A stretch of 37,602 nt of DNA, taken from IMG/VR virus record IMGVR_UViG_3300025671_012093, positions 1 through 37,602 of that record. One strand, written 5' to 3'. Positions within the stretch are counted from its first letter, which is position 1. Each line of letters begins with the position of its first letter. This DNA comes from a virus. Below the pieces are notes generated by a model that saw nothing but the letters and a program-made list of their open reading frames with translations, had not been told where the DNA came from and did no database searches. The translations under genes and the position numbers were made by a program. Of the stretch, positions 1-37,602 are shown one piece after another.

Positions 1-1206
1 CTAGAGGGGTACGGTTTCTGCCTGTACCAATTTTGTACCAATCAGGCTTTGCTCAAGCTTCCCGACTTCGCTCCAGTCTTCACTGGAGTTGATCCATCGG
101 GCGTAAGTCGTCAGCAGCATTTGCACGCTGTGACCGAGCTGATTAGCGATGAACCCAAGGTTCATGCCTGCCATTAAGCACATGGTAGCGTAAGTGTGGC
201 GGCAGTTGTATTGCCGTCTGGCCCTGACCTTCAGCGCGACCAGTGCCGCCTTGAAGTGCTTGTCGGTCACGCTGGCCTGTTGAATGAACTCGAAGTTCTT
301 GGTCGGCGGGAAAACGTAAGACGCCTGTTTGTGCTGGCGCCGGCTCTGTTTCGCCCTCAACTCGGCCACGCTCTTGGCCTCCTCAATCGCATTTAGCGCC
401 CGACTGTTCAGCATGACTCGCCGTGTTTCACGCGTTTTCGTGCGCTCCTCGATCTTGTAGTCAGCGACGATTCTGCACACGTTGGCGACACGCCCCTCCG
501 TATCCACCTCATCCCAGCGCAACGCCGCTATCTCCCCAGGCCGCATGCCGGTATAAAACGCGAACTCAAAGTAGGCCGCGTATACCCGCATTGAACCGGT
601 CAGCACCTCATAAAGGTGCCAGATGATCAAATCCGCCTCCGCTACTGTGAAAGGGTCCACTGGTTTCTTCGCCTTCACAGGCAGTTCAATTGATCCTACC
701 GGGTTCCTGGTGATCAGCTCATCGTTCACCGCGCATTCGAACATCGTATGCAGCCGCTGGATCGCCGATCGTTTTACCGTCGGTGACTTCCAGGGTGTCT
801 CGCCTACGATTTTTCGGATCATTGCCGAACTGATCTGATCTATTGGTAGCAGCGCCAGGTGCGGCATCCAATATAAGGTGAGGGATATCCGGTAGTTTTT
901 CCGAGTGCCCCCCACTACCTCCCGGCTATCGAGCCAGGTCTGGGCGTAACCGCCGAACAGTGGTGTGGCGGAATAGGTGGAGTAGGTGGAATTTGGGAAT
1001 AGCTCGGCGTACCGCTGATCGTCCATCACGCCGTGCTTGATAAGGCTTATTACCGTAGCACGTAGATCGGCTGCTGCTTTAACGCCTTTTGGCGTTTGGG
1101 AATAGGCGAGGGTCTCGCAGCGCCGGAACTTCCATGTGAAGCGAATGCGGACTGACTGGCCTGCGAATTCAACTCCGGCGGGCAATCCCAAAGGCTTTCT
1201 AGCCAT
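1..1206 (-). CDS. int: Phage integrase (tyrosine recombinase)
   Basis: A 401-residue tyrosine recombinase that would integrate and excise the phage genome at att. The N-terminal ~55 residues resemble the arm-site-binding domain of DUF3596-type integrases. A core-binding SAM-like domain spans ~80-170 and the catalytic domain ~185-375. Visible catalytic residues are Arg222 (TGMRPGE), a Lys near 257 (RTKTRE), Arg336-His337 (NCRHTYAT), His359 (QLGHS) and nucleophile Tyr368 (TTYARW). The usual first His of the HxxR box is replaced here (YNCR). The stop codon is the first three bases of the window, so the gene is complete and an att site should lie just to the left. The 5' end overlaps the excisionase-like gene by about 157 bp, a lambda-like int/xis arrangement. 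Family assignment is secure; the att site cannot be seen. Confidence 0.95.
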   Translation of the reverse strand: MARKPLGLPAGVEFAGQSVRIRFTWKFRRCETLAYSQTPKGVKAAADLRATVISLIKHGVMDDQRYAELFPNSTYSTYSATPLFGGYAQTWLDSREVVGGTRKNYRISLTLYWMPHLALLPIDQISSAMIRKIVGETPWKSPTVKRSAIQRLHTMFECAVNDELITRNPVGSIELPVKAKKPVDPFTVAEADLIIWHLYEVLTGSMRVYAAYFEFAFYTGMRPGEIAALRWDEVDTEGRVANVCRIVADYKIEERTKTRETRRVMLNSRALNAIEEAKSVAELRAKQSRRQHKQASYVFPPTKNFEFIQQASVTDKHFKAALVALKVRARRQYNCRHTYATMCLMAGMNLGFIANQLGHSVQMLLTTYARWINSSEDWSEVGKLEQSLIGTKLVQAETVPL

Positions 1207-1391
1207 GCCTCATATCTCCTGATGCTGTAGTAAATCTGACCATCGATTTCGTTCCACACCCCTTTCGGGATGATGTTGCGCTGGCGCTTGCCCTGGAGCG
1301 CGCGCCGCGTTGTCCCGACCATCTCCGCGAAGTTCTTCTCAGCGATTTTGTCGGACAGGTACTCGACGGGTATCTGCTCTGCTGCTGCCAT
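1050..1391 (-). CDS. xis: Excisionase-like DNA-binding protein
   Basis: A 113-residue basic protein. Residues ~10-65 look like a winged-helix/MerR-like excisionase domain of the DUF1233 type: a helix, an RRALQGKRQR basic segment, then an IIPKGVW...GQIYYSIRRYEAWL core. The C-terminal half is low complexity and basic. The start ATG follows a good GGGAGGT Shine-Dalgarno. Its 3' half is read in another frame through the start of int, so the two are almost certainly co-transcribed and co-regulated. The likely role is bending DNA and steering the integrase toward excision. The call rests on domain feel plus position; a transcriptional regulator is the alternative. Confidence 0.8.
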   Translation of the reverse strand: MAAAEQIPVEYLSDKIAEKNFAEMVGTTRRALQGKRQRNIIPKGVWNEIDGQIYYSIRRYEAWLESLWDCPPELNSQASQSAFASHGSSGAARPSPIPKRQKALKQQPIYVLR

Positions 1392-1393
1392 AA

Positions 1394-1615
1394 CTACCTC
1401 CCGCCGCCCGCGGTGGGCCGCGCTGTCTTGATGATGTGGATGACCAGGCCGAAGGTGATCAGCATCCAGGCACAGGTGCCGGCGAATGCGTACAGGAGGT
1501 CAGATATCTCTCCGTCCATGACCAGTCCGGGGCCGATCCAGAAGATCCAGCAACTGGTGCCGGTCAGGTACAGCAAAGCGCCCAGCAGGATCAGGGTGAG
1601 TTTCGTTGCGAACAT
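1394..1615 (-). CDS. Small inner-membrane protein, unknown function
   Basis: 73 residues with two predicted membrane helices (about 5-28 and 38-62) and a short basic/Gly-rich tail. An AAGGA Shine-Dalgarno stands 6 nt before the ATG. Its stop lies 2 bp before the xis start, so it belongs to the same leftward unit. I do not recognise the family. Two-helix proteins of this size are common among early genes of temperate phages, and candidate roles such as superinfection exclusion are speculation only. Confidence 0.65.
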   Translation of the reverse strand: MFATKLTLILLGALLYLTGTSCWIFWIGPGLVMDGEISDLLYAFAGTCAWMLITFGLVIHIIKTARPTAGGGR

Positions 1616-1651
1616 GGGGTGTCCTTGCCGCGCTGGGCGGCAGAAGGTGGG

Positions 1652-2113
1652 TTAGCGGGTGGCTTTGGCGATTACCGCTTCGGCGTGGGCAAGGGCCGCG
1701 TGGTACTTGTCGAGCCGGGCGGCGCCGAGTTTTGCCAGGCCTACCAAGTTGGATAGGCTTTCGAGCAGCTCTTCCTGCATTGCGCGTTCCTCCCGGCCGA
1801 CATCCCAGAAGCGCTGGCCCCAGTGATCTGCCGGCGGCGGGTTGGTGTTTTGGGAGCCGAAGGCAAGAGCCCCGAAAATCGTGTCGCACAGATCGCGCTT
1901 GTAGGCGTTGTCGCCGTCGATGCTCAGCCCGCGCCGGCGCAGTGCGCTGACCACCTCGTTTTTATCGAGACCCTGATCTTCAAGGACGATGTCCCGCTCT
2001 GGCTCGCCCGGGGTGACAATTACCAGGGCCAACTTGGCGCCCGGCAGGCAGTACCCGCTGAGTTTGACCAGTGCGTCGTTGGCTGCTTCGTGGAAACGCT
2101 GAACTGCTGACAT
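1652..2113 (-). CDS. Hypothetical phage protein
   Basis: 153 residues from the ATG preceded by GAGG (7 nt spacing). A longer reading from 2137 adds eight residues with no better ribosome site. The sequence is soluble and partly acidic. It has a helical N-terminus (SAVQRFHEAANDALVK), a middle part with KNEVVSALRRRGLSIDGDN, and an amphipathic helical C-terminus (~105-150). No catalytic motif or known family is recognised. It sits between the methyltransferase and the membrane protein in the leftward operon. Confidence 0.65.
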   Translation of the reverse strand: MSAVQRFHEAANDALVKLSGYCLPGAKLALVIVTPGEPERDIVLEDQGLDKNEVVSALRRRGLSIDGDNAYKRDLCDTIFGALAFGSQNTNPPPADHWGQRFWDVGREERAMQEELLESLSNLVGLAKLGAARLDKYHAALAHAEAVIAKATR

Positions 2114-2172
2114 AGGAATACCTCGCCCGCCGCTCATCGGCAGGCATGTTGGGGGTGGGGGAGTTGGGGACG

Positions 2173-4218
2173 TTATGCGGCACGAGCTTGGCGTTCTTCA
2201 GCGCGCCATGGATCGTTCGCCCGTGCCAGCGCGGCCATCGGTGGCGGGCTGACGCTGTTGCCGCACATGTGAACCTGCTGGGTCTTGGTGAACGACTCGC
2301 CGTCGGCGCCGTGGCTGATGATGTAGTCGGCCGGGAAGCCCTGAGCCTTGTACAGCTCCGTGGGTTTCAGCATCCGCAAGCAGATGTCGACGATCACGTA
2401 TGGCGTGCCTTTCACCATTACGGTGACCATTGCGAGGCGGTCCTTGGTGGTGATGGTCGGCGCGGGCGCATCGCAAGCGCTGATGTTCTCGGTGCCGTAG
2501 TAGCTGATCAGAAACGCAGCGACCCGCAGGGCGCCGGCTTCGTGTTCCGGTGACAGGGTGAGCGACACCAAAGAACTCTTGCCGCCGCCACCGGCGGTGA
2601 TGGTCGGCGCGGGTTCTTCCAGACCCTGGCCAACACTGCCGCCGAATGCCCGCTCCATGAATGCGCTGACCAGCCCGTGGTGCTGGCCGCCGGCGCTGAC
2701 GGTGTGCAGCGGGTCGTTCAAGTCGCGCGCATCACAGTTGCCGCGCAAGTGGACCAGGTTTGCCGCCACCAGCTGCTGCTGGCTGCCGGTGTTGGTCACC
2801 GTGGTCATCGGGTCTTCAATGCTCTTGGCGTCGGTGGTGTTGAAGCCGCCATTCATCTGGGCCATGAACACCGTGGAGATGCCCATGGCGTGAGCGGCAC
2901 CGGCCGGGCGCTGATAGTTGCCGCCGCTGGTGATGGTCGGCAATGGCTCGTCCAGCGCCTTGCCCGCGTCATCGAAACGGAACTTCACCAGGTGCGCCGC
3001 TGCGATCGCGCGGTGACTGCGAGTCATGAGCGTGCCGACTGGCTTATCCGCTGCTACCGGGTGCCCGGCGTAGACCGGGCCGCCGGCCCCAACCATCACA
3101 GGGCTGATCAGTGTCAGCTCGCCACGGTTTGCGCAGGTCACCGTCGGCAGCGGCTCAAGCGGGTCATTGATGCGGTCGCTGCCCTGGTGTGTTGCCGGGG
3201 CAATGATCGGGCTGACCACCGAGAAGGCGCCGCCCTTTGGGTAGGAGGTGATTGTGCGCAGCGGCTCGCCGGCCGACTGTACTGTCTCTCCCGACCAGTT
3301 GGCGATCGGCACAATGAACGGGGCCGCGCTGTCGATAACGAACTTCTTCATGCCCTTGGCTACGCGGCGCAGGGTGGCCGGGGCTAGGTCTTTCTTGCGG
3401 CCGAAGATGCTTTTGCCAAGGTCGCTGAAATCGATGCAGTCAGCGGCGGTCTTCCACTTCTGCTGGCCTTTGACCGGGTTCTTCGCGTGAGTTGGCTCAG
3501 GCCACACGATCGGCTGACCGTCGCACCGGGCGATCATGAACAGTCTTTCCCGGCTGGTTGGCGCGCCGAAGTCGCACGCCCTGATCACCTTCCACTCAAC
3601 GACGTAGCCCATGCCTTCCAGCAGGGCTACGAAACGGCGCCAGGTGCGTCCGCGTTGCTTCGGGTCTGGAATCAGGAACTGCTGGCCCACAGGCACAACC
3701 TCACCAGGTGCAGCAATCCCGCCACTGAGCTTCACCACGCGACCGGTGGCCTTGTCGCGCTTGGCGATCAGTCGGCCCCACTGGAGTATCTGCTTCACGT
3801 TCTCCAGGCTGATCACGCGGGGCCGTTTCATACCCGCCCACTTCAAGCCGATCCACGACAGGTTGCGGATCTCGCGCTTGCGCGGCTGGCCGCCGGCCGC
3901 CTGGCTGTGATGGGTGCAGTCCGGCGACATGTGGAACCAGCCGACCGCGCGGCCGCCGCACTCGGTATCCGGATCACCCTCGAACACGTCGGTGGTGAAG
4001 TGTTGGGCGCCTGGGTGGTTCATGGTGTGCATGCTGATGGCCTGAGGGCTGTGATTCTTCGCCACATTCACCGCACGGCCCAGGCCCATCTCCAGGCCGG
4101 TACCGGCGCCGCCACCACCGCAGAAGAAGTCGACAACGATCTCATCGTCCTGAGGGTTGAAGCCGAGTCCATATTGGGTTTTGAAATCGAAGGGGTGTTT
4201 CTTCTGTTGTGCGGACAT
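2173..4218 (-). CDS. dcm: C5-cytosine DNA methyltransferase with repeated central region
   Basis: 681 residues, long for the family. Motif I (DFFCGGGGAGTG, ~30-41) binds SAM. Motif IV holds the catalytic Cys101 in SPDCTHHS. Motif VI is ENVKQ (139-143), motif VIII is SRERLFMIA (222-230), and motif X is GNSVSPP (653-659). Between VIII and X, where the target-recognition domain lies, about eight degenerate copies of a D/E-P-L-P-T-I-T-x(5-9)-L-V unit fill ~315-600. The enzyme would methylate cytosines in phage and host DNA, probably as protection from restriction; no cognate endonuclease is adjacent. It starts 43 bp after the DGR reverse transcriptase stop and is likely co-transcribed with it. 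The enzyme class is secure; the sequence specificity is unknown. Confidence 0.95.
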   Translation of the reverse strand: MSAQQKKHPFDFKTQYGLGFNPQDDEIVVDFFCGGGGAGTGLEMGLGRAVNVAKNHSPQAISMHTMNHPGAQHFTTDVFEGDPDTECGGRAVGWFHMSPDCTHHSQAAGGQPRKREIRNLSWIGLKWAGMKRPRVISLENVKQILQWGRLIAKRDKATGRVVKLSGGIAAPGEVVPVGQQFLIPDPKQRGRTWRRFVALLEGMGYVVEWKVIRACDFGAPTSRERLFMIARCDGQPIVWPEPTHAKNPVKGQQKWKTAADCIDFSDLGKSIFGRKKDLAPATLRRVAKGMKKFVIDSAAPFIVPIANWSGETVQSAGEPLRTITSYPKGGAFSVVSPIIAPATHQGSDRINDPLEPLPTVTCANRGELTLISPVMVGAGGPVYAGHPVAADKPVGTLMTRSHRAIAAAHLVKFRFDDAGKALDEPLPTITSGGNYQRPAGAAHAMGISTVFMAQMNGGFNTTDAKSIEDPMTTVTNTGSQQQLVAANLVHLRGNCDARDLNDPLHTVSAGGQHHGLVSAFMERAFGGSVGQGLEEPAPTITAGGGGKSSLVSLTLSPEHEAGALRVAAFLISYYGTENISACDAPAPTITTKDRLAMVTVMVKGTPYVIVDICLRMLKPTELYKAQGFPADYIISHGADGESFTKTQQVHMCGNSVSPPPMAALARANDPWRAEERQARAA

Positions 4219-4261
4219 AGGAGATCCTCGCGTTGAGCGTTATTCGGTAAAAAAGGGTGGG

Positions 4262-5419
4262 CTATTTCTTCTGGTAGGTCTTGGTCAGCGCCGCGTTGAC
4301 GCTGTTGCCGCGCTTCAGCACGACCCGAGCGAGTGCTGCCCGGTCGTTATGGCTATGGCTGGCCTGGCTGAGCAGGCCGAAGTAGCTGTTGGCGGTCTCA
4401 CGAAGATCCTCGGCCGGTGCCTCGGCTGTTCGCTTCAGCGCCTGGGCAAGCGACCGCTTGCGAGTTGAGCGCCGCCAAGGCTTGATCACATGCCCAACGA
4501 AGTCGACGCCGCGGTCCACGGGCTGCAGGATCGTCTTGGTCGGGTTCAGTTTGGCGCCGAGCCTGGGCAGGAACGCTTCGACCTCGGCCAACCACTGATT
4601 GAGCTGCTGTGGCGACTCGTGCAGGAATACGAAGTCATCCACGTAGCGAATGTAGTGCTTGGCGCGCAGCGTGTGCTTGGCGAACTGGTCCAGGGCGTCG
4701 AGGTAGACGTTGGCGAAGAACTGCGACGACAGGTTGCCGATCGGCAGGCCGAGGCGCGCGGGCTGCGCAACCAGGCGCTTGTGCTGCGGCACCCGGTTGA
4801 ACAGGTGCGCGGGGCTGCGGGTCTCGTAATCCTCGCGAGGGTCGTGCATGAGGATCTGCGTGGCCAGTGCCAACCACCAGGGTTCGGTGATCCTGGCTTC
4901 CAGCTGCTTGCGCAGCACCGCCTTGTCGATGGCGACGAAGAAGTTGGCCAGGTCGCACTTCAGGTAGAAGATCGGCTTCGACCAGTTCTCGCTGGCGCTG
5001 CGGATCTTCGACTCAAGGCGCTTGGCTGCGTAAAGCGTGCCGCGCCCTGGAATGCATGCGCAACTGTCCGCTATGAAGCTGGCGTAGAAGCGCGGTGCCA
5101 CATGGTTGTACAGCAGGTGGTGGACGACACGGTCCCGAAAGGCTGCCGCCCATACCTCGCGGGCTTTTGGTCGGGTGACCACGAAACAGATGGATCGGCC
5201 TGGCCGGTAAGTGCCGGCAATCAGGTCGTCGTGCAGCTCCAGCAAGTTGATCTCCATGTCCTTCTCGAACAGCCGGGCACTTGCGGAGTTCCGCTTGTTG
5301 CGTCGGCAGTCGTAGTAAGCCTGGACGAGATCCTCGAACTGGAAGGGGGCAACACTTAAATCTGCGGACAGGGCGCGCGAGCCGCTCGTTGTTCTTGTCG
5401 TTGTTGTTGAGCCAGCCAT
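4262..5419 (-). CDS. drt: DGR reverse transcriptase
   Basis: About 385 residues of a retroelement reverse transcriptase. The first catalytic Asp lies in YLKCDLANFF (~156). Motif 4 reads GLPIGNLSSQ (~224-233), with the SQ ending typical of DGR enzymes rather than the SP of group II intron or retron enzymes. The active site is YVDDF (~259-263), followed by the GxxLNPxKT motif. There is no maturase or endonuclease domain. It would copy the template RNA with adenine-specific errors and deliver the cDNA to the variable repeats. The start is uncertain: the only ATG (5419) and a TTG (5425) both lie inside the template repeat, neither has a clear ribosome site, and no conventional start exists between the TR and the conserved core. 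Avd, TR and three targets lie upstream. Confidence 0.93.
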   Translation of the reverse strand: MAGSTTTTRTTSGSRALSADLSVAPFQFEDLVQAYYDCRRNKRNSASARLFEKDMEINLLELHDDLIAGTYRPGRSICFVVTRPKAREVWAAAFRDRVVHHLLYNHVAPRFYASFIADSCACIPGRGTLYAAKRLESKIRSASENWSKPIFYLKCDLANFFVAIDKAVLRKQLEARITEPWWLALATQILMHDPREDYETRSPAHLFNRVPQHKRLVAQPARLGLPIGNLSSQFFANVYLDALDQFAKHTLRAKHYIRYVDDFVFLHESPQQLNQWLAEVEAFLPRLGAKLNPTKTILQPVDRGVDFVGHVIKPWRRSTRKRSLAQALKRTAEAPAEDLRETANSYFGLLSQASHSHNDRAALARVVLKRGNSVNAALTKTYQKK

Positions 5420-5462
5420 CTTCAAAGTCCATGTTGTAGGCGTTGTTGGCGGAGCGCTGCGA
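5359..5462 (-). repeat. DGR template repeat (TR)
   Basis: About 103 bp that match all three variable repeats without gaps. Read leftward, it is packed with AAC codons (Asn), the usual TR design that lets A-to-N changes sample many residues but not stops. Its conceptual translation includes SANNAY, DFEDGW and NNNDKNNER, yet no target gene contains it. It lies between avd and the reverse transcriptase and overlaps the 5' end of the RT reading frame. Every mismatch to the three VRs within the core falls on a TR adenine (33 of 33). The 3' 25 bp (GAGCGGCTCGCGCGCCC onward) are GC-rich and invariant, as expected for the cDNA-priming side. Confidence 0.95.
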
Positions 5463-5632
5463 CCTGTCGAGCTATCTACATCGCCAAACCGAAGGCGGCG
5501 CCGATCAGCTTGGAAACTGCGCCAGACCTACGCGGACGCTTTAGACCGGCGGTATCTGTTTTTGCGCATGGCGGTGACCCAGAGGTCAGCGGCTCGACCA
5601 GATTTAGCGCACAGGCAAGAGGGCCTTGACCC

Positions 5633-5986
5633 TCAAGCAGCGGGCGCGGCTGCGGATTTCTTCCAGGCGTTGGCCTGGCGGCCTATTGAGGCCGTCATCA
5701 TCATTGCTTTGGCGTGCTGCCCCTTGCTGATCAACCCTCGGTTGGTGAGGGCGCGCAGCAGGTAGTTGAGCATCCAAATGCTTTCGAGCAGGAGGTTGAT
5801 GTGGGGCAGCTTGTCCCGGGTCATATTGGCCCGGCCGATCAGTACCAGGACCTGTAGGCACTCGTCACGGATTTTTGCCCCGACAACCTGTTTCAGGTCG
5901 CGCGGGATATTGCGCACCAGGTCAAGCGAAAGCCCGAGCAACTCCTCGGCCACCTTGTGGATTTCCAAATCCGTATGCAGCGCCAT
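5633..5986 (-). CDS. avd: DGR accessory variability determinant (Avd), four-helix bundle
   Basis: 117 residues, all helical, with four helices separated by short turns (about 5-20, 28-48, 55-82 and 88-112). The sequence fits the Avd/four-helix-bundle family found with DGR reverse transcriptases, including the IRDECLQVLVLIGRAN and ESIWMLNYLLRAL segments and a basic surface. Avd-family proteins form pentamers that bind the RT and template RNA and are needed for mutagenic retrohoming. The start was chosen at 5986 because GGGAGG precedes it by 6 nt; an upstream in-frame ATG (6025) lacks a site. It lies between target 1 and the TR, the common target-avd-TR-RT order. The call is strong given context. 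Confidence 0.88.
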   Translation of the reverse strand: MALHTDLEIHKVAEELLGLSLDLVRNIPRDLKQVVGAKIRDECLQVLVLIGRANMTRDKLPHINLLLESIWMLNYLLRALTNRGLISKGQHAKAMMMTASIGRQANAWKKSAAAPAA

Positions 5987-6007
5987 CCCTGGCCTCCCAA
6001 AAAGCAA

Positions 6008-6023
6008 GGGCGCTATCGCGCCC
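6008..6023 (-). repeat. GATA-tetraloop hairpin downstream of VR1
   Basis: On the leftward strand the sequence is GGGCGC-GATA-GCGCCC, a perfect 6-bp GC stem with a four-base loop, about 33 bp past the end of VR1. Short GC-rich hairpins with GRNA-type tetraloops just downstream of the VR are known target-recognition elements in the Bordetella phage DGR. The TR has no such hairpin after it, as expected. It overlaps the region upstream of avd and could also affect avd translation. Confidence 0.6.
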
Positions 6024-6043
6024 ATGAATGAAGAATTGAATGA

Positions 6044-6637
6044 TCAAATAAACTTTCTGCGGACAGGGCGCGCGAGCCGCTCGTCGCTCTTGCCGAGGCT
6101 GATGAGCCAGCCACCTACAAAGTCCATGAGGTAGGCGTCGTTGGCGGAGCGCTGCGAGCTGGTCCAGTGGTACGCCTGGGTGAAAACATCCGGCACGGTG
6201 ATTTCGAGGAAGTAAGCCTCGCGCCGAGCCATGAGGTAGAAGTCCTTGTGCCCATCACGCTCGAAGGCTGCACAGAACTGGGCGGCAGGGTGGTCGTGCT
6301 CCCGGTTGCTGCTAGCGAGGTAAGCGGTGTTCGCCTGGCCGTCCCATGGTGATTTGGCGCCGCCAAGTTCTTCGCCGTAGCCACCCCACTCATGGGTCGC
6401 CTCTGCATCGCTTCCGGTCGGCACAATCAGGTAGTAGGGCTTTTCGCCGCCAGGGAACAGGCCGCCGTTCACACCGCCCTCACCGGGCCAGTATTCGCCG
6501 ATGGCTGGGATGCCGCTTGCCGCAATAGCCGGCGCGGCGGTGATAGCCAGCGTTGCCAGCTTCAGCACTACAGCTTCATCCGGGCTGCTGATCATCAGAT
6601 CGCCGCGGGTGTAGGTTGTCAGTTGATTTGCTTGCAT
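6044..6637 (-). CDS. DGR target protein 1 (C-type-lectin/DUF1566-like, VR1)
   Basis: 197 residues. The first ~45 residues include a hydrophobic Ala-rich stretch (~24-45) without a clear signal-peptide cleavage site. The rest is a formylglycine-like/C-type-lectin fold region resembling DUF1566, with IGEYWPGEGG, DGQANT and DGHKDFYLMA blocks. The C-terminal ~35 residues are encoded by VR1, ending ERLARPVRRKFI. Residues read from template adenines have changed (for example SANDAYLMDFVGGW against a TR-encoded SANNAYNMDFEDGW) while the scaffold is fixed. The start follows AGGAG at 6 nt. It is homologous to targets 2 and 3 over most of its length. The role is presumably ligand binding, with diversity in the binding surface. 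It is not next to tail genes, so its location on a virion or host cell is unknown. Confidence 0.9.
   Translation of the reverse strand: MQANQLTTYTRGDLMISSPDEAVVLKLATLAITAAPAIAASGIPAIGEYWPGEGGVNGGLFPGGEKPYYLIVPTGSDAEATHEWGGYGEELGGAKSPWDGQANTAYLASSNREHDHPAAQFCAAFERDGHKDFYLMARREAYFLEITVPDVFTQAYHWTSSQRSANDAYLMDFVGGWLISLGKSDERLARPVRRKFI
6056..6157 (-). repeat. DGR variable repeat 1 (VR1)
   Basis: 102 bp aligned without gaps to TR 5361-5462. There are 12 differences, every one at a position that is A in the template strand. It encodes the C-terminus of target 1, and the stop codon lies 12 bp beyond its end. The GC-rich 3' segment is identical to TR, consistent with an initiation-of-mutagenic-homing site. 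Confidence 0.95.
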
Positions 6638-6665
6638 GGGATGCTCCTGTGAGCGAGATAAGGGT

Positions 6666-6735
6666 GCAGGTAGCCGGCGCTTCCCGACGAGCTTCTGGTC
6701 TGAGCGCCGTCCTGGCGCTCCCGGGAATCACCTGC
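6666..6735 (-). repeat. Three-tier inverted repeat between targets 2 and 1
   Basis: Nested pairings: 6666-6671 with 6730-6735 (GCAGGT/ACCTGC), 6681-6686 with 6722-6727 (TTCCCG/CGGGAA), and a perfect 7-bp stem 6702-6708 with 6714-6720 (GAGCGCC/GGCGCTC, 5-nt loop). It lies in the leader of target 1 and about 54 bp downstream of VR2. It could therefore be an mRNA leader structure, a VR2-associated target hairpin, or both. Confidence 0.55.
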
Positions 6736-6757
6736 GAAAAATCAATGAAGAAATGAA

Positions 6758-7234
6758 TTACTGAATAGGGAGGCTGCGGACAGGGCGCGCGAGCCGCTCG
6801 AGGGTCTTGCCGCTGTCGCCGAGCCAGCCATCTCCAAAGTCCAGGCCGTAGGCGTAGTTGGCGGAGCGCTGCGTGCTCAGCCAGTGATAGCGATCATCGC
6901 GAAGTTCCACCAGGCCATCAGCCTTGGCTGCCATCAGCAGTTGGCCTTCGAGGCAGGACGGAATAAAGCCGTCCAGTTCCAGCGCTTTTACGGCGATCTC
7001 GCTGCCGGCCTCGGCCATGGCGCGGGTGTTCGCTTCTCCGTCGCTGTAGCTGCCGGCGCCTTCGATCTTTACGCCATACTCGCCCCAGACACCGTTGAGC
7101 TCGTCAGGCAGAAGGATCAGGGCGCGCTCTGCGCCGTTAAGCCAGTAGCGGGTTACGAACACACCGCCGGCCAGAGGTTGGCCGCGCTCAGGGAGTTCGG
7201 CGGCGAGTACTGTTTGCTGTGCTTGCTTGGTCAT
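6758..7234 (-). CDS. DGR target protein 2 (C-type-lectin-like, VR2)
   Basis: 158 residues, shorter at the N-terminus than target 1. It shares the G-E-YG, DGEANT and RYHW-S-QRSAN blocks with its paralogues, then the VR2-encoded end (YAYGLDFGDGWLGDSGKT, then ERLARPVR). The final residues SLPIQ differ from the other two targets. The start is the ATG at 7234 behind CGGAG. The middle (LEGQLLMAAKADGLVEL) is the most divergent part, so this paralogue has drifted outside the repeat as well as inside it. The likely job is the same displayed-ligand role as target 1. Confidence 0.88.
   Translation of the reverse strand: MTKQAQQTVLAAELPERGQPLAGGVFVTRYWLNGAERALILLPDELNGVWGEYGVKIEGAGSYSDGEANTRAMAEAGSEIAVKALELDGFIPSCLEGQLLMAAKADGLVELRDDRYHWLSTQRSANYAYGLDFGDGWLGDSGKTLERLARPVRSLPIQ
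6774..6873 (-). repeat. DGR variable repeat 2 (VR2)
   Basis: 100 bp aligned without gaps to TR 5362-5461, with 13 differences, all at template adenines. This is the most diversified of the three. The sequence just past its stop (CAGTAATTCATT) is shared with VR3 but absent after VR1 and the TR. Confidence 0.95.
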
Positions 7235-7291
7235 GGGTTTGCTCCGGGTAAGCGCCGCCCTCCGGGTTCCGGATGCAGCGTGTAGGGTTGG

Positions 7292-7657
7292 TTAAGCGGG
7301 TGTTTCGATTTCGTCTTCAGGCTCTGGCGGGTCGTCGACAAGCGACTTCAGGCCCGCCGCCCGGATTAGCCGCGACACCTTTTCGGTAACGTCAAAAGGT
7401 GTCGTGACACACTTGAGCATCTGCGCCGCGGTTTCGAAGTCGGCAGCGATCACGTTGCGCAGCAGGGTCTGATGCACCTCCTGCTGGTTGTTGAAGCCGT
7501 GCTGCTTCATCAGGCGCTTGAGGTCCTTCTTGAAGATGCCTGCAACCTCAATCGTAAATTTCTCGACGCCCAATGCTGCGTCCTTCGCCGCTGCCTTCTC
7601 GCGCTTGCGGCGCTGCTTCAGCGCTTCCGCCGTCGGTTGCTGCTCTTCCTCGGCCAT
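7292..7657 (-). CDS. Hypothetical protein, basic and helical
   Basis: 121 residues. A highly charged N-terminal helix (KQRRKREKAAAKDAALG, ~14-30) is followed by a compact helical region with NNQQEVHQTLLRNVIAADFETAAQML (~55-82) and an acidic Pro-rich tail (DDPPEPEDEIETPA). The middle part is compatible with a small DNA- or RNA-binding helical fold, but I do not recognise a family. GAGG precedes the start. It stands between target 2 and a translationally coupled pair of unknowns, so it may be DGR cargo or ordinary early-region filler. Confidence 0.65.
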   Translation of the reverse strand: MAEEEQQPTAEALKQRRKREKAAAKDAALGVEKFTIEVAGIFKKDLKRLMKQHGFNNQQEVHQTLLRNVIAADFETAAQMLKCVTTPFDVTEKVSRLIRAAGLKSLVDDPPEPEDEIETPA

Positions 7658-7738
7658 GGCCTACCTCTTCGATTCCACTTGCCTGGATTGCCAGCCATGC
7701 AGGCCGGCGCCGCGCGGCGGTGATCTTGCTGATGCGCC

Positions 7739-8053
7739 TCATGGGGTGTCGGCGAACTTGAAGCCGTTCTCCTGGGCGATCAGCATCACGCGCTTGATGT
7801 GCATGCCCAGGTTCTTTGCTGCCACGCTGGCTACGACGCCCTTGGCGGCCTCGGCGCGTACCGACGGTGCCAGCTTGTCACGCTGGGCACGCAGGCGTTC
7901 GTGGTGAGCGGTGGTGCCATTGAAAGGACCATCAGCGCTGACGCCGCTCGGGATGACCTGGGCGGTCTTGCCCGCGCCGAAGTAGGCATCAATCTGGCGG
8001 TTGAGGTCGGCGATTACCGCGTCTTTCGGGTTGTCCATCGGTACGCCGATCAT
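7739..8053 (-). CDS. Hypothetical protein with possible HTH C-terminus
   Basis: 104 residues. The start ATG overlaps the stop of the upstream gene (ATGA), so translation is probably coupled. The C-terminal ~40 residues (GVVASVAAKNLGMHIKRVMLIAQENGFKFAD) have the spacing of a helix-turn-helix. The N-terminal part has NRQIDAYFGAGKT and a Gly/Ser-rich linker, then a basic helix. An alternative internal start (8038) would remove five residues. No family is recognised. Confidence 0.6.
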   Translation of the reverse strand: MIGVPMDNPKDAVIADLNRQIDAYFGAGKTAQVIPSGVSADGPFNGTTAHHERLRAQRDKLAPSVRAEAAKGVVASVAAKNLGMHIKRVMLIAQENGFKFADTP

Positions 8054-8331
8054 TGCGCGCCGCCTGACAGCGTCACCTTCACGCCGTCGGCCCGAGATTC
8101 CAACTCCTGGGCAAAGTTGCTGGCATCCTTCCAGGTCCAGCGGAAGCCCTTTACCTTACCGGTGGCGATCTCCACGATGTGGTAAGCCTTGCCGGCGGTG
8201 CGGATCTGAAAGCGAATCTTCTGCACTGGCGCCTCCTTGCCGATCAGGGCGTAGAACTCGGCGGTCGCGATGCGGGAGCGCACGTGCAGGGCCGCAACCC
8301 CGTCTACGCGCTGTTGAATTGATGCGTGCAT
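8050..8331 (-). CDS. Hypothetical protein
   Basis: 93 residues, mixed beta/alpha, with a central KIRFQIRTAGKAYHIVEIATGKVKGF strand-rich block and a WTWKDASNFAQELE helix. GAGG lies before the ATG. It is the first gene after the strong hairpin terminator at 8432-8460, and a 12-bp perfect inverted repeat (8361-8416) lies in its leader. The gene is coupled to the next one through ATGA. The function is unknown. Confidence 0.62.
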   Translation of the reverse strand: MHASIQQRVDGVAALHVRSRIATAEFYALIGKEAPVQKIRFQIRTAGKAYHIVEIATGKVKGFRWTWKDASNFAQELESRADGVKVTLSGGAQ

Positions 8332-8360
8332 GGTGGATACCTCAGTGGGTTGCGTGTATT

Positions 8361-8416
8361 CGTCAGCACCCTGACCGCCTGGTCTGTGCCGGTGGGCCCA
8401 GGGGAGGGTGCTGACG
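8361..8416 (-). repeat. Perfect 12-bp inverted repeat in a gene leader
   Basis: 8361-8372 pairs perfectly with 8405-8416 (CGTCAGCACCCT / AGGGTGCTGACG). An inner CCTGG/CCAGG pairing lies inside the 32-nt loop region. It sits between the terminator at 8432-8460 and the start at 8331, so in leftward RNA it would be a stable leader hairpin. Confidence 0.6.
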
Positions 8417-8431
8417 GGTAAACGCGAGATG

Positions 8432-8460
8432 AAAAAAAGCCCAGTAGGGACTGGGCTTTT
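8432..8460. terminator. Bidirectional rho-independent terminator
   Basis: AGCCCAGT-AGGG-ACTGGGCT forms a perfect 8-bp stem with a 4-nt loop, flanked by A7 on one side and T4 on the other. It can therefore end leftward transcripts (U-run of seven) and rightward ones. It separates target 3 from the genes 8331-7292. Leftward transcription must pass it by antitermination, or restart. Confidence 0.85.
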
Positions 8461-8595
8461 CGTTGCGTTACATAGACCTCCCTATGTCACGCAGGGGGTG
8501 GCGGTCGAGCGCCTGGGTTTGTTGTTTACATGGCTGCCAATCCTCCGTTCTAGGTGGGTTGAAATGCAGGTGGCCGGCGCGCGCCGGGTGTTCGT

Positions 8596-8721
8596 CCGCA
8601 TCGGATATAGCTCGAATCCCTCCGAGTGTTGTCCGTCTACGCCGCGACAAGATCCGCTCAGGCTCGGGACAAGGTGGCCACCCTGCTATCACGACAGAGT
8701 GCCGAGCTATATCCGATGCGG
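8596..8721. repeat. 126-bp element closed by a perfect 19-bp inverted repeat
   Basis: 8596-8614 (CCGCATCGGATATAGCTCG) is the exact reverse complement of 8703-8721. The 88-nt interior has further pairings on the leftward strand: GGTGGCCACC, TTGTCC with GGACAA, and GCG with CGC. No direct target-site duplication is obvious at its ends and no open frame is convincing. It could be a structured RNA, a small inverted-repeat element, or a cruciform linked to VR3, which ends about 96 bp away. The rest of 8461-8806 holds no gene I can support; a 15-bp palindrome (ACGACAGGCTGTCGT) lies at 8757-8771. Confidence 0.7.
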
Positions 8722-8806
8722 CCTGGTCTGGGGAGTACCAGGGCCTCGGGCAGTTAACGACAGGCTGTCGTGGCGCTGGTTGTTCGAAAAAAATTGAAGG
8801 AATGAA

Positions 8807-9295
8807 TTACTGAAGGAATCTGCGGACAGGGCGCGCGAGCCGCTCGCTGCTCTTGTCGTCGTCGTTGAGCCAGCCATCGTCAAAGTCCATGCTGTAGGCG
8901 TAGTCGGCGGAGCGCTGCGTTGACGACAGGTAGTACCACTCCTCGCTGAACGACTCGGGAGCGAACTGCCAGGCGTGATGCAACTCGCCAATGGAAGGCA
9001 GATAGAAGTCGGTATGCCCGTCGGCGGTGTACGCGGTGACTGCGATCGCGGCGGGGTGCTTGCCGTCTCGACTGATCAGGATCTCGGTATTGGCACGGCC
9101 ATCGGTTCGGCTCAATGCATCGACATCCACGCCGTAATCGCCGTATTCGTGACGACCAGGTACATCCTGGGCTGCGTAGATGATGTGGCAGAGACCTTCT
9201 GGATACTGGCGAATCCCACCGTAGATGCCGCCCTGACCAGGCCATACAGCGCCTATTTCAGGGATGGTGATTTGTTGTTGCGCTGCTGTTTGCAT
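8807..9295 (-). CDS. DGR target protein 3 (C-type-lectin/DUF1566-like, VR3)
   Basis: 162 residues from the ATG at 9295, which has GAGGA 6-7 nt upstream; two earlier in-frame ATGs (9331, 9319) lack sites. It is the closest paralogue of target 1: IPEIGAVWPGQGG, YGDYG, DGRANT, HPAA and DGHTDFYLPS blocks precede the VR3-encoded end (ADYAYSMDFDDGWLNDDDKS then ERLARPVRRFLQ). No signal peptide or membrane helix is seen. VR3 is the repeat closest to the template (8 changes), so this gene may have been retargeted most recently. A conserved hairpin leader shared with the TerB-like gene lies directly upstream. Confidence 0.9.
   Translation of the reverse strand: MQTAAQQQITIPEIGAVWPGQGGIYGGIRQYPEGLCHIIYAAQDVPGRHEYGDYGVDVDALSRTDGRANTEILISRDGKHPAAIAVTAYTADGHTDFYLPSIGELHHAWQFAPESFSEEWYYLSSTQRSADYAYSMDFDDGWLNDDDKSSERLARPVRRFLQ
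8817..8919 (-). repeat. DGR variable repeat 3 (VR3)
   Basis: 103 bp aligned without gaps to TR 5359-5461, with 8 differences, all at template adenines. The match extends two bases further at the 3' side than in VR1. Together with VR2 it shares the post-stop sequence CAGTAATTCATT. Confidence 0.95.
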
Positions 9296-9314
9296 GTTTG
9301 ATTCCTCGTCGGTT

Positions 9315-9360
9315 GTCATCCCGCTGCCCACTCATTGAATGGGCAGAAGTGATGCTTTAC
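9315..9360 (-). promoter_or_regulatory. Conserved hairpin leader, copy B (before target 3)
   Basis: In leftward RNA: AAAGCATCACTT, stem CTGCCCA, loop, stem TGGGCAG, then CGGGATG. The same layout occurs at 9811-9857 with a different but still complementary stem. It ends about 20 nt before the start of target 3 and overlaps the last codon of the TerB-like gene. Confidence 0.6.
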
Positions 9361-9791
9361 AGGTGGTCTTTCAGATTCAGCCCCAGCAGCTTGGCGCTGC
9401 GCTCGAGGGCGGTCAGCTCGGCCGGTTCGATCTCGCCGTCGGCCTCGGCCACTGTGAGCATCACGTTGAGTACGGTCAGCGCTTCGGCCGGGGAGTGAGC
9501 CAGGTCGCCCAGCTCTTTCTCGGCGTTCTGCCGCAGGATGCGAGCCCCTGACTTGAAGTCGGTTTTGGCGCGGTCGATGGTGTTGGACAGCTCAGCGCCG
9601 AAGCCCTGGAGCGCTGGGTTGTTGCTCAGGATGGTCTCGATCTTCGACAGCTCGCTCTCTTCCAGGTCGCCGTCTGCGGCCGCAACGTAGATGCTGCCGT
9701 ACACAACCGCTTCCATCAGGTCGCGGTTTGCCAGCTTGGCGACTGCCGCACGGGCCTGGCCGGATTTCTTGCCGAACAATTTGCCTAACAT
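9357..9791 (-). CDS. TerB-like (tellurite-resistance TerB family) protein
   Basis: 144 residues starting MLGKLFGKKSG at 9791, behind AGAGGAA. An in-frame extension to 10325 is rejected because it runs through the PL/operator region. The helical domain (~25-140) has the two acidic repeats typical of TerB: VAAADGDLEESELSKIE (~37-53) and VAEADGEIEPAELTALE (~111-127), which bind divalent metal in the family. The basic N-terminus is common in phage-borne forms. It is the first gene of the leftward PL transcript. TerB proteins are linked to stress and phage defence, but the role in this phage is unknown. Confidence 0.85.
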   Translation of the reverse strand: MLGKLFGKKSGQARAAVAKLANRDLMEAVVYGSIYVAAADGDLEESELSKIETILSNNPALQGFGAELSNTIDRAKTDFKSGARILRQNAEKELGDLAHSPAEALTVLNVMLTVAEADGEIEPAELTALERSAKLLGLNLKDHL

Positions 9792-9810
9792 GGTTATTCC
9801 TCTGGGTTGG

Positions 9811-9857
9811 GTGACATCCCGCTGCACCCTGTTACCAAGGTGCAGAAGTGATGCTTT
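9811..9857 (-). promoter_or_regulatory. Conserved hairpin leader, copy A (before TerB-like gene)
   Basis: In leftward RNA: AAAGCATCACTT, stem CTGCACC, loop, stem GGTGCAG, then CGGGATG. Compared with copy B, two base pairs of the stem have changed on both sides (A-T to C-G and C-G to A-T) while the flanks are identical. That is compensatory change and argues for a functional RNA structure. It ends about 20 nt before the start codon. The rest of 9860-10085 is untranslated PL leader in which I see no gene. Confidence 0.6.
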
Positions 9858-10089
9858 CCCTCCTACTGCCGCCGGAAGGGGCGGGGCGCATTGCTTGCCG
9901 GGTCGTTCACTCGGTTCTGGCGTTTCACCATCGAGCAGCCGTACAAGGTTTTCCCTGTCGTTGGCAGGCTTTCGGGCCTGTCCGCTCGCCGGTCGCCGGT
10001 AGAGGCAATGCGGTCTGTTGTTTGTTGCGCTGGCTGTTAAAGAGCAGTGGGTCTCTTGAGGCCCTGACCGTCTGCTTGTGTTTCTATTG

Positions 10090-10144
10090 CAAGTCGGCTT
10101 GCATTTATAAAAGCATGCTTGTGTATTGAATGCAAGCACGCTTG
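10090..10144. promoter_or_regulatory. OL: three repressor operators
   Basis: Three copies of a 12-bp palindrome with consensus CAAGCATGCTTG: 10090-10101 (CAAGTCGGCTTG), 10110-10121 (AAAGCATGCTTG) and 10133-10144 (CAAGCACGCTTG). The last two are spaced 23 bp apart, exactly as in OR. The expected ligands are the CI-like repressor (11417-10566) and Cro. Confidence 0.82.
10104..10135 (-). promoter_or_regulatory. Leftward early promoter PL
   Basis: On the minus strand, -35 TTGCAT (10135-10130), 17-bp spacer, -10 TTTTAT (10112-10107), with TATAAA overlapping at 10109-10104. One operator overlaps the -35 and one fills the spacer, so repressor binding would block it. The layout mirrors PR. Confidence 0.6.
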
Positions 10145-10159
10145 TATTTATTTTTTGTA

Positions 10160-10175
10160 CTGTATGGATATACAG
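10160..10175. promoter_or_regulatory. LexA (SOS) box
   Basis: CTGTATGGATATACAG matches CTGT-N8-ACAG, the LexA site of gamma-proteobacteria including Pseudomonas, and the flanking bases (TA before) also fit. It lies 22 bp before the start codon of the gene at 10197, in the AT-rich promoter zone. Confidence 0.82.
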
Positions 10176-10196
10176 CATAAGTAAAGGAGGTGTTTT

Positions 10197-10514
10197 ATGG
10201 CAAAGCAGGATAAGAAGAAGGAGGCGGGGCCCAAGCCAATGACGGGCATGGAGCGATTGAATCTGCGCGTTTCGTCGATGATCAATCACCCGACGTCGCA
10301 ACTGAACAGGCTGGTTACCATTCATCGCCTGGACACGGACGGGCAGATGGAATGGAGTGAGTTGCTATTGGTGCTATCAGATACGGACGGTATCGAAATG
10401 ACCATCGAGGATGGTGATGAGGCGATCACTCTGCGCTGGGAGGCCGCGAGCGACGAAGATCGACCGTTAGAGGTTGATGATGTATCTGTGGCAGAGGATC
10501 CGGCACCGTTTTAG
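10197..10514 (+). CDS. DUF1654-like protein under LexA control
   Basis: 105 residues with a near-perfect AAGGAGGT ribosome site. A basic N-terminal tail (~1-14) precedes a domain matching DUF1654 in my recollection: MERLNLRVSSMINHPTSQL (~18-36), a central QMEWSELLLVLSDTDGIEM, and a final strand ITLRWE; the tail is acidic. DUF1654 is largely confined to Pseudomonas and its phages and has no firm function. With a LexA box directly upstream it should be DNA-damage induced. Its position between PL and the convergent repressor gene suggests a role in induction, perhaps acting on the repressor, but that is inference. Confidence 0.8.
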   Translation: MAKQDKKKEAGPKPMTGMERLNLRVSSMINHPTSQLNRLVTIHRLDTDGQMEWSELLLVLSDTDGIEMTIEDGDEAITLRWEAASDEDRPLEVDDVSVAEDPAPF

Positions 10515-10523
10515 CGGTCACAA

Positions 10524-10553
10524 AAAAGCCCGCTCGATTGGCGGGCTTTCTTG
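10524..10553. terminator. Bidirectional terminator between convergent genes
   Basis: AGCCCGC-7 nt-GCGGGCT stem (10527-10547), preceded by A6 and followed by a T-rich run. It separates the rightward DUF1654-like gene from the leftward repressor gene and can serve both. Confidence 0.85.
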
Positions 10554-10565
10554 TTTTGTGTCAGG

Positions 10566-11417
10566 TCAGGCTTTTCTGGCATTCCAAATCAGCAAAACCT
10601 TCGCGTGGATTGTCACGTCGTCGATCCTGGCCTGCTGGTCCTTGTGCTTCTCATTGTCAGAGATCAGCCAAAAATGATCCTCGTCGGACATCTGCAGGCG
10701 CTTGATGTAGAGCAGGCCGTGCCAGGTGATCACATAGATCCCATCACCGATGAACTCATTCACTCCACGGTCAACAATGACAGGATCCTTGTCATTGATC
10801 GTGCCTTCCATGCTCTGACCCCAGCCAGTAATCACGGCGAGGGCGTTCAAAGTGGTGAATGTCACACCCTTCTCTCGCAACACGTCCTCACGCACGATCA
10901 GGTTGCGGACCGTCTCGCTGTAATCTGGCGGTACCTGGCCATGGCCCATGGCGGCACGGATGTCGTATTGAGGAATCAGAACCTCGTCGGCCCTGGCGCG
11001 AAGGCCTGAAAAATCCGCAGGGATGACATTGCCAGACTTTACTTCGTTGGCCGTTTCAGCAACGGCTTCTGCGATCTTCTGCTTTGCGGCATCAGACAGA
11101 TTCTTCCCGTGCTTCGCCAGCATCTGCTGAACGATGTCGGCCGATGACTTTCCAGAATCCTCGGCAGATCGGGTTGGAGTCATGCGACGCGGCGGCTCGC
11201 CTTTCCCACTCAGCAGCCAGTCGACTGTCGTGTCGTAGCCGTCGGCGATCGCCTTCAAATTCTCATTCTTGATGTTGCCTGTATCACCAGCAAACCACTG
11301 GCGCACAGCCTCGTAGCTGACCCCGCAAGTGGTCGCTATGTCGCGCTTGAACCCGCGCGCGCCGACCTCTGGCTTGCGAGCACGGACGAGGGCAGTAATT
11401 CGATCAGTAATTTTCAT
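10566..11417 (-). CDS. cI: CI-type repressor (HTH + S24 peptidase)
   Basis: 283 residues. The N-terminal Cro/CI helix-turn-helix spans ~20-65 (KRDIATTCGVSYEAVRQWFAG). A charged linker with SADIVQQMLAKHGKNLSDAA covers ~85-135. The C-terminal S24/LexA-like domain covers ~150-275 with Ser202 in GWGQSMEGT and Lys239 in LLYIKR as the catalytic pair. It should keep PL and PR off in the lysogen and be inactivated through RecA-stimulated self-cleavage; the cleavage segment is probably AAMGHG (~155-160). There is no strong Shine-Dalgarno, as is common for repressors made from PRM. It is divergent from cro across OR. Confidence 0.93.
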   Translation of the reverse strand: MKITDRITALVRARKPEVGARGFKRDIATTCGVSYEAVRQWFAGDTGNIKNENLKAIADGYDTTVDWLLSGKGEPPRRMTPTRSAEDSGKSSADIVQQMLAKHGKNLSDAAKQKIAEAVAETANEVKSGNVIPADFSGLRARADEVLIPQYDIRAAMGHGQVPPDYSETVRNLIVREDVLREKGVTFTTLNALAVITGWGQSMEGTINDKDPVIVDRGVNEFIGDGIYVITWHGLLYIKRLQMSDEDHFWLISDNEKHKDQQARIDDVTIHAKVLLIWNARKA

Positions 11418-11429
11418 GCGAGCAATCTA

Positions 11430-11477
11430 CAAGTTAGCTTGGCAAGCATGCTTGCTTAGTAAACACAAGCATGCTTG
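11430..11477. promoter_or_regulatory. OR: three repressor operators
   Basis: 11430-11441 (CAAGTTAGCTTG), 11443-11454 and 11466-11477 (both CAAGCATGCTTG, perfect palindromes). They fill the 88-bp gap between cI and cro. The degenerate copy is nearest cI and the two perfect copies lie nearest cro. Confidence 0.88.
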
Positions 11478-11480
11478 AAT
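11452..11480 (+). promoter_or_regulatory. Rightward early promoter PR
   Basis: -35 TTGCTT (11452-11457), 17-bp spacer, -10 TTGAAT (11475-11480). One operator overlaps the -35 edge and another the spacer and -10, the same geometry as PL. It drives cro and the early right operon. Confidence 0.55.
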
Positions 11481-11505
11481 TGGCGCACATCACAAGGAGT
11501 CAGCC

Positions 11506-11685
11506 ATGAACCGTGCCGACGCTATCAATTATTTCAAAGGGATTGCTCCCTTGGCCAAAGCGCTCGGAATCACATACGAGGCGGTCCGGCAGTGGGGCGA
11601 TGAAATTCCTCAGCTCCGCCAGTACCAGCTTGAGCTGGTGACCAACGGCCAGTTGAAGGCCGACAAAAAACAATCCGCTGCATAG
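11506..11685 (+). CDS. cro: Cro-like regulator
   Basis: 59 residues, with AAGGAG 7 nt before the ATG. It is a small helix-turn-helix protein of the YdaS/Cro type: PLAKALGITYEAVRQWG (~14-30) is the HTH, and the last residues are basic. It is the first gene from PR, divergent to cI. The recognition helix VSYEAVRQW of CI and ITYEAVRQW here are nearly the same, consistent with both reading the CAAGCATGCTTG operator. It would repress cI synthesis and tune early transcription. Confidence 0.88.
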   Translation: MNRADAINYFKGIAPLAKALGITYEAVRQWGDEIPQLRQYQLELVTNGQLKADKKQSAA

Positions 11686-11768
11686 GTCGTCCCTGTCGTT
11701 GATCCGTAGGGCAAATGATCGCGCACACCGTGGCGAGCATCCACGGAAACAAAATCGAGGTTTTACGA

Positions 11769-12191
11769 ATGGAAAATTTCTTGAGGGCTTGCCACACCAC
11801 CATCAAGGAAAGCGGGGCAGAGGAGCTGGCAGGGAAAATGTGCATGGCTCACATGAGCCTTCTGCAGCGTTCAAACCCGGATAACGCGGCGCACCACCTA
11901 ACGATCGAGCATCTGTTTGGCGTGCTGCTCCACACACAAGATATGCGCCCGCTGATGGCGCTCGCTGACCAATTCGGTTTTGACCTCGCTGCTCGTGAAA
12001 AGCCGAAAGCAAAACCGCTGATGGCCGCGCTGGGCCTCTTGTCCGCGGAATGCGGTGATGTTGGTCGATTGATTTTCGATGCTGCGGCGGACAACCACAT
12101 CAGCCAGCACGAAAAAGCCCAGGGCGAGAAAGCAATCCTTGAAGCGATAGACGCGCTGCAGGTCCTGCGCGAATCGCTTAAGGCTGCCTGA
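11769..12191 (+). CDS. CII-like regulatory protein (Phage_CP76 family)
   Basis: About 140 residues from ATG 11769, which has GAGG 9 nt upstream. An in-frame ATG at 11715 would add 18 residues. The sequence (MENFLRACHTTIKESGAEELA, NAAHHLTIEHLFGVLLHTQD, LADQFG) fits the CP76/CII-type regulator found after cro in Pseudomonas and P2-like phages. In the family these proteins influence the lysis-lysogeny choice. The C-terminal helix ends before a terminator at 12206-12231. Confidence 0.82.
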   Translation: MENFLRACHTTIKESGAEELAGKMCMAHMSLLQRSNPDNAAHHLTIEHLFGVLLHTQDMRPLMALADQFGFDLAAREKPKAKPLMAALGLLSAECGDVGRLIFDAAADNHISQHEKAQGEKAILEAIDALQVLRESLKAA

Positions 12192-12205
12192 ATTTCAGGC
12201 ACAAA

Positions 12206-12231
12206 AAAGCCGGGCTGCAACCCGGCTCTTT
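12206..12231 (+). terminator. Rho-independent terminator after CII-like gene
   Basis: AGCCGGG-CTGCAA-CCCGGCT stem (12208-12227), followed by CTTTC and preceded by A6. It is a moderate terminator that would attenuate transcription into the antirepressor and replication genes. Confidence 0.7.
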
Positions 12232-12261
12232 CAACAACTTGTAAAACACTGTGGGGCCATT

Positions 12262-12963
12262 ATGAACACGATTGTTGCTCCAAGCAATACCGTCACCATG
12301 TCGAGCCGGGAGATTGCTGAGCTCACCGGTAAGCAGCACAAGAACGTCCTTAGGGATGTGAACGTGATGCTTGAGTCGCTCGAAAAGGCTGGCTCAGATC
12401 TGAGCCAGGCAGTTCGATACACCGACGAGCGCGGCCGCACCTCGGAAGTTCGTCTAGATCGCGTCCTGACCGAGACCTTGCTTACCGGCTACAGCATCCC
12501 TCTTCGTCATCGTGTCGTGACACGATTGCAGGAACTAGAAAAGGTGTCGCGACACTCCATGTCGCTGCCTACCAACTTCGCCGAAGCTCTCCAGCTCGCC
12601 GCCGATCAGGCCAAGCAGAACGCCTCTCTGCACCAGGTCATCCAGCAGCAGGCGCCCAAGGTTCAAGCCCTGGAGCGCCTGTCCGGTACCCACGGCTCGA
12701 TCTGCATCACCACGGCTGCCAAGCAACTCGGCATAGGCCCTCTCAAACTCTTCAAGTGGCTCAGCGACAACCGCTGGATCTATCGCCGCGCCGCGTTCTC
12801 GGCCTGGTCTGCGTACCAACCCCGCCTCACCGCCGGCCTGCTCGAGCACAAGCTGGTCAAGGTAGGCAAGGGCTCCGAGGAAGATCTCAAGGTGGTCGAG
12901 CAGGTCATGGTCACCCGCAAAGGCATCACCCATCTCGCAACAGTCCTTCAGGAGGCTTTGTAA
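12262..12963 (+). CDS. Phage antirepressor (Rha + KilAC domains)
   Basis: 233 residues. The N-terminal Rha-type domain covers ~10-95 (MSSREIAELTGKQHKNVLRDV, then TGYSIPLRHRVVTRLQELE). A Gln-rich helical linker follows (~105-140), then the KilAC/ANT domain (~145-230) with ITTAAKQLGIGPLKLFKWLSDNRWIYRR. Such proteins bind DNA or repressors and relieve repression. It begins after a terminator and its TAA overlaps the next start (TAATG), so it is translationally linked to the replication gene. Confidence 0.9.
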   Translation: MNTIVAPSNTVTMSSREIAELTGKQHKNVLRDVNVMLESLEKAGSDLSQAVRYTDERGRTSEVRLDRVLTETLLTGYSIPLRHRVVTRLQELEKVSRHSMSLPTNFAEALQLAADQAKQNASLHQVIQQQAPKVQALERLSGTHGSICITTAAKQLGIGPLKLFKWLSDNRWIYRRAAFSAWSAYQPRLTAGLLEHKLVKVGKGSEEDLKVVEQVMVTRKGITHLATVLQEAL

Positions 12964-13715
12964 TGGCCGGCGACTGGATAAAATTCGAACTCACCACCCT
13001 GGATAAGCCCGAGGTTTGCCAGATCGCTGACTTGGCCGATATCGACCCTGATGCTGTCGTCGGCAAGCTTATGCGTGTGTGGGGCTGGTTCGACCAGCAA
13101 ACAGAGAACGGTAACGCTCCGAGCGTTAGCAAAAAGTTACTTGATCGTCTCGTTGGCGTTATCGGTTTCTGCGAACACATGAAATCTGTTGCTTGGATGA
13201 TCGAGATCGACGGCGTTATCAGCCTCCCGCACTTCGACCGCCACAATGGGAAGACCGCTAAAAACAGGCTTCTTACCGCAAAGCGAGTGGCAAACCACAA
13301 GGCGAGTAACGGAAAAAGTAACGCTTCGAGCGTTAGCGGTGCGTTACCTAAAGAAGAGAAGAGAAGAGAAGATCAAAACCCTCTCTCTGCGCGGGAGCCG
13401 GTCGACCCTCGCATGCCCAGCGAGATGACCCTTGACTGGGTGCCGGACGAAAAGCTCTTGAAAACCTACGCCTTTCATCGTGGCCTGTCGCTTGACCTGT
13501 TCACCGAGGAGGTGCGGGTCGCATTCACCGGACACTACGAGCCACAGCACCAGGTCAACACTCAGGCTGAGTGGGTGAGCATGCTGGTCAAGTGGGTGAA
13601 CAACGACAAGGCCCGCGCTGCAGCCACCAACGTCACACCGATACGTCAGAAGCCAGCACCGGCATCGGACTTCGATGACGACGACACCGACTGGCAGAAC
13701 GGGGTGCAATCGTGA
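12963..13715 (+). CDS. O-like replication initiator with DnaT-type C-terminus
   Basis: 250 residues. The N-terminal ~110 residues form a helix-rich DNA-binding domain (WIKFELTTLDKPEVCQIADL, MRVWGWFDQQ) typical of phage replication initiators. A Ser/Asn-rich linker (~110-150) is encoded by the iteron region. A DnaT-like single-strand-binding domain follows (~160-225: LDWVPDEKLLKTYAFHRGL, QAEWVSMLVKWV), then an acidic tail. It would melt the origin and recruit the helicase through the next gene. The start overlaps the antirepressor stop by one base. The origin seems to lie inside the gene, as in lambda O. Confidence 0.87.
   Translation: MAGDWIKFELTTLDKPEVCQIADLADIDPDAVVGKLMRVWGWFDQQTENGNAPSVSKKLLDRLVGVIGFCEHMKSVAWMIEIDGVISLPHFDRHNGKTAKNRLLTAKRVANHKASNGKSNASSVSGALPKEEKRREDQNPLSAREPVDPRMPSEMTLDWVPDEKLLKTYAFHRGLSLDLFTEEVRVAFTGHYEPQHQVNTQAEWVSMLVKWVNNDKARAAATNVTPIRQKPAPASDFDDDDTDWQNGVQS
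13109..13378. repeat. Putative replication origin with iterons
   Basis: Two 17-bp palindromes of the form TAACGCT-3 nt-AGCGTTA occur at 13112-13128 and 13319-13335. Further half sites (GTTAC, GCGTTAT, GTAACG) lie at about 13136, 13156, 13213, 13306 and 13342. They are followed at 13351-13372 by a purine-only AAGAG-repeat tract. Iterons plus an easily melted tract inside the initiator gene is the lambda-ori plan. Both palindromes encode NA(P/S)SVS in the linker. Confidence 0.6.
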
Positions 13716-14398
13716 TGAAGCAAGTATCCGCCGTTACCCAGGGCCTTTGGGCTAACCCCGCAGCCGGTGAGTTCATCCCGAAAGATGAGATCCAGGCGCC
13801 CCAGGACGAAGGCCGACGCCAGATGGCGGTCGCTATCAACGATCTGTTCACTGAGCTTCGTCTCATTCGCTCAGCATGGCGCCAAGCCTGGCCGGACAAG
13901 GAGACCTACCGAGCCGCCAAGGTCCAGTGGATGCAAGCCTTCCTCGACGAAGGCATCCGCACCCAGGGCCAGATCGAATTCGGCATGATCAAGGCGCGCA
14001 AGCAGGTGTCCGACTTCATCCCGAGCCCTGGTCAGTTCATTGAATGGTGCAAGCCGACCCCGGAAATGCTCGGCCTGCCTCCCTTGGCAATGGCTCACCG
14101 TGAAGCCGTGAGGAACGCCCATCCAGGCATGGCGGGGCAGGGCAAGTGGTCGCACGATGCTGTCTGGCACACGGCCAAAGAATGCGGTTTTGAGAGCCTG
14201 AACAAGCTCGATGCCGCGCTGAGCCTGAAGCTGTTCGACCGGAACTACACGATCACTATTCGGCGCTTGCTCGACGGCTTGCCGCTTCAGTCAATGCCCA
14301 AGGCGCTGCCGGCCAAGGTAGATGGCCGAATCACTCCCGAAGTCGGCAAGGGAGCTATCGCCGAACTGCGCGCCCGGCTAGCAGGTGGCTCCAGATGA
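13715..14398 (+). CDS. P-like helicase loader
   Basis: 227 residues. The start ATG overlaps the previous stop (TGATG); a GTG three bases earlier is possible. It resembles the lambda P family: AINDLFTELRLIRSAWRQAW (~40-60), WMQAFLDEGIRTQGQIEFGMIKAR, SDFIPSPGQFIEWC (~103-116), then a variable C-terminus. It would bring the host DnaB helicase to the initiator at the origin. The next gene overlaps through ATGA. Confidence 0.86.
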   Translation: MKQVSAVTQGLWANPAAGEFIPKDEIQAPQDEGRRQMAVAINDLFTELRLIRSAWRQAWPDKETYRAAKVQWMQAFLDEGIRTQGQIEFGMIKARKQVSDFIPSPGQFIEWCKPTPEMLGLPPLAMAHREAVRNAHPGMAGQGKWSHDAVWHTAKECGFESLNKLDAALSLKLFDRNYTITIRRLLDGLPLQSMPKALPAKVDGRITPEVGKGAIAELRARLAGGSR

Positions 14399-14691
14399 GC
14401 AAACTCACCAAAGCCGCCCGCGATCGCGAGTGCCAAGTACGGTTTCCCGGCTGCTCATGCGAACCATCCACCACAGTCCTGGCTCACTACCGCCTGGCCG
14501 GAACTTGCGGAATGGGCATGAAGCCGAACGACTTCCAGGCCGCCTGGGCGTGCGGTTACTGCCACGACATCGCCGACGGCCGCCTGCGCGCGCCGGTGCA
14601 GTTGACCCATGACGACGTGCGTCTTTACCTCGCCGATGGCGTGATGCGTACCCAGGACATCCTGATTCGCGAAGGGAAGGTGAAGCTTTGA
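14395..14691 (+). CDS. YbcO-like (DUF1364) nuclease
   Basis: 98 residues. Conserved cysteines and histidines form a treble-clef, HNH-like core: CQVRFPGCSC (~13-22), VLAHYRL (His31), GTCGMG and WACGYCHDIADGR (~52-64). It matches the DUF1364/YbcO family that occupies the nin region of lambdoid phages and is thought to act in recombination or DNA processing. It overlaps the P-like gene by 4 bp. Confidence 0.82.
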   Translation: MSKLTKAARDRECQVRFPGCSCEPSTTVLAHYRLAGTCGMGMKPNDFQAAWACGYCHDIADGRLRAPVQLTHDDVRLYLADGVMRTQDILIREGKVKL

Positions 14692-15119
14692 AACAGTTCA
14701 GCCCGAAGGCCTTCAGCGTCAAGCCGGTGCGCGCCAAGGCAGTTGACCGGGAGGGCCTGGAGCAGGCCGCGCTGATGAAAGAGATCAGCCTGCGCTACCC
14801 GGTCGCTGCCAAGTTGATCTACCACGTCCCGAACGGTGGTCACCGGCACAAGCTGGTGGCGATCAAGCTGAAAGAGCAGGGCGTCAAGGCCGGCGTGCCT
14901 GACCTGGTGCTGCCGATGGCCCGCGGCGGGTACTTCGGGCTGTACATCGAATTCAAGGCCCGGGCGCCGTATGACGCCGCCGTCTCCCCGGCCCAGGACG
15001 CATACCTGCAGGCGCTGACCGATCAGGGTTACCTGGCCATCGTCTGCCGAGGGCACTTCGACGCCATTGAGGCGATCCGGGCCTATCTCCTTCAACCTCA
15101 AACCAGGGCTGCCGCATGA
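14688..15119 (+). CDS. VRR-NUC domain nuclease
   Basis: 143 residues, starting at a TTG that overlaps the previous stop (TTGA). The fold matches VRR-NUC, a restriction-like nuclease: Glu near 28, the HVPNGG motif (~46-51), then G-V-PDLVLP (Asp73) and the YIEFKA strand (Glu89, Lys91) as the PD-ExK active site. The C-terminus (YLAIVCRGHFDAIEAI) completes the core. It probably acts as a Holliday-junction or flap nuclease in the place lambdoid phages use for RusA/NinG. Confidence 0.9.
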   Translation: MKQFSPKAFSVKPVRAKAVDREGLEQAALMKEISLRYPVAAKLIYHVPNGGHRHKLVAIKLKEQGVKAGVPDLVLPMARGGYFGLYIEFKARAPYDAAVSPAQDAYLQALTDQGYLAIVCRGHFDAIEAIRAYLLQPQTRAAA

Positions 15120-16399
15120 CTCAACCCAAGACATTAACCGTGACTCTCTCTGATGCCGAGATTCGCCGCCATGCGGCCAGCGAGGTGCGCGACCTTCGGG
15201 ACGCCCGCCAACCTGCGTTCAGGTTTCGGTACAAAAAGGACCGCACGAAAGGGTCTTGGTACCTGGTCGTGAGTAGCGCGTGGAACAAGATCGCGAATTT
15301 CCCCGACCTGAATACCAAACAAATGCTAACGGCCCTGCCGGCGGTACGTGCTCGCTTGGTCGCCGAGCCTGAGGCAGGCACGGCGATAGGGACCTGGGCG
15401 ACGGTCGGTCAGCTGCTTGAATGGTTCGACGATCGCATGGGCCGCGACCGTAACCTGTCCTCCAAACGCAAGACCACTGCGCGATCGGTGATGAGCAAGC
15501 ATCTTCGCCCGCGCCTTGGCGACCTCCTGCTGTCCGGCGTGAACAAGTCCGAGATCGACCAGCGATTGATGTGGCCACTGCAGGCTGAGCTGTCTCTTGA
15601 ATACCTGCGCCTGATCTTTCGATTGCTGGTGTTGGCGTTTCGCCAGGCGGCACGTCTCGGGCTGATCCAGACGAACCCCATGAATGCGATCCGGTTCAGC
15701 GACTTCTCCAAAACAAAAATCAAGCCCAAGGCCGCGCGTCTGCGTGACGTCCAGGTGGAGGAGGTACTGGCGGGTCTGGCGACCAAGTTCAACTCGGCTC
15801 CGGCTGATGCAATGTTGGCGTTGATGATGCTGTGCCATGGCTCGCGCGCCGGCGAAACGCGGATGGCTGAATGGTCTGATTTCAGTTTCGAAGAGCGCCA
15901 GTGGCATATCCCGGCTGAGCACACCAAGACCCGGTGCCAGTTGACCCTTCCTCTTACCCTTCAGGTATGTGCGTTGCTGAAGCGATATCACGCGGCTCAG
16001 GCGGCCACTGGTTACCAGGGCAAGTACCTATTCCCTTCCCGTGGCGGCAAGCCACTGACCGACAGCCAGGCATGTGCCGTGTTTACCCGCTTGGCAGGAG
16101 GCGAGTGGACAAGCCATGACCTGCGCAAGGTTGCCAGAACAGGCTGGGTGGATCTGGGAGTGGACTTCCTCATTGGCGAGCTACTGCTTAACCACGCGAT
16201 GGGTCACAACGTGCAGGCATACATCCACACGTGGGTAGAGGCAGGCAAGCGAGAGGCGCTGGAGAAGTGGCATGAATGGTTAGACGGGCGTGGGTTTGTC
16301 GCGATCCACACCATTGCAGAGCCATTATGCGAAGTTTCCCGCATTCCGGTGGAGGCCACGAATTGCGCGGCCTCTAGCCAAATCAACGACAAACCATAG
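15116..16399 (+). CDS. Second tyrosine recombinase in the replication region
   Basis: 427 residues, overlapping the VRR-NUC gene by ATGA. An N-terminal arm-type domain (~10-60, FRFRYKKDRTKGSWYLVV) is followed by a core-binding domain (~95-195) and a complete catalytic domain: Arg244 (GSRAGE), Lys271 (HTKTR), His334-Arg337 (SHDLRK), His360 and Tyr369. All catalytic residues are present, so it should be active. It is unrelated in detail to the integrase at 1-1206, is oriented with the early-right operon, and has no att-like flank. Possible roles are dimer resolution, recombination or a past second integration module. Confidence 0.88.
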   Translation: MTQPKTLTVTLSDAEIRRHAASEVRDLRDARQPAFRFRYKKDRTKGSWYLVVSSAWNKIANFPDLNTKQMLTALPAVRARLVAEPEAGTAIGTWATVGQLLEWFDDRMGRDRNLSSKRKTTARSVMSKHLRPRLGDLLLSGVNKSEIDQRLMWPLQAELSLEYLRLIFRLLVLAFRQAARLGLIQTNPMNAIRFSDFSKTKIKPKAARLRDVQVEEVLAGLATKFNSAPADAMLALMMLCHGSRAGETRMAEWSDFSFEERQWHIPAEHTKTRCQLTLPLTLQVCALLKRYHAAQAATGYQGKYLFPSRGGKPLTDSQACAVFTRLAGGEWTSHDLRKVARTGWVDLGVDFLIGELLLNHAMGHNVQAYIHTWVEAGKREALEKWHEWLDGRGFVAIHTIAEPLCEVSRIPVEATNCAASSQINDKP

Positions 16400-16412
16400 G
16401 CGAGGTTTAAAA

Positions 16413-16745
16413 ATGGAAAATAAAGCGCAAATCCCCGACCTTGCCCGCCTACAGCAGTTGGCCGAAGCCGCCAAGGCCAGCGGATGCGAGCTTCGCGAAA
16501 TCCTCGGTGATACGAGTGCTATGTACACCCCCCAAGGCTCGCTGATCGAATTCTGCGAGGTTGCTACTCCTGCCGTGGTTCTGAATCTGATCGCTGAGAA
16601 CAAGCGGTTGGCTCGATTCGAAGCTGCCTACATGGTGTGGACTGAGAAAACCGAATGGGTTCAGTCGACCGCGCGGGCAAGGGAGTTCGGTATGCACCGC
16701 GCGGATATTTTAAGGGCTCGAATAGCAGCGCTGGAGGCCAAATGA
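16413..16745 (+). CDS. Ea22-like hypothetical protein
   Basis: 110 residues from ATG 16413 behind GCGAGG. It has a helical N-terminus, then EFCEVATPAVVLNLIAENKRLARFEAAY (~48-76), which matches the conserved segment of Ea22-type early phage proteins of unknown function and looks like a short leucine-zipper helix. The gene ends in an ATGA overlap with the next one. Confidence 0.68.
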   Translation: MENKAQIPDLARLQQLAEAAKASGCELREILGDTSAMYTPQGSLIEFCEVATPAVVLNLIAENKRLARFEAAYMVWTEKTEWVQSTARAREFGMHRADILRARIAALEAK

Positions 16746-17059
16746 AGAAGTCTCACGGCCCAGCATTCCGCGCTGCCCAACTCGACCTGGCTAAGTGCCC
16801 GGCATGCCGTGGCAAGGCGGTGATCAAGGGCGTCTTCCATGAACTGGCCTGCGTGCAGTGCAACGCCTCGGGCTGGGTCACCGCTGAAACCGGTGAGGCA
16901 CTGCCACTGGAGGTGCTGGTGACCCAGCTGAGCATCCGGCTCCAGGCCGCCGAGCAACAGATCGCGCAACACAACTGCTTCAAGCCTGCCGGTGCTGAAG
17001 CGCAATACAGCGAGAACAACCGCCGTGGCCCAGGTGCCACCAACTACACAGGGGATTGA
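16742..17059 (+). CDS. Zinc-ribbon hypothetical protein
   Basis: 105 residues. CPACRGKAV (~19-27) and CVQCNASGW (~38-46) give two CxxC pairs of a DnaJ-like zinc ribbon, followed by a coiled-coil-like helix (LEVLVTQLSIRLQAAEQQIAQ, ~59-79) and a disordered tail. It lies between the Ea22-like gene and Q, in overlapping translation. The function is unknown; a regulatory nucleic-acid-binding role is plausible. Confidence 0.7.
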   Translation: MKKSHGPAFRAAQLDLAKCPACRGKAVIKGVFHELACVQCNASGWVTAETGEALPLEVLVTQLSIRLQAAEQQIAQHNCFKPAGAEAQYSENNRRGPGATNYTGD

Positions 17060-17062
17060 GCC

Positions 17063-17416
17063 ATGGCCTTCACACCGAGCTTTAAAGAGCGTACCGCCGA
17101 GGATCTGCTGGAGCATTGGGGCCGTTGGGTTGTCCTGGGTTCGGGCGTGTCCTGCTGCGCCTCCCGCGAGAACACCATCCTGTCGCCGATGATCACCGAC
17201 GACGATGCGCTGATGATCGATGGCTTAATGGGTCGCCTGCTCAAGCGCTACCCCGAATGCGGCCAGGTGCTGATGAAGTACTACACCACCCGCGATAGTT
17301 CGCTAATGGAGGTCGGCAAGAAGATGGGCTTCGGCGAAGAGAAGACGCGCGGGCTATGGAAGGCCGGCATCGCCTGGATTGATGGTGCTTTAGATATTCG
17401 TCGTCAGGCTGCTTGA
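17063..17416 (+). CDS. Q: Late antiterminator Q
   Basis: 117 residues resembling the small Q-type antitermination family (Phage_antitermQ): LLEHWGRWVVLGSGVSCCASREN near the N-terminus, IDGLMGRLLKRYPECGQVLMKYY (~52-75), then a sigma-region-4-like helix-turn-helix (SLMEVGKKMGFGEEKTRGLWKAGIAWIDGAL, ~80-111). It would load on polymerase at PR' and allow passage through the two terminators before the late genes. PR' overlaps its last codons. Confidence 0.86.
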   Translation: MAFTPSFKERTAEDLLEHWGRWVVLGSGVSCCASRENTILSPMITDDDALMIDGLMGRLLKRYPECGQVLMKYYTTRDSSLMEVGKKMGFGEEKTRGLWKAGIAWIDGALDIRRQAA

Positions 17417-17441
17417 CACCCCCGGTCCCTGTATATAGATT
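17413..17441 (+). promoter_or_regulatory. Late promoter PR'
   Basis: A consensus -35 TTGACA (17413-17418) overlaps the Q stop codon, followed by a 17-bp spacer and a -10 TAGATT (17436-17441). A second AT-rich TATATA lies within the spacer end. Its place between Q and the tandem terminators is that of PR' in lambdoid phages. Confidence 0.75.
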
Positions 17442-17469
17442 TCAGTTACTTTGCGGTTTTTCCGCGAGC

Positions 17470-17496
17470 AAAGCCCGACCCTGAGTTGGGCTTTTT
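17470..17496 (+). terminator. tR'-like terminator 1
   Basis: AAAGCCC ... GGGCTTTTT hairpin about 30 bp after PR'. Without Q, transcripts from PR' should end here. Confidence 0.75.
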
Positions 17497-17515
17497 GCTT
17501 TCTACACTTCCTTGA

Positions 17516-17540
17516 GCCTCGGCATATGCCGGGGCTTTTT
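17516..17540 (+). terminator. tR'-like terminator 2
   Basis: GCCTCGGCAT-ATGCCGGGGC stem with one G-T pair, followed by T5. It is a second stop in tandem, 20 bp before the first late gene. Confidence 0.7.
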
Positions 17541-17559
17541 CGTTTCAGGAGCGCAGCAA

Positions 17560-18009
17560 ATGCCCGGCAGCATCCAATCCAGTGACTATGTGCCGGGCGT
17601 TTCCGGCTGGAAAATCGACCCAGTTACCGGGCAGTTCGAGTTAGCATCGGATCGGGTAACGGTTTCAGGGGTTGACCCCAAAGCGGTGTACTCCGGAAAG
17701 ACTCGTAAGGAATCCAGTAAGCCTTTCGTCGTTGTTGACGGGGTCACCTATATCAACGAGGCCTTCATCAAGGAAGGCTCCATCGCTTCGCCACGGCTCG
17801 CCTCCTGGGTTGTGAATATGAAAGTAGGCGCGGATGGCAAATACGTTGCTGCCGGCCTGGGGCTTGGCATTGAGGTAGACCCTGGGTTTATGCCTGACAT
17901 CATCGTCAAGGCGTCACACATGGAAATCCTGCAGGACGGCCTAGTGAAGATCACTCAGGCGGCCAAGAAGGCCTGGCAGCCAGTTACCAATCGCGGGCCT
18001 CGACATTGA
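17560..18009 (+). CDS. Stand-alone tail-tip-like protein (DUF1983/J C-terminal module)
   Basis: 149 residues from ATG 17560 behind CAGGAG. The N-terminal YVPGVSGWKIDPVTGQFEL (~9-27) and the PFVVVDGVTYINEAFI block (~57-72) resemble C-terminal segments of phage central tail-tip proteins. The VNMKVGADGKYVAAGLGLGIE block (~86-106) closely matches VKMQVNQNGQYVAAGIGLGIE near the right end of the window in the J-like gene. Here the PFVV block comes before the GKYVAAG block, the reverse of what is visible in J, so it looks like a permuted or excised module. It is the first late gene, far from the tail operon and next to the holin. It could be a decoration protein or spare tip segment; the function is unproven. 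Confidence 0.7.
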   Translation: MPGSIQSSDYVPGVSGWKIDPVTGQFELASDRVTVSGVDPKAVYSGKTRKESSKPFVVVDGVTYINEAFIKEGSIASPRLASWVVNMKVGADGKYVAAGLGLGIEVDPGFMPDIIVKASHMEILQDGLVKITQAAKKAWQPVTNRGPRH

Positions 18010-18022
18010 TCGAGGCCTTTTC
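17996..18022 (+). terminator. Terminator overlapping the end of the tail-tip-like gene
   Basis: GGCCTCGA-CATTGA-TCGAGGCC, a perfect 8-bp stem with 6-nt loop, then a T-rich run. The stop codon lies in the loop. It isolates the first late gene from the holin unless Q-modified polymerase reads through. Confidence 0.72.
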
Positions 18023-18109
18023 GTTTTCGGCTCCACCACACCCATTGCTCCGAGCTGGGAGTGCTGCTGGAGCCGGATCTATTCACTCCCCGAGAGGGAG
18101 GAACCCGAG

Positions 18110-18439
18110 ATGCCAAACATGCCAGACAAGCCAGACACCTGGGCATTGATGCTTGCGTGGCTGAGCCAGCATGCGCCGATCCTTTACCCGGCCGGGCTGT
18201 CGTTCGCCATGGCCGTGCTGCGCATCACCTATGGTGGTGGCTCGCGTCGTCAGATGCTGGTGGAGGGGGTGCTGTGTGGCGGCCTGACTCTAACCATCAT
18301 CAGCGGTCTGGAGTTCTTCGGGCTGCCCCAGAGCATGGCCACCTTCGTTGGTGGCTGGGTTGGCTTCCTGGGTGTCGAGAAGATCAGGTCGATTGCTGAT
18401 CGGGTCACCGACTTTAAGCTTCCGACCAGGACACCATGA
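18110..18439 (+). CDS. Holin (lambda S/holin_3 type)
   Basis: 109 residues with three membrane segments (about 23-41, 50-70, 76-92) separated by short loops. The RITYGGGSRRQMLVEGVLCGG stretch is typical of the phage_holin_3_1 family. The C-terminus is charged. GGAGG precedes the ATG. It would form the lesion that times lysis in the inner membrane. No endolysin or spanin follows here, so the rest of the lysis genes must lie beyond the tail genes. Confidence 0.88.
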   Translation: MPNMPDKPDTWALMLAWLSQHAPILYPAGLSFAMAVLRITYGGGSRRQMLVEGVLCGGLTLTIISGLEFFGLPQSMATFVGGWVGFLGVEKIRSIADRVTDFKLPTRTP

Positions 18440-18440
18440 G

Positions 18441-18836
18441 ATGCCATTGAGGCCGAAGAAGCCGTGCAACGCTCAGGGCTGCAACGTGTTGACCCGCAAC
18501 CCACGCTACTGCGACGACCACGCAGACATCGGCAAGAGCGTCGAGGCCAAGCGCCGCGAGCGGCAGCGTGAGACGAGCGCCCAGCGCGGGTACAGCTACA
18601 AGTGGCAGCAGGCCCGCAAGGCTTACCTGGCCAAGCACCCGCTTTGTGCTGAGTGCGAGCGCCAAGGCTTGGTGGTCGCAGCTACCGATCTTGATCACAT
18701 CGTGCCTCACAAGGGCGACAAGGCCGTGTTCTGGGATAGCTCGAACTGGCAAGCCCTATGCCACCCCTGTCACAGCAGGAAGACGGCGTCCGAGGACGGC
18801 GGCTGGGGCAATCCATCGAGAAATCGTGCGAATTGA
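18441..18836 (+). CDS. HNH endonuclease next to terminase
   Basis: 131 residues. N-terminal zinc-binding cysteines (CNAQGC, RYCDDH) precede the HNH core: HPLCAECERQG (~66-76), DLDHIVPHKGD (~83-93), NWQALCHPCHSRKT (~102-115). The start is one base after the holin stop. HNH proteins directly before P27-type terminases cooperate with the terminase in cos cleavage in several siphophages, which fits the candidate cos that follows. Confidence 0.92.
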   Translation: MPLRPKKPCNAQGCNVLTRNPRYCDDHADIGKSVEAKRRERQRETSAQRGYSYKWQQARKAYLAKHPLCAECERQGLVVAATDLDHIVPHKGDKAVFWDSSNWQALCHPCHSRKTASEDGGWGNPSRNRAN

Positions 18837-18873
18837 CCGGTCTGCGCGCCCTAGTGAGATCGATTCTCAATAC

Positions 18874-18955
18874 GGGAGGGGGAGGGTCAAAAGTTCGGGG
18901 TTTTCGTGAGCTAGACCGTCCCCTTGGCCTTTTTCTTACACCCGCGAAATTAAAA
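18874..18955. other. Candidate cos region
   Basis: A 135-bp gene-free gap between HNH and terS. It holds a G-rich GGGAGGGGGAGGGTC (18874-18888) and its imperfect complement TAGACCGTCCCC (18912-18923), flanking AAAAGTTCGGGGTTTTCGTG, then ACACCCGCGAAATT. This arrangement recurs, from memory, before P27-type small terminases in many cos siphophages. The exact nick positions cannot be read from sequence. Confidence 0.5.
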
Positions 18956-18971
18956 ATTCAGGAGTTGCGCG

Positions 18972-19457
18972 ATGGGAGGCACCGCCACGGTCGCCGGCCG
19001 TGGTCGCAAACCCAAGCCAACGGCCAAAAAATTACTCGCCGGAAACCCTGGCAAGCGCGCGCTGAATACAGCCGAACCTCAGTTTTCAAAGATCACCCAG
19101 ATCGACCCGCCGGATTGGTTCAGTCCTCGGGCAGCCACCATGTGGAACATGATTGTTCCGGAGTTGCTGCGCGAGAACGTGGTGGCGATCACGGACCTGC
19201 ATAACGTCGAGGCATTCTGTAGCGCCTACGACAACTGGCGACTCGCGCAGGAATCGATCCAGAAGAACGGAATCGTTGTTGCCGGCGCTACCGGTGGGCC
19301 TATGAAGAACCCCGCGCTTACAGCCGCTAACGAAACGATGCGCCAGATGGTGACGTTCGGTTCGATGCTGGGCCTGGACCCTGCCAGCCGCACACGACTG
19401 ATCGGCGGCAACAAGGAGAAAGAAACCAACGAATTTGCCAACCTGCTGAGAACCTGA
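18972..19457 (+). CDS. terS: Terminase small subunit (P27 family)
   Basis: 161 residues. It opens with the typical [21 protein letters not shown] basic segment of P27-family small terminases, then [38 protein letters not shown] and a C-terminal [10 protein letters not shown] block. It recognises phage DNA at the packaging site and hands it to TerL. Stop and TerL start overlap (TGATG). Confidence 0.92.
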
Positions 19458-21178
19458 TGACCAAATCTGCCCACCCCAATGTCGACAAGGCAATGGCGTG
19501 GGGTCGGTCGTTGCTCCGCGGTAAGGTCCCTGCGTGCCGTTATATCCACCAGGCAGTGCAGCGTCACTTCGACGACCTGGTCGCCAGCCGCAAGCGCGGT
19601 TTCCGTTTCAAGTTCGATCCGGCGAAGGCAGAGAAAAAGCTCAAGCTAATGCAGTTGCTCCCGCACACCAAGGGCGAGTGGGCGTTCAAGCGTCAACTGA
19701 TCACGCTGGAGCCATGGCAGTTGTTCGGCCTGGCTGTGACATTTGGCTGGGTCAAGAAGAAGGGCGGTCACCGCCGGTTCCGTGAAAGCTACTGGGAAGT
19801 GCCCAGGAAGAACGGAAAATCTGTTGTTGCCGGCGGTGTTGGCATCAGCATGTTCGTTGCCGATGGCGAATTTGGTGCCGAGGTATACGCCGGCGCGACC
19901 ACAGAGAAGCAAGCGTGGGAGGTTTTCCGGCCCGCGAAGCTCATGGTCAGCAAGTCACCGATGCTGATTAAGGCCGCAGGGATCGAGGTGAACGCCTCGA
20001 ACATGAACATCCCATCCGACTTCAGCCGGTTCGAACCATTGATCGGCAACCCGGGCGACGGCGCTTCGCCAAGCTGCGCCATCGTAGACGAATACCACGA
20101 ACACCCAACGTCGGCCCAGTACGACACCATGCTCACGGGGATGGGCGCCCGGCGTCAGCCGCTGATGTTCATCATCACCACCGCGGGTGCGGACATCGAG
20201 GGGCCGTGTTACGACAAGCGCCGCCAGGTCGTTGAGATGCTGGCCGGCACCGTGCCGGACGAAGAGTTGTTCGGCTGGATATGGACGCTGGACGAAGGGG
20301 ACGACTGGACCGACCCGAAGATGCTGGCCAAGGCCAACCCGAACCACGGCGTGTCAGTGTTTCAGGAGTACTTGGAGAGTCAGCAGGCCAGGGCCATTCG
20401 CTCGGCACGCTTTGCCAACACCTTCAAAACGAAGCACCTCAACCTCTGGGTGAGCGCCAAGTCCGGCTTCTACAACATGGAAAGCTGGAAGGCTTGCGAA
20501 GACACGTCGCTGAGCCTGGAGCAGTTCGAGGGGCAGGAGTGGATTGCAGGTTTCGACTTGGCACGAAAGCTCGACATGAACTCGAGGGCGAGACTGTTCT
20601 GGCGCGTCATCGATGGGAAGAACCACTACTACAGCATCGCGCCGAAGTTCTGGGTTCCTTACGACACAGCGTTCAACACCGATAACAAGCGGATGGCTGA
20701 GCGCTTCCAGGCTTGGATTCACTCCAAGCATTTGGACGTGACCGACGGGGCTGAGGTGGACTACCGGGAGATTCTGGAGGACACCAAAGAGGCGAACCAC
20801 CAAGCCCCGGTGCGGGAGTGTCCGATTGACCCGCACGGCGCTACGGGGCTAAGCCACGATCTGGATGACCAAGGTTTCAATCCGGTCACGATCACGCAGA
20901 ACTACACCAACATGTCGGACCCGATGAAAGAGCTGGAAGCCGCGATTGAGGCCGGCCGGTTCCATCATGACGGTAATCCGATCATGACCTGGTGTGTTGG
21001 CAACGTTATAGGCAAGAACTTGCCCGGCAATGATGACGTCGTGCGCCCCATCAAACAGGGCGATGACAACAAGATCGACGGCGCTGTCGCGCTGATCATG
21101 ACGATAGGGCGCATCCTGGCGAACGCTGAGGTGCAAGGTTCTGTCGACGACTTCCTCTCCAGACCGATGAGCATGTAA
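19457..21178 (+). CDS. terL: Terminase large subunit
   Basis: 573 residues, the usual size for Terminase_1-type TerL. The ATPase has Walker A-like PRKNGKS (~116-122) and Walker [11 protein letters not shown] (~206-215). The C-terminal nuclease has Asp residues in GFDLARKLD (~367) and later DVVRP and DGAVALIM segments. It powers DNA packaging through the portal and makes the packaging cuts. It overlaps the portal start by one base (TAATG). Confidence 0.96.
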
Positions 21179-22449
21179 TGGCAGATACCGACTACAGCAT
21201 CGACCTCCGCACGCGCAGTCCCTTCTGGGCGCGTATGGCGAGCTTCTTTGTCGGCGGCCGCCTAGTTACTCCTGAGAAGGGATCGCAGACCGGTCCTGTA
21301 TCAGCGTCAGGGGTAGTAGGGGATTCGGTCGTCAATGACGAACGATCGCTCCAGATATCCACGGTATTCGCGTGTGTAAGGCTGATATCCAGCGTAACGG
21401 CGTGCATGCCCTTGGATGTATTTGAAACAACGGGTGATGACCGCAGGAAGGTGGACCTCAATAATCCTCTGGCACGCTTGCTGCGGTATAGCCCCAACTC
21501 TTTCATGACCGCGTTCGACTTCCGTGTGTCGATGACGATGCAGCTCTGTTATTACGGCAACGCGTATGCACTGATCGAGCGCAACAGCGCCGGGGATGTA
21601 ATCAGTCTGGTTCCGCTTCTTTCAGCCAACATGGACGTCAGGCTCGAAGGTCGTAAGGTTGTGTATCGATATCGTCGCGACAATGAGTATGCGGACTTCA
21701 AACAAGCAGAAATCTTCCATCTCAAAGGGTTCGGCTTCAATGGTCTCGTAGGGCTTTCCCCGATCGCATTTGCGGCGAAGAGCGCTGGTGTCGCGGTGGC
21801 CATGGAGGATCAGCAGCGAGACTTCTACGCGAACGGTGCCAAGTCTCCGCAGTTGCTGATGACCGGTGATGGCAAGGTTCTCAATAAAGAACAGCGCGCT
21901 CAGGTTGAAGAGAACTTCAAGGAGATATCCGGCGGCCCAGTGAAAAAGCGGCTGTGGATCCTTGAGGGCGGCTTTACCACCCAAGCTATTGGAGTGAGCC
22001 CGCAGGACGCTGAAACGATGGCGGCGCGTAAGTTTCAGGTGAGCGAGCTGGCCAGGTTCTTTGGTGTGCCTCCCCACCTGGTGGGCGATGTTGAAAAGTC
22101 CACCAGTTGGGGATCCGGTATCGAGCAACAAAACCTCGGCTTTCTACAGTACGCCCTTGATCCCTACTTGGAGATCTGGGAGTGCAGCATCCTGCGCTGG
22201 CTGGTAAAGCCGTCCGACCTCGGCCGAGTTCATGCTGAGCACAACCGCGACGGCCTTCTCAGTGGCGACTCTACCGCCAGGGCGAACTACATGAAAACTC
22301 TGGTGGATACCGGCTTGCTGACGATCAACGAAGGTAGGCGCGTCAACAACCGGCCGCCCGTTGAAGGGGGTGATGTAGCCACCAGGCAGTCGCAGAACGT
22401 ACCACTTACCCAACTTGGCCAAACAAACCCCGCACCCAGCGGGGTTTAG
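21178..22449 (+). CDS. Portal protein (HK97 family)
   Basis: 423 residues of phage_portal (PF04860) type: ISTVFACVRLISSVTACMPLD (~59-79), LCYYGNAYALIERN (~121-134), a central wing, then GVPPHLVGD (~298) and EIWECSILRWL. It forms the dodecameric DNA channel at one vertex. A perfect 9-bp hairpin overlaps its last codons. Confidence 0.95.
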   Translation: MADTDYSIDLRTRSPFWARMASFFVGGRLVTPEKGSQTGPVSASGVVGDSVVNDERSLQISTVFACVRLISSVTACMPLDVFETTGDDRRKVDLNNPLARLLRYSPNSFMTAFDFRVSMTMQLCYYGNAYALIERNSAGDVISLVPLLSANMDVRLEGRKVVYRYRRDNEYADFKQAEIFHLKGFGFNGLVGLSPIAFAAKSAGVAVAMEDQQRDFYANGAKSPQLLMTGDGKVLNKEQRAQVEENFKEISGGPVKKRLWILEGGFTTQAIGVSPQDAETMAARKFQVSELARFFGVPPHLVGDVEKSTSWGSGIEQQNLGFLQYALDPYLEIWECSILRWLVKPSDLGRVHAEHNRDGLLSGDSTARANYMKTLVDTGLLTINEGRRVNNRPPVEGGDVATRQSQNVPLTQLGQTNPAPSGV

Positions 22450-22452
22450 TTT
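22425..22452 (+). terminator. Terminator-like hairpin at end of portal gene
   Basis: AAACCCCGC-ACCCA-GCGGGGTTT, a perfect 9-bp stem with 5-nt loop, then TAGTTTTT. It contains the portal stop codon. It would lower protease expression relative to portal unless read through. Confidence 0.6.
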
Positions 22453-22467
22453 TTCTGGAGCTGCCAA

Positions 22468-23130
22468 ATGTCAAACATCCAAAAGACCCTGGCCTTCGCT
22501 GAGGCTGAGATCAAATTCGATTCCGGCGGAAGGGTTGGGGTTTTCGAGGGATATGCCAGCGTTTTCGATGTGATCGATTCGGATGGCGACATCATCCTTC
22601 CGGGCGCGTTTAAAAAATCCCTGAGCACGCAGAGCCGGCAGGTTGGCATGTTCTTCAACCATCAAACCTACGGTTTGCCGGTGGGTAAATGGCAATCGCT
22701 TGAAGAGGACAGCAAAGGCTTGATCGTTAGAGGCGAACTGACGCCGGGTCTTTCTGTTTCTAACGACCTTCGTGCCGCGATGGAACACAAGACTGTCGAG
22801 GGCATGTCTGTCGGCTTCACCGTGATGAAAGACGATTTCGACCTGATCGCCACCGGCCGCGCGTTCAAGAGCGTGGCGGCCCTTCGCGAGATCAGTATTT
22901 GCACGTTCCCAGCCAATGAGCTGGCAACTATCGAGTCCATGAAATCTATGGAGTCGATCACAACTATCCGCGACGTTGAGCACTGGCTGAGGGATTCAGT
23001 CGGTCTGTCCAAGTCGCAAGCTCTGGGCCTTGTGGCCCGGATTAAGTCCGCAGTTCGGAGCGATTCCGAAGGTGGCGAAATCACCGCGATCCTCGATCGC
23101 CTTAAGTCATTCCCATCTGTAGGAAAATAA
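22468..23130 (+). CDS. Prohead maturation protease (HK97 family)
   Basis: 220 residues of the U35/HK97 protease fold. FEGYASVFDVIDSDGDIILPGAF (~26-48) is the conserved front. His65 lies in FFNHQTYGLPVGKW, and the nucleophile Ser114 lies in VEGMSVGFTV, followed by REISICTFPANELA. It trims the capsid protein during head maturation. It stands in the usual portal-protease-capsid order. Confidence 0.95.
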   Translation: MSNIQKTLAFAEAEIKFDSGGRVGVFEGYASVFDVIDSDGDIILPGAFKKSLSTQSRQVGMFFNHQTYGLPVGKWQSLEEDSKGLIVRGELTPGLSVSNDLRAAMEHKTVEGMSVGFTVMKDDFDLIATGRAFKSVAALREISICTFPANELATIESMKSMESITTIRDVEHWLRDSVGLSKSQALGLVARIKSAVRSDSEGGEITAILDRLKSFPSVGK

Positions 23131-23133
23131 ACC

Positions 23134-24297
23134 ATGTCCGAATTGGCCCAGATCCAAAAGGCTATTGAAGAATCGCAAAAGAACATGACTGAACTGTTCG
23201 ATGCGCAGAAAAAAGAAATCACCGAGACCGGCGCCGTCAGCAAAAAGCTGCAGTCCGATCTCCAGACCGTGCAGGAAGAGCTGACCAAGTCCGGAACGAG
23301 ACTGTTCGACCTGGAGCAAAAGCTTGCCGCCGGCAACCTGGACAACCCTGAAACGAAGAAATCCTTTGCAGAACAAACGGCAATCGATCTTCAAAAGTCC
23401 TGGGACGGCAAGTCGTCGGGCAAGGTCGACGTCAAGAGCTTCAACAAGCAACTGGGCAGTACGGCAGGCTCCGCCGGCGCTTTGATCGAGCCACAGCGCA
23501 ACGCCGGAATTTTGATGCCAGGGCTGCGCCGCCTCACCATTCGCGACCTGCTGGCTCAGGGCCGTATCAGCTCGAACTCGCTGGAATATGTTCGCGAGAA
23601 CATCTTCACCAATAGCGCTGCGCCGGTCGCCGAGGGCACGCTGAAGCCTGAGTCCAACCTGACCTTCACCAAGGAAACAGCAAACGTTAAAACCATCGCC
23701 CACTGGATCCAGGCTTCGCGCCAGGTCATGGACGATGCGCCGATGCTGGAATCCTATGTAAACAACCGCCTGTTGTTCGGTCTGGCCCTGGTTGAAGAGG
23801 GGCAACTGCTGAACGGTGACGGTACCGGTGACAACCTGACCGGGCTGAACAATGTGGCCACGGCCTACGACGCAGCGCTGAACGTGACCGGAGACACCCG
23901 GGCCGACAAGATTGCCCACGCGATTTTCCAGACCAGTGAATCCGAATTCGAGGCCTCGGGCATCATCCTTAACCCTCGCGACTGGCACGCCATTGCGCTG
24001 CTGAAAGATGCTGATGGCCGTTACATCTTCGGCGGCCCGGCTGCCTTCGCAGCCAAGGTCATGTGGGGGCTGCCAGTGGTTGCAACCAAGGCCCAGGCAC
24101 TGGGCACGTTCACCGTCGGCGGCTTTGATCTGGCGTCGCAGGTCTGGGACCGCATGGACGCAACCGTCGAGGTAAGCCGCGAAGATCGCGACAACTTCGT
24201 CAAGAACATGCTGACCATCCTCTGTGAAGAGCGCCTGGCCCTGGCCCACTACCGGCCAACCGCGATCATCACCGGTCCTTTCGCAACTGCACCATAA
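23134..24297 (+). CDS. Major capsid protein (HK97 fold)
   Basis: 387 residues. The N-terminal ~100 residues are coiled-coil (delta domain, scaffold-like) and would be removed by the protease. The mature shell part begins near GSTAGSAGALIEPQRNAGI (~109) and has the HK97 features PVAEGTLKPESNLTF, NRLLFGLALVEEGQLLNGDGTG and WGLPVVATKAQALGTF. It is the main protein of the head. Confidence 0.96.
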   Translation: MSELAQIQKAIEESQKNMTELFDAQKKEITETGAVSKKLQSDLQTVQEELTKSGTRLFDLEQKLAAGNLDNPETKKSFAEQTAIDLQKSWDGKSSGKVDVKSFNKQLGSTAGSAGALIEPQRNAGILMPGLRRLTIRDLLAQGRISSNSLEYVRENIFTNSAAPVAEGTLKPESNLTFTKETANVKTIAHWIQASRQVMDDAPMLESYVNNRLLFGLALVEEGQLLNGDGTGDNLTGLNNVATAYDAALNVTGDTRADKIAHAIFQTSESEFEASGIILNPRDWHAIALLKDADGRYIFGGPAAFAAKVMWGLPVVATKAQALGTFTVGGFDLASQVWDRMDATVEVSREDRDNFVKNMLTILCEERLALAHYRPTAIITGPFATAP

Positions 24298-24332
24298 TCG
24301 AGGGCGGGGCAGGCAACTGCCCCGATTGCGTC

Positions 24333-24533
24333 ATGATCAAGATTCGCGCATTGCGGCAGTTCTCGCACTACCACGCCGGCAACTTCAGCCAGTTCGAGGT
24401 CCGTGAGGTAAAGGACGAGTATGCCGAGGCATTGATCGGATTGGCCTTGGCGGAAGAGGTTGATGCCGATCCAATCCAGGAGCAGGAAACACCGGCGGCC
24501 AATGCACCCAAAAAAGCAGGCGGTAAAAAATGA
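24333..24533 (+). CDS. Small head-region protein
   Basis: 66 residues: MIKIRALRQF, a short beta-rich core with VREVKDEYAEALIGLALAEEV, and an Ala/Lys tail. It resembles, at low level, the 56-residue protein at 25207 (both are a beta hairpin, then a helix ending ALIARAL/ALIGLAL, then an Ala/Lys tail). Such small proteins sit beside connectors in Pseudomonas siphophages. The function is unknown. The stop overlaps the next start (ATGA). Confidence 0.7.
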   Translation: MIKIRALRQFSHYHAGNFSQFEVREVKDEYAEALIGLALAEEVDADPIQEQETPAANAPKKAGGKK

Positions 24534-24868
24534 GCATCCCCGTCACCGACCTACTGCCGATCGCTTTGATGCGCAAGCATCTGCGCGTCGACCATGAAGA
24601 CGATGACGACCTGATCGAGCTCTACGCTGAGTCTGCCCTGGCTTGGGCGCTGTGGTATTGCGACAACCCGGCGCTCAAGCTGGTGGCGGATTTTCCGGCA
24701 TCGTTCAAAAACGCGCTGCTACTTTTGTTGGGGAACTCATACTCGACCCGAGAGGCGGTTGTGGTCGGGACCATAACCGCGGAGCTGCCGATGGGTGTGG
24801 ATTCATTGCTGTGGGCTTCTAGGAACTGGCGCGGTGTCGTTGATCCGGCGCCTGGGGAGGCACCATGA
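24530..24868 (+). CDS. Head-tail connector (gp6-like)
   Basis: 112 residues of the phage_gp6/QLRG connector type: LMRKHLRVDHEDDDDLIELYAESALAW (~14-40), then a helix and a final PMGVDSLLWASRNW. It attaches below the portal ring in HK97-like phages. It overlaps both neighbours by 4 bp. Confidence 0.88.
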   Translation: MSIPVTDLLPIALMRKHLRVDHEDDDDLIELYAESALAWALWYCDNPALKLVADFPASFKNALLLLLGNSYSTREAVVVGTITAELPMGVDSLLWASRNWRGVVDPAPGEAP

Positions 24869-25197
24869 GAGCCGGACGGTTGCGGCACCGTTGCATGCTG
24901 CAAAGACCGAATCGCGTGAAAAATACAACTGGCGGTTTTGACACCACATGGATTGACCTCGGCAAGATCTATTCGGAGATCACCCTGCCTACAGGGAGAA
25001 CCGCGCCGGTTGCTGAGCAGGTGAAGGCGCTAGTCACCGCCGAGATCATTATTAGGCCAAGGGCTGATGCTGTTGCTGGATATCGTCTGGTTCATACGGC
25101 AAATGGAATCGCCACCACCTACTTAATCGAAGCCGCACTGCCGAACAACGAGCGCGACATGCTTCGGCTGCTGTGTTCAAACGTCCCCAACCCTTAG
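24865..25197 (+). CDS. Head-tail adaptor (head closure protein)
   Basis: 110 residues of the phage_H_T_join type: MRAGRLRHRCMLQRPNRVKN, GGFDTTWIDLGKIYSEI, then RADAVAGYRLVHTANGIATTYLIEAALPN and ERDMLRLLC. It closes the head channel after packaging. It is encoded directly after the gp6-like connector. Confidence 0.9.
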   Translation: MRAGRLRHRCMLQRPNRVKNTTGGFDTTWIDLGKIYSEITLPTGRTAPVAEQVKALVTAEIIIRPRADAVAGYRLVHTANGIATTYLIEAALPNNERDMLRLLCSNVPNP

Positions 25198-25206
25198 AGG
25201 TAAATC

Positions 25207-25377
25207 ATGAAAGTTATTGCCCTGGGCACCTTGTCCGGCGCTACCGGCGACCGGGAGAAGGGTGAAGAGTTTACGGTGGACCCAAAGCTGGGTGCAGACC
25301 TTATCGCGCGCGCACTTGTTCGCCAGGTAGCCGAGTCCACCGCGACAACTGAAAAGGCTGCCAAGGCCAAGGAGTAG
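25207..25377 (+). CDS. Small hypothetical protein between adaptor and gp10
   Basis: 56 residues: MKVIALGTLSGATGDREKGEEFTV, then DPKLGADLIARALVRQVAE and an Ala/Lys-rich end. GAGG precedes the ATG at 8 nt. It lies between two head-completion genes that otherwise nearly touch, and it resembles the 66-residue protein at 24333 in layout. It is too short for confident family assignment. Confidence 0.7.
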   Translation: MKVIALGTLSGATGDREKGEEFTVDPKLGADLIARALVRQVAESTATTEKAAKAKE

Positions 25378-25380
25378 GCC

Positions 25381-25884
25381 ATGGCCGCCCGCCGCTCGCG
25401 CATGTCCGGAGACTTCAAGCTGCGCCGGACACTTCGCACCATCCACCAATCCATGGATAACGAACTGGCCCCGGTAATGCGCGACAGCGCTGAGCGGATT
25501 CTTTCGACGATGAAGGATTTAATCCCGAAAGACACTGGTGCCGCCGCTGCTGCGCTTACGATTTTCGTTTCGCAAAGCGGCCTCGACGCACAGATCGGTA
25601 TCCGCGGGAAGAAGAACAAGCAACGGTTCTTCTACCTGCGCTTCATCGAATACGGCACCAAGGGCTACACCGGAAACAAGCGCGCTGGGGGTCGCACGCG
25701 CCGCCCCACGAACAAGGCTGACGGCACCAACTTCTTTGGCAAGTATCCAGATATACCGGCCCGCCCGGCGCACCCCTGGCTTCGTCCTTCGAAGGACGTG
25801 AACCGGGAGTATGTGGTGGCCAACATCAAGGCGGCCATTGCGCGCACGCTGAGCAAGGCGAGCAAGGGGCTATCCAATGGCTGA
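25381..25884 (+). CDS. HK97 gp10-like neck/tail-completion protein
   Basis: 167 residues. MRDSAERILSTMKDLIPKDTGAAAAAL (~33-59), RFFYLRFIEYGTKG (~82-95) and PARPAHPWLRPS (~125-136) are the conserved pieces of the HK97 gp10 family. It joins the head connector to the tail terminator. The end overlaps the next gene by 8 bp. Confidence 0.9.
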   Translation: MAARRSRMSGDFKLRRTLRTIHQSMDNELAPVMRDSAERILSTMKDLIPKDTGAAAAALTIFVSQSGLDAQIGIRGKKNKQRFFYLRFIEYGTKGYTGNKRAGGRTRRPTNKADGTNFFGKYPDIPARPAHPWLRPSKDVNREYVVANIKAAIARTLSKASKGLSNG

Positions 25885-26263
25885 TCCGTCTGTTGCGTTG
25901 CAGGAGGCGCTGTTCTCCAGGCTGGAGGCCGAGGTCTCGTGCCCCATCTACGATGGTGCGCCGCTGGACACGGCGATGCCATACGTGTCCATTGACCGAG
26001 AACTGTCCACGAACATCTCGCCCATCGCCGGCCGGAAGCGCGAGCAGCGCCTGATTTACCTGTCGGTATGGTCTGATGCCCACGGCCAGGCCGAGGTGAA
26101 ACGGATAACCGGTGAAGTTGTGGCCGCCCTGGATGAGCGCCGCCTGCCGTTGACCGTCGGGCGCGCTGTATCTGTCCGTGTTGAGCAAGCCGACGCCCAG
26201 CGCGATGCTGACGGCGTCACGTATCAGGGATCGATCACGGTCCGCATTATCACCACCCACTAA
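25877..26263 (+). CDS. Tail terminator (DUF3168)
   Basis: 128 residues of the DUF3168 family: VALQEALFSRLEAEVSCPIYDGAP, MPYVSIDRELS, RLIYLSVWSDAHGQAEVKRITGEVVAALD. It caps the tail tube and sets the head-tail joint. It overlaps the gp10-like gene. Confidence 0.9.
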   Translation: MADPSVALQEALFSRLEAEVSCPIYDGAPLDTAMPYVSIDRELSTNISPIAGRKREQRLIYLSVWSDAHGQAEVKRITGEVVAALDERRLPLTVGRAVSVRVEQADAQRDADGVTYQGSITVRIITTH

Positions 26264-26317
26264 ACCCAACACCGGCCGCCCCGCGGCTTTATCCAATGTG
26301 CCTTTGGAGGAACCCCC

Positions 26318-26815
26318 ATGGCCGACGACAACCTCAATACAGCCGCCGGCTGCCGGATCAGCATCGGCAGCAAGAACGGCGCGGATACCGAAGCGCTCTA
26401 CAAGGCAGACACCTACGTCGAGATCGGCGAAGTGGAAGACCTGGGCGAGTTCGGCGACACCTTCAGTTCGGTGACCTTCACCTCGCTGCGCGATGGCCGC
26501 GTGCGCAAGTACAAGGGCACTGCTGATGCCGGCGACCTGACCCTGGCCGTCGGCCTGGACAACGGCGACGTAGGCCAGGCTAAGCTGAAGATCGCTCACA
26601 AGGATCGCAGCAAGGGCGACTACAACATCAAGATCACGCTGAACGATGGCGACCCTGATGCCGCCCCGGCGATTCTTCCGACCACCTTCTACCTGCGCGG
26701 GAAGGTAATGAACAACACCGTCGCCGCCGGCGCTGCTGACAACGTAGTTCGCCGCAACGTCACGATCGGCATCAACTCCGACATCCTGGAAATTCTCCCG
26801 GCTGCCGCGGCATAA
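26318..26815 (+). CDS. Major tail tube protein
   Basis: 165 residues. The core is beta-rich, with the IGEVEDLGEFGDTFSSVTFTSL and KYKGTADAGDLTLAVGLDNGD blocks of lambda-V-like tube proteins. It starts ATG 26318 after TGGAGG. A GGGGC-TTCG-GCCCC hairpin follows the stop. It polymerises around the tape measure to form the tail tube. Confidence 0.9.
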   Translation: MADDNLNTAAGCRISIGSKNGADTEALYKADTYVEIGEVEDLGEFGDTFSSVTFTSLRDGRVRKYKGTADAGDLTLAVGLDNGDVGQAKLKIAHKDRSKGDYNIKITLNDGDPDAAPAILPTTFYLRGKVMNNTVAAGAADNVVRRNVTIGINSDILEILPAAAA

Positions 26816-26854
26816 CCTGCGGGGCTTCGGCCCCGAAACCCAAGGATTCGCGAC

Positions 26855-27181
26855 ATGAGCAAAACCCTTTACGGTACCGTCGAGATCAAGCTCGGCGACG
26901 AGACCTATATCCTGACGCCAACGCTCAGTGCTGTGCGCGCCATTGAGGCTCACTTCGGCGGGCTGCGTGGCGCGTCACAGGCCATCAACGCTGTGAGCGT
27001 CGATGGTTGCGCGGTGATCATCGCCGGCGGCGCAGGCTTGAAAGGCAAGGATGCCGAGGCTATCGCCGAGCAGGTGTGGCAGGCCGGTGCGCTGGAAGTG
27101 TCTGTGCAGCTGAATGCTTACTTGGTGGCTCTGTACAACCCGAAGGGCCCAAGCTCGGGAAAGGAAAAGCCGGCGGCGTAA
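26855..27181 (+). CDS. Tail assembly chaperone G (GTA gp10-like)
   Basis: 108 residues: TVEIKLGDETYILTPTLSAVRAIEAHFGG, then AIAEQVWQAGALEVSVQLNAYLVAL. It matches the short form of the chaperone pair that coats the tape measure during tail assembly. The end carries a -1 slippery heptamer for making the longer GT product. The reading frame closes 6 codons after that site. Confidence 0.88.
   Translation: MSKTLYGTVEIKLGDETYILTPTLSAVRAIEAHFGGLRGASQAINAVSVDGCAVIIAGGAGLKGKDAEAIAEQVWQAGALEVSVQLNAYLVALYNPKGPSSGKEKPAA
27157..27163 (+). promoter_or_regulatory. -1 ribosomal frameshift site
   Basis: GGGAAAG, in the right phase (G GGA AAG), near the end of G. It is the same heptamer used by lambda G/GT. 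Shifting back one base continues into the 27163-27432 frame without a stop. Confidence 0.88.
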
Positions 27182-27432
27182 GTGCCGTAGAAGACGGCAG
27201 CTATGTTGACCGGCTCTACGCGGTGGCCACCGGCTGGCTGGGCTGGCCTCCTGATCTGGCGTGGCGCACGCCGATGCCCGAACTGTTTCTGGCCATGGAT
27301 GCCAAGATCGAATGGGCGCAGATGACCAATCCTTTTGGCGGTGGTAAGGCCAAGCGGGCGGCCGGTAAGCCGTCACCCTCGACCGTAGCGGATAAGCTGC
27401 GTCAGGCACTCACCGGTAGGCAGGCTGCCTAG
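27163..27432 (+). CDS. T part of the GT fusion, made by frameshift
   Basis: 89 residues with no own start, read only after a -1 shift at 27157-27163, giving a ~192-residue GT protein. The T part has GSYVDRLYAVATGWLGWPPDLAWRTPMPELFLAMDAK, the common C-terminal extension of these chaperones. The fusion is needed in small amounts to bring tube protein to the tape-measure/G complex. The gene is followed by a moron, then the tape measure. Confidence 0.87.
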   Translation, partial: GKAGGVSAVEDGSYVDRLYAVATGWLGWPPDLAWRTPMPELFLAMDAKIEWAQMTNPFGGGKAKRAAGKPSPSTVADKLRQALTGRQAA

Positions 27433-27477
27433 ATGGAGTTTGCTATTCTCCCCGTTTAACTTTGATGGAGAGGCGTA

Positions 27478-27987
27478 ATGGGGAAGGGAGCAAAAGTTTC
27501 TATCGTGGTTGTCGCCGTGGTGGCTATTTTCATAATCGGGTCTATTGCGTTCGTCCCTCCAAAAAGAGCGCTGTCTGCCGCGATCATGCGCGACTGCGTA
27601 GGCGTAGTTAAAGAAAAGGTTCGAGGAGCAAAAATTATCAGCGCTACAGCCATTCAGCCCGATCCAAATAAACGGAAGGTTGAAGATTTCAGTCGCGCCA
27701 CTCAGGCGGTAATGTCGAGGGGCGATATGATCCCGTCCGAACCAAGCGTTCTGATAGAGTTTCAAACGGACCGTGGTGACGCAAAGGCCTTGTGTGCATA
27801 TTTTGCGGATCTTTGGACTGGCTCTGGAACATACACTGGCGTTTCAGCTCGCGAAGTTCAAATAGGGCTGAGTACTCTATCGGATTTGGAAATGGTGTTC
27901 ATGGAACGCTTTGATGTTGGCAGGTTAGATAGGGCGTTATCACTAATCCCTATATTTGGGGTTGAACAAAAGTTTTATTTGGACTGA
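27478..27987 (+). CDS. Moron: membrane-anchored protein of unknown function
   Basis: 169 residues. A single N-terminal membrane helix (~7-27, VSIVVVAVVAIFIIGSIAF) is followed by a soluble periplasmic-side domain with CVGVVKEKVRGAKIIS, SVLIEFQTDRGDAKALCAYF and two Cys. The gene is clearly richer in A+T than its neighbours. It has its own ribosome site (GGAGAGG) and is closed by a strong terminator, while splitting GT from the tape measure. That is the profile of a moron expressed in the lysogen. I do not recognise the family; surface alteration or superinfection exclusion are guesses. Confidence 0.78.
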   Translation: MGKGAKVSIVVVAVVAIFIIGSIAFVPPKRALSAAIMRDCVGVVKEKVRGAKIISATAIQPDPNKRKVEDFSRATQAVMSRGDMIPSEPSVLIEFQTDRGDAKALCAYFADLWTGSGTYTGVSAREVQIGLSTLSDLEMVFMERFDVGRLDRALSLIPIFGVEQKFYLD

Positions 27988-28002
27988 TATTATTTTTGAA
28001 TA

Positions 28003-28026
28003 GAGCCCACTTCGGTGGGCTTTTTT
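28003..28026 (+). terminator. Terminator of the moron
   Basis: AGCCCAC-TTCG-GTGGGCT with T6: a 7-bp stem, a stable UUCG-type loop and a U-run. It sits directly before the tape-measure ribosome site. Confidence 0.88.
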
Positions 28027-28042
28027 ATGCCTGGAGAAAAGC

Positions 28043-31000
28043 ATGGCCGACACCGACGTACAGGGGATGCTCGTCCGCATCGAGGCGACCACGGCCCAGT
28101 TGCGTCAAGAGATGGCGCGCGCCGACTCTAGTGTCGCGCAGGTATCCGGGAAGATTGATAAGAGCCTGGGGCGTGTTGATGTCGCCTTTGATCGGGCGGG
28201 CGAGCGAGCGCAGCATGCATCTGGACTGATAAAGAGCGCCATGGCCGCGGCTATTGGCGCGGCCGGTATCGGAAAGATTATCGAGGCCGCAGACTCATAC
28301 GGACAGATGTCCGACCGGATCGGTATGGCTACAGTGAGCGTGGGCGAATACGATCTGGTGCAGCAGCGCCTGCTCGATACTGCAAAGCGCACCTACCGTC
28401 CGCTGGCTGAGGCTCAAGAGCTTTATATCCGAACCTCAGACAGCTTGAAGTCCATGGGTTACAACACCAGCCAAGCGCTGGATGTGATGGACAGCTTCAG
28501 CTTCCTTCTTGTGACGAACTCGGCGTCTGCGGACAAAGCCAGCTCTGCTATTGACGCCTACTCGAAGGCGCTCCAAACCGGAAAGGTTGAGGCCGATGGC
28601 TGGCAATCAATCCTCGCCGCGATGCCGACGGTTGTTGACACTATTGCCAAATCCACTGGGAAGACAGCCGAAGCGATTCGAAGTCTTGGCGCCCAAGGGA
28701 AGCTGGGGCTCGATATTCTGACCGAAGGCCTTCAAAAGGCCTCAAAGGCAAATGGCGAACTGGCTGACGGCATGAGCATCGCAGTGCGTGATGCGGTACA
28801 AAATTTGTCCAACTCGTTCGGTGTTTACGTTGGGCGCTTGAACGAAGCGACAGATTTCACAGGCACCCTCGGCAAGGCTATCAGTTTGGTCGGGGACAAT
28901 TTCGAGACGATTGCAGACGTTGCAATAATGGCCGCTGTCGCTGCGCTTGCGCGTTATGGCGCCCTTGCAGCGACATCGGCGGCAACTGCTACCTACTCAG
29001 CCTTTAAGGATGTTGCGGCCAGAAAAGCTCAGGCCACGGCCGTGTTGTTGGTGGCTCAGGCAGAACAGCAGAAAGCCCAAACTTCTGTTTTCCTAGCTGA
29101 GAAGGAAGCGATCGCAGCACGCGGGACTGCGGTACAGACACAGATGTCTCTCCAGCTTGCGGAGGCCCGCCTTGCGGAGACGCGGGCCACCAATGCTGTG
29201 GCGGCCGCTCAGGTCGGCGTGAGCCGGGCAGGGGTTGGCCTTGTTGGCATGCTTGGCGGTCCGGTCGGCGTGGCCGCGCTGGCTATCGGCGCCGCGACCG
29301 CGTTTCTAACTCTTCGTGACAACACAAGCGTTCTCGAGGAAAAGCTTGGTGATCTCGGCGACCCTATCGACAAGCTGGCAGAGAAGTTCAACAAGCTAAA
29401 TCGTGCAACTCAGGCCGTTACTCTACGAGAGCTGAGGGCATCGATCGCAGATACTGAAGAAGAGCTTTCTGGCGCTGCCGGAACAATGGCCTTCGAGTTC
29501 CAAAGCAGTATGGTCAATGCCGGCCTGGCTGGATCTTCAGGCTTTATGGCGGGGATTACGCCGCTCTCGGCTGAGCTGCAGTCCGCCATGGACCTGATGA
29601 ACAAGGCTGTGGCTGACGCCTCTAAAGGGCAGGCCGTTGATTGGAAGGCGCTGGCAGATCAGTTGCGATTGATCCCTGGCGTCACAGAGGAAATGGCCCA
29701 GGCCATTGAAAGCGGGCAGATCAAAGTTTCGGGGCTGACGGATGTTCTGGATAAGCAGCGCGAAACCCTCGCGTTGCTAACCGGCGAAACCGATTCGAAT
29801 ACCCGCGCCCAGGGCGAGAACAATGCGGCGAAGGCTGCGGCTGCGCAGGTTGGACAGAAGTACTTGGAGCAGCTGCAGAAGCAACTCGGCGCCGCCCAAG
29901 ACAAAACCAGCCTTGAGGCAGCAAACCGCTTCATTGCGGAGAACACTGACCTCACCAACGAGATGGTCGTTGCGATCCGCTCGGCGGCAGCCGCTAAGGA
30001 TTCGCAGAAAGCCAAGGATGACGCCGCCGCTAAGGCACTGAGGAAGAACACAACCGAATCGAACTCTGCCGCCAAGCAGCAGCTCAAGTCTTTCGACACC
30101 GCCGAGGAGGGCTACAAGCGCCAGATCGAACTGATCAACACCACCGGCAACAAGCAGAACGAAGCCACGGAGGTGATGAAGCTTTCCTTCGAACTCCAGG
30201 AGGGCAAGCTCGGCAAACTGAGCGAGGCGCAAAAGAAAAAGCTCCAGGGCATGGCCGCCGAGCTGGATGCGCTGAACAAGCTGAAGAAGGCCAACGAAGA
30301 TGACCTGAAGCTCACGGCGTTCAAGAATGCCCAAGCCCTGACTACCCAAACCACGAAGGACGGCTTCGACCAGGAGTTGGCTGGCGTCGGTATGGGCGAC
30401 AAGGCCCGGGACCGGATGCGCGCTGATCTGGCTATGCGGCAGAAGTACGCGGCTGACGTTGCGAGCCTCAATGAGCAGCGCAACACCGGGCAGATCACGC
30501 CGGAGCTTTATGCCAATGAGACCCAGGTCCTGCAGGATGAGCTGAACAAGCGTCTGCTGGCGCAGGAGAACTTCTACGCTGCGACGGATGAACAGCAAGC
30601 CAACTGGATGAATGGCGTCAACGAGGCTTGGGCCAATTACGCGGATGCGGCGCGCGACTATTCAGCCCAGGCAACGGACATCACCAATACCGCATTGAGC
30701 GAGGCAACCGGTGGGCTTGGCACTTTCTTCTCGGACGTGGCCAGTGGAGCGGAGGACGCCGATGACGCCCTGGGCGACATGGTCGGTAACTTCGCCAAGT
30801 CGATGCTCAAGGCTTTGGGGGATATGGCGGCGCAGTGGCTGATCTACCAGGGCGTGCAGTTGCTGGTGGGCAAAACAACTCAGGCTGGCGCCGCCACCAC
30901 TTTGGGTGCCAATGCTCAGGCTATGTCCTTGCAGGCTGGCCTGAACGCTTACGCCTCGACTGCGGCAATTCCGATCATCGGGCCAGCAGCCGCGCCTGCG

Positions 31001-31471
31001 GCAATGGCAGCGGCGCTGACCGTCACCGGCCCCCTGGCATCGGCGGTGGGTATGACCGCGCTGGCGGGTATGGCGCACGACGGTATCGATTCGGTTCCCG
31101 AAGATGGCAGTTGGTTTCTGCAAAAGGGTGAGCGGGTTACCACGGCTCAAACCAGCGCGAAGCTGGATGCAATGCTGGCGAGGATCGACAACGGCCTGAG
31201 CGGTTCGCAGCCCCAAGCCCAGATAGGTGTTGGTAGCCTGGAGTCGGGTGGCGATGGGCGCGCGGCAATGGTTGGCGCCGGCGCCCAGTCGGCACCGAGT
31301 GGGCCCACACAGATTGTCTTCAGCGCACCAATCACCGTGCAGGCCCAGCCCGGCATGACAGACCAGGATGCAGCACGCCAAGGACAGGCGATGTCGGCCG
31401 GGCTGGAGACGCAGTTCGGTAAATTTCTTGATCGTGAAATGGGCCAGGGTGGCCGGCTGTGGAGGCGTTGA
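28043..31471 (+). CDS. Tape measure protein
   Basis: 1142 residues. The N-terminal tape-measure domain (~1-230) includes MLVRIEATTAQLRQEMARADSS, SDRIGMATVSVGEYDLVQ and GKVEADGWQSILAAMPTVVDTIA. It is followed by hydrophobic Ala-rich helices (~290-430), long charged coiled coils (~440-900) and a membrane-like Ala/Gly region (~955-1010). The length sets the tail length: ~0.15 nm per residue, the rule for the family, gives about 170 nm. The final part has a Gly-rich end. It starts behind GGAG just after the moron terminator. Confidence 0.95.
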   Translation: MADTDVQGMLVRIEATTAQLRQEMARADSSVAQVSGKIDKSLGRVDVAFDRAGERAQHASGLIKSAMAAAIGAAGIGKIIEAADSYGQMSDRIGMATVSVGEYDLVQQRLLDTAKRTYRPLAEAQELYIRTSDSLKSMGYNTSQALDVMDSFSFLLVTNSASADKASSAIDAYSKALQTGKVEADGWQSILAAMPTVVDTIAKSTGKTAEAIRSLGAQGKLGLDILTEGLQKASKANGELADGMSIAVRDAVQNLSNSFGVYVGRLNEATDFTGTLGKAISLVGDNFETIADVAIMAAVAALARYGALAATSAATATYSAFKDVAARKAQATAVLLVAQAEQQKAQTSVFLAEKEAIAARGTAVQTQMSLQLAEARLAETRATNAVAAAQVGVSRAGVGLVGMLGGPVGVAALAIGAATAFLTLRDNTSVLEEKLGDLGDPIDKLAEKFNKLNRATQAVTLRELRASIADTEEELSGAAGTMAFEFQSSMVNAGLAGSSGFMAGITPLSAELQSAMDLMNKAVADASKGQAVDWKALADQLRLIPGVTEEMAQAIESGQIKVSGLTDVLDKQRETLALLTGETDSNTRAQGENNAAKAAAAQVGQKYLEQLQKQLGAAQDKTSLEAANRFIAENTDLTNEMVVAIRSAAAAKDSQKAKDDAAAKALRKNTTESNSAAKQQLKSFDTAEEGYKRQIELINTTGNKQNEATEVMKLSFELQEGKLGKLSEAQKKKLQGMAAELDALNKLKKANEDDLKLTAFKNAQALTTQTTKDGFDQELAGVGMGDKARDRMRADLAMRQKYAADVASLNEQRNTGQITPELYANETQVLQDELNKRLLAQENFYAATDEQQANWMNGVNEAWANYADAARDYSAQATDITNTALSEATGGLGTFFSDVASGAEDADDALGDMVGNFAKSMLKALGDMAAQWLIYQGVQLLVGKTTQAGAATTLGANAQAMSLQAGLNAYASTAAIPIIGPAAAPAAMAAALTVTGPLASAVGMTALAGMAHDGIDSVPEDGSWFLQKGERVTTAQTSAKLDAMLARIDNGLSGSQPQAQIGVGSLESGGDGRAAMVGAGAQSAPSGPTQIVFSAPITVQAQPGMTDQDAARQGQAMSAGLETQFGKFLDREMGQGGRLWRR

Positions 31472-31821
31472 TGGCTGAGACATTTACTTTTGATGTTGAG
31501 GTCGGCGCCGATGGTGATGTCAGCCAGCGCACTTGGGAAAACGAGTTTGGCGACGGGCTGGTCCAGGCTGGGGGAATTGGCATCAATACCAAAAGCCAAG
31601 TCTGGAACTTGGTGCATACCGGTGAGGATCTGCCGGGAGAGGAGCTTCCCGAGCTGATCGCCTTCTTGGATCGGCATGAAGGCTACAAGGCTTTCCGCTT
31701 TGCCCCGCCAGGTGAGCCGGAAGGCTGGTACCGAGCCAACGGGTACAAGAAAAAAGCGCTCGGCGAGGAAATCTACACCGTCACCTTCACCGTTAAGCAG
31801 GTGTTCAACCCACGACCTTAA
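31471..31821 (+). CDS. Minor tail protein M-like
   Basis: 116 residues from ATG 31471, overlapping the tape-measure stop (TGATG). TFDVEVGADGDVSQRTWENEFGDG and HEGYKAFRFAPPGEPEGWYRANGYKK match phage_min_tail (lambda M). It joins the tail tip complex. A terminator-like hairpin follows. Confidence 0.9.
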   Translation: MAETFTFDVEVGADGDVSQRTWENEFGDGLVQAGGIGINTKSQVWNLVHTGEDLPGEELPELIAFLDRHEGYKAFRFAPPGEPEGWYRANGYKKKALGEEIYTVTFTVKQVFNPRP

Positions 31822-31831
31822 CCCTCACCAG

Positions 31832-31853
31832 ACCCCGCCAAGTGCGGGGTTTC
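31832..31853 (+). terminator. Terminator-like hairpin after M
   Basis: ACCCCGC-CAAGT-GCGGGGT stem (7 bp), then TTC and T-rich sequence. It is similar in design to the hairpins after portal and I. Confidence 0.6.
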
Positions 31854-31869
31854 TTGTTTCTGAGGTCCC

Positions 31870-32574
31870 ATGAATTACAACGCCGATATTCAAAAGCTCG
31901 AGCCGGGCAACCAGATCAGGCTTTACGAGTTGGACGCTACGCGCCTGGGCGGCATGCTCTGGCGGTTCCACGGCCATGCCCATGAGGGCGACATCATCTG
32001 GCAGGGGCAGCTGTATTCGCCGCTCCAGATCGAGGCCAAGGGTTTCGACATCCGCGGGGATGGTCGCCCGGCTTCACCAACGCTGCAGGTGGACGACGAG
32101 CTCGGCGGCGTGCGCGGGGCGATCACTGCCCTGTGCTTCCAGTTCCGCGACCTGGCCGGCGCCCGGGTCAAGGTGATCGAGACGTTCCGCCACTTCCTGG
32201 ACGCCGCGAATTTCCCTGACGGTAACCCGGAAGCCAGCGACCAGTCGAAAACGAACCTTTGGTTTATCGAGCAGAAGACTGAGGCGCTGCCCAGCATCTC
32301 GGTCACGTTCTCGCTGTCCAGTCCCACGGACATGGAAGGGCAGATGCTGCCCTCCCAGCAGATCACCAAGCTCTGCCGCTGGGCCTGCCGGGGCGGTTAT
32401 CGGCAAGAGGCCTGCGCCTACACCGGCACCGCGATGTTCGACAAAAAGAACCAGCCCACGGATAACCCCGCCCTCGATCGCTGTGGCGGTTGGTGGAGCA
32501 GCTGCAAACTTCGCGGCAACACGCGGCGCTTCGGCGGGTCCATGGGCGCAAGCCTTATCGCAAGTTCGAGGTAG
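31870..32574 (+). CDS. Minor tail protein L-like
   Basis: 234 residues. The N-terminal part has QKLEPGNQIRLYELDATRLGG and FHGHAHEGDIIWQGQLYSPL. The cysteines C188, C192, C201 and another near 224 and 232 fit the iron-sulfur/zinc cluster region of lambda L (LCRWACRGGYRQEACAYTG). It ends with RRFGGSMGASLI, near the family end. It is part of the tail tip. Confidence 0.9.
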   Translation: MNYNADIQKLEPGNQIRLYELDATRLGGMLWRFHGHAHEGDIIWQGQLYSPLQIEAKGFDIRGDGRPASPTLQVDDELGGVRGAITALCFQFRDLAGARVKVIETFRHFLDAANFPDGNPEASDQSKTNLWFIEQKTEALPSISVTFSLSSPTDMEGQMLPSQQITKLCRWACRGGYRQEACAYTGTAMFDKKNQPTDNPALDRCGGWWSSCKLRGNTRRFGGSMGASLIASSR

Positions 32575-32576
32575 CC

Positions 32577-33359
32577 ATGCGAATCAATCAAAAACTGCAG
32601 GATGAGATCCGCGCGCACGCTGAGCGGGTCTATCCGGCCGAGGCTTGCGGGGTGGTCATCAAGTCCGCCGCCGGCCGCGAGTACGTGCCTTGCGTAAACT
32701 TGGCCACCACGCCGCGCGAACATTTCCAAATCGACCATAAGGACATGGCCCGAGCGGAAGATCGGGGCGAGGTGCTGGCGATCATCCATAGCCACCCCGA
32801 CAAGGCGCCGGCGCCGAGCATGGCCGACCGCGTCAGTTGCGAGCTGCATGAATTGCCATGGGGCATTGTCGGCTGGCCCGGCGGTGACTTCGAGTGGTTC
32901 AAGCCTTCGGGCTTCCAGGCGCCGCTGCTGGGCCGGGACTTCTCCCATGGGCTGCTTGACTGTTGGGCGGCGTGCCGCGATTGGTACGCGCGCGAGGCGG
33001 GCCTGCAGTTGCCAAACTTCGAACGCTCCGACCTGTGGTGGGAGCAGAAAGACGGCCCAAGCCTCTACGAGGACAACTTTGCGGCGACTGGTTTCTACCA
33101 GGTAAACGAGGCGAAGCGCGGCGACATGCTGGTGTTGCAGATCCCCACGCCAGGCCGGGAGTGCTATTTCCCAAATCACGCAGTGATTTACCTGGGCGAT
33201 GAGCCGTCGCTGATCAGCGAGTCGGCGCCGAAACTTGGTGGCTCCGGGCCGTTCATTTACCACCACATGCCTGGCCGCCTGGCTATCCGTGAAATCTACG
33301 GTTGGTCGATGGCGAACCGCGTGAAATTGATCCTCCGGCACAAGGACTACCGCCCATGA
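32577..33359 (+). CDS. K-like tail protein: JAMM protease + NlpC/P60 peptidase
   Basis: 260 residues from ATG 32577; the ribosome site GAGG overlaps the L stop. The JAMM domain has Glu22, His71-x-His73 (HSHPD) and Asp84 (SMAD). The NlpC/P60 domain (~125-255) has Cys129 in LLDCWAACRDWY, a later His in FPNHAVIYLG and the usual fold. It is a tail-tip component that probably cuts peptidoglycan during DNA entry. It overlaps I by ATGA. Confidence 0.92.
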   Translation: MRINQKLQDEIRAHAERVYPAEACGVVIKSAAGREYVPCVNLATTPREHFQIDHKDMARAEDRGEVLAIIHSHPDKAPAPSMADRVSCELHELPWGIVGWPGGDFEWFKPSGFQAPLLGRDFSHGLLDCWAACRDWYAREAGLQLPNFERSDLWWEQKDGPSLYEDNFAATGFYQVNEAKRGDMLVLQIPTPGRECYFPNHAVIYLGDEPSLISESAPKLGGSGPFIYHHMPGRLAIREIYGWSMANRVKLILRHKDYRP

Positions 33360-33943
33360 CCATGCGTACCATCAAGCTCGGCGGCGTGCTGGGCAAGAAG
33401 TTTGGCAAGCAGTACACCCTGGACGTTCACAGCTTCCGTGATGCCATGGCGGCGCTGTGCATGATGAAGCCGGGCTTTGAGAAGTACCTGCGCACCGCCG
33501 AAGAGCGCGGCCTTGTGTTCGCCGTGTTCGTAGATGAGCGCAATCTGGGCGAGCAGGAGCTTGACCTTGTGGGCCGAGGTGAGGGCGACATCCGCATTCA
33601 GCCGATTATCCAGGGCAGCAAACAGGCGGGCATGTTTCAGACGCTTCTCGGCGTGGTGCTGATCGTGGCCGGCCTATTTACTGGCGGCACCACCTCAACT
33701 CTGGGGATGGGCCTTCTCGCCGCCGGCGCCGCTGTCGGCCTGGGCGGCGTTGTTCAAATGCTGTCGCCCACCACCAAGGCCACCGCCGATGGCCAGAACG
33801 ATGACGGCAACAACCCGAGCTACGGCTTCGGCGGGGCGGTGACAACTATTGCCCAGGGCAACCCGTACCCACTGCTTTACGGCGAGCGCGAGATCGGCGG
33901 CGCGGTCGAGTCTGGCGGGATCTACACCCAAGACAACATCTGA
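33356..33943 (+). CDS. Tail assembly protein I-like
   Basis: 195 residues: TIKLGGVLGKKFGKQYTLDV, AMAALCMMKPGFEKYL, then hydrophobic Gly-rich helices (~100-145) and GFGGAVTTIAQGNPYPLLYGER near the end. It is the lambda I/TAP family, needed to assemble the tip complex. It overlaps K by 4 bp. A hairpin follows before J. Confidence 0.92.
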   Translation: MTMRTIKLGGVLGKKFGKQYTLDVHSFRDAMAALCMMKPGFEKYLRTAEERGLVFAVFVDERNLGEQELDLVGRGEGDIRIQPIIQGSKQAGMFQTLLGVVLIVAGLFTGGTTSTLGMGLLAAGAAVGLGGVVQMLSPTTKATADGQNDDGNNPSYGFGGAVTTIAQGNPYPLLYGEREIGGAVESGGIYTQDNI

Positions 33944-33958
33944 TTCAGTTACCACAAC

Positions 33959-33981
33959 CAACCCGCTTCGGCGGGTTTTTG
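33959..33981 (+). terminator. Terminator-like hairpin before J
   Basis: AACCCGC-TTCG-GCGGGTT with T5, a 7-bp stem and UUCG loop. It lies 16 bp before the J start and overlaps the leader. Confidence 0.65.
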
Positions 33982-33996
33982 CATTCTGGAGGGCGC

Positions 33997-36900
33997 ATGA
34001 GCGCAGTAGAAAAGAAGGCGCGCCGCGCAGCACCTCGTAAGCGCCGGGCCGTAATTGGCGGAAAGGGCGGTCAGGCCAAGCAGAAGCAGCCGAGCATCGC
34101 CTCCAATAGCGTGCCATCGATCTCCACCGCGCGAATCACCTACCTGTGGAGCTGGGGTCCTATTGTTGGTCCGGTCGACGACTTGCGCTCAGTCAAGCTC
34201 AACGGAACACCCGTGAAGGCCGCTGACGGCACGATCAACTATCCCAGTGTGAAGTGGCAGTTCCGTTCTGGCGAGCTGAATCAGGAGCGCCTGGAGGGAA
34301 TACAGGAATCCAGTAACGAGATCGACGTCAAGAAGGAATTGATCTACGGAACGCCATGGCTGTACACCATCACCAACTCGATGAGCGATGCCGCGCGCAT
34401 CCGCCTGAGCTGGCCAACGCTTCGCAGTCAGGACGCCGCCGGTAACATCAATGGCGTGCGTATCGATTATGCCGTGGACATATCCACCGACAACGGCCCC
34501 TACGTTGAAGTGCTGGTATCCGCCGTAGATCGCAAGAACATCACGGAGTACGAGCGGGCGCACCGCCTGGAGTTGCCCACCGGCAGCCGCTGGACTATTC
34601 GCGTCCGTCGCCTGACTCCAAACGCAAACTCCGACCTTGTCGTCGATCAGATGATCGTCAAGGCAATTGCCGAGGTGGTCGACAGCGATCAGGAATACCC
34701 GCTCACCGCCGTCAGCTGTCTTGAGTACGACGCCCAGACTTTCGGCGGAGATATCGCCAAGATCGCCGTCCTCATGCGTGGTCGCATTATTCGTGTGCCG
34801 AGCAACTACGACGCGACAACCCGCACCTACGCAACGTCGGGCACCGGCACAAGTAACGGCATTTGGGACGGTACCTTCAAGGAGGTCTACACCAACAACC
34901 CTGCGTGGATCTTCTACGACCTGGTGCTGCACCCGTACTACGGGCTCGGTGATCGGATCGACGCGACAATGGTTGATCGCTGGTCGCTCTATCGCATCGC
35001 GCAGTACTGCGACCAGATGGTGCCGGATGGGAAGGGGGGCATGGAGCCGCGCTTCACCTGCAACCTCTATTTCCAGAAGCAGGCCGAAGCCTACGCCGTG
35101 CTTCAGGACCTGGCGTCAATATTTCATGGTCTGGCCTACTGGGACGGCAGCCAGATCGTGGTCAATGCCGATATGCCAGGCGATCCGGTGTACACGTACA
35201 ACCAGACGCAGATCCTGAACAATGGCGCTATCAAGTACGAAGGCACCCGCGCGCGCGATCGGCACACGCTCTACATGGTGTCCTGGGATAATCCGGACCA
35301 GGGTTTTGAAACCGACAAGGAGCCGGTATTTGATGATGAGGCCATGGTCGAGCTTGGCGGAATCGTGCGCGACACCACCATCGACGCCATCGCCTGCACA
35401 TCCCTGGGTCAGGCGCAGCGCGCCGGGCAGTGGGCGGCGCTGACAGAAAAGCTGCAGACCCAGGGCGGTGTATTTCGGGTCGGGCTCGACGGTGATATCC
35501 CAAAGCCTGGTCAGGTTATCGCCGTGGCCGACCCAATGCTGGTTGGCCGGAACAACGGTGGCCGGATCGCTGCGGCCGCTGGACGTGTGGTTACGCTCGA
35601 TCGCGATACCGTGGTGCCGGTCGGCGCGCGCCTGATGGTCAACCTGCCCAGCGGCAAGTCCGAAGGGCGGGTGGTAAAGTCGGTTGCTGGGCGCGACGTC
35701 ACCGTGATGGCCGATTTCAGCGAGCAGCCCCAGGCCGAGTGTGGCTGGATATTGGACTACGAAGACCTGAAGCTGATGCAGTTCTACGTCCGCAACGTCA
35801 CGCGGCCGGAGTGGCACCAGTTCCAGTTTGAAGTTATTCAGCACGACCCGAGCAAGTTTGAAGCAATCGACAACGGGGCCGTGGTAGACCCTCGGCCAAT
35901 CACCGGTATTCCCGCGGGCAGTCAGGACGCTCCGGCCCGGGTGATGCTCAGCCAGCACGTTGTCATCGAGCAGGGGATTGCGGTCACCGTCATGTCCATA
36001 GCGTGGGACGCGGCGCCGAACGCTGTGGCTTATGACGTTGAATGGAAGTGGGGCGCGCGCGAATGGGTCACTGTGCCGCGCACCGCCGAGCAGATGGTCG
36101 ACGTGCGCGGCATTTACTCCGGCCAATACATGGCCAGGGTGCGGGCGGTGAGCGCGCTCAATGTGTCCTCGATCCCGACCACGTCGGCACTGACCAACCT
36201 GGAAGGGAAGGTCGGCCTGCCGCCGGCGGTGGCGTTCCTGACCACCACCAGCGAGCTCTTCGGCATTGGCATCAAGTGGGGCTTCCCGGCCGGCGCCGAA
36301 GACACCCAGCGCACCGAGCTGTGGTATGGCCCGGCCAATGACTTGTCGGTGGCTACCAAGCTGGCCGACCTGGCCTATCCACAGGCAGATTACCGCATGC
36401 AGCAACTGCTGGCGGGCGCCACGTTGTTTTTCTGGGCGCGCCTGGTGGACCGTACCGGCAACATCGGGCCGTTCTACCCGGTTGTGAATGGCGTGATTGG
36501 GCAGGCCAGCTCGCAGGCTGGTCCGATCCTTGATCTGATCGCCGGCCAGATTGGCGATACCGAGCTTGCGAAGGAGATCATGGACCAGATCGACCTGATC
36601 TCTGGCTCCGGCCCTGGCTCGGTCAATGACAGGCTGGAGCAGGCCAAGCAGGAACTGGAAGACTTGATCGACCAGGTAACGGACGCCCTGGCCTACGATC
36701 CGGCCAAGCCATACACCGTCGGGCAAATCGTTCGGCAGGGCCAGTACCTGTACCAGGCGATCAAAGCGGTTCCGGTGAATACCCCGCCGCCCGCCGCCGA
36801 GTTCTGGTTCAACATGGGCACCATTGCCGAAACAACCCAGGCCATGGCGCTCCAGATCCAGCAGAACAAGGCGTCAATCGAAACCGTGGGCGGCAAGGTC

Positions 36901-37602
36901 ACGGCTCAGGCGTCGGCCCTGCAATCGCTCCAGGCAAGCTGGCGCGAGGATGATGGGGAGGGTGACCTATCGGGCGCGCTGCAAAACTGGGATGCGGCTG
37001 CGAAATTCGCCCAGCAGGTCAAGGTGCAGGCATCCGATAATCAGGCCATGGTTGAGCGCGCCACGGCGCTGGATGCGGCAGTCGGCCAGAACAAGGCAGC
37101 ACTGACCACACTCGAGCAGGTGGTGGCTACCGATAAGCTGGCAACCGCCGAGCGCATCGACCAACTGAAAGGCGAAGTCGATGACAACTCGGCGGCGGTG
37201 CAAACCGTTAGCCAGTCACTGGTCGACACGAGCAAGGCGATCGCCTCGCAGTCCACCACGCTCGAAGCCATAGCCGGCGGCGGGCGCGATGGTACGGACG
37301 AGGGTGACCTTGCGAGTGCTCTCAGCGAATGGAAGAACAAGGCTGCTATCCAGATCACGGCCAAGGCGCAGGCGGATACCGACGGCAAGCTGTCCACCAT
37401 GTGGGCGGTGAAGATGCAGGTGAACCAGAACGGCCAGTATGTAGCGGCCGGTATTGGGCTCGGTATCGAGCAGAACTCCGAAGGCCTTCTGCAAAGCCAG
37501 TTCCTGGTGAGCGCTGATCGGTTCGCTGTTGTTAACACGTTGGCTGGCGGGACCATTACTACGCCGTTTGTGGTGAGTGGCGGGCAGGTGTTTATGAACT
37601 CT
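33997..37602 (+). CDS. Central tail-tip protein J-like, partial at the right edge
   Basis: At least 1202 residues, open to the end of the window. The N-terminus is basic. The host-specificity J core (~35-600) includes TARITYLWSWGPIVGPVDDL and DLVLHPYYGLGDRIDATMVD. Fibronectin-like domains cover ~640-830, a carbohydrate-binding-like YDPAKPYTVGQIVRQGQYLYQAI module covers ~905-930, then coiled coils. The DUF1983 part at the end (WAVKMQVNQNGQYVAAGIG) matches the separate gene at 17560. It determines receptor binding. GGAGGG precedes the ATG. Confidence 0.94.
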   Translation, partial: MSAVEKKARRAAPRKRRAVIGGKGGQAKQKQPSIASNSVPSISTARITYLWSWGPIVGPVDDLRSVKLNGTPVKAADGTINYPSVKWQFRSGELNQERLEGIQESSNEIDVKKELIYGTPWLYTITNSMSDAARIRLSWPTLRSQDAAGNINGVRIDYAVDISTDNGPYVEVLVSAVDRKNITEYERAHRLELPTGSRWTIRVRRLTPNANSDLVVDQMIVKAIAEVVDSDQEYPLTAVSCLEYDAQTFGGDIAKIAVLMRGRIIRVPSNYDATTRTYATSGTGTSNGIWDGTFKEVYTNNPAWIFYDLVLHPYYGLGDRIDATMVDRWSLYRIAQYCDQMVPDGKGGMEPRFTCNLYFQKQAEAYAVLQDLASIFHGLAYWDGSQIVVNADMPGDPVYTYNQTQILNNGAIKYEGTRARDRHTLYMVSWDNPDQGFETDKEPVFDDEAMVELGGIVRDTTIDAIACTSLGQAQRAGQWAALTEKLQTQGGVFRVGLDGDIPKPGQVIAVADPMLVGRNNGGRIAAAAGRVVTLDRDTVVPVGARLMVNLPSGKSEGRVVKSVAGRDVTVMADFSEQPQAECGWILDYEDLKLMQFYVRNVTRPEWHQFQFEVIQHDPSKFEAIDNGAVVDPRPITGIPAGSQDAPARVMLSQHVVIEQGIAVTVMSIAWDAAPNAVAYDVEWKWGAREWVTVPRTAEQMVDVRGIYSGQYMARVRAVSALNVSSIPTTSALTNLEGKVGLPPAVAFLTTTSELFGIGIKWGFPAGAEDTQRTELWYGPANDLSVATKLADLAYPQADYRMQQLLAGATLFFWARLVDRTGNIGPFYPVVNGVIGQASSQAGPILDLIAGQIGDTELAKEIMDQIDLISGSGPGSVNDRLEQAKQELEDLIDQVTDALAYDPAKPYTVGQIVRQGQYLYQAIKAVPVNTPPPAAEFWFNMGTIAETTQAMALQIQQNKASIETVGGKVTAQASALQSLQASWREDDGEGDLSGALQNWDAAAKFAQQVKVQASDNQAMVERATALDAAVGQNKAALTTLEQVVATDKLATAERIDQLKGEVDDNSAAVQTVSQSLVDTSKAIASQSTTLEAIAGGGRDGTDEGDLASALSEWKNKAAIQITAKAQADTDGKLSTMWAVKMQVNQNGQYVAAGIGLGIEQNSEGLLQSQFLVSADRFAVVNTLAGGTITTPFVVSGGQVFMNS

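Follow-up and report, generated by a model that had tools for sequence, protein, structure and literature searches.

In the DGR of BPP-1 (brt, avd, TR, mtd), an RT of the DGR family and Avd accompany adenine-specific change between TR and VR, and the VR lies at the 3′ end of a C-type-lectin-fold target and is followed by a hairpin. All of these features recur in the locus described here, the hairpin after the VR of T1. In contrast to BPP-1, the targets here are short stand-alone early-left genes, normally one L-type and one S-type and sometimes a remote copy, rather than a tail-fibre tip. Most viral DGR targets with a known or predicted role are tail proteins, and a global survey offered no explanation for the viral ones outside the tail (PMC8144416). 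The DiGReF survey listed DGRs with multiple VRs in Pseudomonas fluorescens WH6 (2 VRs), Ralstonia and Burkholderia, offered gene duplication as the explanation and was unable to link them to prophages (PMC3521204). Like our locus, these DGRs have two to four paralogous targets per TR under ongoing independent diversification; unlike them, our locus can be placed in a phage PL operon, and two of its targets represent separate, conserved lineages. Burkholderia phage Magia, described in one announcement whose authors suggest a host-range device (PMC7883833), shares the RT family (65% identity), the early-left position and short lectin-fold targets, yet its targets score about equally with L and S models, unlike those here. 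Additionally, D3 orf68 and PA5oct EST35_0104 are S-type proteins of this family that occur without a DGR, as fixed alleles annotated 'hypothetical protein', and the C-terminal domain of Legionella Lcl (DUF1566/Lcl_C), a surface adhesin domain with no DGR role in that structure, adopts this fold as well (Z 12.8 over 116 residues, 18% identity).

The window analysed here, a stretch of 37,602 nt, comes from a Pseudomonas temperate phage whose int–cI interval contains a complete DGR and three C-type-lectin-fold targets (T1, T2 and T3), arranged as follows.

1..1206, minus strand: integrase ORF, assigned by sequence inspection and position (far end of the left operon, 3′ of the RT, same strand); used as integrase seed
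4262..5425, minus strand: DGR reverse transcriptase, as a mechanical ORF whose true start is probably close to 5374 (RVT_1, E 2e-16; phrog_1423, E 1e-116)
5362..5461, minus strand: template repeat (TR), 100 nt, from TR/VR comparison and an exact match to the VR 3′ end
5460..5649, minus strand: RT-15 RNA, corresponding to the upstream portion of the DGR RNA (Rfam RF03018, 172 bits, E 7e-42)
5633..6025, minus strand: Avd accessory protein, probable start 5986 (PF22296 bAvd, E 1e-13, over the cut-off; phrog_3206, E 1e-28)
6008..6023, minus strand: GC-rich hairpin 3′ of the T1 VR, with a GATA loop; a DGR target hairpin or a terminator
6044..6637, minus strand: target T1, ORF of 197 aa, L-type (AF2 model, pLDDT 91)
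6057..6156, minus strand: VR of T1, 100 nt, 12 mismatches to TR, all on TR adenines
6758..7234, minus strand: target T2, ORF of 158 aa, S-type (S clade support 0.946)
6774..6873, minus strand: VR of T2, 100 nt, 13 mismatches to TR, all on TR adenines
8807..9295, minus strand: target T3, ORF, L-type, remote copy, 162 aa (ATG 9295) or 174 aa (upstream GTG)
8820..8919, minus strand: VR of T3, 100 nt, 8 mismatches to TR, all on TR adenines
10090..10144, no strand: OL-like cluster of three CAAGCNNGCTTG operators (0–1 mismatch), upstream of TerB–T3, between cI and the first target
10566..11417, minus strand: CI-like repressor (phrog_4, E 1e-41)
11430..11477, no strand: OR-like cluster of three CAAGCNNGCTTG operators, between cI and cro
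11506..11685, plus strand: Cro (PF14549 P22_Cro, E 4e-23)
33997..37602, plus strand, cut by the window end: gpJ-like tail tip (FNIII-A_GpJ, Phage_Tail_Tip and Phage-tail_3 matches)

The RT is of the DGR type and can be aligned to brt of BPP-1; alignments with its homologues begin at residue 18 of the mechanical ORF. The 26-nt 3′ end of the VR is present in four exact copies in the window, where shuffles expect 0, and 33 of 33 TR/VR mismatches fall on adenines, which occupy 28 of the 100 TR positions. The three diversified paralogues of the original prediction are thus confirmed as three minus-strand ORFs with VRs. Across 304 TR/VR pairs, 44.6% of TR adenines are changed, versus 0.3% of C, 0.6% of G and 0.8% of T. 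A coverage filter was applied to the target HMM hits to keep out TR-derived reading frames (about 139 aa). The target scaffold has a dN/dS of 0.09–0.17, whereas VR changes in close pairs comprise 462 nonsynonymous and 50 synonymous ones. VR divergence exceeds that of the scaffold nine-fold, and some close pairs differ at 12–26 nucleotides in the VR and at 0 in the scaffold. At the level of sequence, these comparisons establish that diversification in nature is adenine-only and that the scaffold is under purifying selection.

All three targets match phrog_4245, a family of unknown function (E 2e-28, 6e-23 and 3e-33 for T1, T2 and T3, respectively), and T3 is 46% identical to T1 and 39% identical to T2. 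The homology first read from shared sequence blocks holds, but T2 is without the WPG block and has GQPLAGG. T1 is predicted to adopt a C-type lectin fold. Specifically, its model comprises an N-terminal β-β-α module (residues 7–33) and a C-type lectin domain (residues ~42–197), and the best solved match is the Legionella Lcl C-terminal domain (Foldseek E 2e-4). Structure prediction is less informative for T2, whose AF2 model reaches a pLDDT of 80 and renders the VR part poorly. None of the three reaches the gathering score of 34.9 for DUF1566/Lcl_C (PF07603), with T3 at 24.9 bits (E 2.7e-5), T1 at 12.6 and T2 without a match; 42 of 71 relatives match Lcl_C at E<1e-3.

T3 is L-type by HMM (234 vs 114 bits), and T2, as judged from its clade, is an old separate lineage and not a simple copy. 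The proposal that the gene multiplied before it was diversified is right in that the multiplication is old, but what was kept is a pair of one L and one S lineage, not merely three copies. In particular, an L-type and an S-type target, in either order, occur in nearly every Pseudomonas cassette, which is new here. Of 131 typed cassettes with two targets, 115 have the pair (68 in the order LS, 47 in the order SL), these loci being mutually related and not independent events. Bar one MAG, typed exceptions lie outside Pseudomonas loci, phage Magia being non-Pseudomonas as well, and for betaproteobacterial loci the L/S split is not meaningful because 'L' is a catch-all there. RT-less Medea1, Aurca01 and U9 contain both types. 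The pair is not obligatory, as jumbo phages have S only and PAN70 has L only.

In 160 related loci the gene order is cI, (remote target), target, target, Avd, TR, RT and int on one strand; cI, targets, RT and int follow in this order in 25 of the 26 loci with both markers, and CI shares the strand of the RT in 80 of 81, again among mutually related loci. Six CI-type operators in two clusters of three flank cI, with OL placed 5′ of all targets, and the two clusters match the OR/OL layout of lambda. Several relatives have this layout too, in a search that is suggestive only (15 loci, 8 control clusters). The three operators between cI and the first target place the targets in what appears to be a repressed PL operon, and the OR/OL-like layout points to lysogen repression as the default and to expression in the early phase of infection or following induction. 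We infer that the target genes are CI-controlled. In a sigma-70 promoter scan, sites were no commoner than in shuffles.

Taking position and variability together, we propose that the DGR diversifies early, intracellular L/S binders whose partners would be variable factors of the host or of a rival phage, with counter-defence as the most probable purpose; this is our leading reading, offered tentatively as one that may well prove wrong. The DGR would randomise binding-face residues of small lectin-fold proteins whose genes form part of the CI-controlled PL operon and would stand apart from the genes for virion proteins. Early after infection or induction, the phage would express one binder of each type, S and L, here alongside T3, a second L-type protein. 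Their site of action would probably be intracellular, and their partner either a strain-variable host factor, for which a component of a defence or restriction system is the likeliest candidate, or a component of a rival phage. Mutagenic retrohoming would supply variants, selection would retain those that bind, and useful alleles could outlive the DGR and move to DGR-less phages. Neither the targets nor their small neighbours match a known defence or anti-defence family, so the counter-defence purpose rests on position and variability. A more specific, 'antibody-like' version is rather doubtful. It would have L and S associate as a heterotypic early intracellular pair, affinity-matured by the DGR and neutralising variable host or rival-phage proteins, with alleles captured by DGR-less phages, virulent jumbo phages included.

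Targets are indeed kept without an RT in D3, PMG1, U9, Medea1 and nine jumbo phages, D3 and PMG1 having an S-type gene beside cI, and the jumbo-phage S-type genes fall into four VR allotypes. Compared with the Haboob TR, the alleles of D14O and FBPa42 have 0 non-adenine mismatches, and the PA5oct allele differs at 15 of 31 adenines and at 1 of 59 other positions (58 of 59 matched). The presence of already mutated target proteins in other viruses, including giant ones that have no DGR, suggests an evolvable tool for the host-cell interior. A whole phage DGR lineage here diversifies early-operon proteins. If the proteins are intracellular binders, phages would possess a means of directed evolution for proteins of host takeover or counter-defence, and ligands could be fished for directly with the fixed alleles of D3-like and jumbo phages as bait. 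Close relatives exist in tractable phages, namely D3 in PAO1, and Haboob and Cruim01 with an intact DGR.

In temperate phages, accessory genes of lysogeny are frequently found between int and cI, which counts for a different reading, close to the one first proposed, in which the targets form an exclusion or defence set expressed in the lysogen from their own promoters and binding incoming phages or rivals. The PMG1 record has an annotated promoter between cI and the S-type gene, and the several VR alleles kept simultaneously resemble a repertoire. However, OL-type operators separate cI from the targets, and the S-type gene is kept in nine jumbo phages in which neither RT nor integrase was found; given these two observations, the original suggestion that the proteins may be made in the lysogen is not supported. 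PADLOC models also gave no match for T1–T3 or Avd, the RT matching generic RT models only, and S-type proteins and T3 are without a clear membrane anchor. We therefore regard a lysogen-expressed set as unlikely. PA5oct, whose S-type gene lies inside the terminal repeat, can persist in a carrier state (PMC6950013), and a role of this gene outside the lytic cycle is conceivable.

It is improbable that L and S are virion components, loaded on the tail (e.g. on gpJ) though early-encoded, with the DGR tuning receptor binding as in BPP-1. This reading draws on the best-known phage DGR targets being receptor-binding tail proteins (PMC8144416), on the same lectin fold terminating tail fibres in other phages and on the host-range role proposed for Magia. 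As anticipated from the first inspection, however, the targets lie outside the tail module: T1–T3 are far from the tail genes, on the opposite strand, in the early-left operon. They are stand-alone lectin-fold proteins of 158–197 aa in the int–cI interval, and not Mtd-like proteins with fibre or trimerisation domains in a tail module; no fibre, trimerisation or chaperone partner accompanies them. The module recurs across tail types, in siphophages, in the myophage Magia and in unrelated jumbo phages, and in no case is it part of the structural operon or on the same strand as that operon. Structural genes are on the opposite strand in 10 of the 10 mutually related loci where they were detected, and in locus L228 an intact DGR cassette lies a few kb from the tail genes, on the other strand. 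Moreover, the phage has its own gpJ-like tail tip, and a search with the 26-nt VR 3′ end found no VR copy in it or elsewhere in the tail genes of the window.

The closest solved fold, that of Lcl, belongs to a secreted or surface adhesin domain, and L-type N-termini contain a hydrophobic helix (KD 1.91 at residue 22 in T1), which would allow the targets to be exported or surface lectins that alter the surface of the infected cell through adhesion or receptor masking. In T1, however, this helix is predicted to be part of the β-β-α module, T2 and T3 of the window have no signal-like segment, and a lipobox-like pattern was found in 2 of 442 sequences, and we consider surface lectins quite improbable. 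Finally, a selfish DGR cassette with dispensable targets that merely carry the VR would fit a cassette that moves between phages and has 1 to 3 targets, but it is hardly credible given scaffolds under purifying selection, targets that are intact after RT loss and L/S pairing kept across gene orders.

Two smaller observations concern the surroundings of the targets. A tie between TerB and the remote target was dropped because TerB lies immediately before a target in this phage only. Hairpins with a GRNA loop have been described 3′ of the VR in phage DGRs (PMC3240598); as a general rule after every VR this was rejected, CTTG and not GRNA being the commonest loop. Hairpins of at least 6 pairs with a 4-nt loop follow 105 of 262 VRs, versus 3 of 262 in shuffles.

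The window record is a complete virus record, that of a lambda-like Pseudomonas temperate phage. TerL, an HK97-type capsid, a tape measure and a gpJ-like tail tip are encoded on the plus strand, and the minus strand carries an early-left operon with the reverse transcriptase (RT) of a diversity-generating retroelement (DGR), its template repeat (TR), the accessory protein Avd and three target genes, T1, T2 and T3, each with a variable repeat (VR):

2173-4218 (-): C5 cytosine methyltransferase; 'PTxT-GG' segments recur between its motifs
Immediately upstream of the TR: RT-15 RNA (Rfam match)
5362-5461 (-): TR
6044-6637 (-): target T1
6758-7234 (-): target T2
7292-7657 (-): phrog_5439 protein
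8807-9295 (-): target T3
9357-9788 (-): TerB-like gene, first after OL and preceding T3
15116-16399 (+): second integrase-like gene, right of cro; 'integrase' in the SC_8_H2H8 annotation

Alignment of the TR with the three VRs reveals 33 mismatches over 300 positions, all 33 opposite a TR adenine. The window holds four exact copies of the constant VR 3' end, none of them in the tail genes.

Scans of viral and bacterial contigs and of named phages yielded 160 loci having both an RT and a target. In 25 of the 26 loci in which both markers were seen, the genes run cI < targets < RT < int; the CI gene lies on the RT strand in 80/81 loci, and structural genes lie on the opposite strand wherever detected. 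Across 304 distinct TR/VR pairs, 44.6% of adenines are changed, compared with <1% of other bases. Purifying selection acts on the scaffolds (dN/dS 0.09-0.17), and VR changes comprise 462 nonsynonymous versus 50 synonymous ones. Genes with identical scaffolds differ by up to 26 VR nucleotides, indicating that target diversification is going on in nature. Regarding neighbours, 47 of the 63 phrog_5439 genes in related loci stand immediately upstream of a target, so this protein may belong to the target module. The TerB-like gene adjoins a target in the window phage only, and two integrase matches recur in many related viral records.

Two or three targets are present in 153/160 loci. A tree built from 316 targets sets a T2-like S clade (support 0.946) apart from the L-type (T1, T3). 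Both positions were typed in 131 two-target cassettes; 115 of these pair one L with one S (68 in one order, 47 in the other), and all LL and SS cassettes come from non-Pseudomonas loci. Gene position tracks ancestry, requiring 36 changes on the tree versus 133 after shuffling, and both types are retained in the RT-less phages Medea1, Aurca01 and U9. We infer that L and S are two lineages selected to stay together, and they possibly form a complex.

Targets also occur in phages without a DGR. Downstream of the targets in Medea1 and Aurca01 (loci L012 and L014), 73 codons of the RT C-terminus remain, along with a stop codon, which shows DGR loss. A single S-type gene is present in each of nine Wroclawvirus jumbo phages, and searches of these nine genomes found neither an RT nor a tyrosine integrase. 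Their VRs fall into four allotypes, near-constant within and ~20% different between, unlike the scaffolds, which drift evenly. The PA5oct VR, whose gene sits in the terminal repeat, mismatches the Haboob TR at 15/31 adenines and 1/59 other positions; D14O and FBPa42 have 0 mismatches at non-adenine bases, and the scaffolds of all three differ from that of Haboob by 4-9%. The simplest reading of these sequences is that the alleles were DGR-made, acquired and then frozen. In phages D3 and PMG1, an S-type gene lies immediately beside cI. D3 orf68 (NC_002484.2, 5983-6543) changes frame inside the VR where PMG1 and the phi_D3 record read through, reflecting either a sequencing error or a real mutation.

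The window has seven copies of the palindrome CAAGCNNGCTTG (<=1 mismatch), against 2.5 expected, and six of these sites form two clusters of three, in the cI-cro gap and the gap between cI and the first target, the same layout as lambda OR/OL. By this likeness, T1-T3 should be controlled from PL and shut off in the lysogen, barring internal promoters. Operators of the window type (L209, L251) or similar ones (L179, L232, L241) stand at both places, upstream of all targets, in five related loci; as a statistic across all loci, the operator search is weak. The original prediction, that the targets are made in the lysogen and act in exclusion, loses ground with these CI-type operators and with the S-type gene kept by integrase-less jumbo phages, and is kept open by the PA5oct carrier state (PMC6950013) and by possible internal promoters. 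Elsewhere, the non-coding stretch after T3 (8425-8735, -) folds much more stably than shuffled sequence (z -3.6), centring on 19-nt inverted repeats CCGCATCGGATATAGCTCG with a terminator-like hairpin at its end; an Rfam search of it gave no match. Two separate early genes share palindromic stretches GTGTCGYGACAC with flanks AAAAGGTGTCG (7371-7410 and 12512-12551), possibly sites of another regulator.

A 2012 survey listed two-VR DGRs of Pseudomonas and Burkholderiales as duplications (PMC3521204), the Magia DGR was noted with a suggested host-range role (PMC7883833), and a global survey found viral-clade targets to be mostly tail proteins, leaving other viral targets as unknown (PMC8144416). 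The open-access literature searched yielded no description of the PL-operon location, of the L/S pair or of DGR-less captured alleles. The T1 model (pLDDT 91) predicts a small beta-beta-alpha module at residues 7-33 and a C-type lectin fold at residues ~42-197, whose nearest match is the Legionella Lcl C-terminal domain (profile E 1.5e-8; structure search E 2e-4, Z 12.8, rmsd 3.0 over 116 residues). The VR part of the T2 model is poor. T1, T2 and T3 fall below the Pfam Lcl_C cut-off, and 42/71 relatives match Lcl_C at E<1e-3. The DGR, the early-left position and the non-tail neighbourhood are established, and we infer that the targets are early, intracellular, ligand-binding proteins with a variable ligand. 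The D3 left region also codes for a Lar-like restriction-alleviation protein, and a counter-defence role would fit such gene company. A virion role keeps some probability. The one awkward case is L228, the sole cassette seen near tail genes, in which intact L, S, Avd and RT lie a few kb from J/K/L-like tail genes encoded on the other strand. The tail types of named DGR phages vary, Haboob and Cruim01 being siphophages and Magia a myophage.

Follow-up and report, generated by a model that had tools for sequence, protein, structure and literature searches.

Organisation of the locus

The window, by which we mean the whole stretch of 37,602 bases analysed here, is a virus record that carries a DGR, with RT (4262–5425) and Avd (5633–6025) genes, three targets and an RT-15 RNA. 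Read along the minus strand, the region of interest begins with palindromes at 10111–10144, which are like those found beside cI at 11443–11476 and mark a likely oL/pL region, the promoter position being putative. These are followed by boxA (GCTCTTTAACA, 10035–10045) of the leftward early transcript, then by two slot genes, the first TerB-like (9357–9791, likely start 9791) and the second DGR target 3 itself (8807–9295, likely start 9295), and finally, downstream of target 3, by the element that is the subject of this work. A hairpin leader (GCATCACTTCTGC...GCAGCGGGATG) is repeated before both slot genes, at about 9798–9855 and at 9315–9353 on the minus strand; relatives have GATTTCACTGGC...GCCAGACGGGAAATC in its place.

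The earlier note had placed the element in a 475-bp gene-free gap between target 3 and a strong terminator. The gap was found as described (8332–8806), but the intrinsic terminator (8435–8460, minus strand), which starts 136 bp and ends 161 bp downstream of the 3′ arm of the element, lies inside the gap and not at its edge. A second long, imperfect inverted repeat (8352–8425, minus strand) is located just upstream of the gene at 8050–8331 and is also present in relatives.

The same order, boxA followed by one or more variable genes and then the element, was seen in related loci. The boxA 12-mer CGCTCTTTAACA occurred in 56 of them, and GCTCTTTAAC was present on the same strand, up to 2.5 kb upstream, for 50 elements (for 90 elements the upstream DNA covered exceeded 1.5 kb) and on the opposite strand for none. 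In the annotated phages LESphi3, MD8, LC3I3 and D14E the element is part of the early-left region, on the left side of cI. In 95 of the 138 elements recovered (see below) the module began 4–5 nt after the end of the upstream ORF, across many unrelated genes, with the TGA stop codon mostly belonging to the conserved junction. Comparison of the slot proteins with Pfam and PADLOC mostly gave no match; one was methyltransferase-like with a weak match to mad2.

The inverted repeat is the core of a larger conserved block

The perfect 19-bp inverted repeat that first drew attention to the locus was confirmed, positions 8596–8614 (CCGCATCGGATATAGCTCG) being complementary to 8703–8721 at 19 of 19 positions, with 88 nt in between. 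Allowing up to three mismatches, the only matches to the arm in the window were the two arms themselves, and no such site arose in 100 shuffles of the window. RNA folding of the 126 bp (8596–8721) gave −59 kcal/mol for the plus strand (z −5.6) and −62.6 kcal/mol for the minus strand (z −4.8), but this excess was mostly due to the arms, and interiors taken alone were no more stable than their shuffles (48 families, mean z 0.02). The statement that none of the annotated features explains the element also held, since scanning against the Rfam 15 covariance models, at gathering and at relaxed E-value thresholds, assigned it to no family and returned only weak chance hits (E ∼4).

The 126 bp had been taken for the whole element. 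Alignment of homologues showed instead that they are the variable centre of a longer block, conserved over about 220 nt (AACAACCAGCG...CACCTGCAT, 8564–8784, minus-strand reading), outside which the sequences were unrelated on both sides. On the minus strand the block consists of hairpin A (8757–8771), a constant single-stranded linker TAACTGCCCGA (8746–8756), hairpin B (CCTGGT...ACCAGG, 8722–8742), a clamp GCATCGG...CCGATGC, and hairpin D (CCGGCGCGCGCCGG, 8574–8587) followed by CACCTGCAT at 8564–8572. The clamp forms the constant part of the long stem: GCATCGG lies in the 5′ arm (8703–8721; CCGATGC at 8713–8719 on the plus strand) and CCGATGC in the 3′ arm (8596–8614; GCATCGG at 8598–8604 on the plus strand). 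The sequence held by the clamp (8605–8712, minus strand), made up of an inner stem ATATAGCTCG and the interior, is variable and exchangeable between phages, and we refer to it as the payload; that of the window was assigned to payload family 0.

Covariation was evident both in the frame and in the payload. Hairpin A, in the constant 5′ module, had a covariation score of 0.342 compared with 0.076 for shuffled alignments (0/500 shuffles as high), its stem varying with compensation while the loop, AGCCT, was nearly constant. For the payload family of the window, 98.5% of the cells were paired and seven pairs had changed on both sides (0/500 in controls), and covariation extended from the outer stem to the internal helices. 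Compensatory changes thus exceeded both shuffled and slid controls, as expected for a structured RNA, which had been one of the three options offered for the element and is the one that the homologues support. The consensus folding energy favoured the minus strand (−50.2 compared with −42.1 for plus), which is the strand of the early transcript. However, wobble pairs in the stem were in no clear excess over A–C mismatches (47 versus 56 cells; 42 versus 27 events once one recurrent position was excluded), and so RNA over DNA, and the choice of strand, are only moderately supported.

Distribution of the element

The exact arms were present in five Pseudomonas genomes and 19 IMG/VR contigs. A pattern based on the 5′ module matched at least 120 IMG/VR stretches and 88 of 398 Pseudomonas genomes, compared with two matches for the reversed control pattern; by our reading, a true hairpin A occurs in about 45 of the 398 sampled genomes, which is a lower bound. 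Among 194 genomes from across the order the pattern matched only the seed genome, and the element therefore looks confined to Pseudomonas. A search for copies in Pseudomonas genomes and phages had been suggested, and 138 were recovered from them; they carried 126 distinct payloads in 54 unrelated families, although the family counts depend on BLAST clustering, and the pattern-based sampling will have missed copies with a changed frame. The carriers include many phages, among them LESphi3 and MD8. One Pseudomonas genome (G040) had four 5′-module matches, on contigs C19, C20, C21 and C25, which suggests several related prophages.

Across these elements the clamped hairpin ranged from 40 to 215 nt (median 120). 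The 8 nt next to the clamp in the inner arm were represented by 43 different sequences, with perfect Watson–Crick pairing in 83 of 138 elements, and MD8, PseuP_224 and two further loci (L028 and L029) kept the frame with a different long stem. We are confident of the basic architecture, a constant frame displaying an exchangeable long hairpin. As a separate observation, four loci (L004, L008, L009 and L026) had the payload family of the window behind a different 5′ module (GGAAGTCCGGTGCAAGCCCGG), so that swapping can extend to the frame as well.

Payloads are exchanged at the clamp

Three pairs of loci had near-identical upstream stretches of 656–666 nt (97–99.7%) and payloads of different families. 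For L044 and L151 the flanks matched over 656 nt upstream and 600 nt downstream, both at 97%; for L068 and L146 over 656 nt upstream (99%) and 252 nt downstream (97%); and for L059 and L142 the upstream identity was 99.7%, with downstream homology limited to 100 nt at 79%. In all three pairs identity broke exactly at the clamp, between GCATCGG and CCGATGC. As the upstream sequence and the slot gene were nearly identical in pairs with different payloads, the payload is not matched to the slot gene; a type III TA-like pairing, in which the payload would be fixed to the adjacent gene, was rejected on the same grounds. Family 0 payloads occurred in unrelated contexts, with upstream sequence common to only three of 136 pairs.

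Exchange also took place within the hairpin. In some families the stem had been replaced and re-paired around a conserved interior; in family 7 the interiors were 93% identical between members with stems 68% identical, and the stem type GTGTGAT was common to 21 payload families. Stem and interior are thus exchanged separately. The payload of L039 enclosed a module of about 180 nt that other phages have as a free unit downstream, and a second clamped payload hairpin, in tandem with the first, was present at six or more loci; both observations fit discrete RNA units. Judged from these sequence comparisons, the clamped content evidently moves between phages as a cassette.

Interpretation and alternative explanations

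Read directly from the DNA are the constant frame with the limits set by its clamp, the swapping of payloads, the covariation, and a position that follows boxA and an unrelated gene's stop codon; together they point to an element that is probably transcribed and folded as described. We propose that in temperate Pseudomonas phages it would belong to a structured RNA of the pL transcript, made from the minus strand, in which the frame (hairpins A, B and D and the GCATCGG/CCGATGC clamp) would display a long hairpin with exchangeable content. The perfectly paired stem, free in sequence, would serve as a clamp, isolating the module and keeping it stable, and the payload would be an RNA effector that works in trans early in infection, for example as a decoy or inhibitor of a factor of the host or of a rival phage. 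Content that is exchangeable and not matched to the neighbouring gene suggests selection by outside factors, of host or rival, hence the reading of the payload as an effector in trans, and such a role would explain why payloads are swapped while the frame is kept. We give this function of the payload a little less than an even chance. Phage RNAs that mimic host defence RNAs are known, namely the RNA-based anti-CRISPRs (Racr; PMC10651486) and pseudo-ToxI (PMC3475682); these offer one functional analogy for a payload, with no shared scaffold described for them, and the Rfam scans of the element gave no match to a CRISPR repeat or to ToxI. The fuller proposal, that the first early transcript contains an RNA cassette slot whose swappable modules, some of them tRNA-derived, serve as anti-defence decoys or inhibitors in an arms race, is put forward only tentatively.

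The most serious alternative is that the element works in cis in RNA processing or stability, the stem being an RNase III site or a 3′-end barrier on the mRNA of the slot gene and the interior mostly filler. The placement of the module 4–5 nt after the stop codons of so many unrelated genes would fit this idea, as would a stem that is long, near-perfect, free in sequence and of a length to suit RNase III, and interiors without extra stability. Filler, however, would show neither conserved interiors nor covarying internal helices, whereas family 7 interiors were kept between unrelated flanks while their stems changed, and the internal helices do covary. We regard cis processing as a serious possibility, though less probable than action in trans.

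It would be less probable still, and we think it unlikely, that the element is a transcriptional one like HK022 put or a nut site, where the nascent RNA would modify polymerase and allow read-through of downstream terminators. The position in the pL transcript downstream of boxA, the intrinsic terminator that follows the 3′ arm in the window, and the sharing of AACAACCAGCGCCA between the 5′ module and the boxA region of some relatives are in its favour. Close behind its promoter, HK022 put works in cis on RNA polymerase, and it is not known to carry an exchangeable payload. Our element shares with put (PMC9378689) the character of a structured RNA placed in early transcripts of a lambdoid temperate phage, but it lies far downstream, hundreds of nucleotides from the promoter, and its payload varies without a matching change in the neighbouring genes. 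Moreover, a terminator-like site was found within 500 nt downstream in only 27 of 129 loci, and for this reason an attenuator controlling a local terminator was also rejected as a general explanation.

A role for the structure in the DNA itself, with cruciforms or single-strand hairpins directing how the moron slot recombines and exchanges genes, might account for the fact that slot genes and payload are both exchanged at sharp boundaries, and the near-equal frequency of A–C mismatches and G–U pairs would agree with it. Exchange within shared conserved sequence, however, requires no special structure, the near-constant AGCCT loop on the covarying stem of hairpin A fits an RNA hairpin better, and covariation is found in the internal helices too, so that this explanation seems improbable.

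The other two options raised at the outset fared poorly. A non-autonomous, MITE-like mobile element with 19-bp terminal inverted repeats would agree with the perfect repeats and with content that moves between phages. However, the phage genome contains no copy besides the two matched arms, neither target duplications nor empty sites were seen, the position in the early operon is fixed, different contents occupy the same clamp within a constant frame of hairpins A, B and D, and the alignment of flanks gave no insertions at unrelated sites, all of which makes it very unlikely. As for a cruciform connected with VR3 of the DGR, comparable to the inverted repeat found downstream of VR in phage BPP-1, only the location of the element downstream of target 3 suggests it, and it can practically be dismissed. 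RT/Avd genes were near only seven of the 138 element-bearing loci in the flanking DNA examined, a large excess of carriers being free of a DGR; no counterpart of the element accompanies VR1 or VR2 of the window; and the arm is separated from VR by about 66 bp or more, with a loop of 88 nt.

Comparison with known systems

In the lambda sib/RNase III sites and the REP-like 3′ hairpins, as in the element, a long stem immediately follows a stop codon of the leftward transcript. The former act on the lambda int mRNA, and for neither do we know of a constant frame with swapped, internally conserved contents. GOLLD and ROOL RNAs occur in phages and are not known to undergo cassette exchange. They are large, ornate bacterial RNAs, bigger than the element and with fixed folds (PMC12286853), and the element had no Rfam match to either. 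Integron attC sites, like the element, follow an ORF and enclose a variable hairpin between conserved ends, but here the exchanged piece is the hairpin content and not an ORF plus site; on reading the sequence for the paired core sites RYYYAAC/GTTRRRY, GTTAACT was found to depart from the consensus and to have no visible partner.

For proteins and DNA, gene cassettes that are exchanged while their frame stays constant are familiar from integrons and morons. Within the literature available as open-access full text, we know of no RNA slot in which the hairpin content is itself the exchanged unit. Should the modules prove to work in trans, their 54 families would amount to a ready-made collection of phage RNA effectors; should they work in cis, they would bring to light a new rule for the early transcripts of phages. 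The frequency of the element in sampled Pseudomonas genomes and its presence in many phages, LESphi3 and MD8 included, make it testable now.

tRNA-like payloads and neighbouring minigenes

In one locus (L131, 6785–6854, minus strand) the clamped payload contained a tRNA-like domain that scored 37.2 bits with the Rfam tRNA model (threshold 29 bits); its anticodon loop is abnormal. Strict T-arms were present in payloads of two of the 54 families, compared with 0.03 expected, and most payloads, including that of the window, had no tRNA likeness. These few cases suggest, at the level of sequence, that RNA modules may have been captured. ARAGORN at relaxed thresholds gave noise and was dropped. That one locus (L132) carries the anticodon arm of a host tRNA-Thr is not claimed, the exact 15-mer being absent from three Pseudomonas genomes. 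The idea that payloads are antisense to other phages was likewise set aside: no antisense match to known element zones was obtained (E <0.01), other minus-strand matches not having been sorted by element orientation.

Downstream of the block, the window has two start–stop minigenes (ATG TAA) on the minus strand, one at 8526–8531 with the Shine–Dalgarno sequence GGAGG at 8542–8546, and the other at 8468–8473, inside a hairpin, with GGGAGG at 8477–8482. The arrangement of a Shine–Dalgarno sequence, ATG, 0–3 codons and a stop was found within 400 nt downstream in 47 of 125 loci, compared with 2 in shuffles, and in 2 of 87 cases in a control region. In this composition and in their place in an early transcript the minigenes are like lambda bar; unlike the parts of the clamp, they stand beside the hairpin element. 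The forms that recur in related loci are M-stop, MK-stop, MD-stop and MHK-stop.
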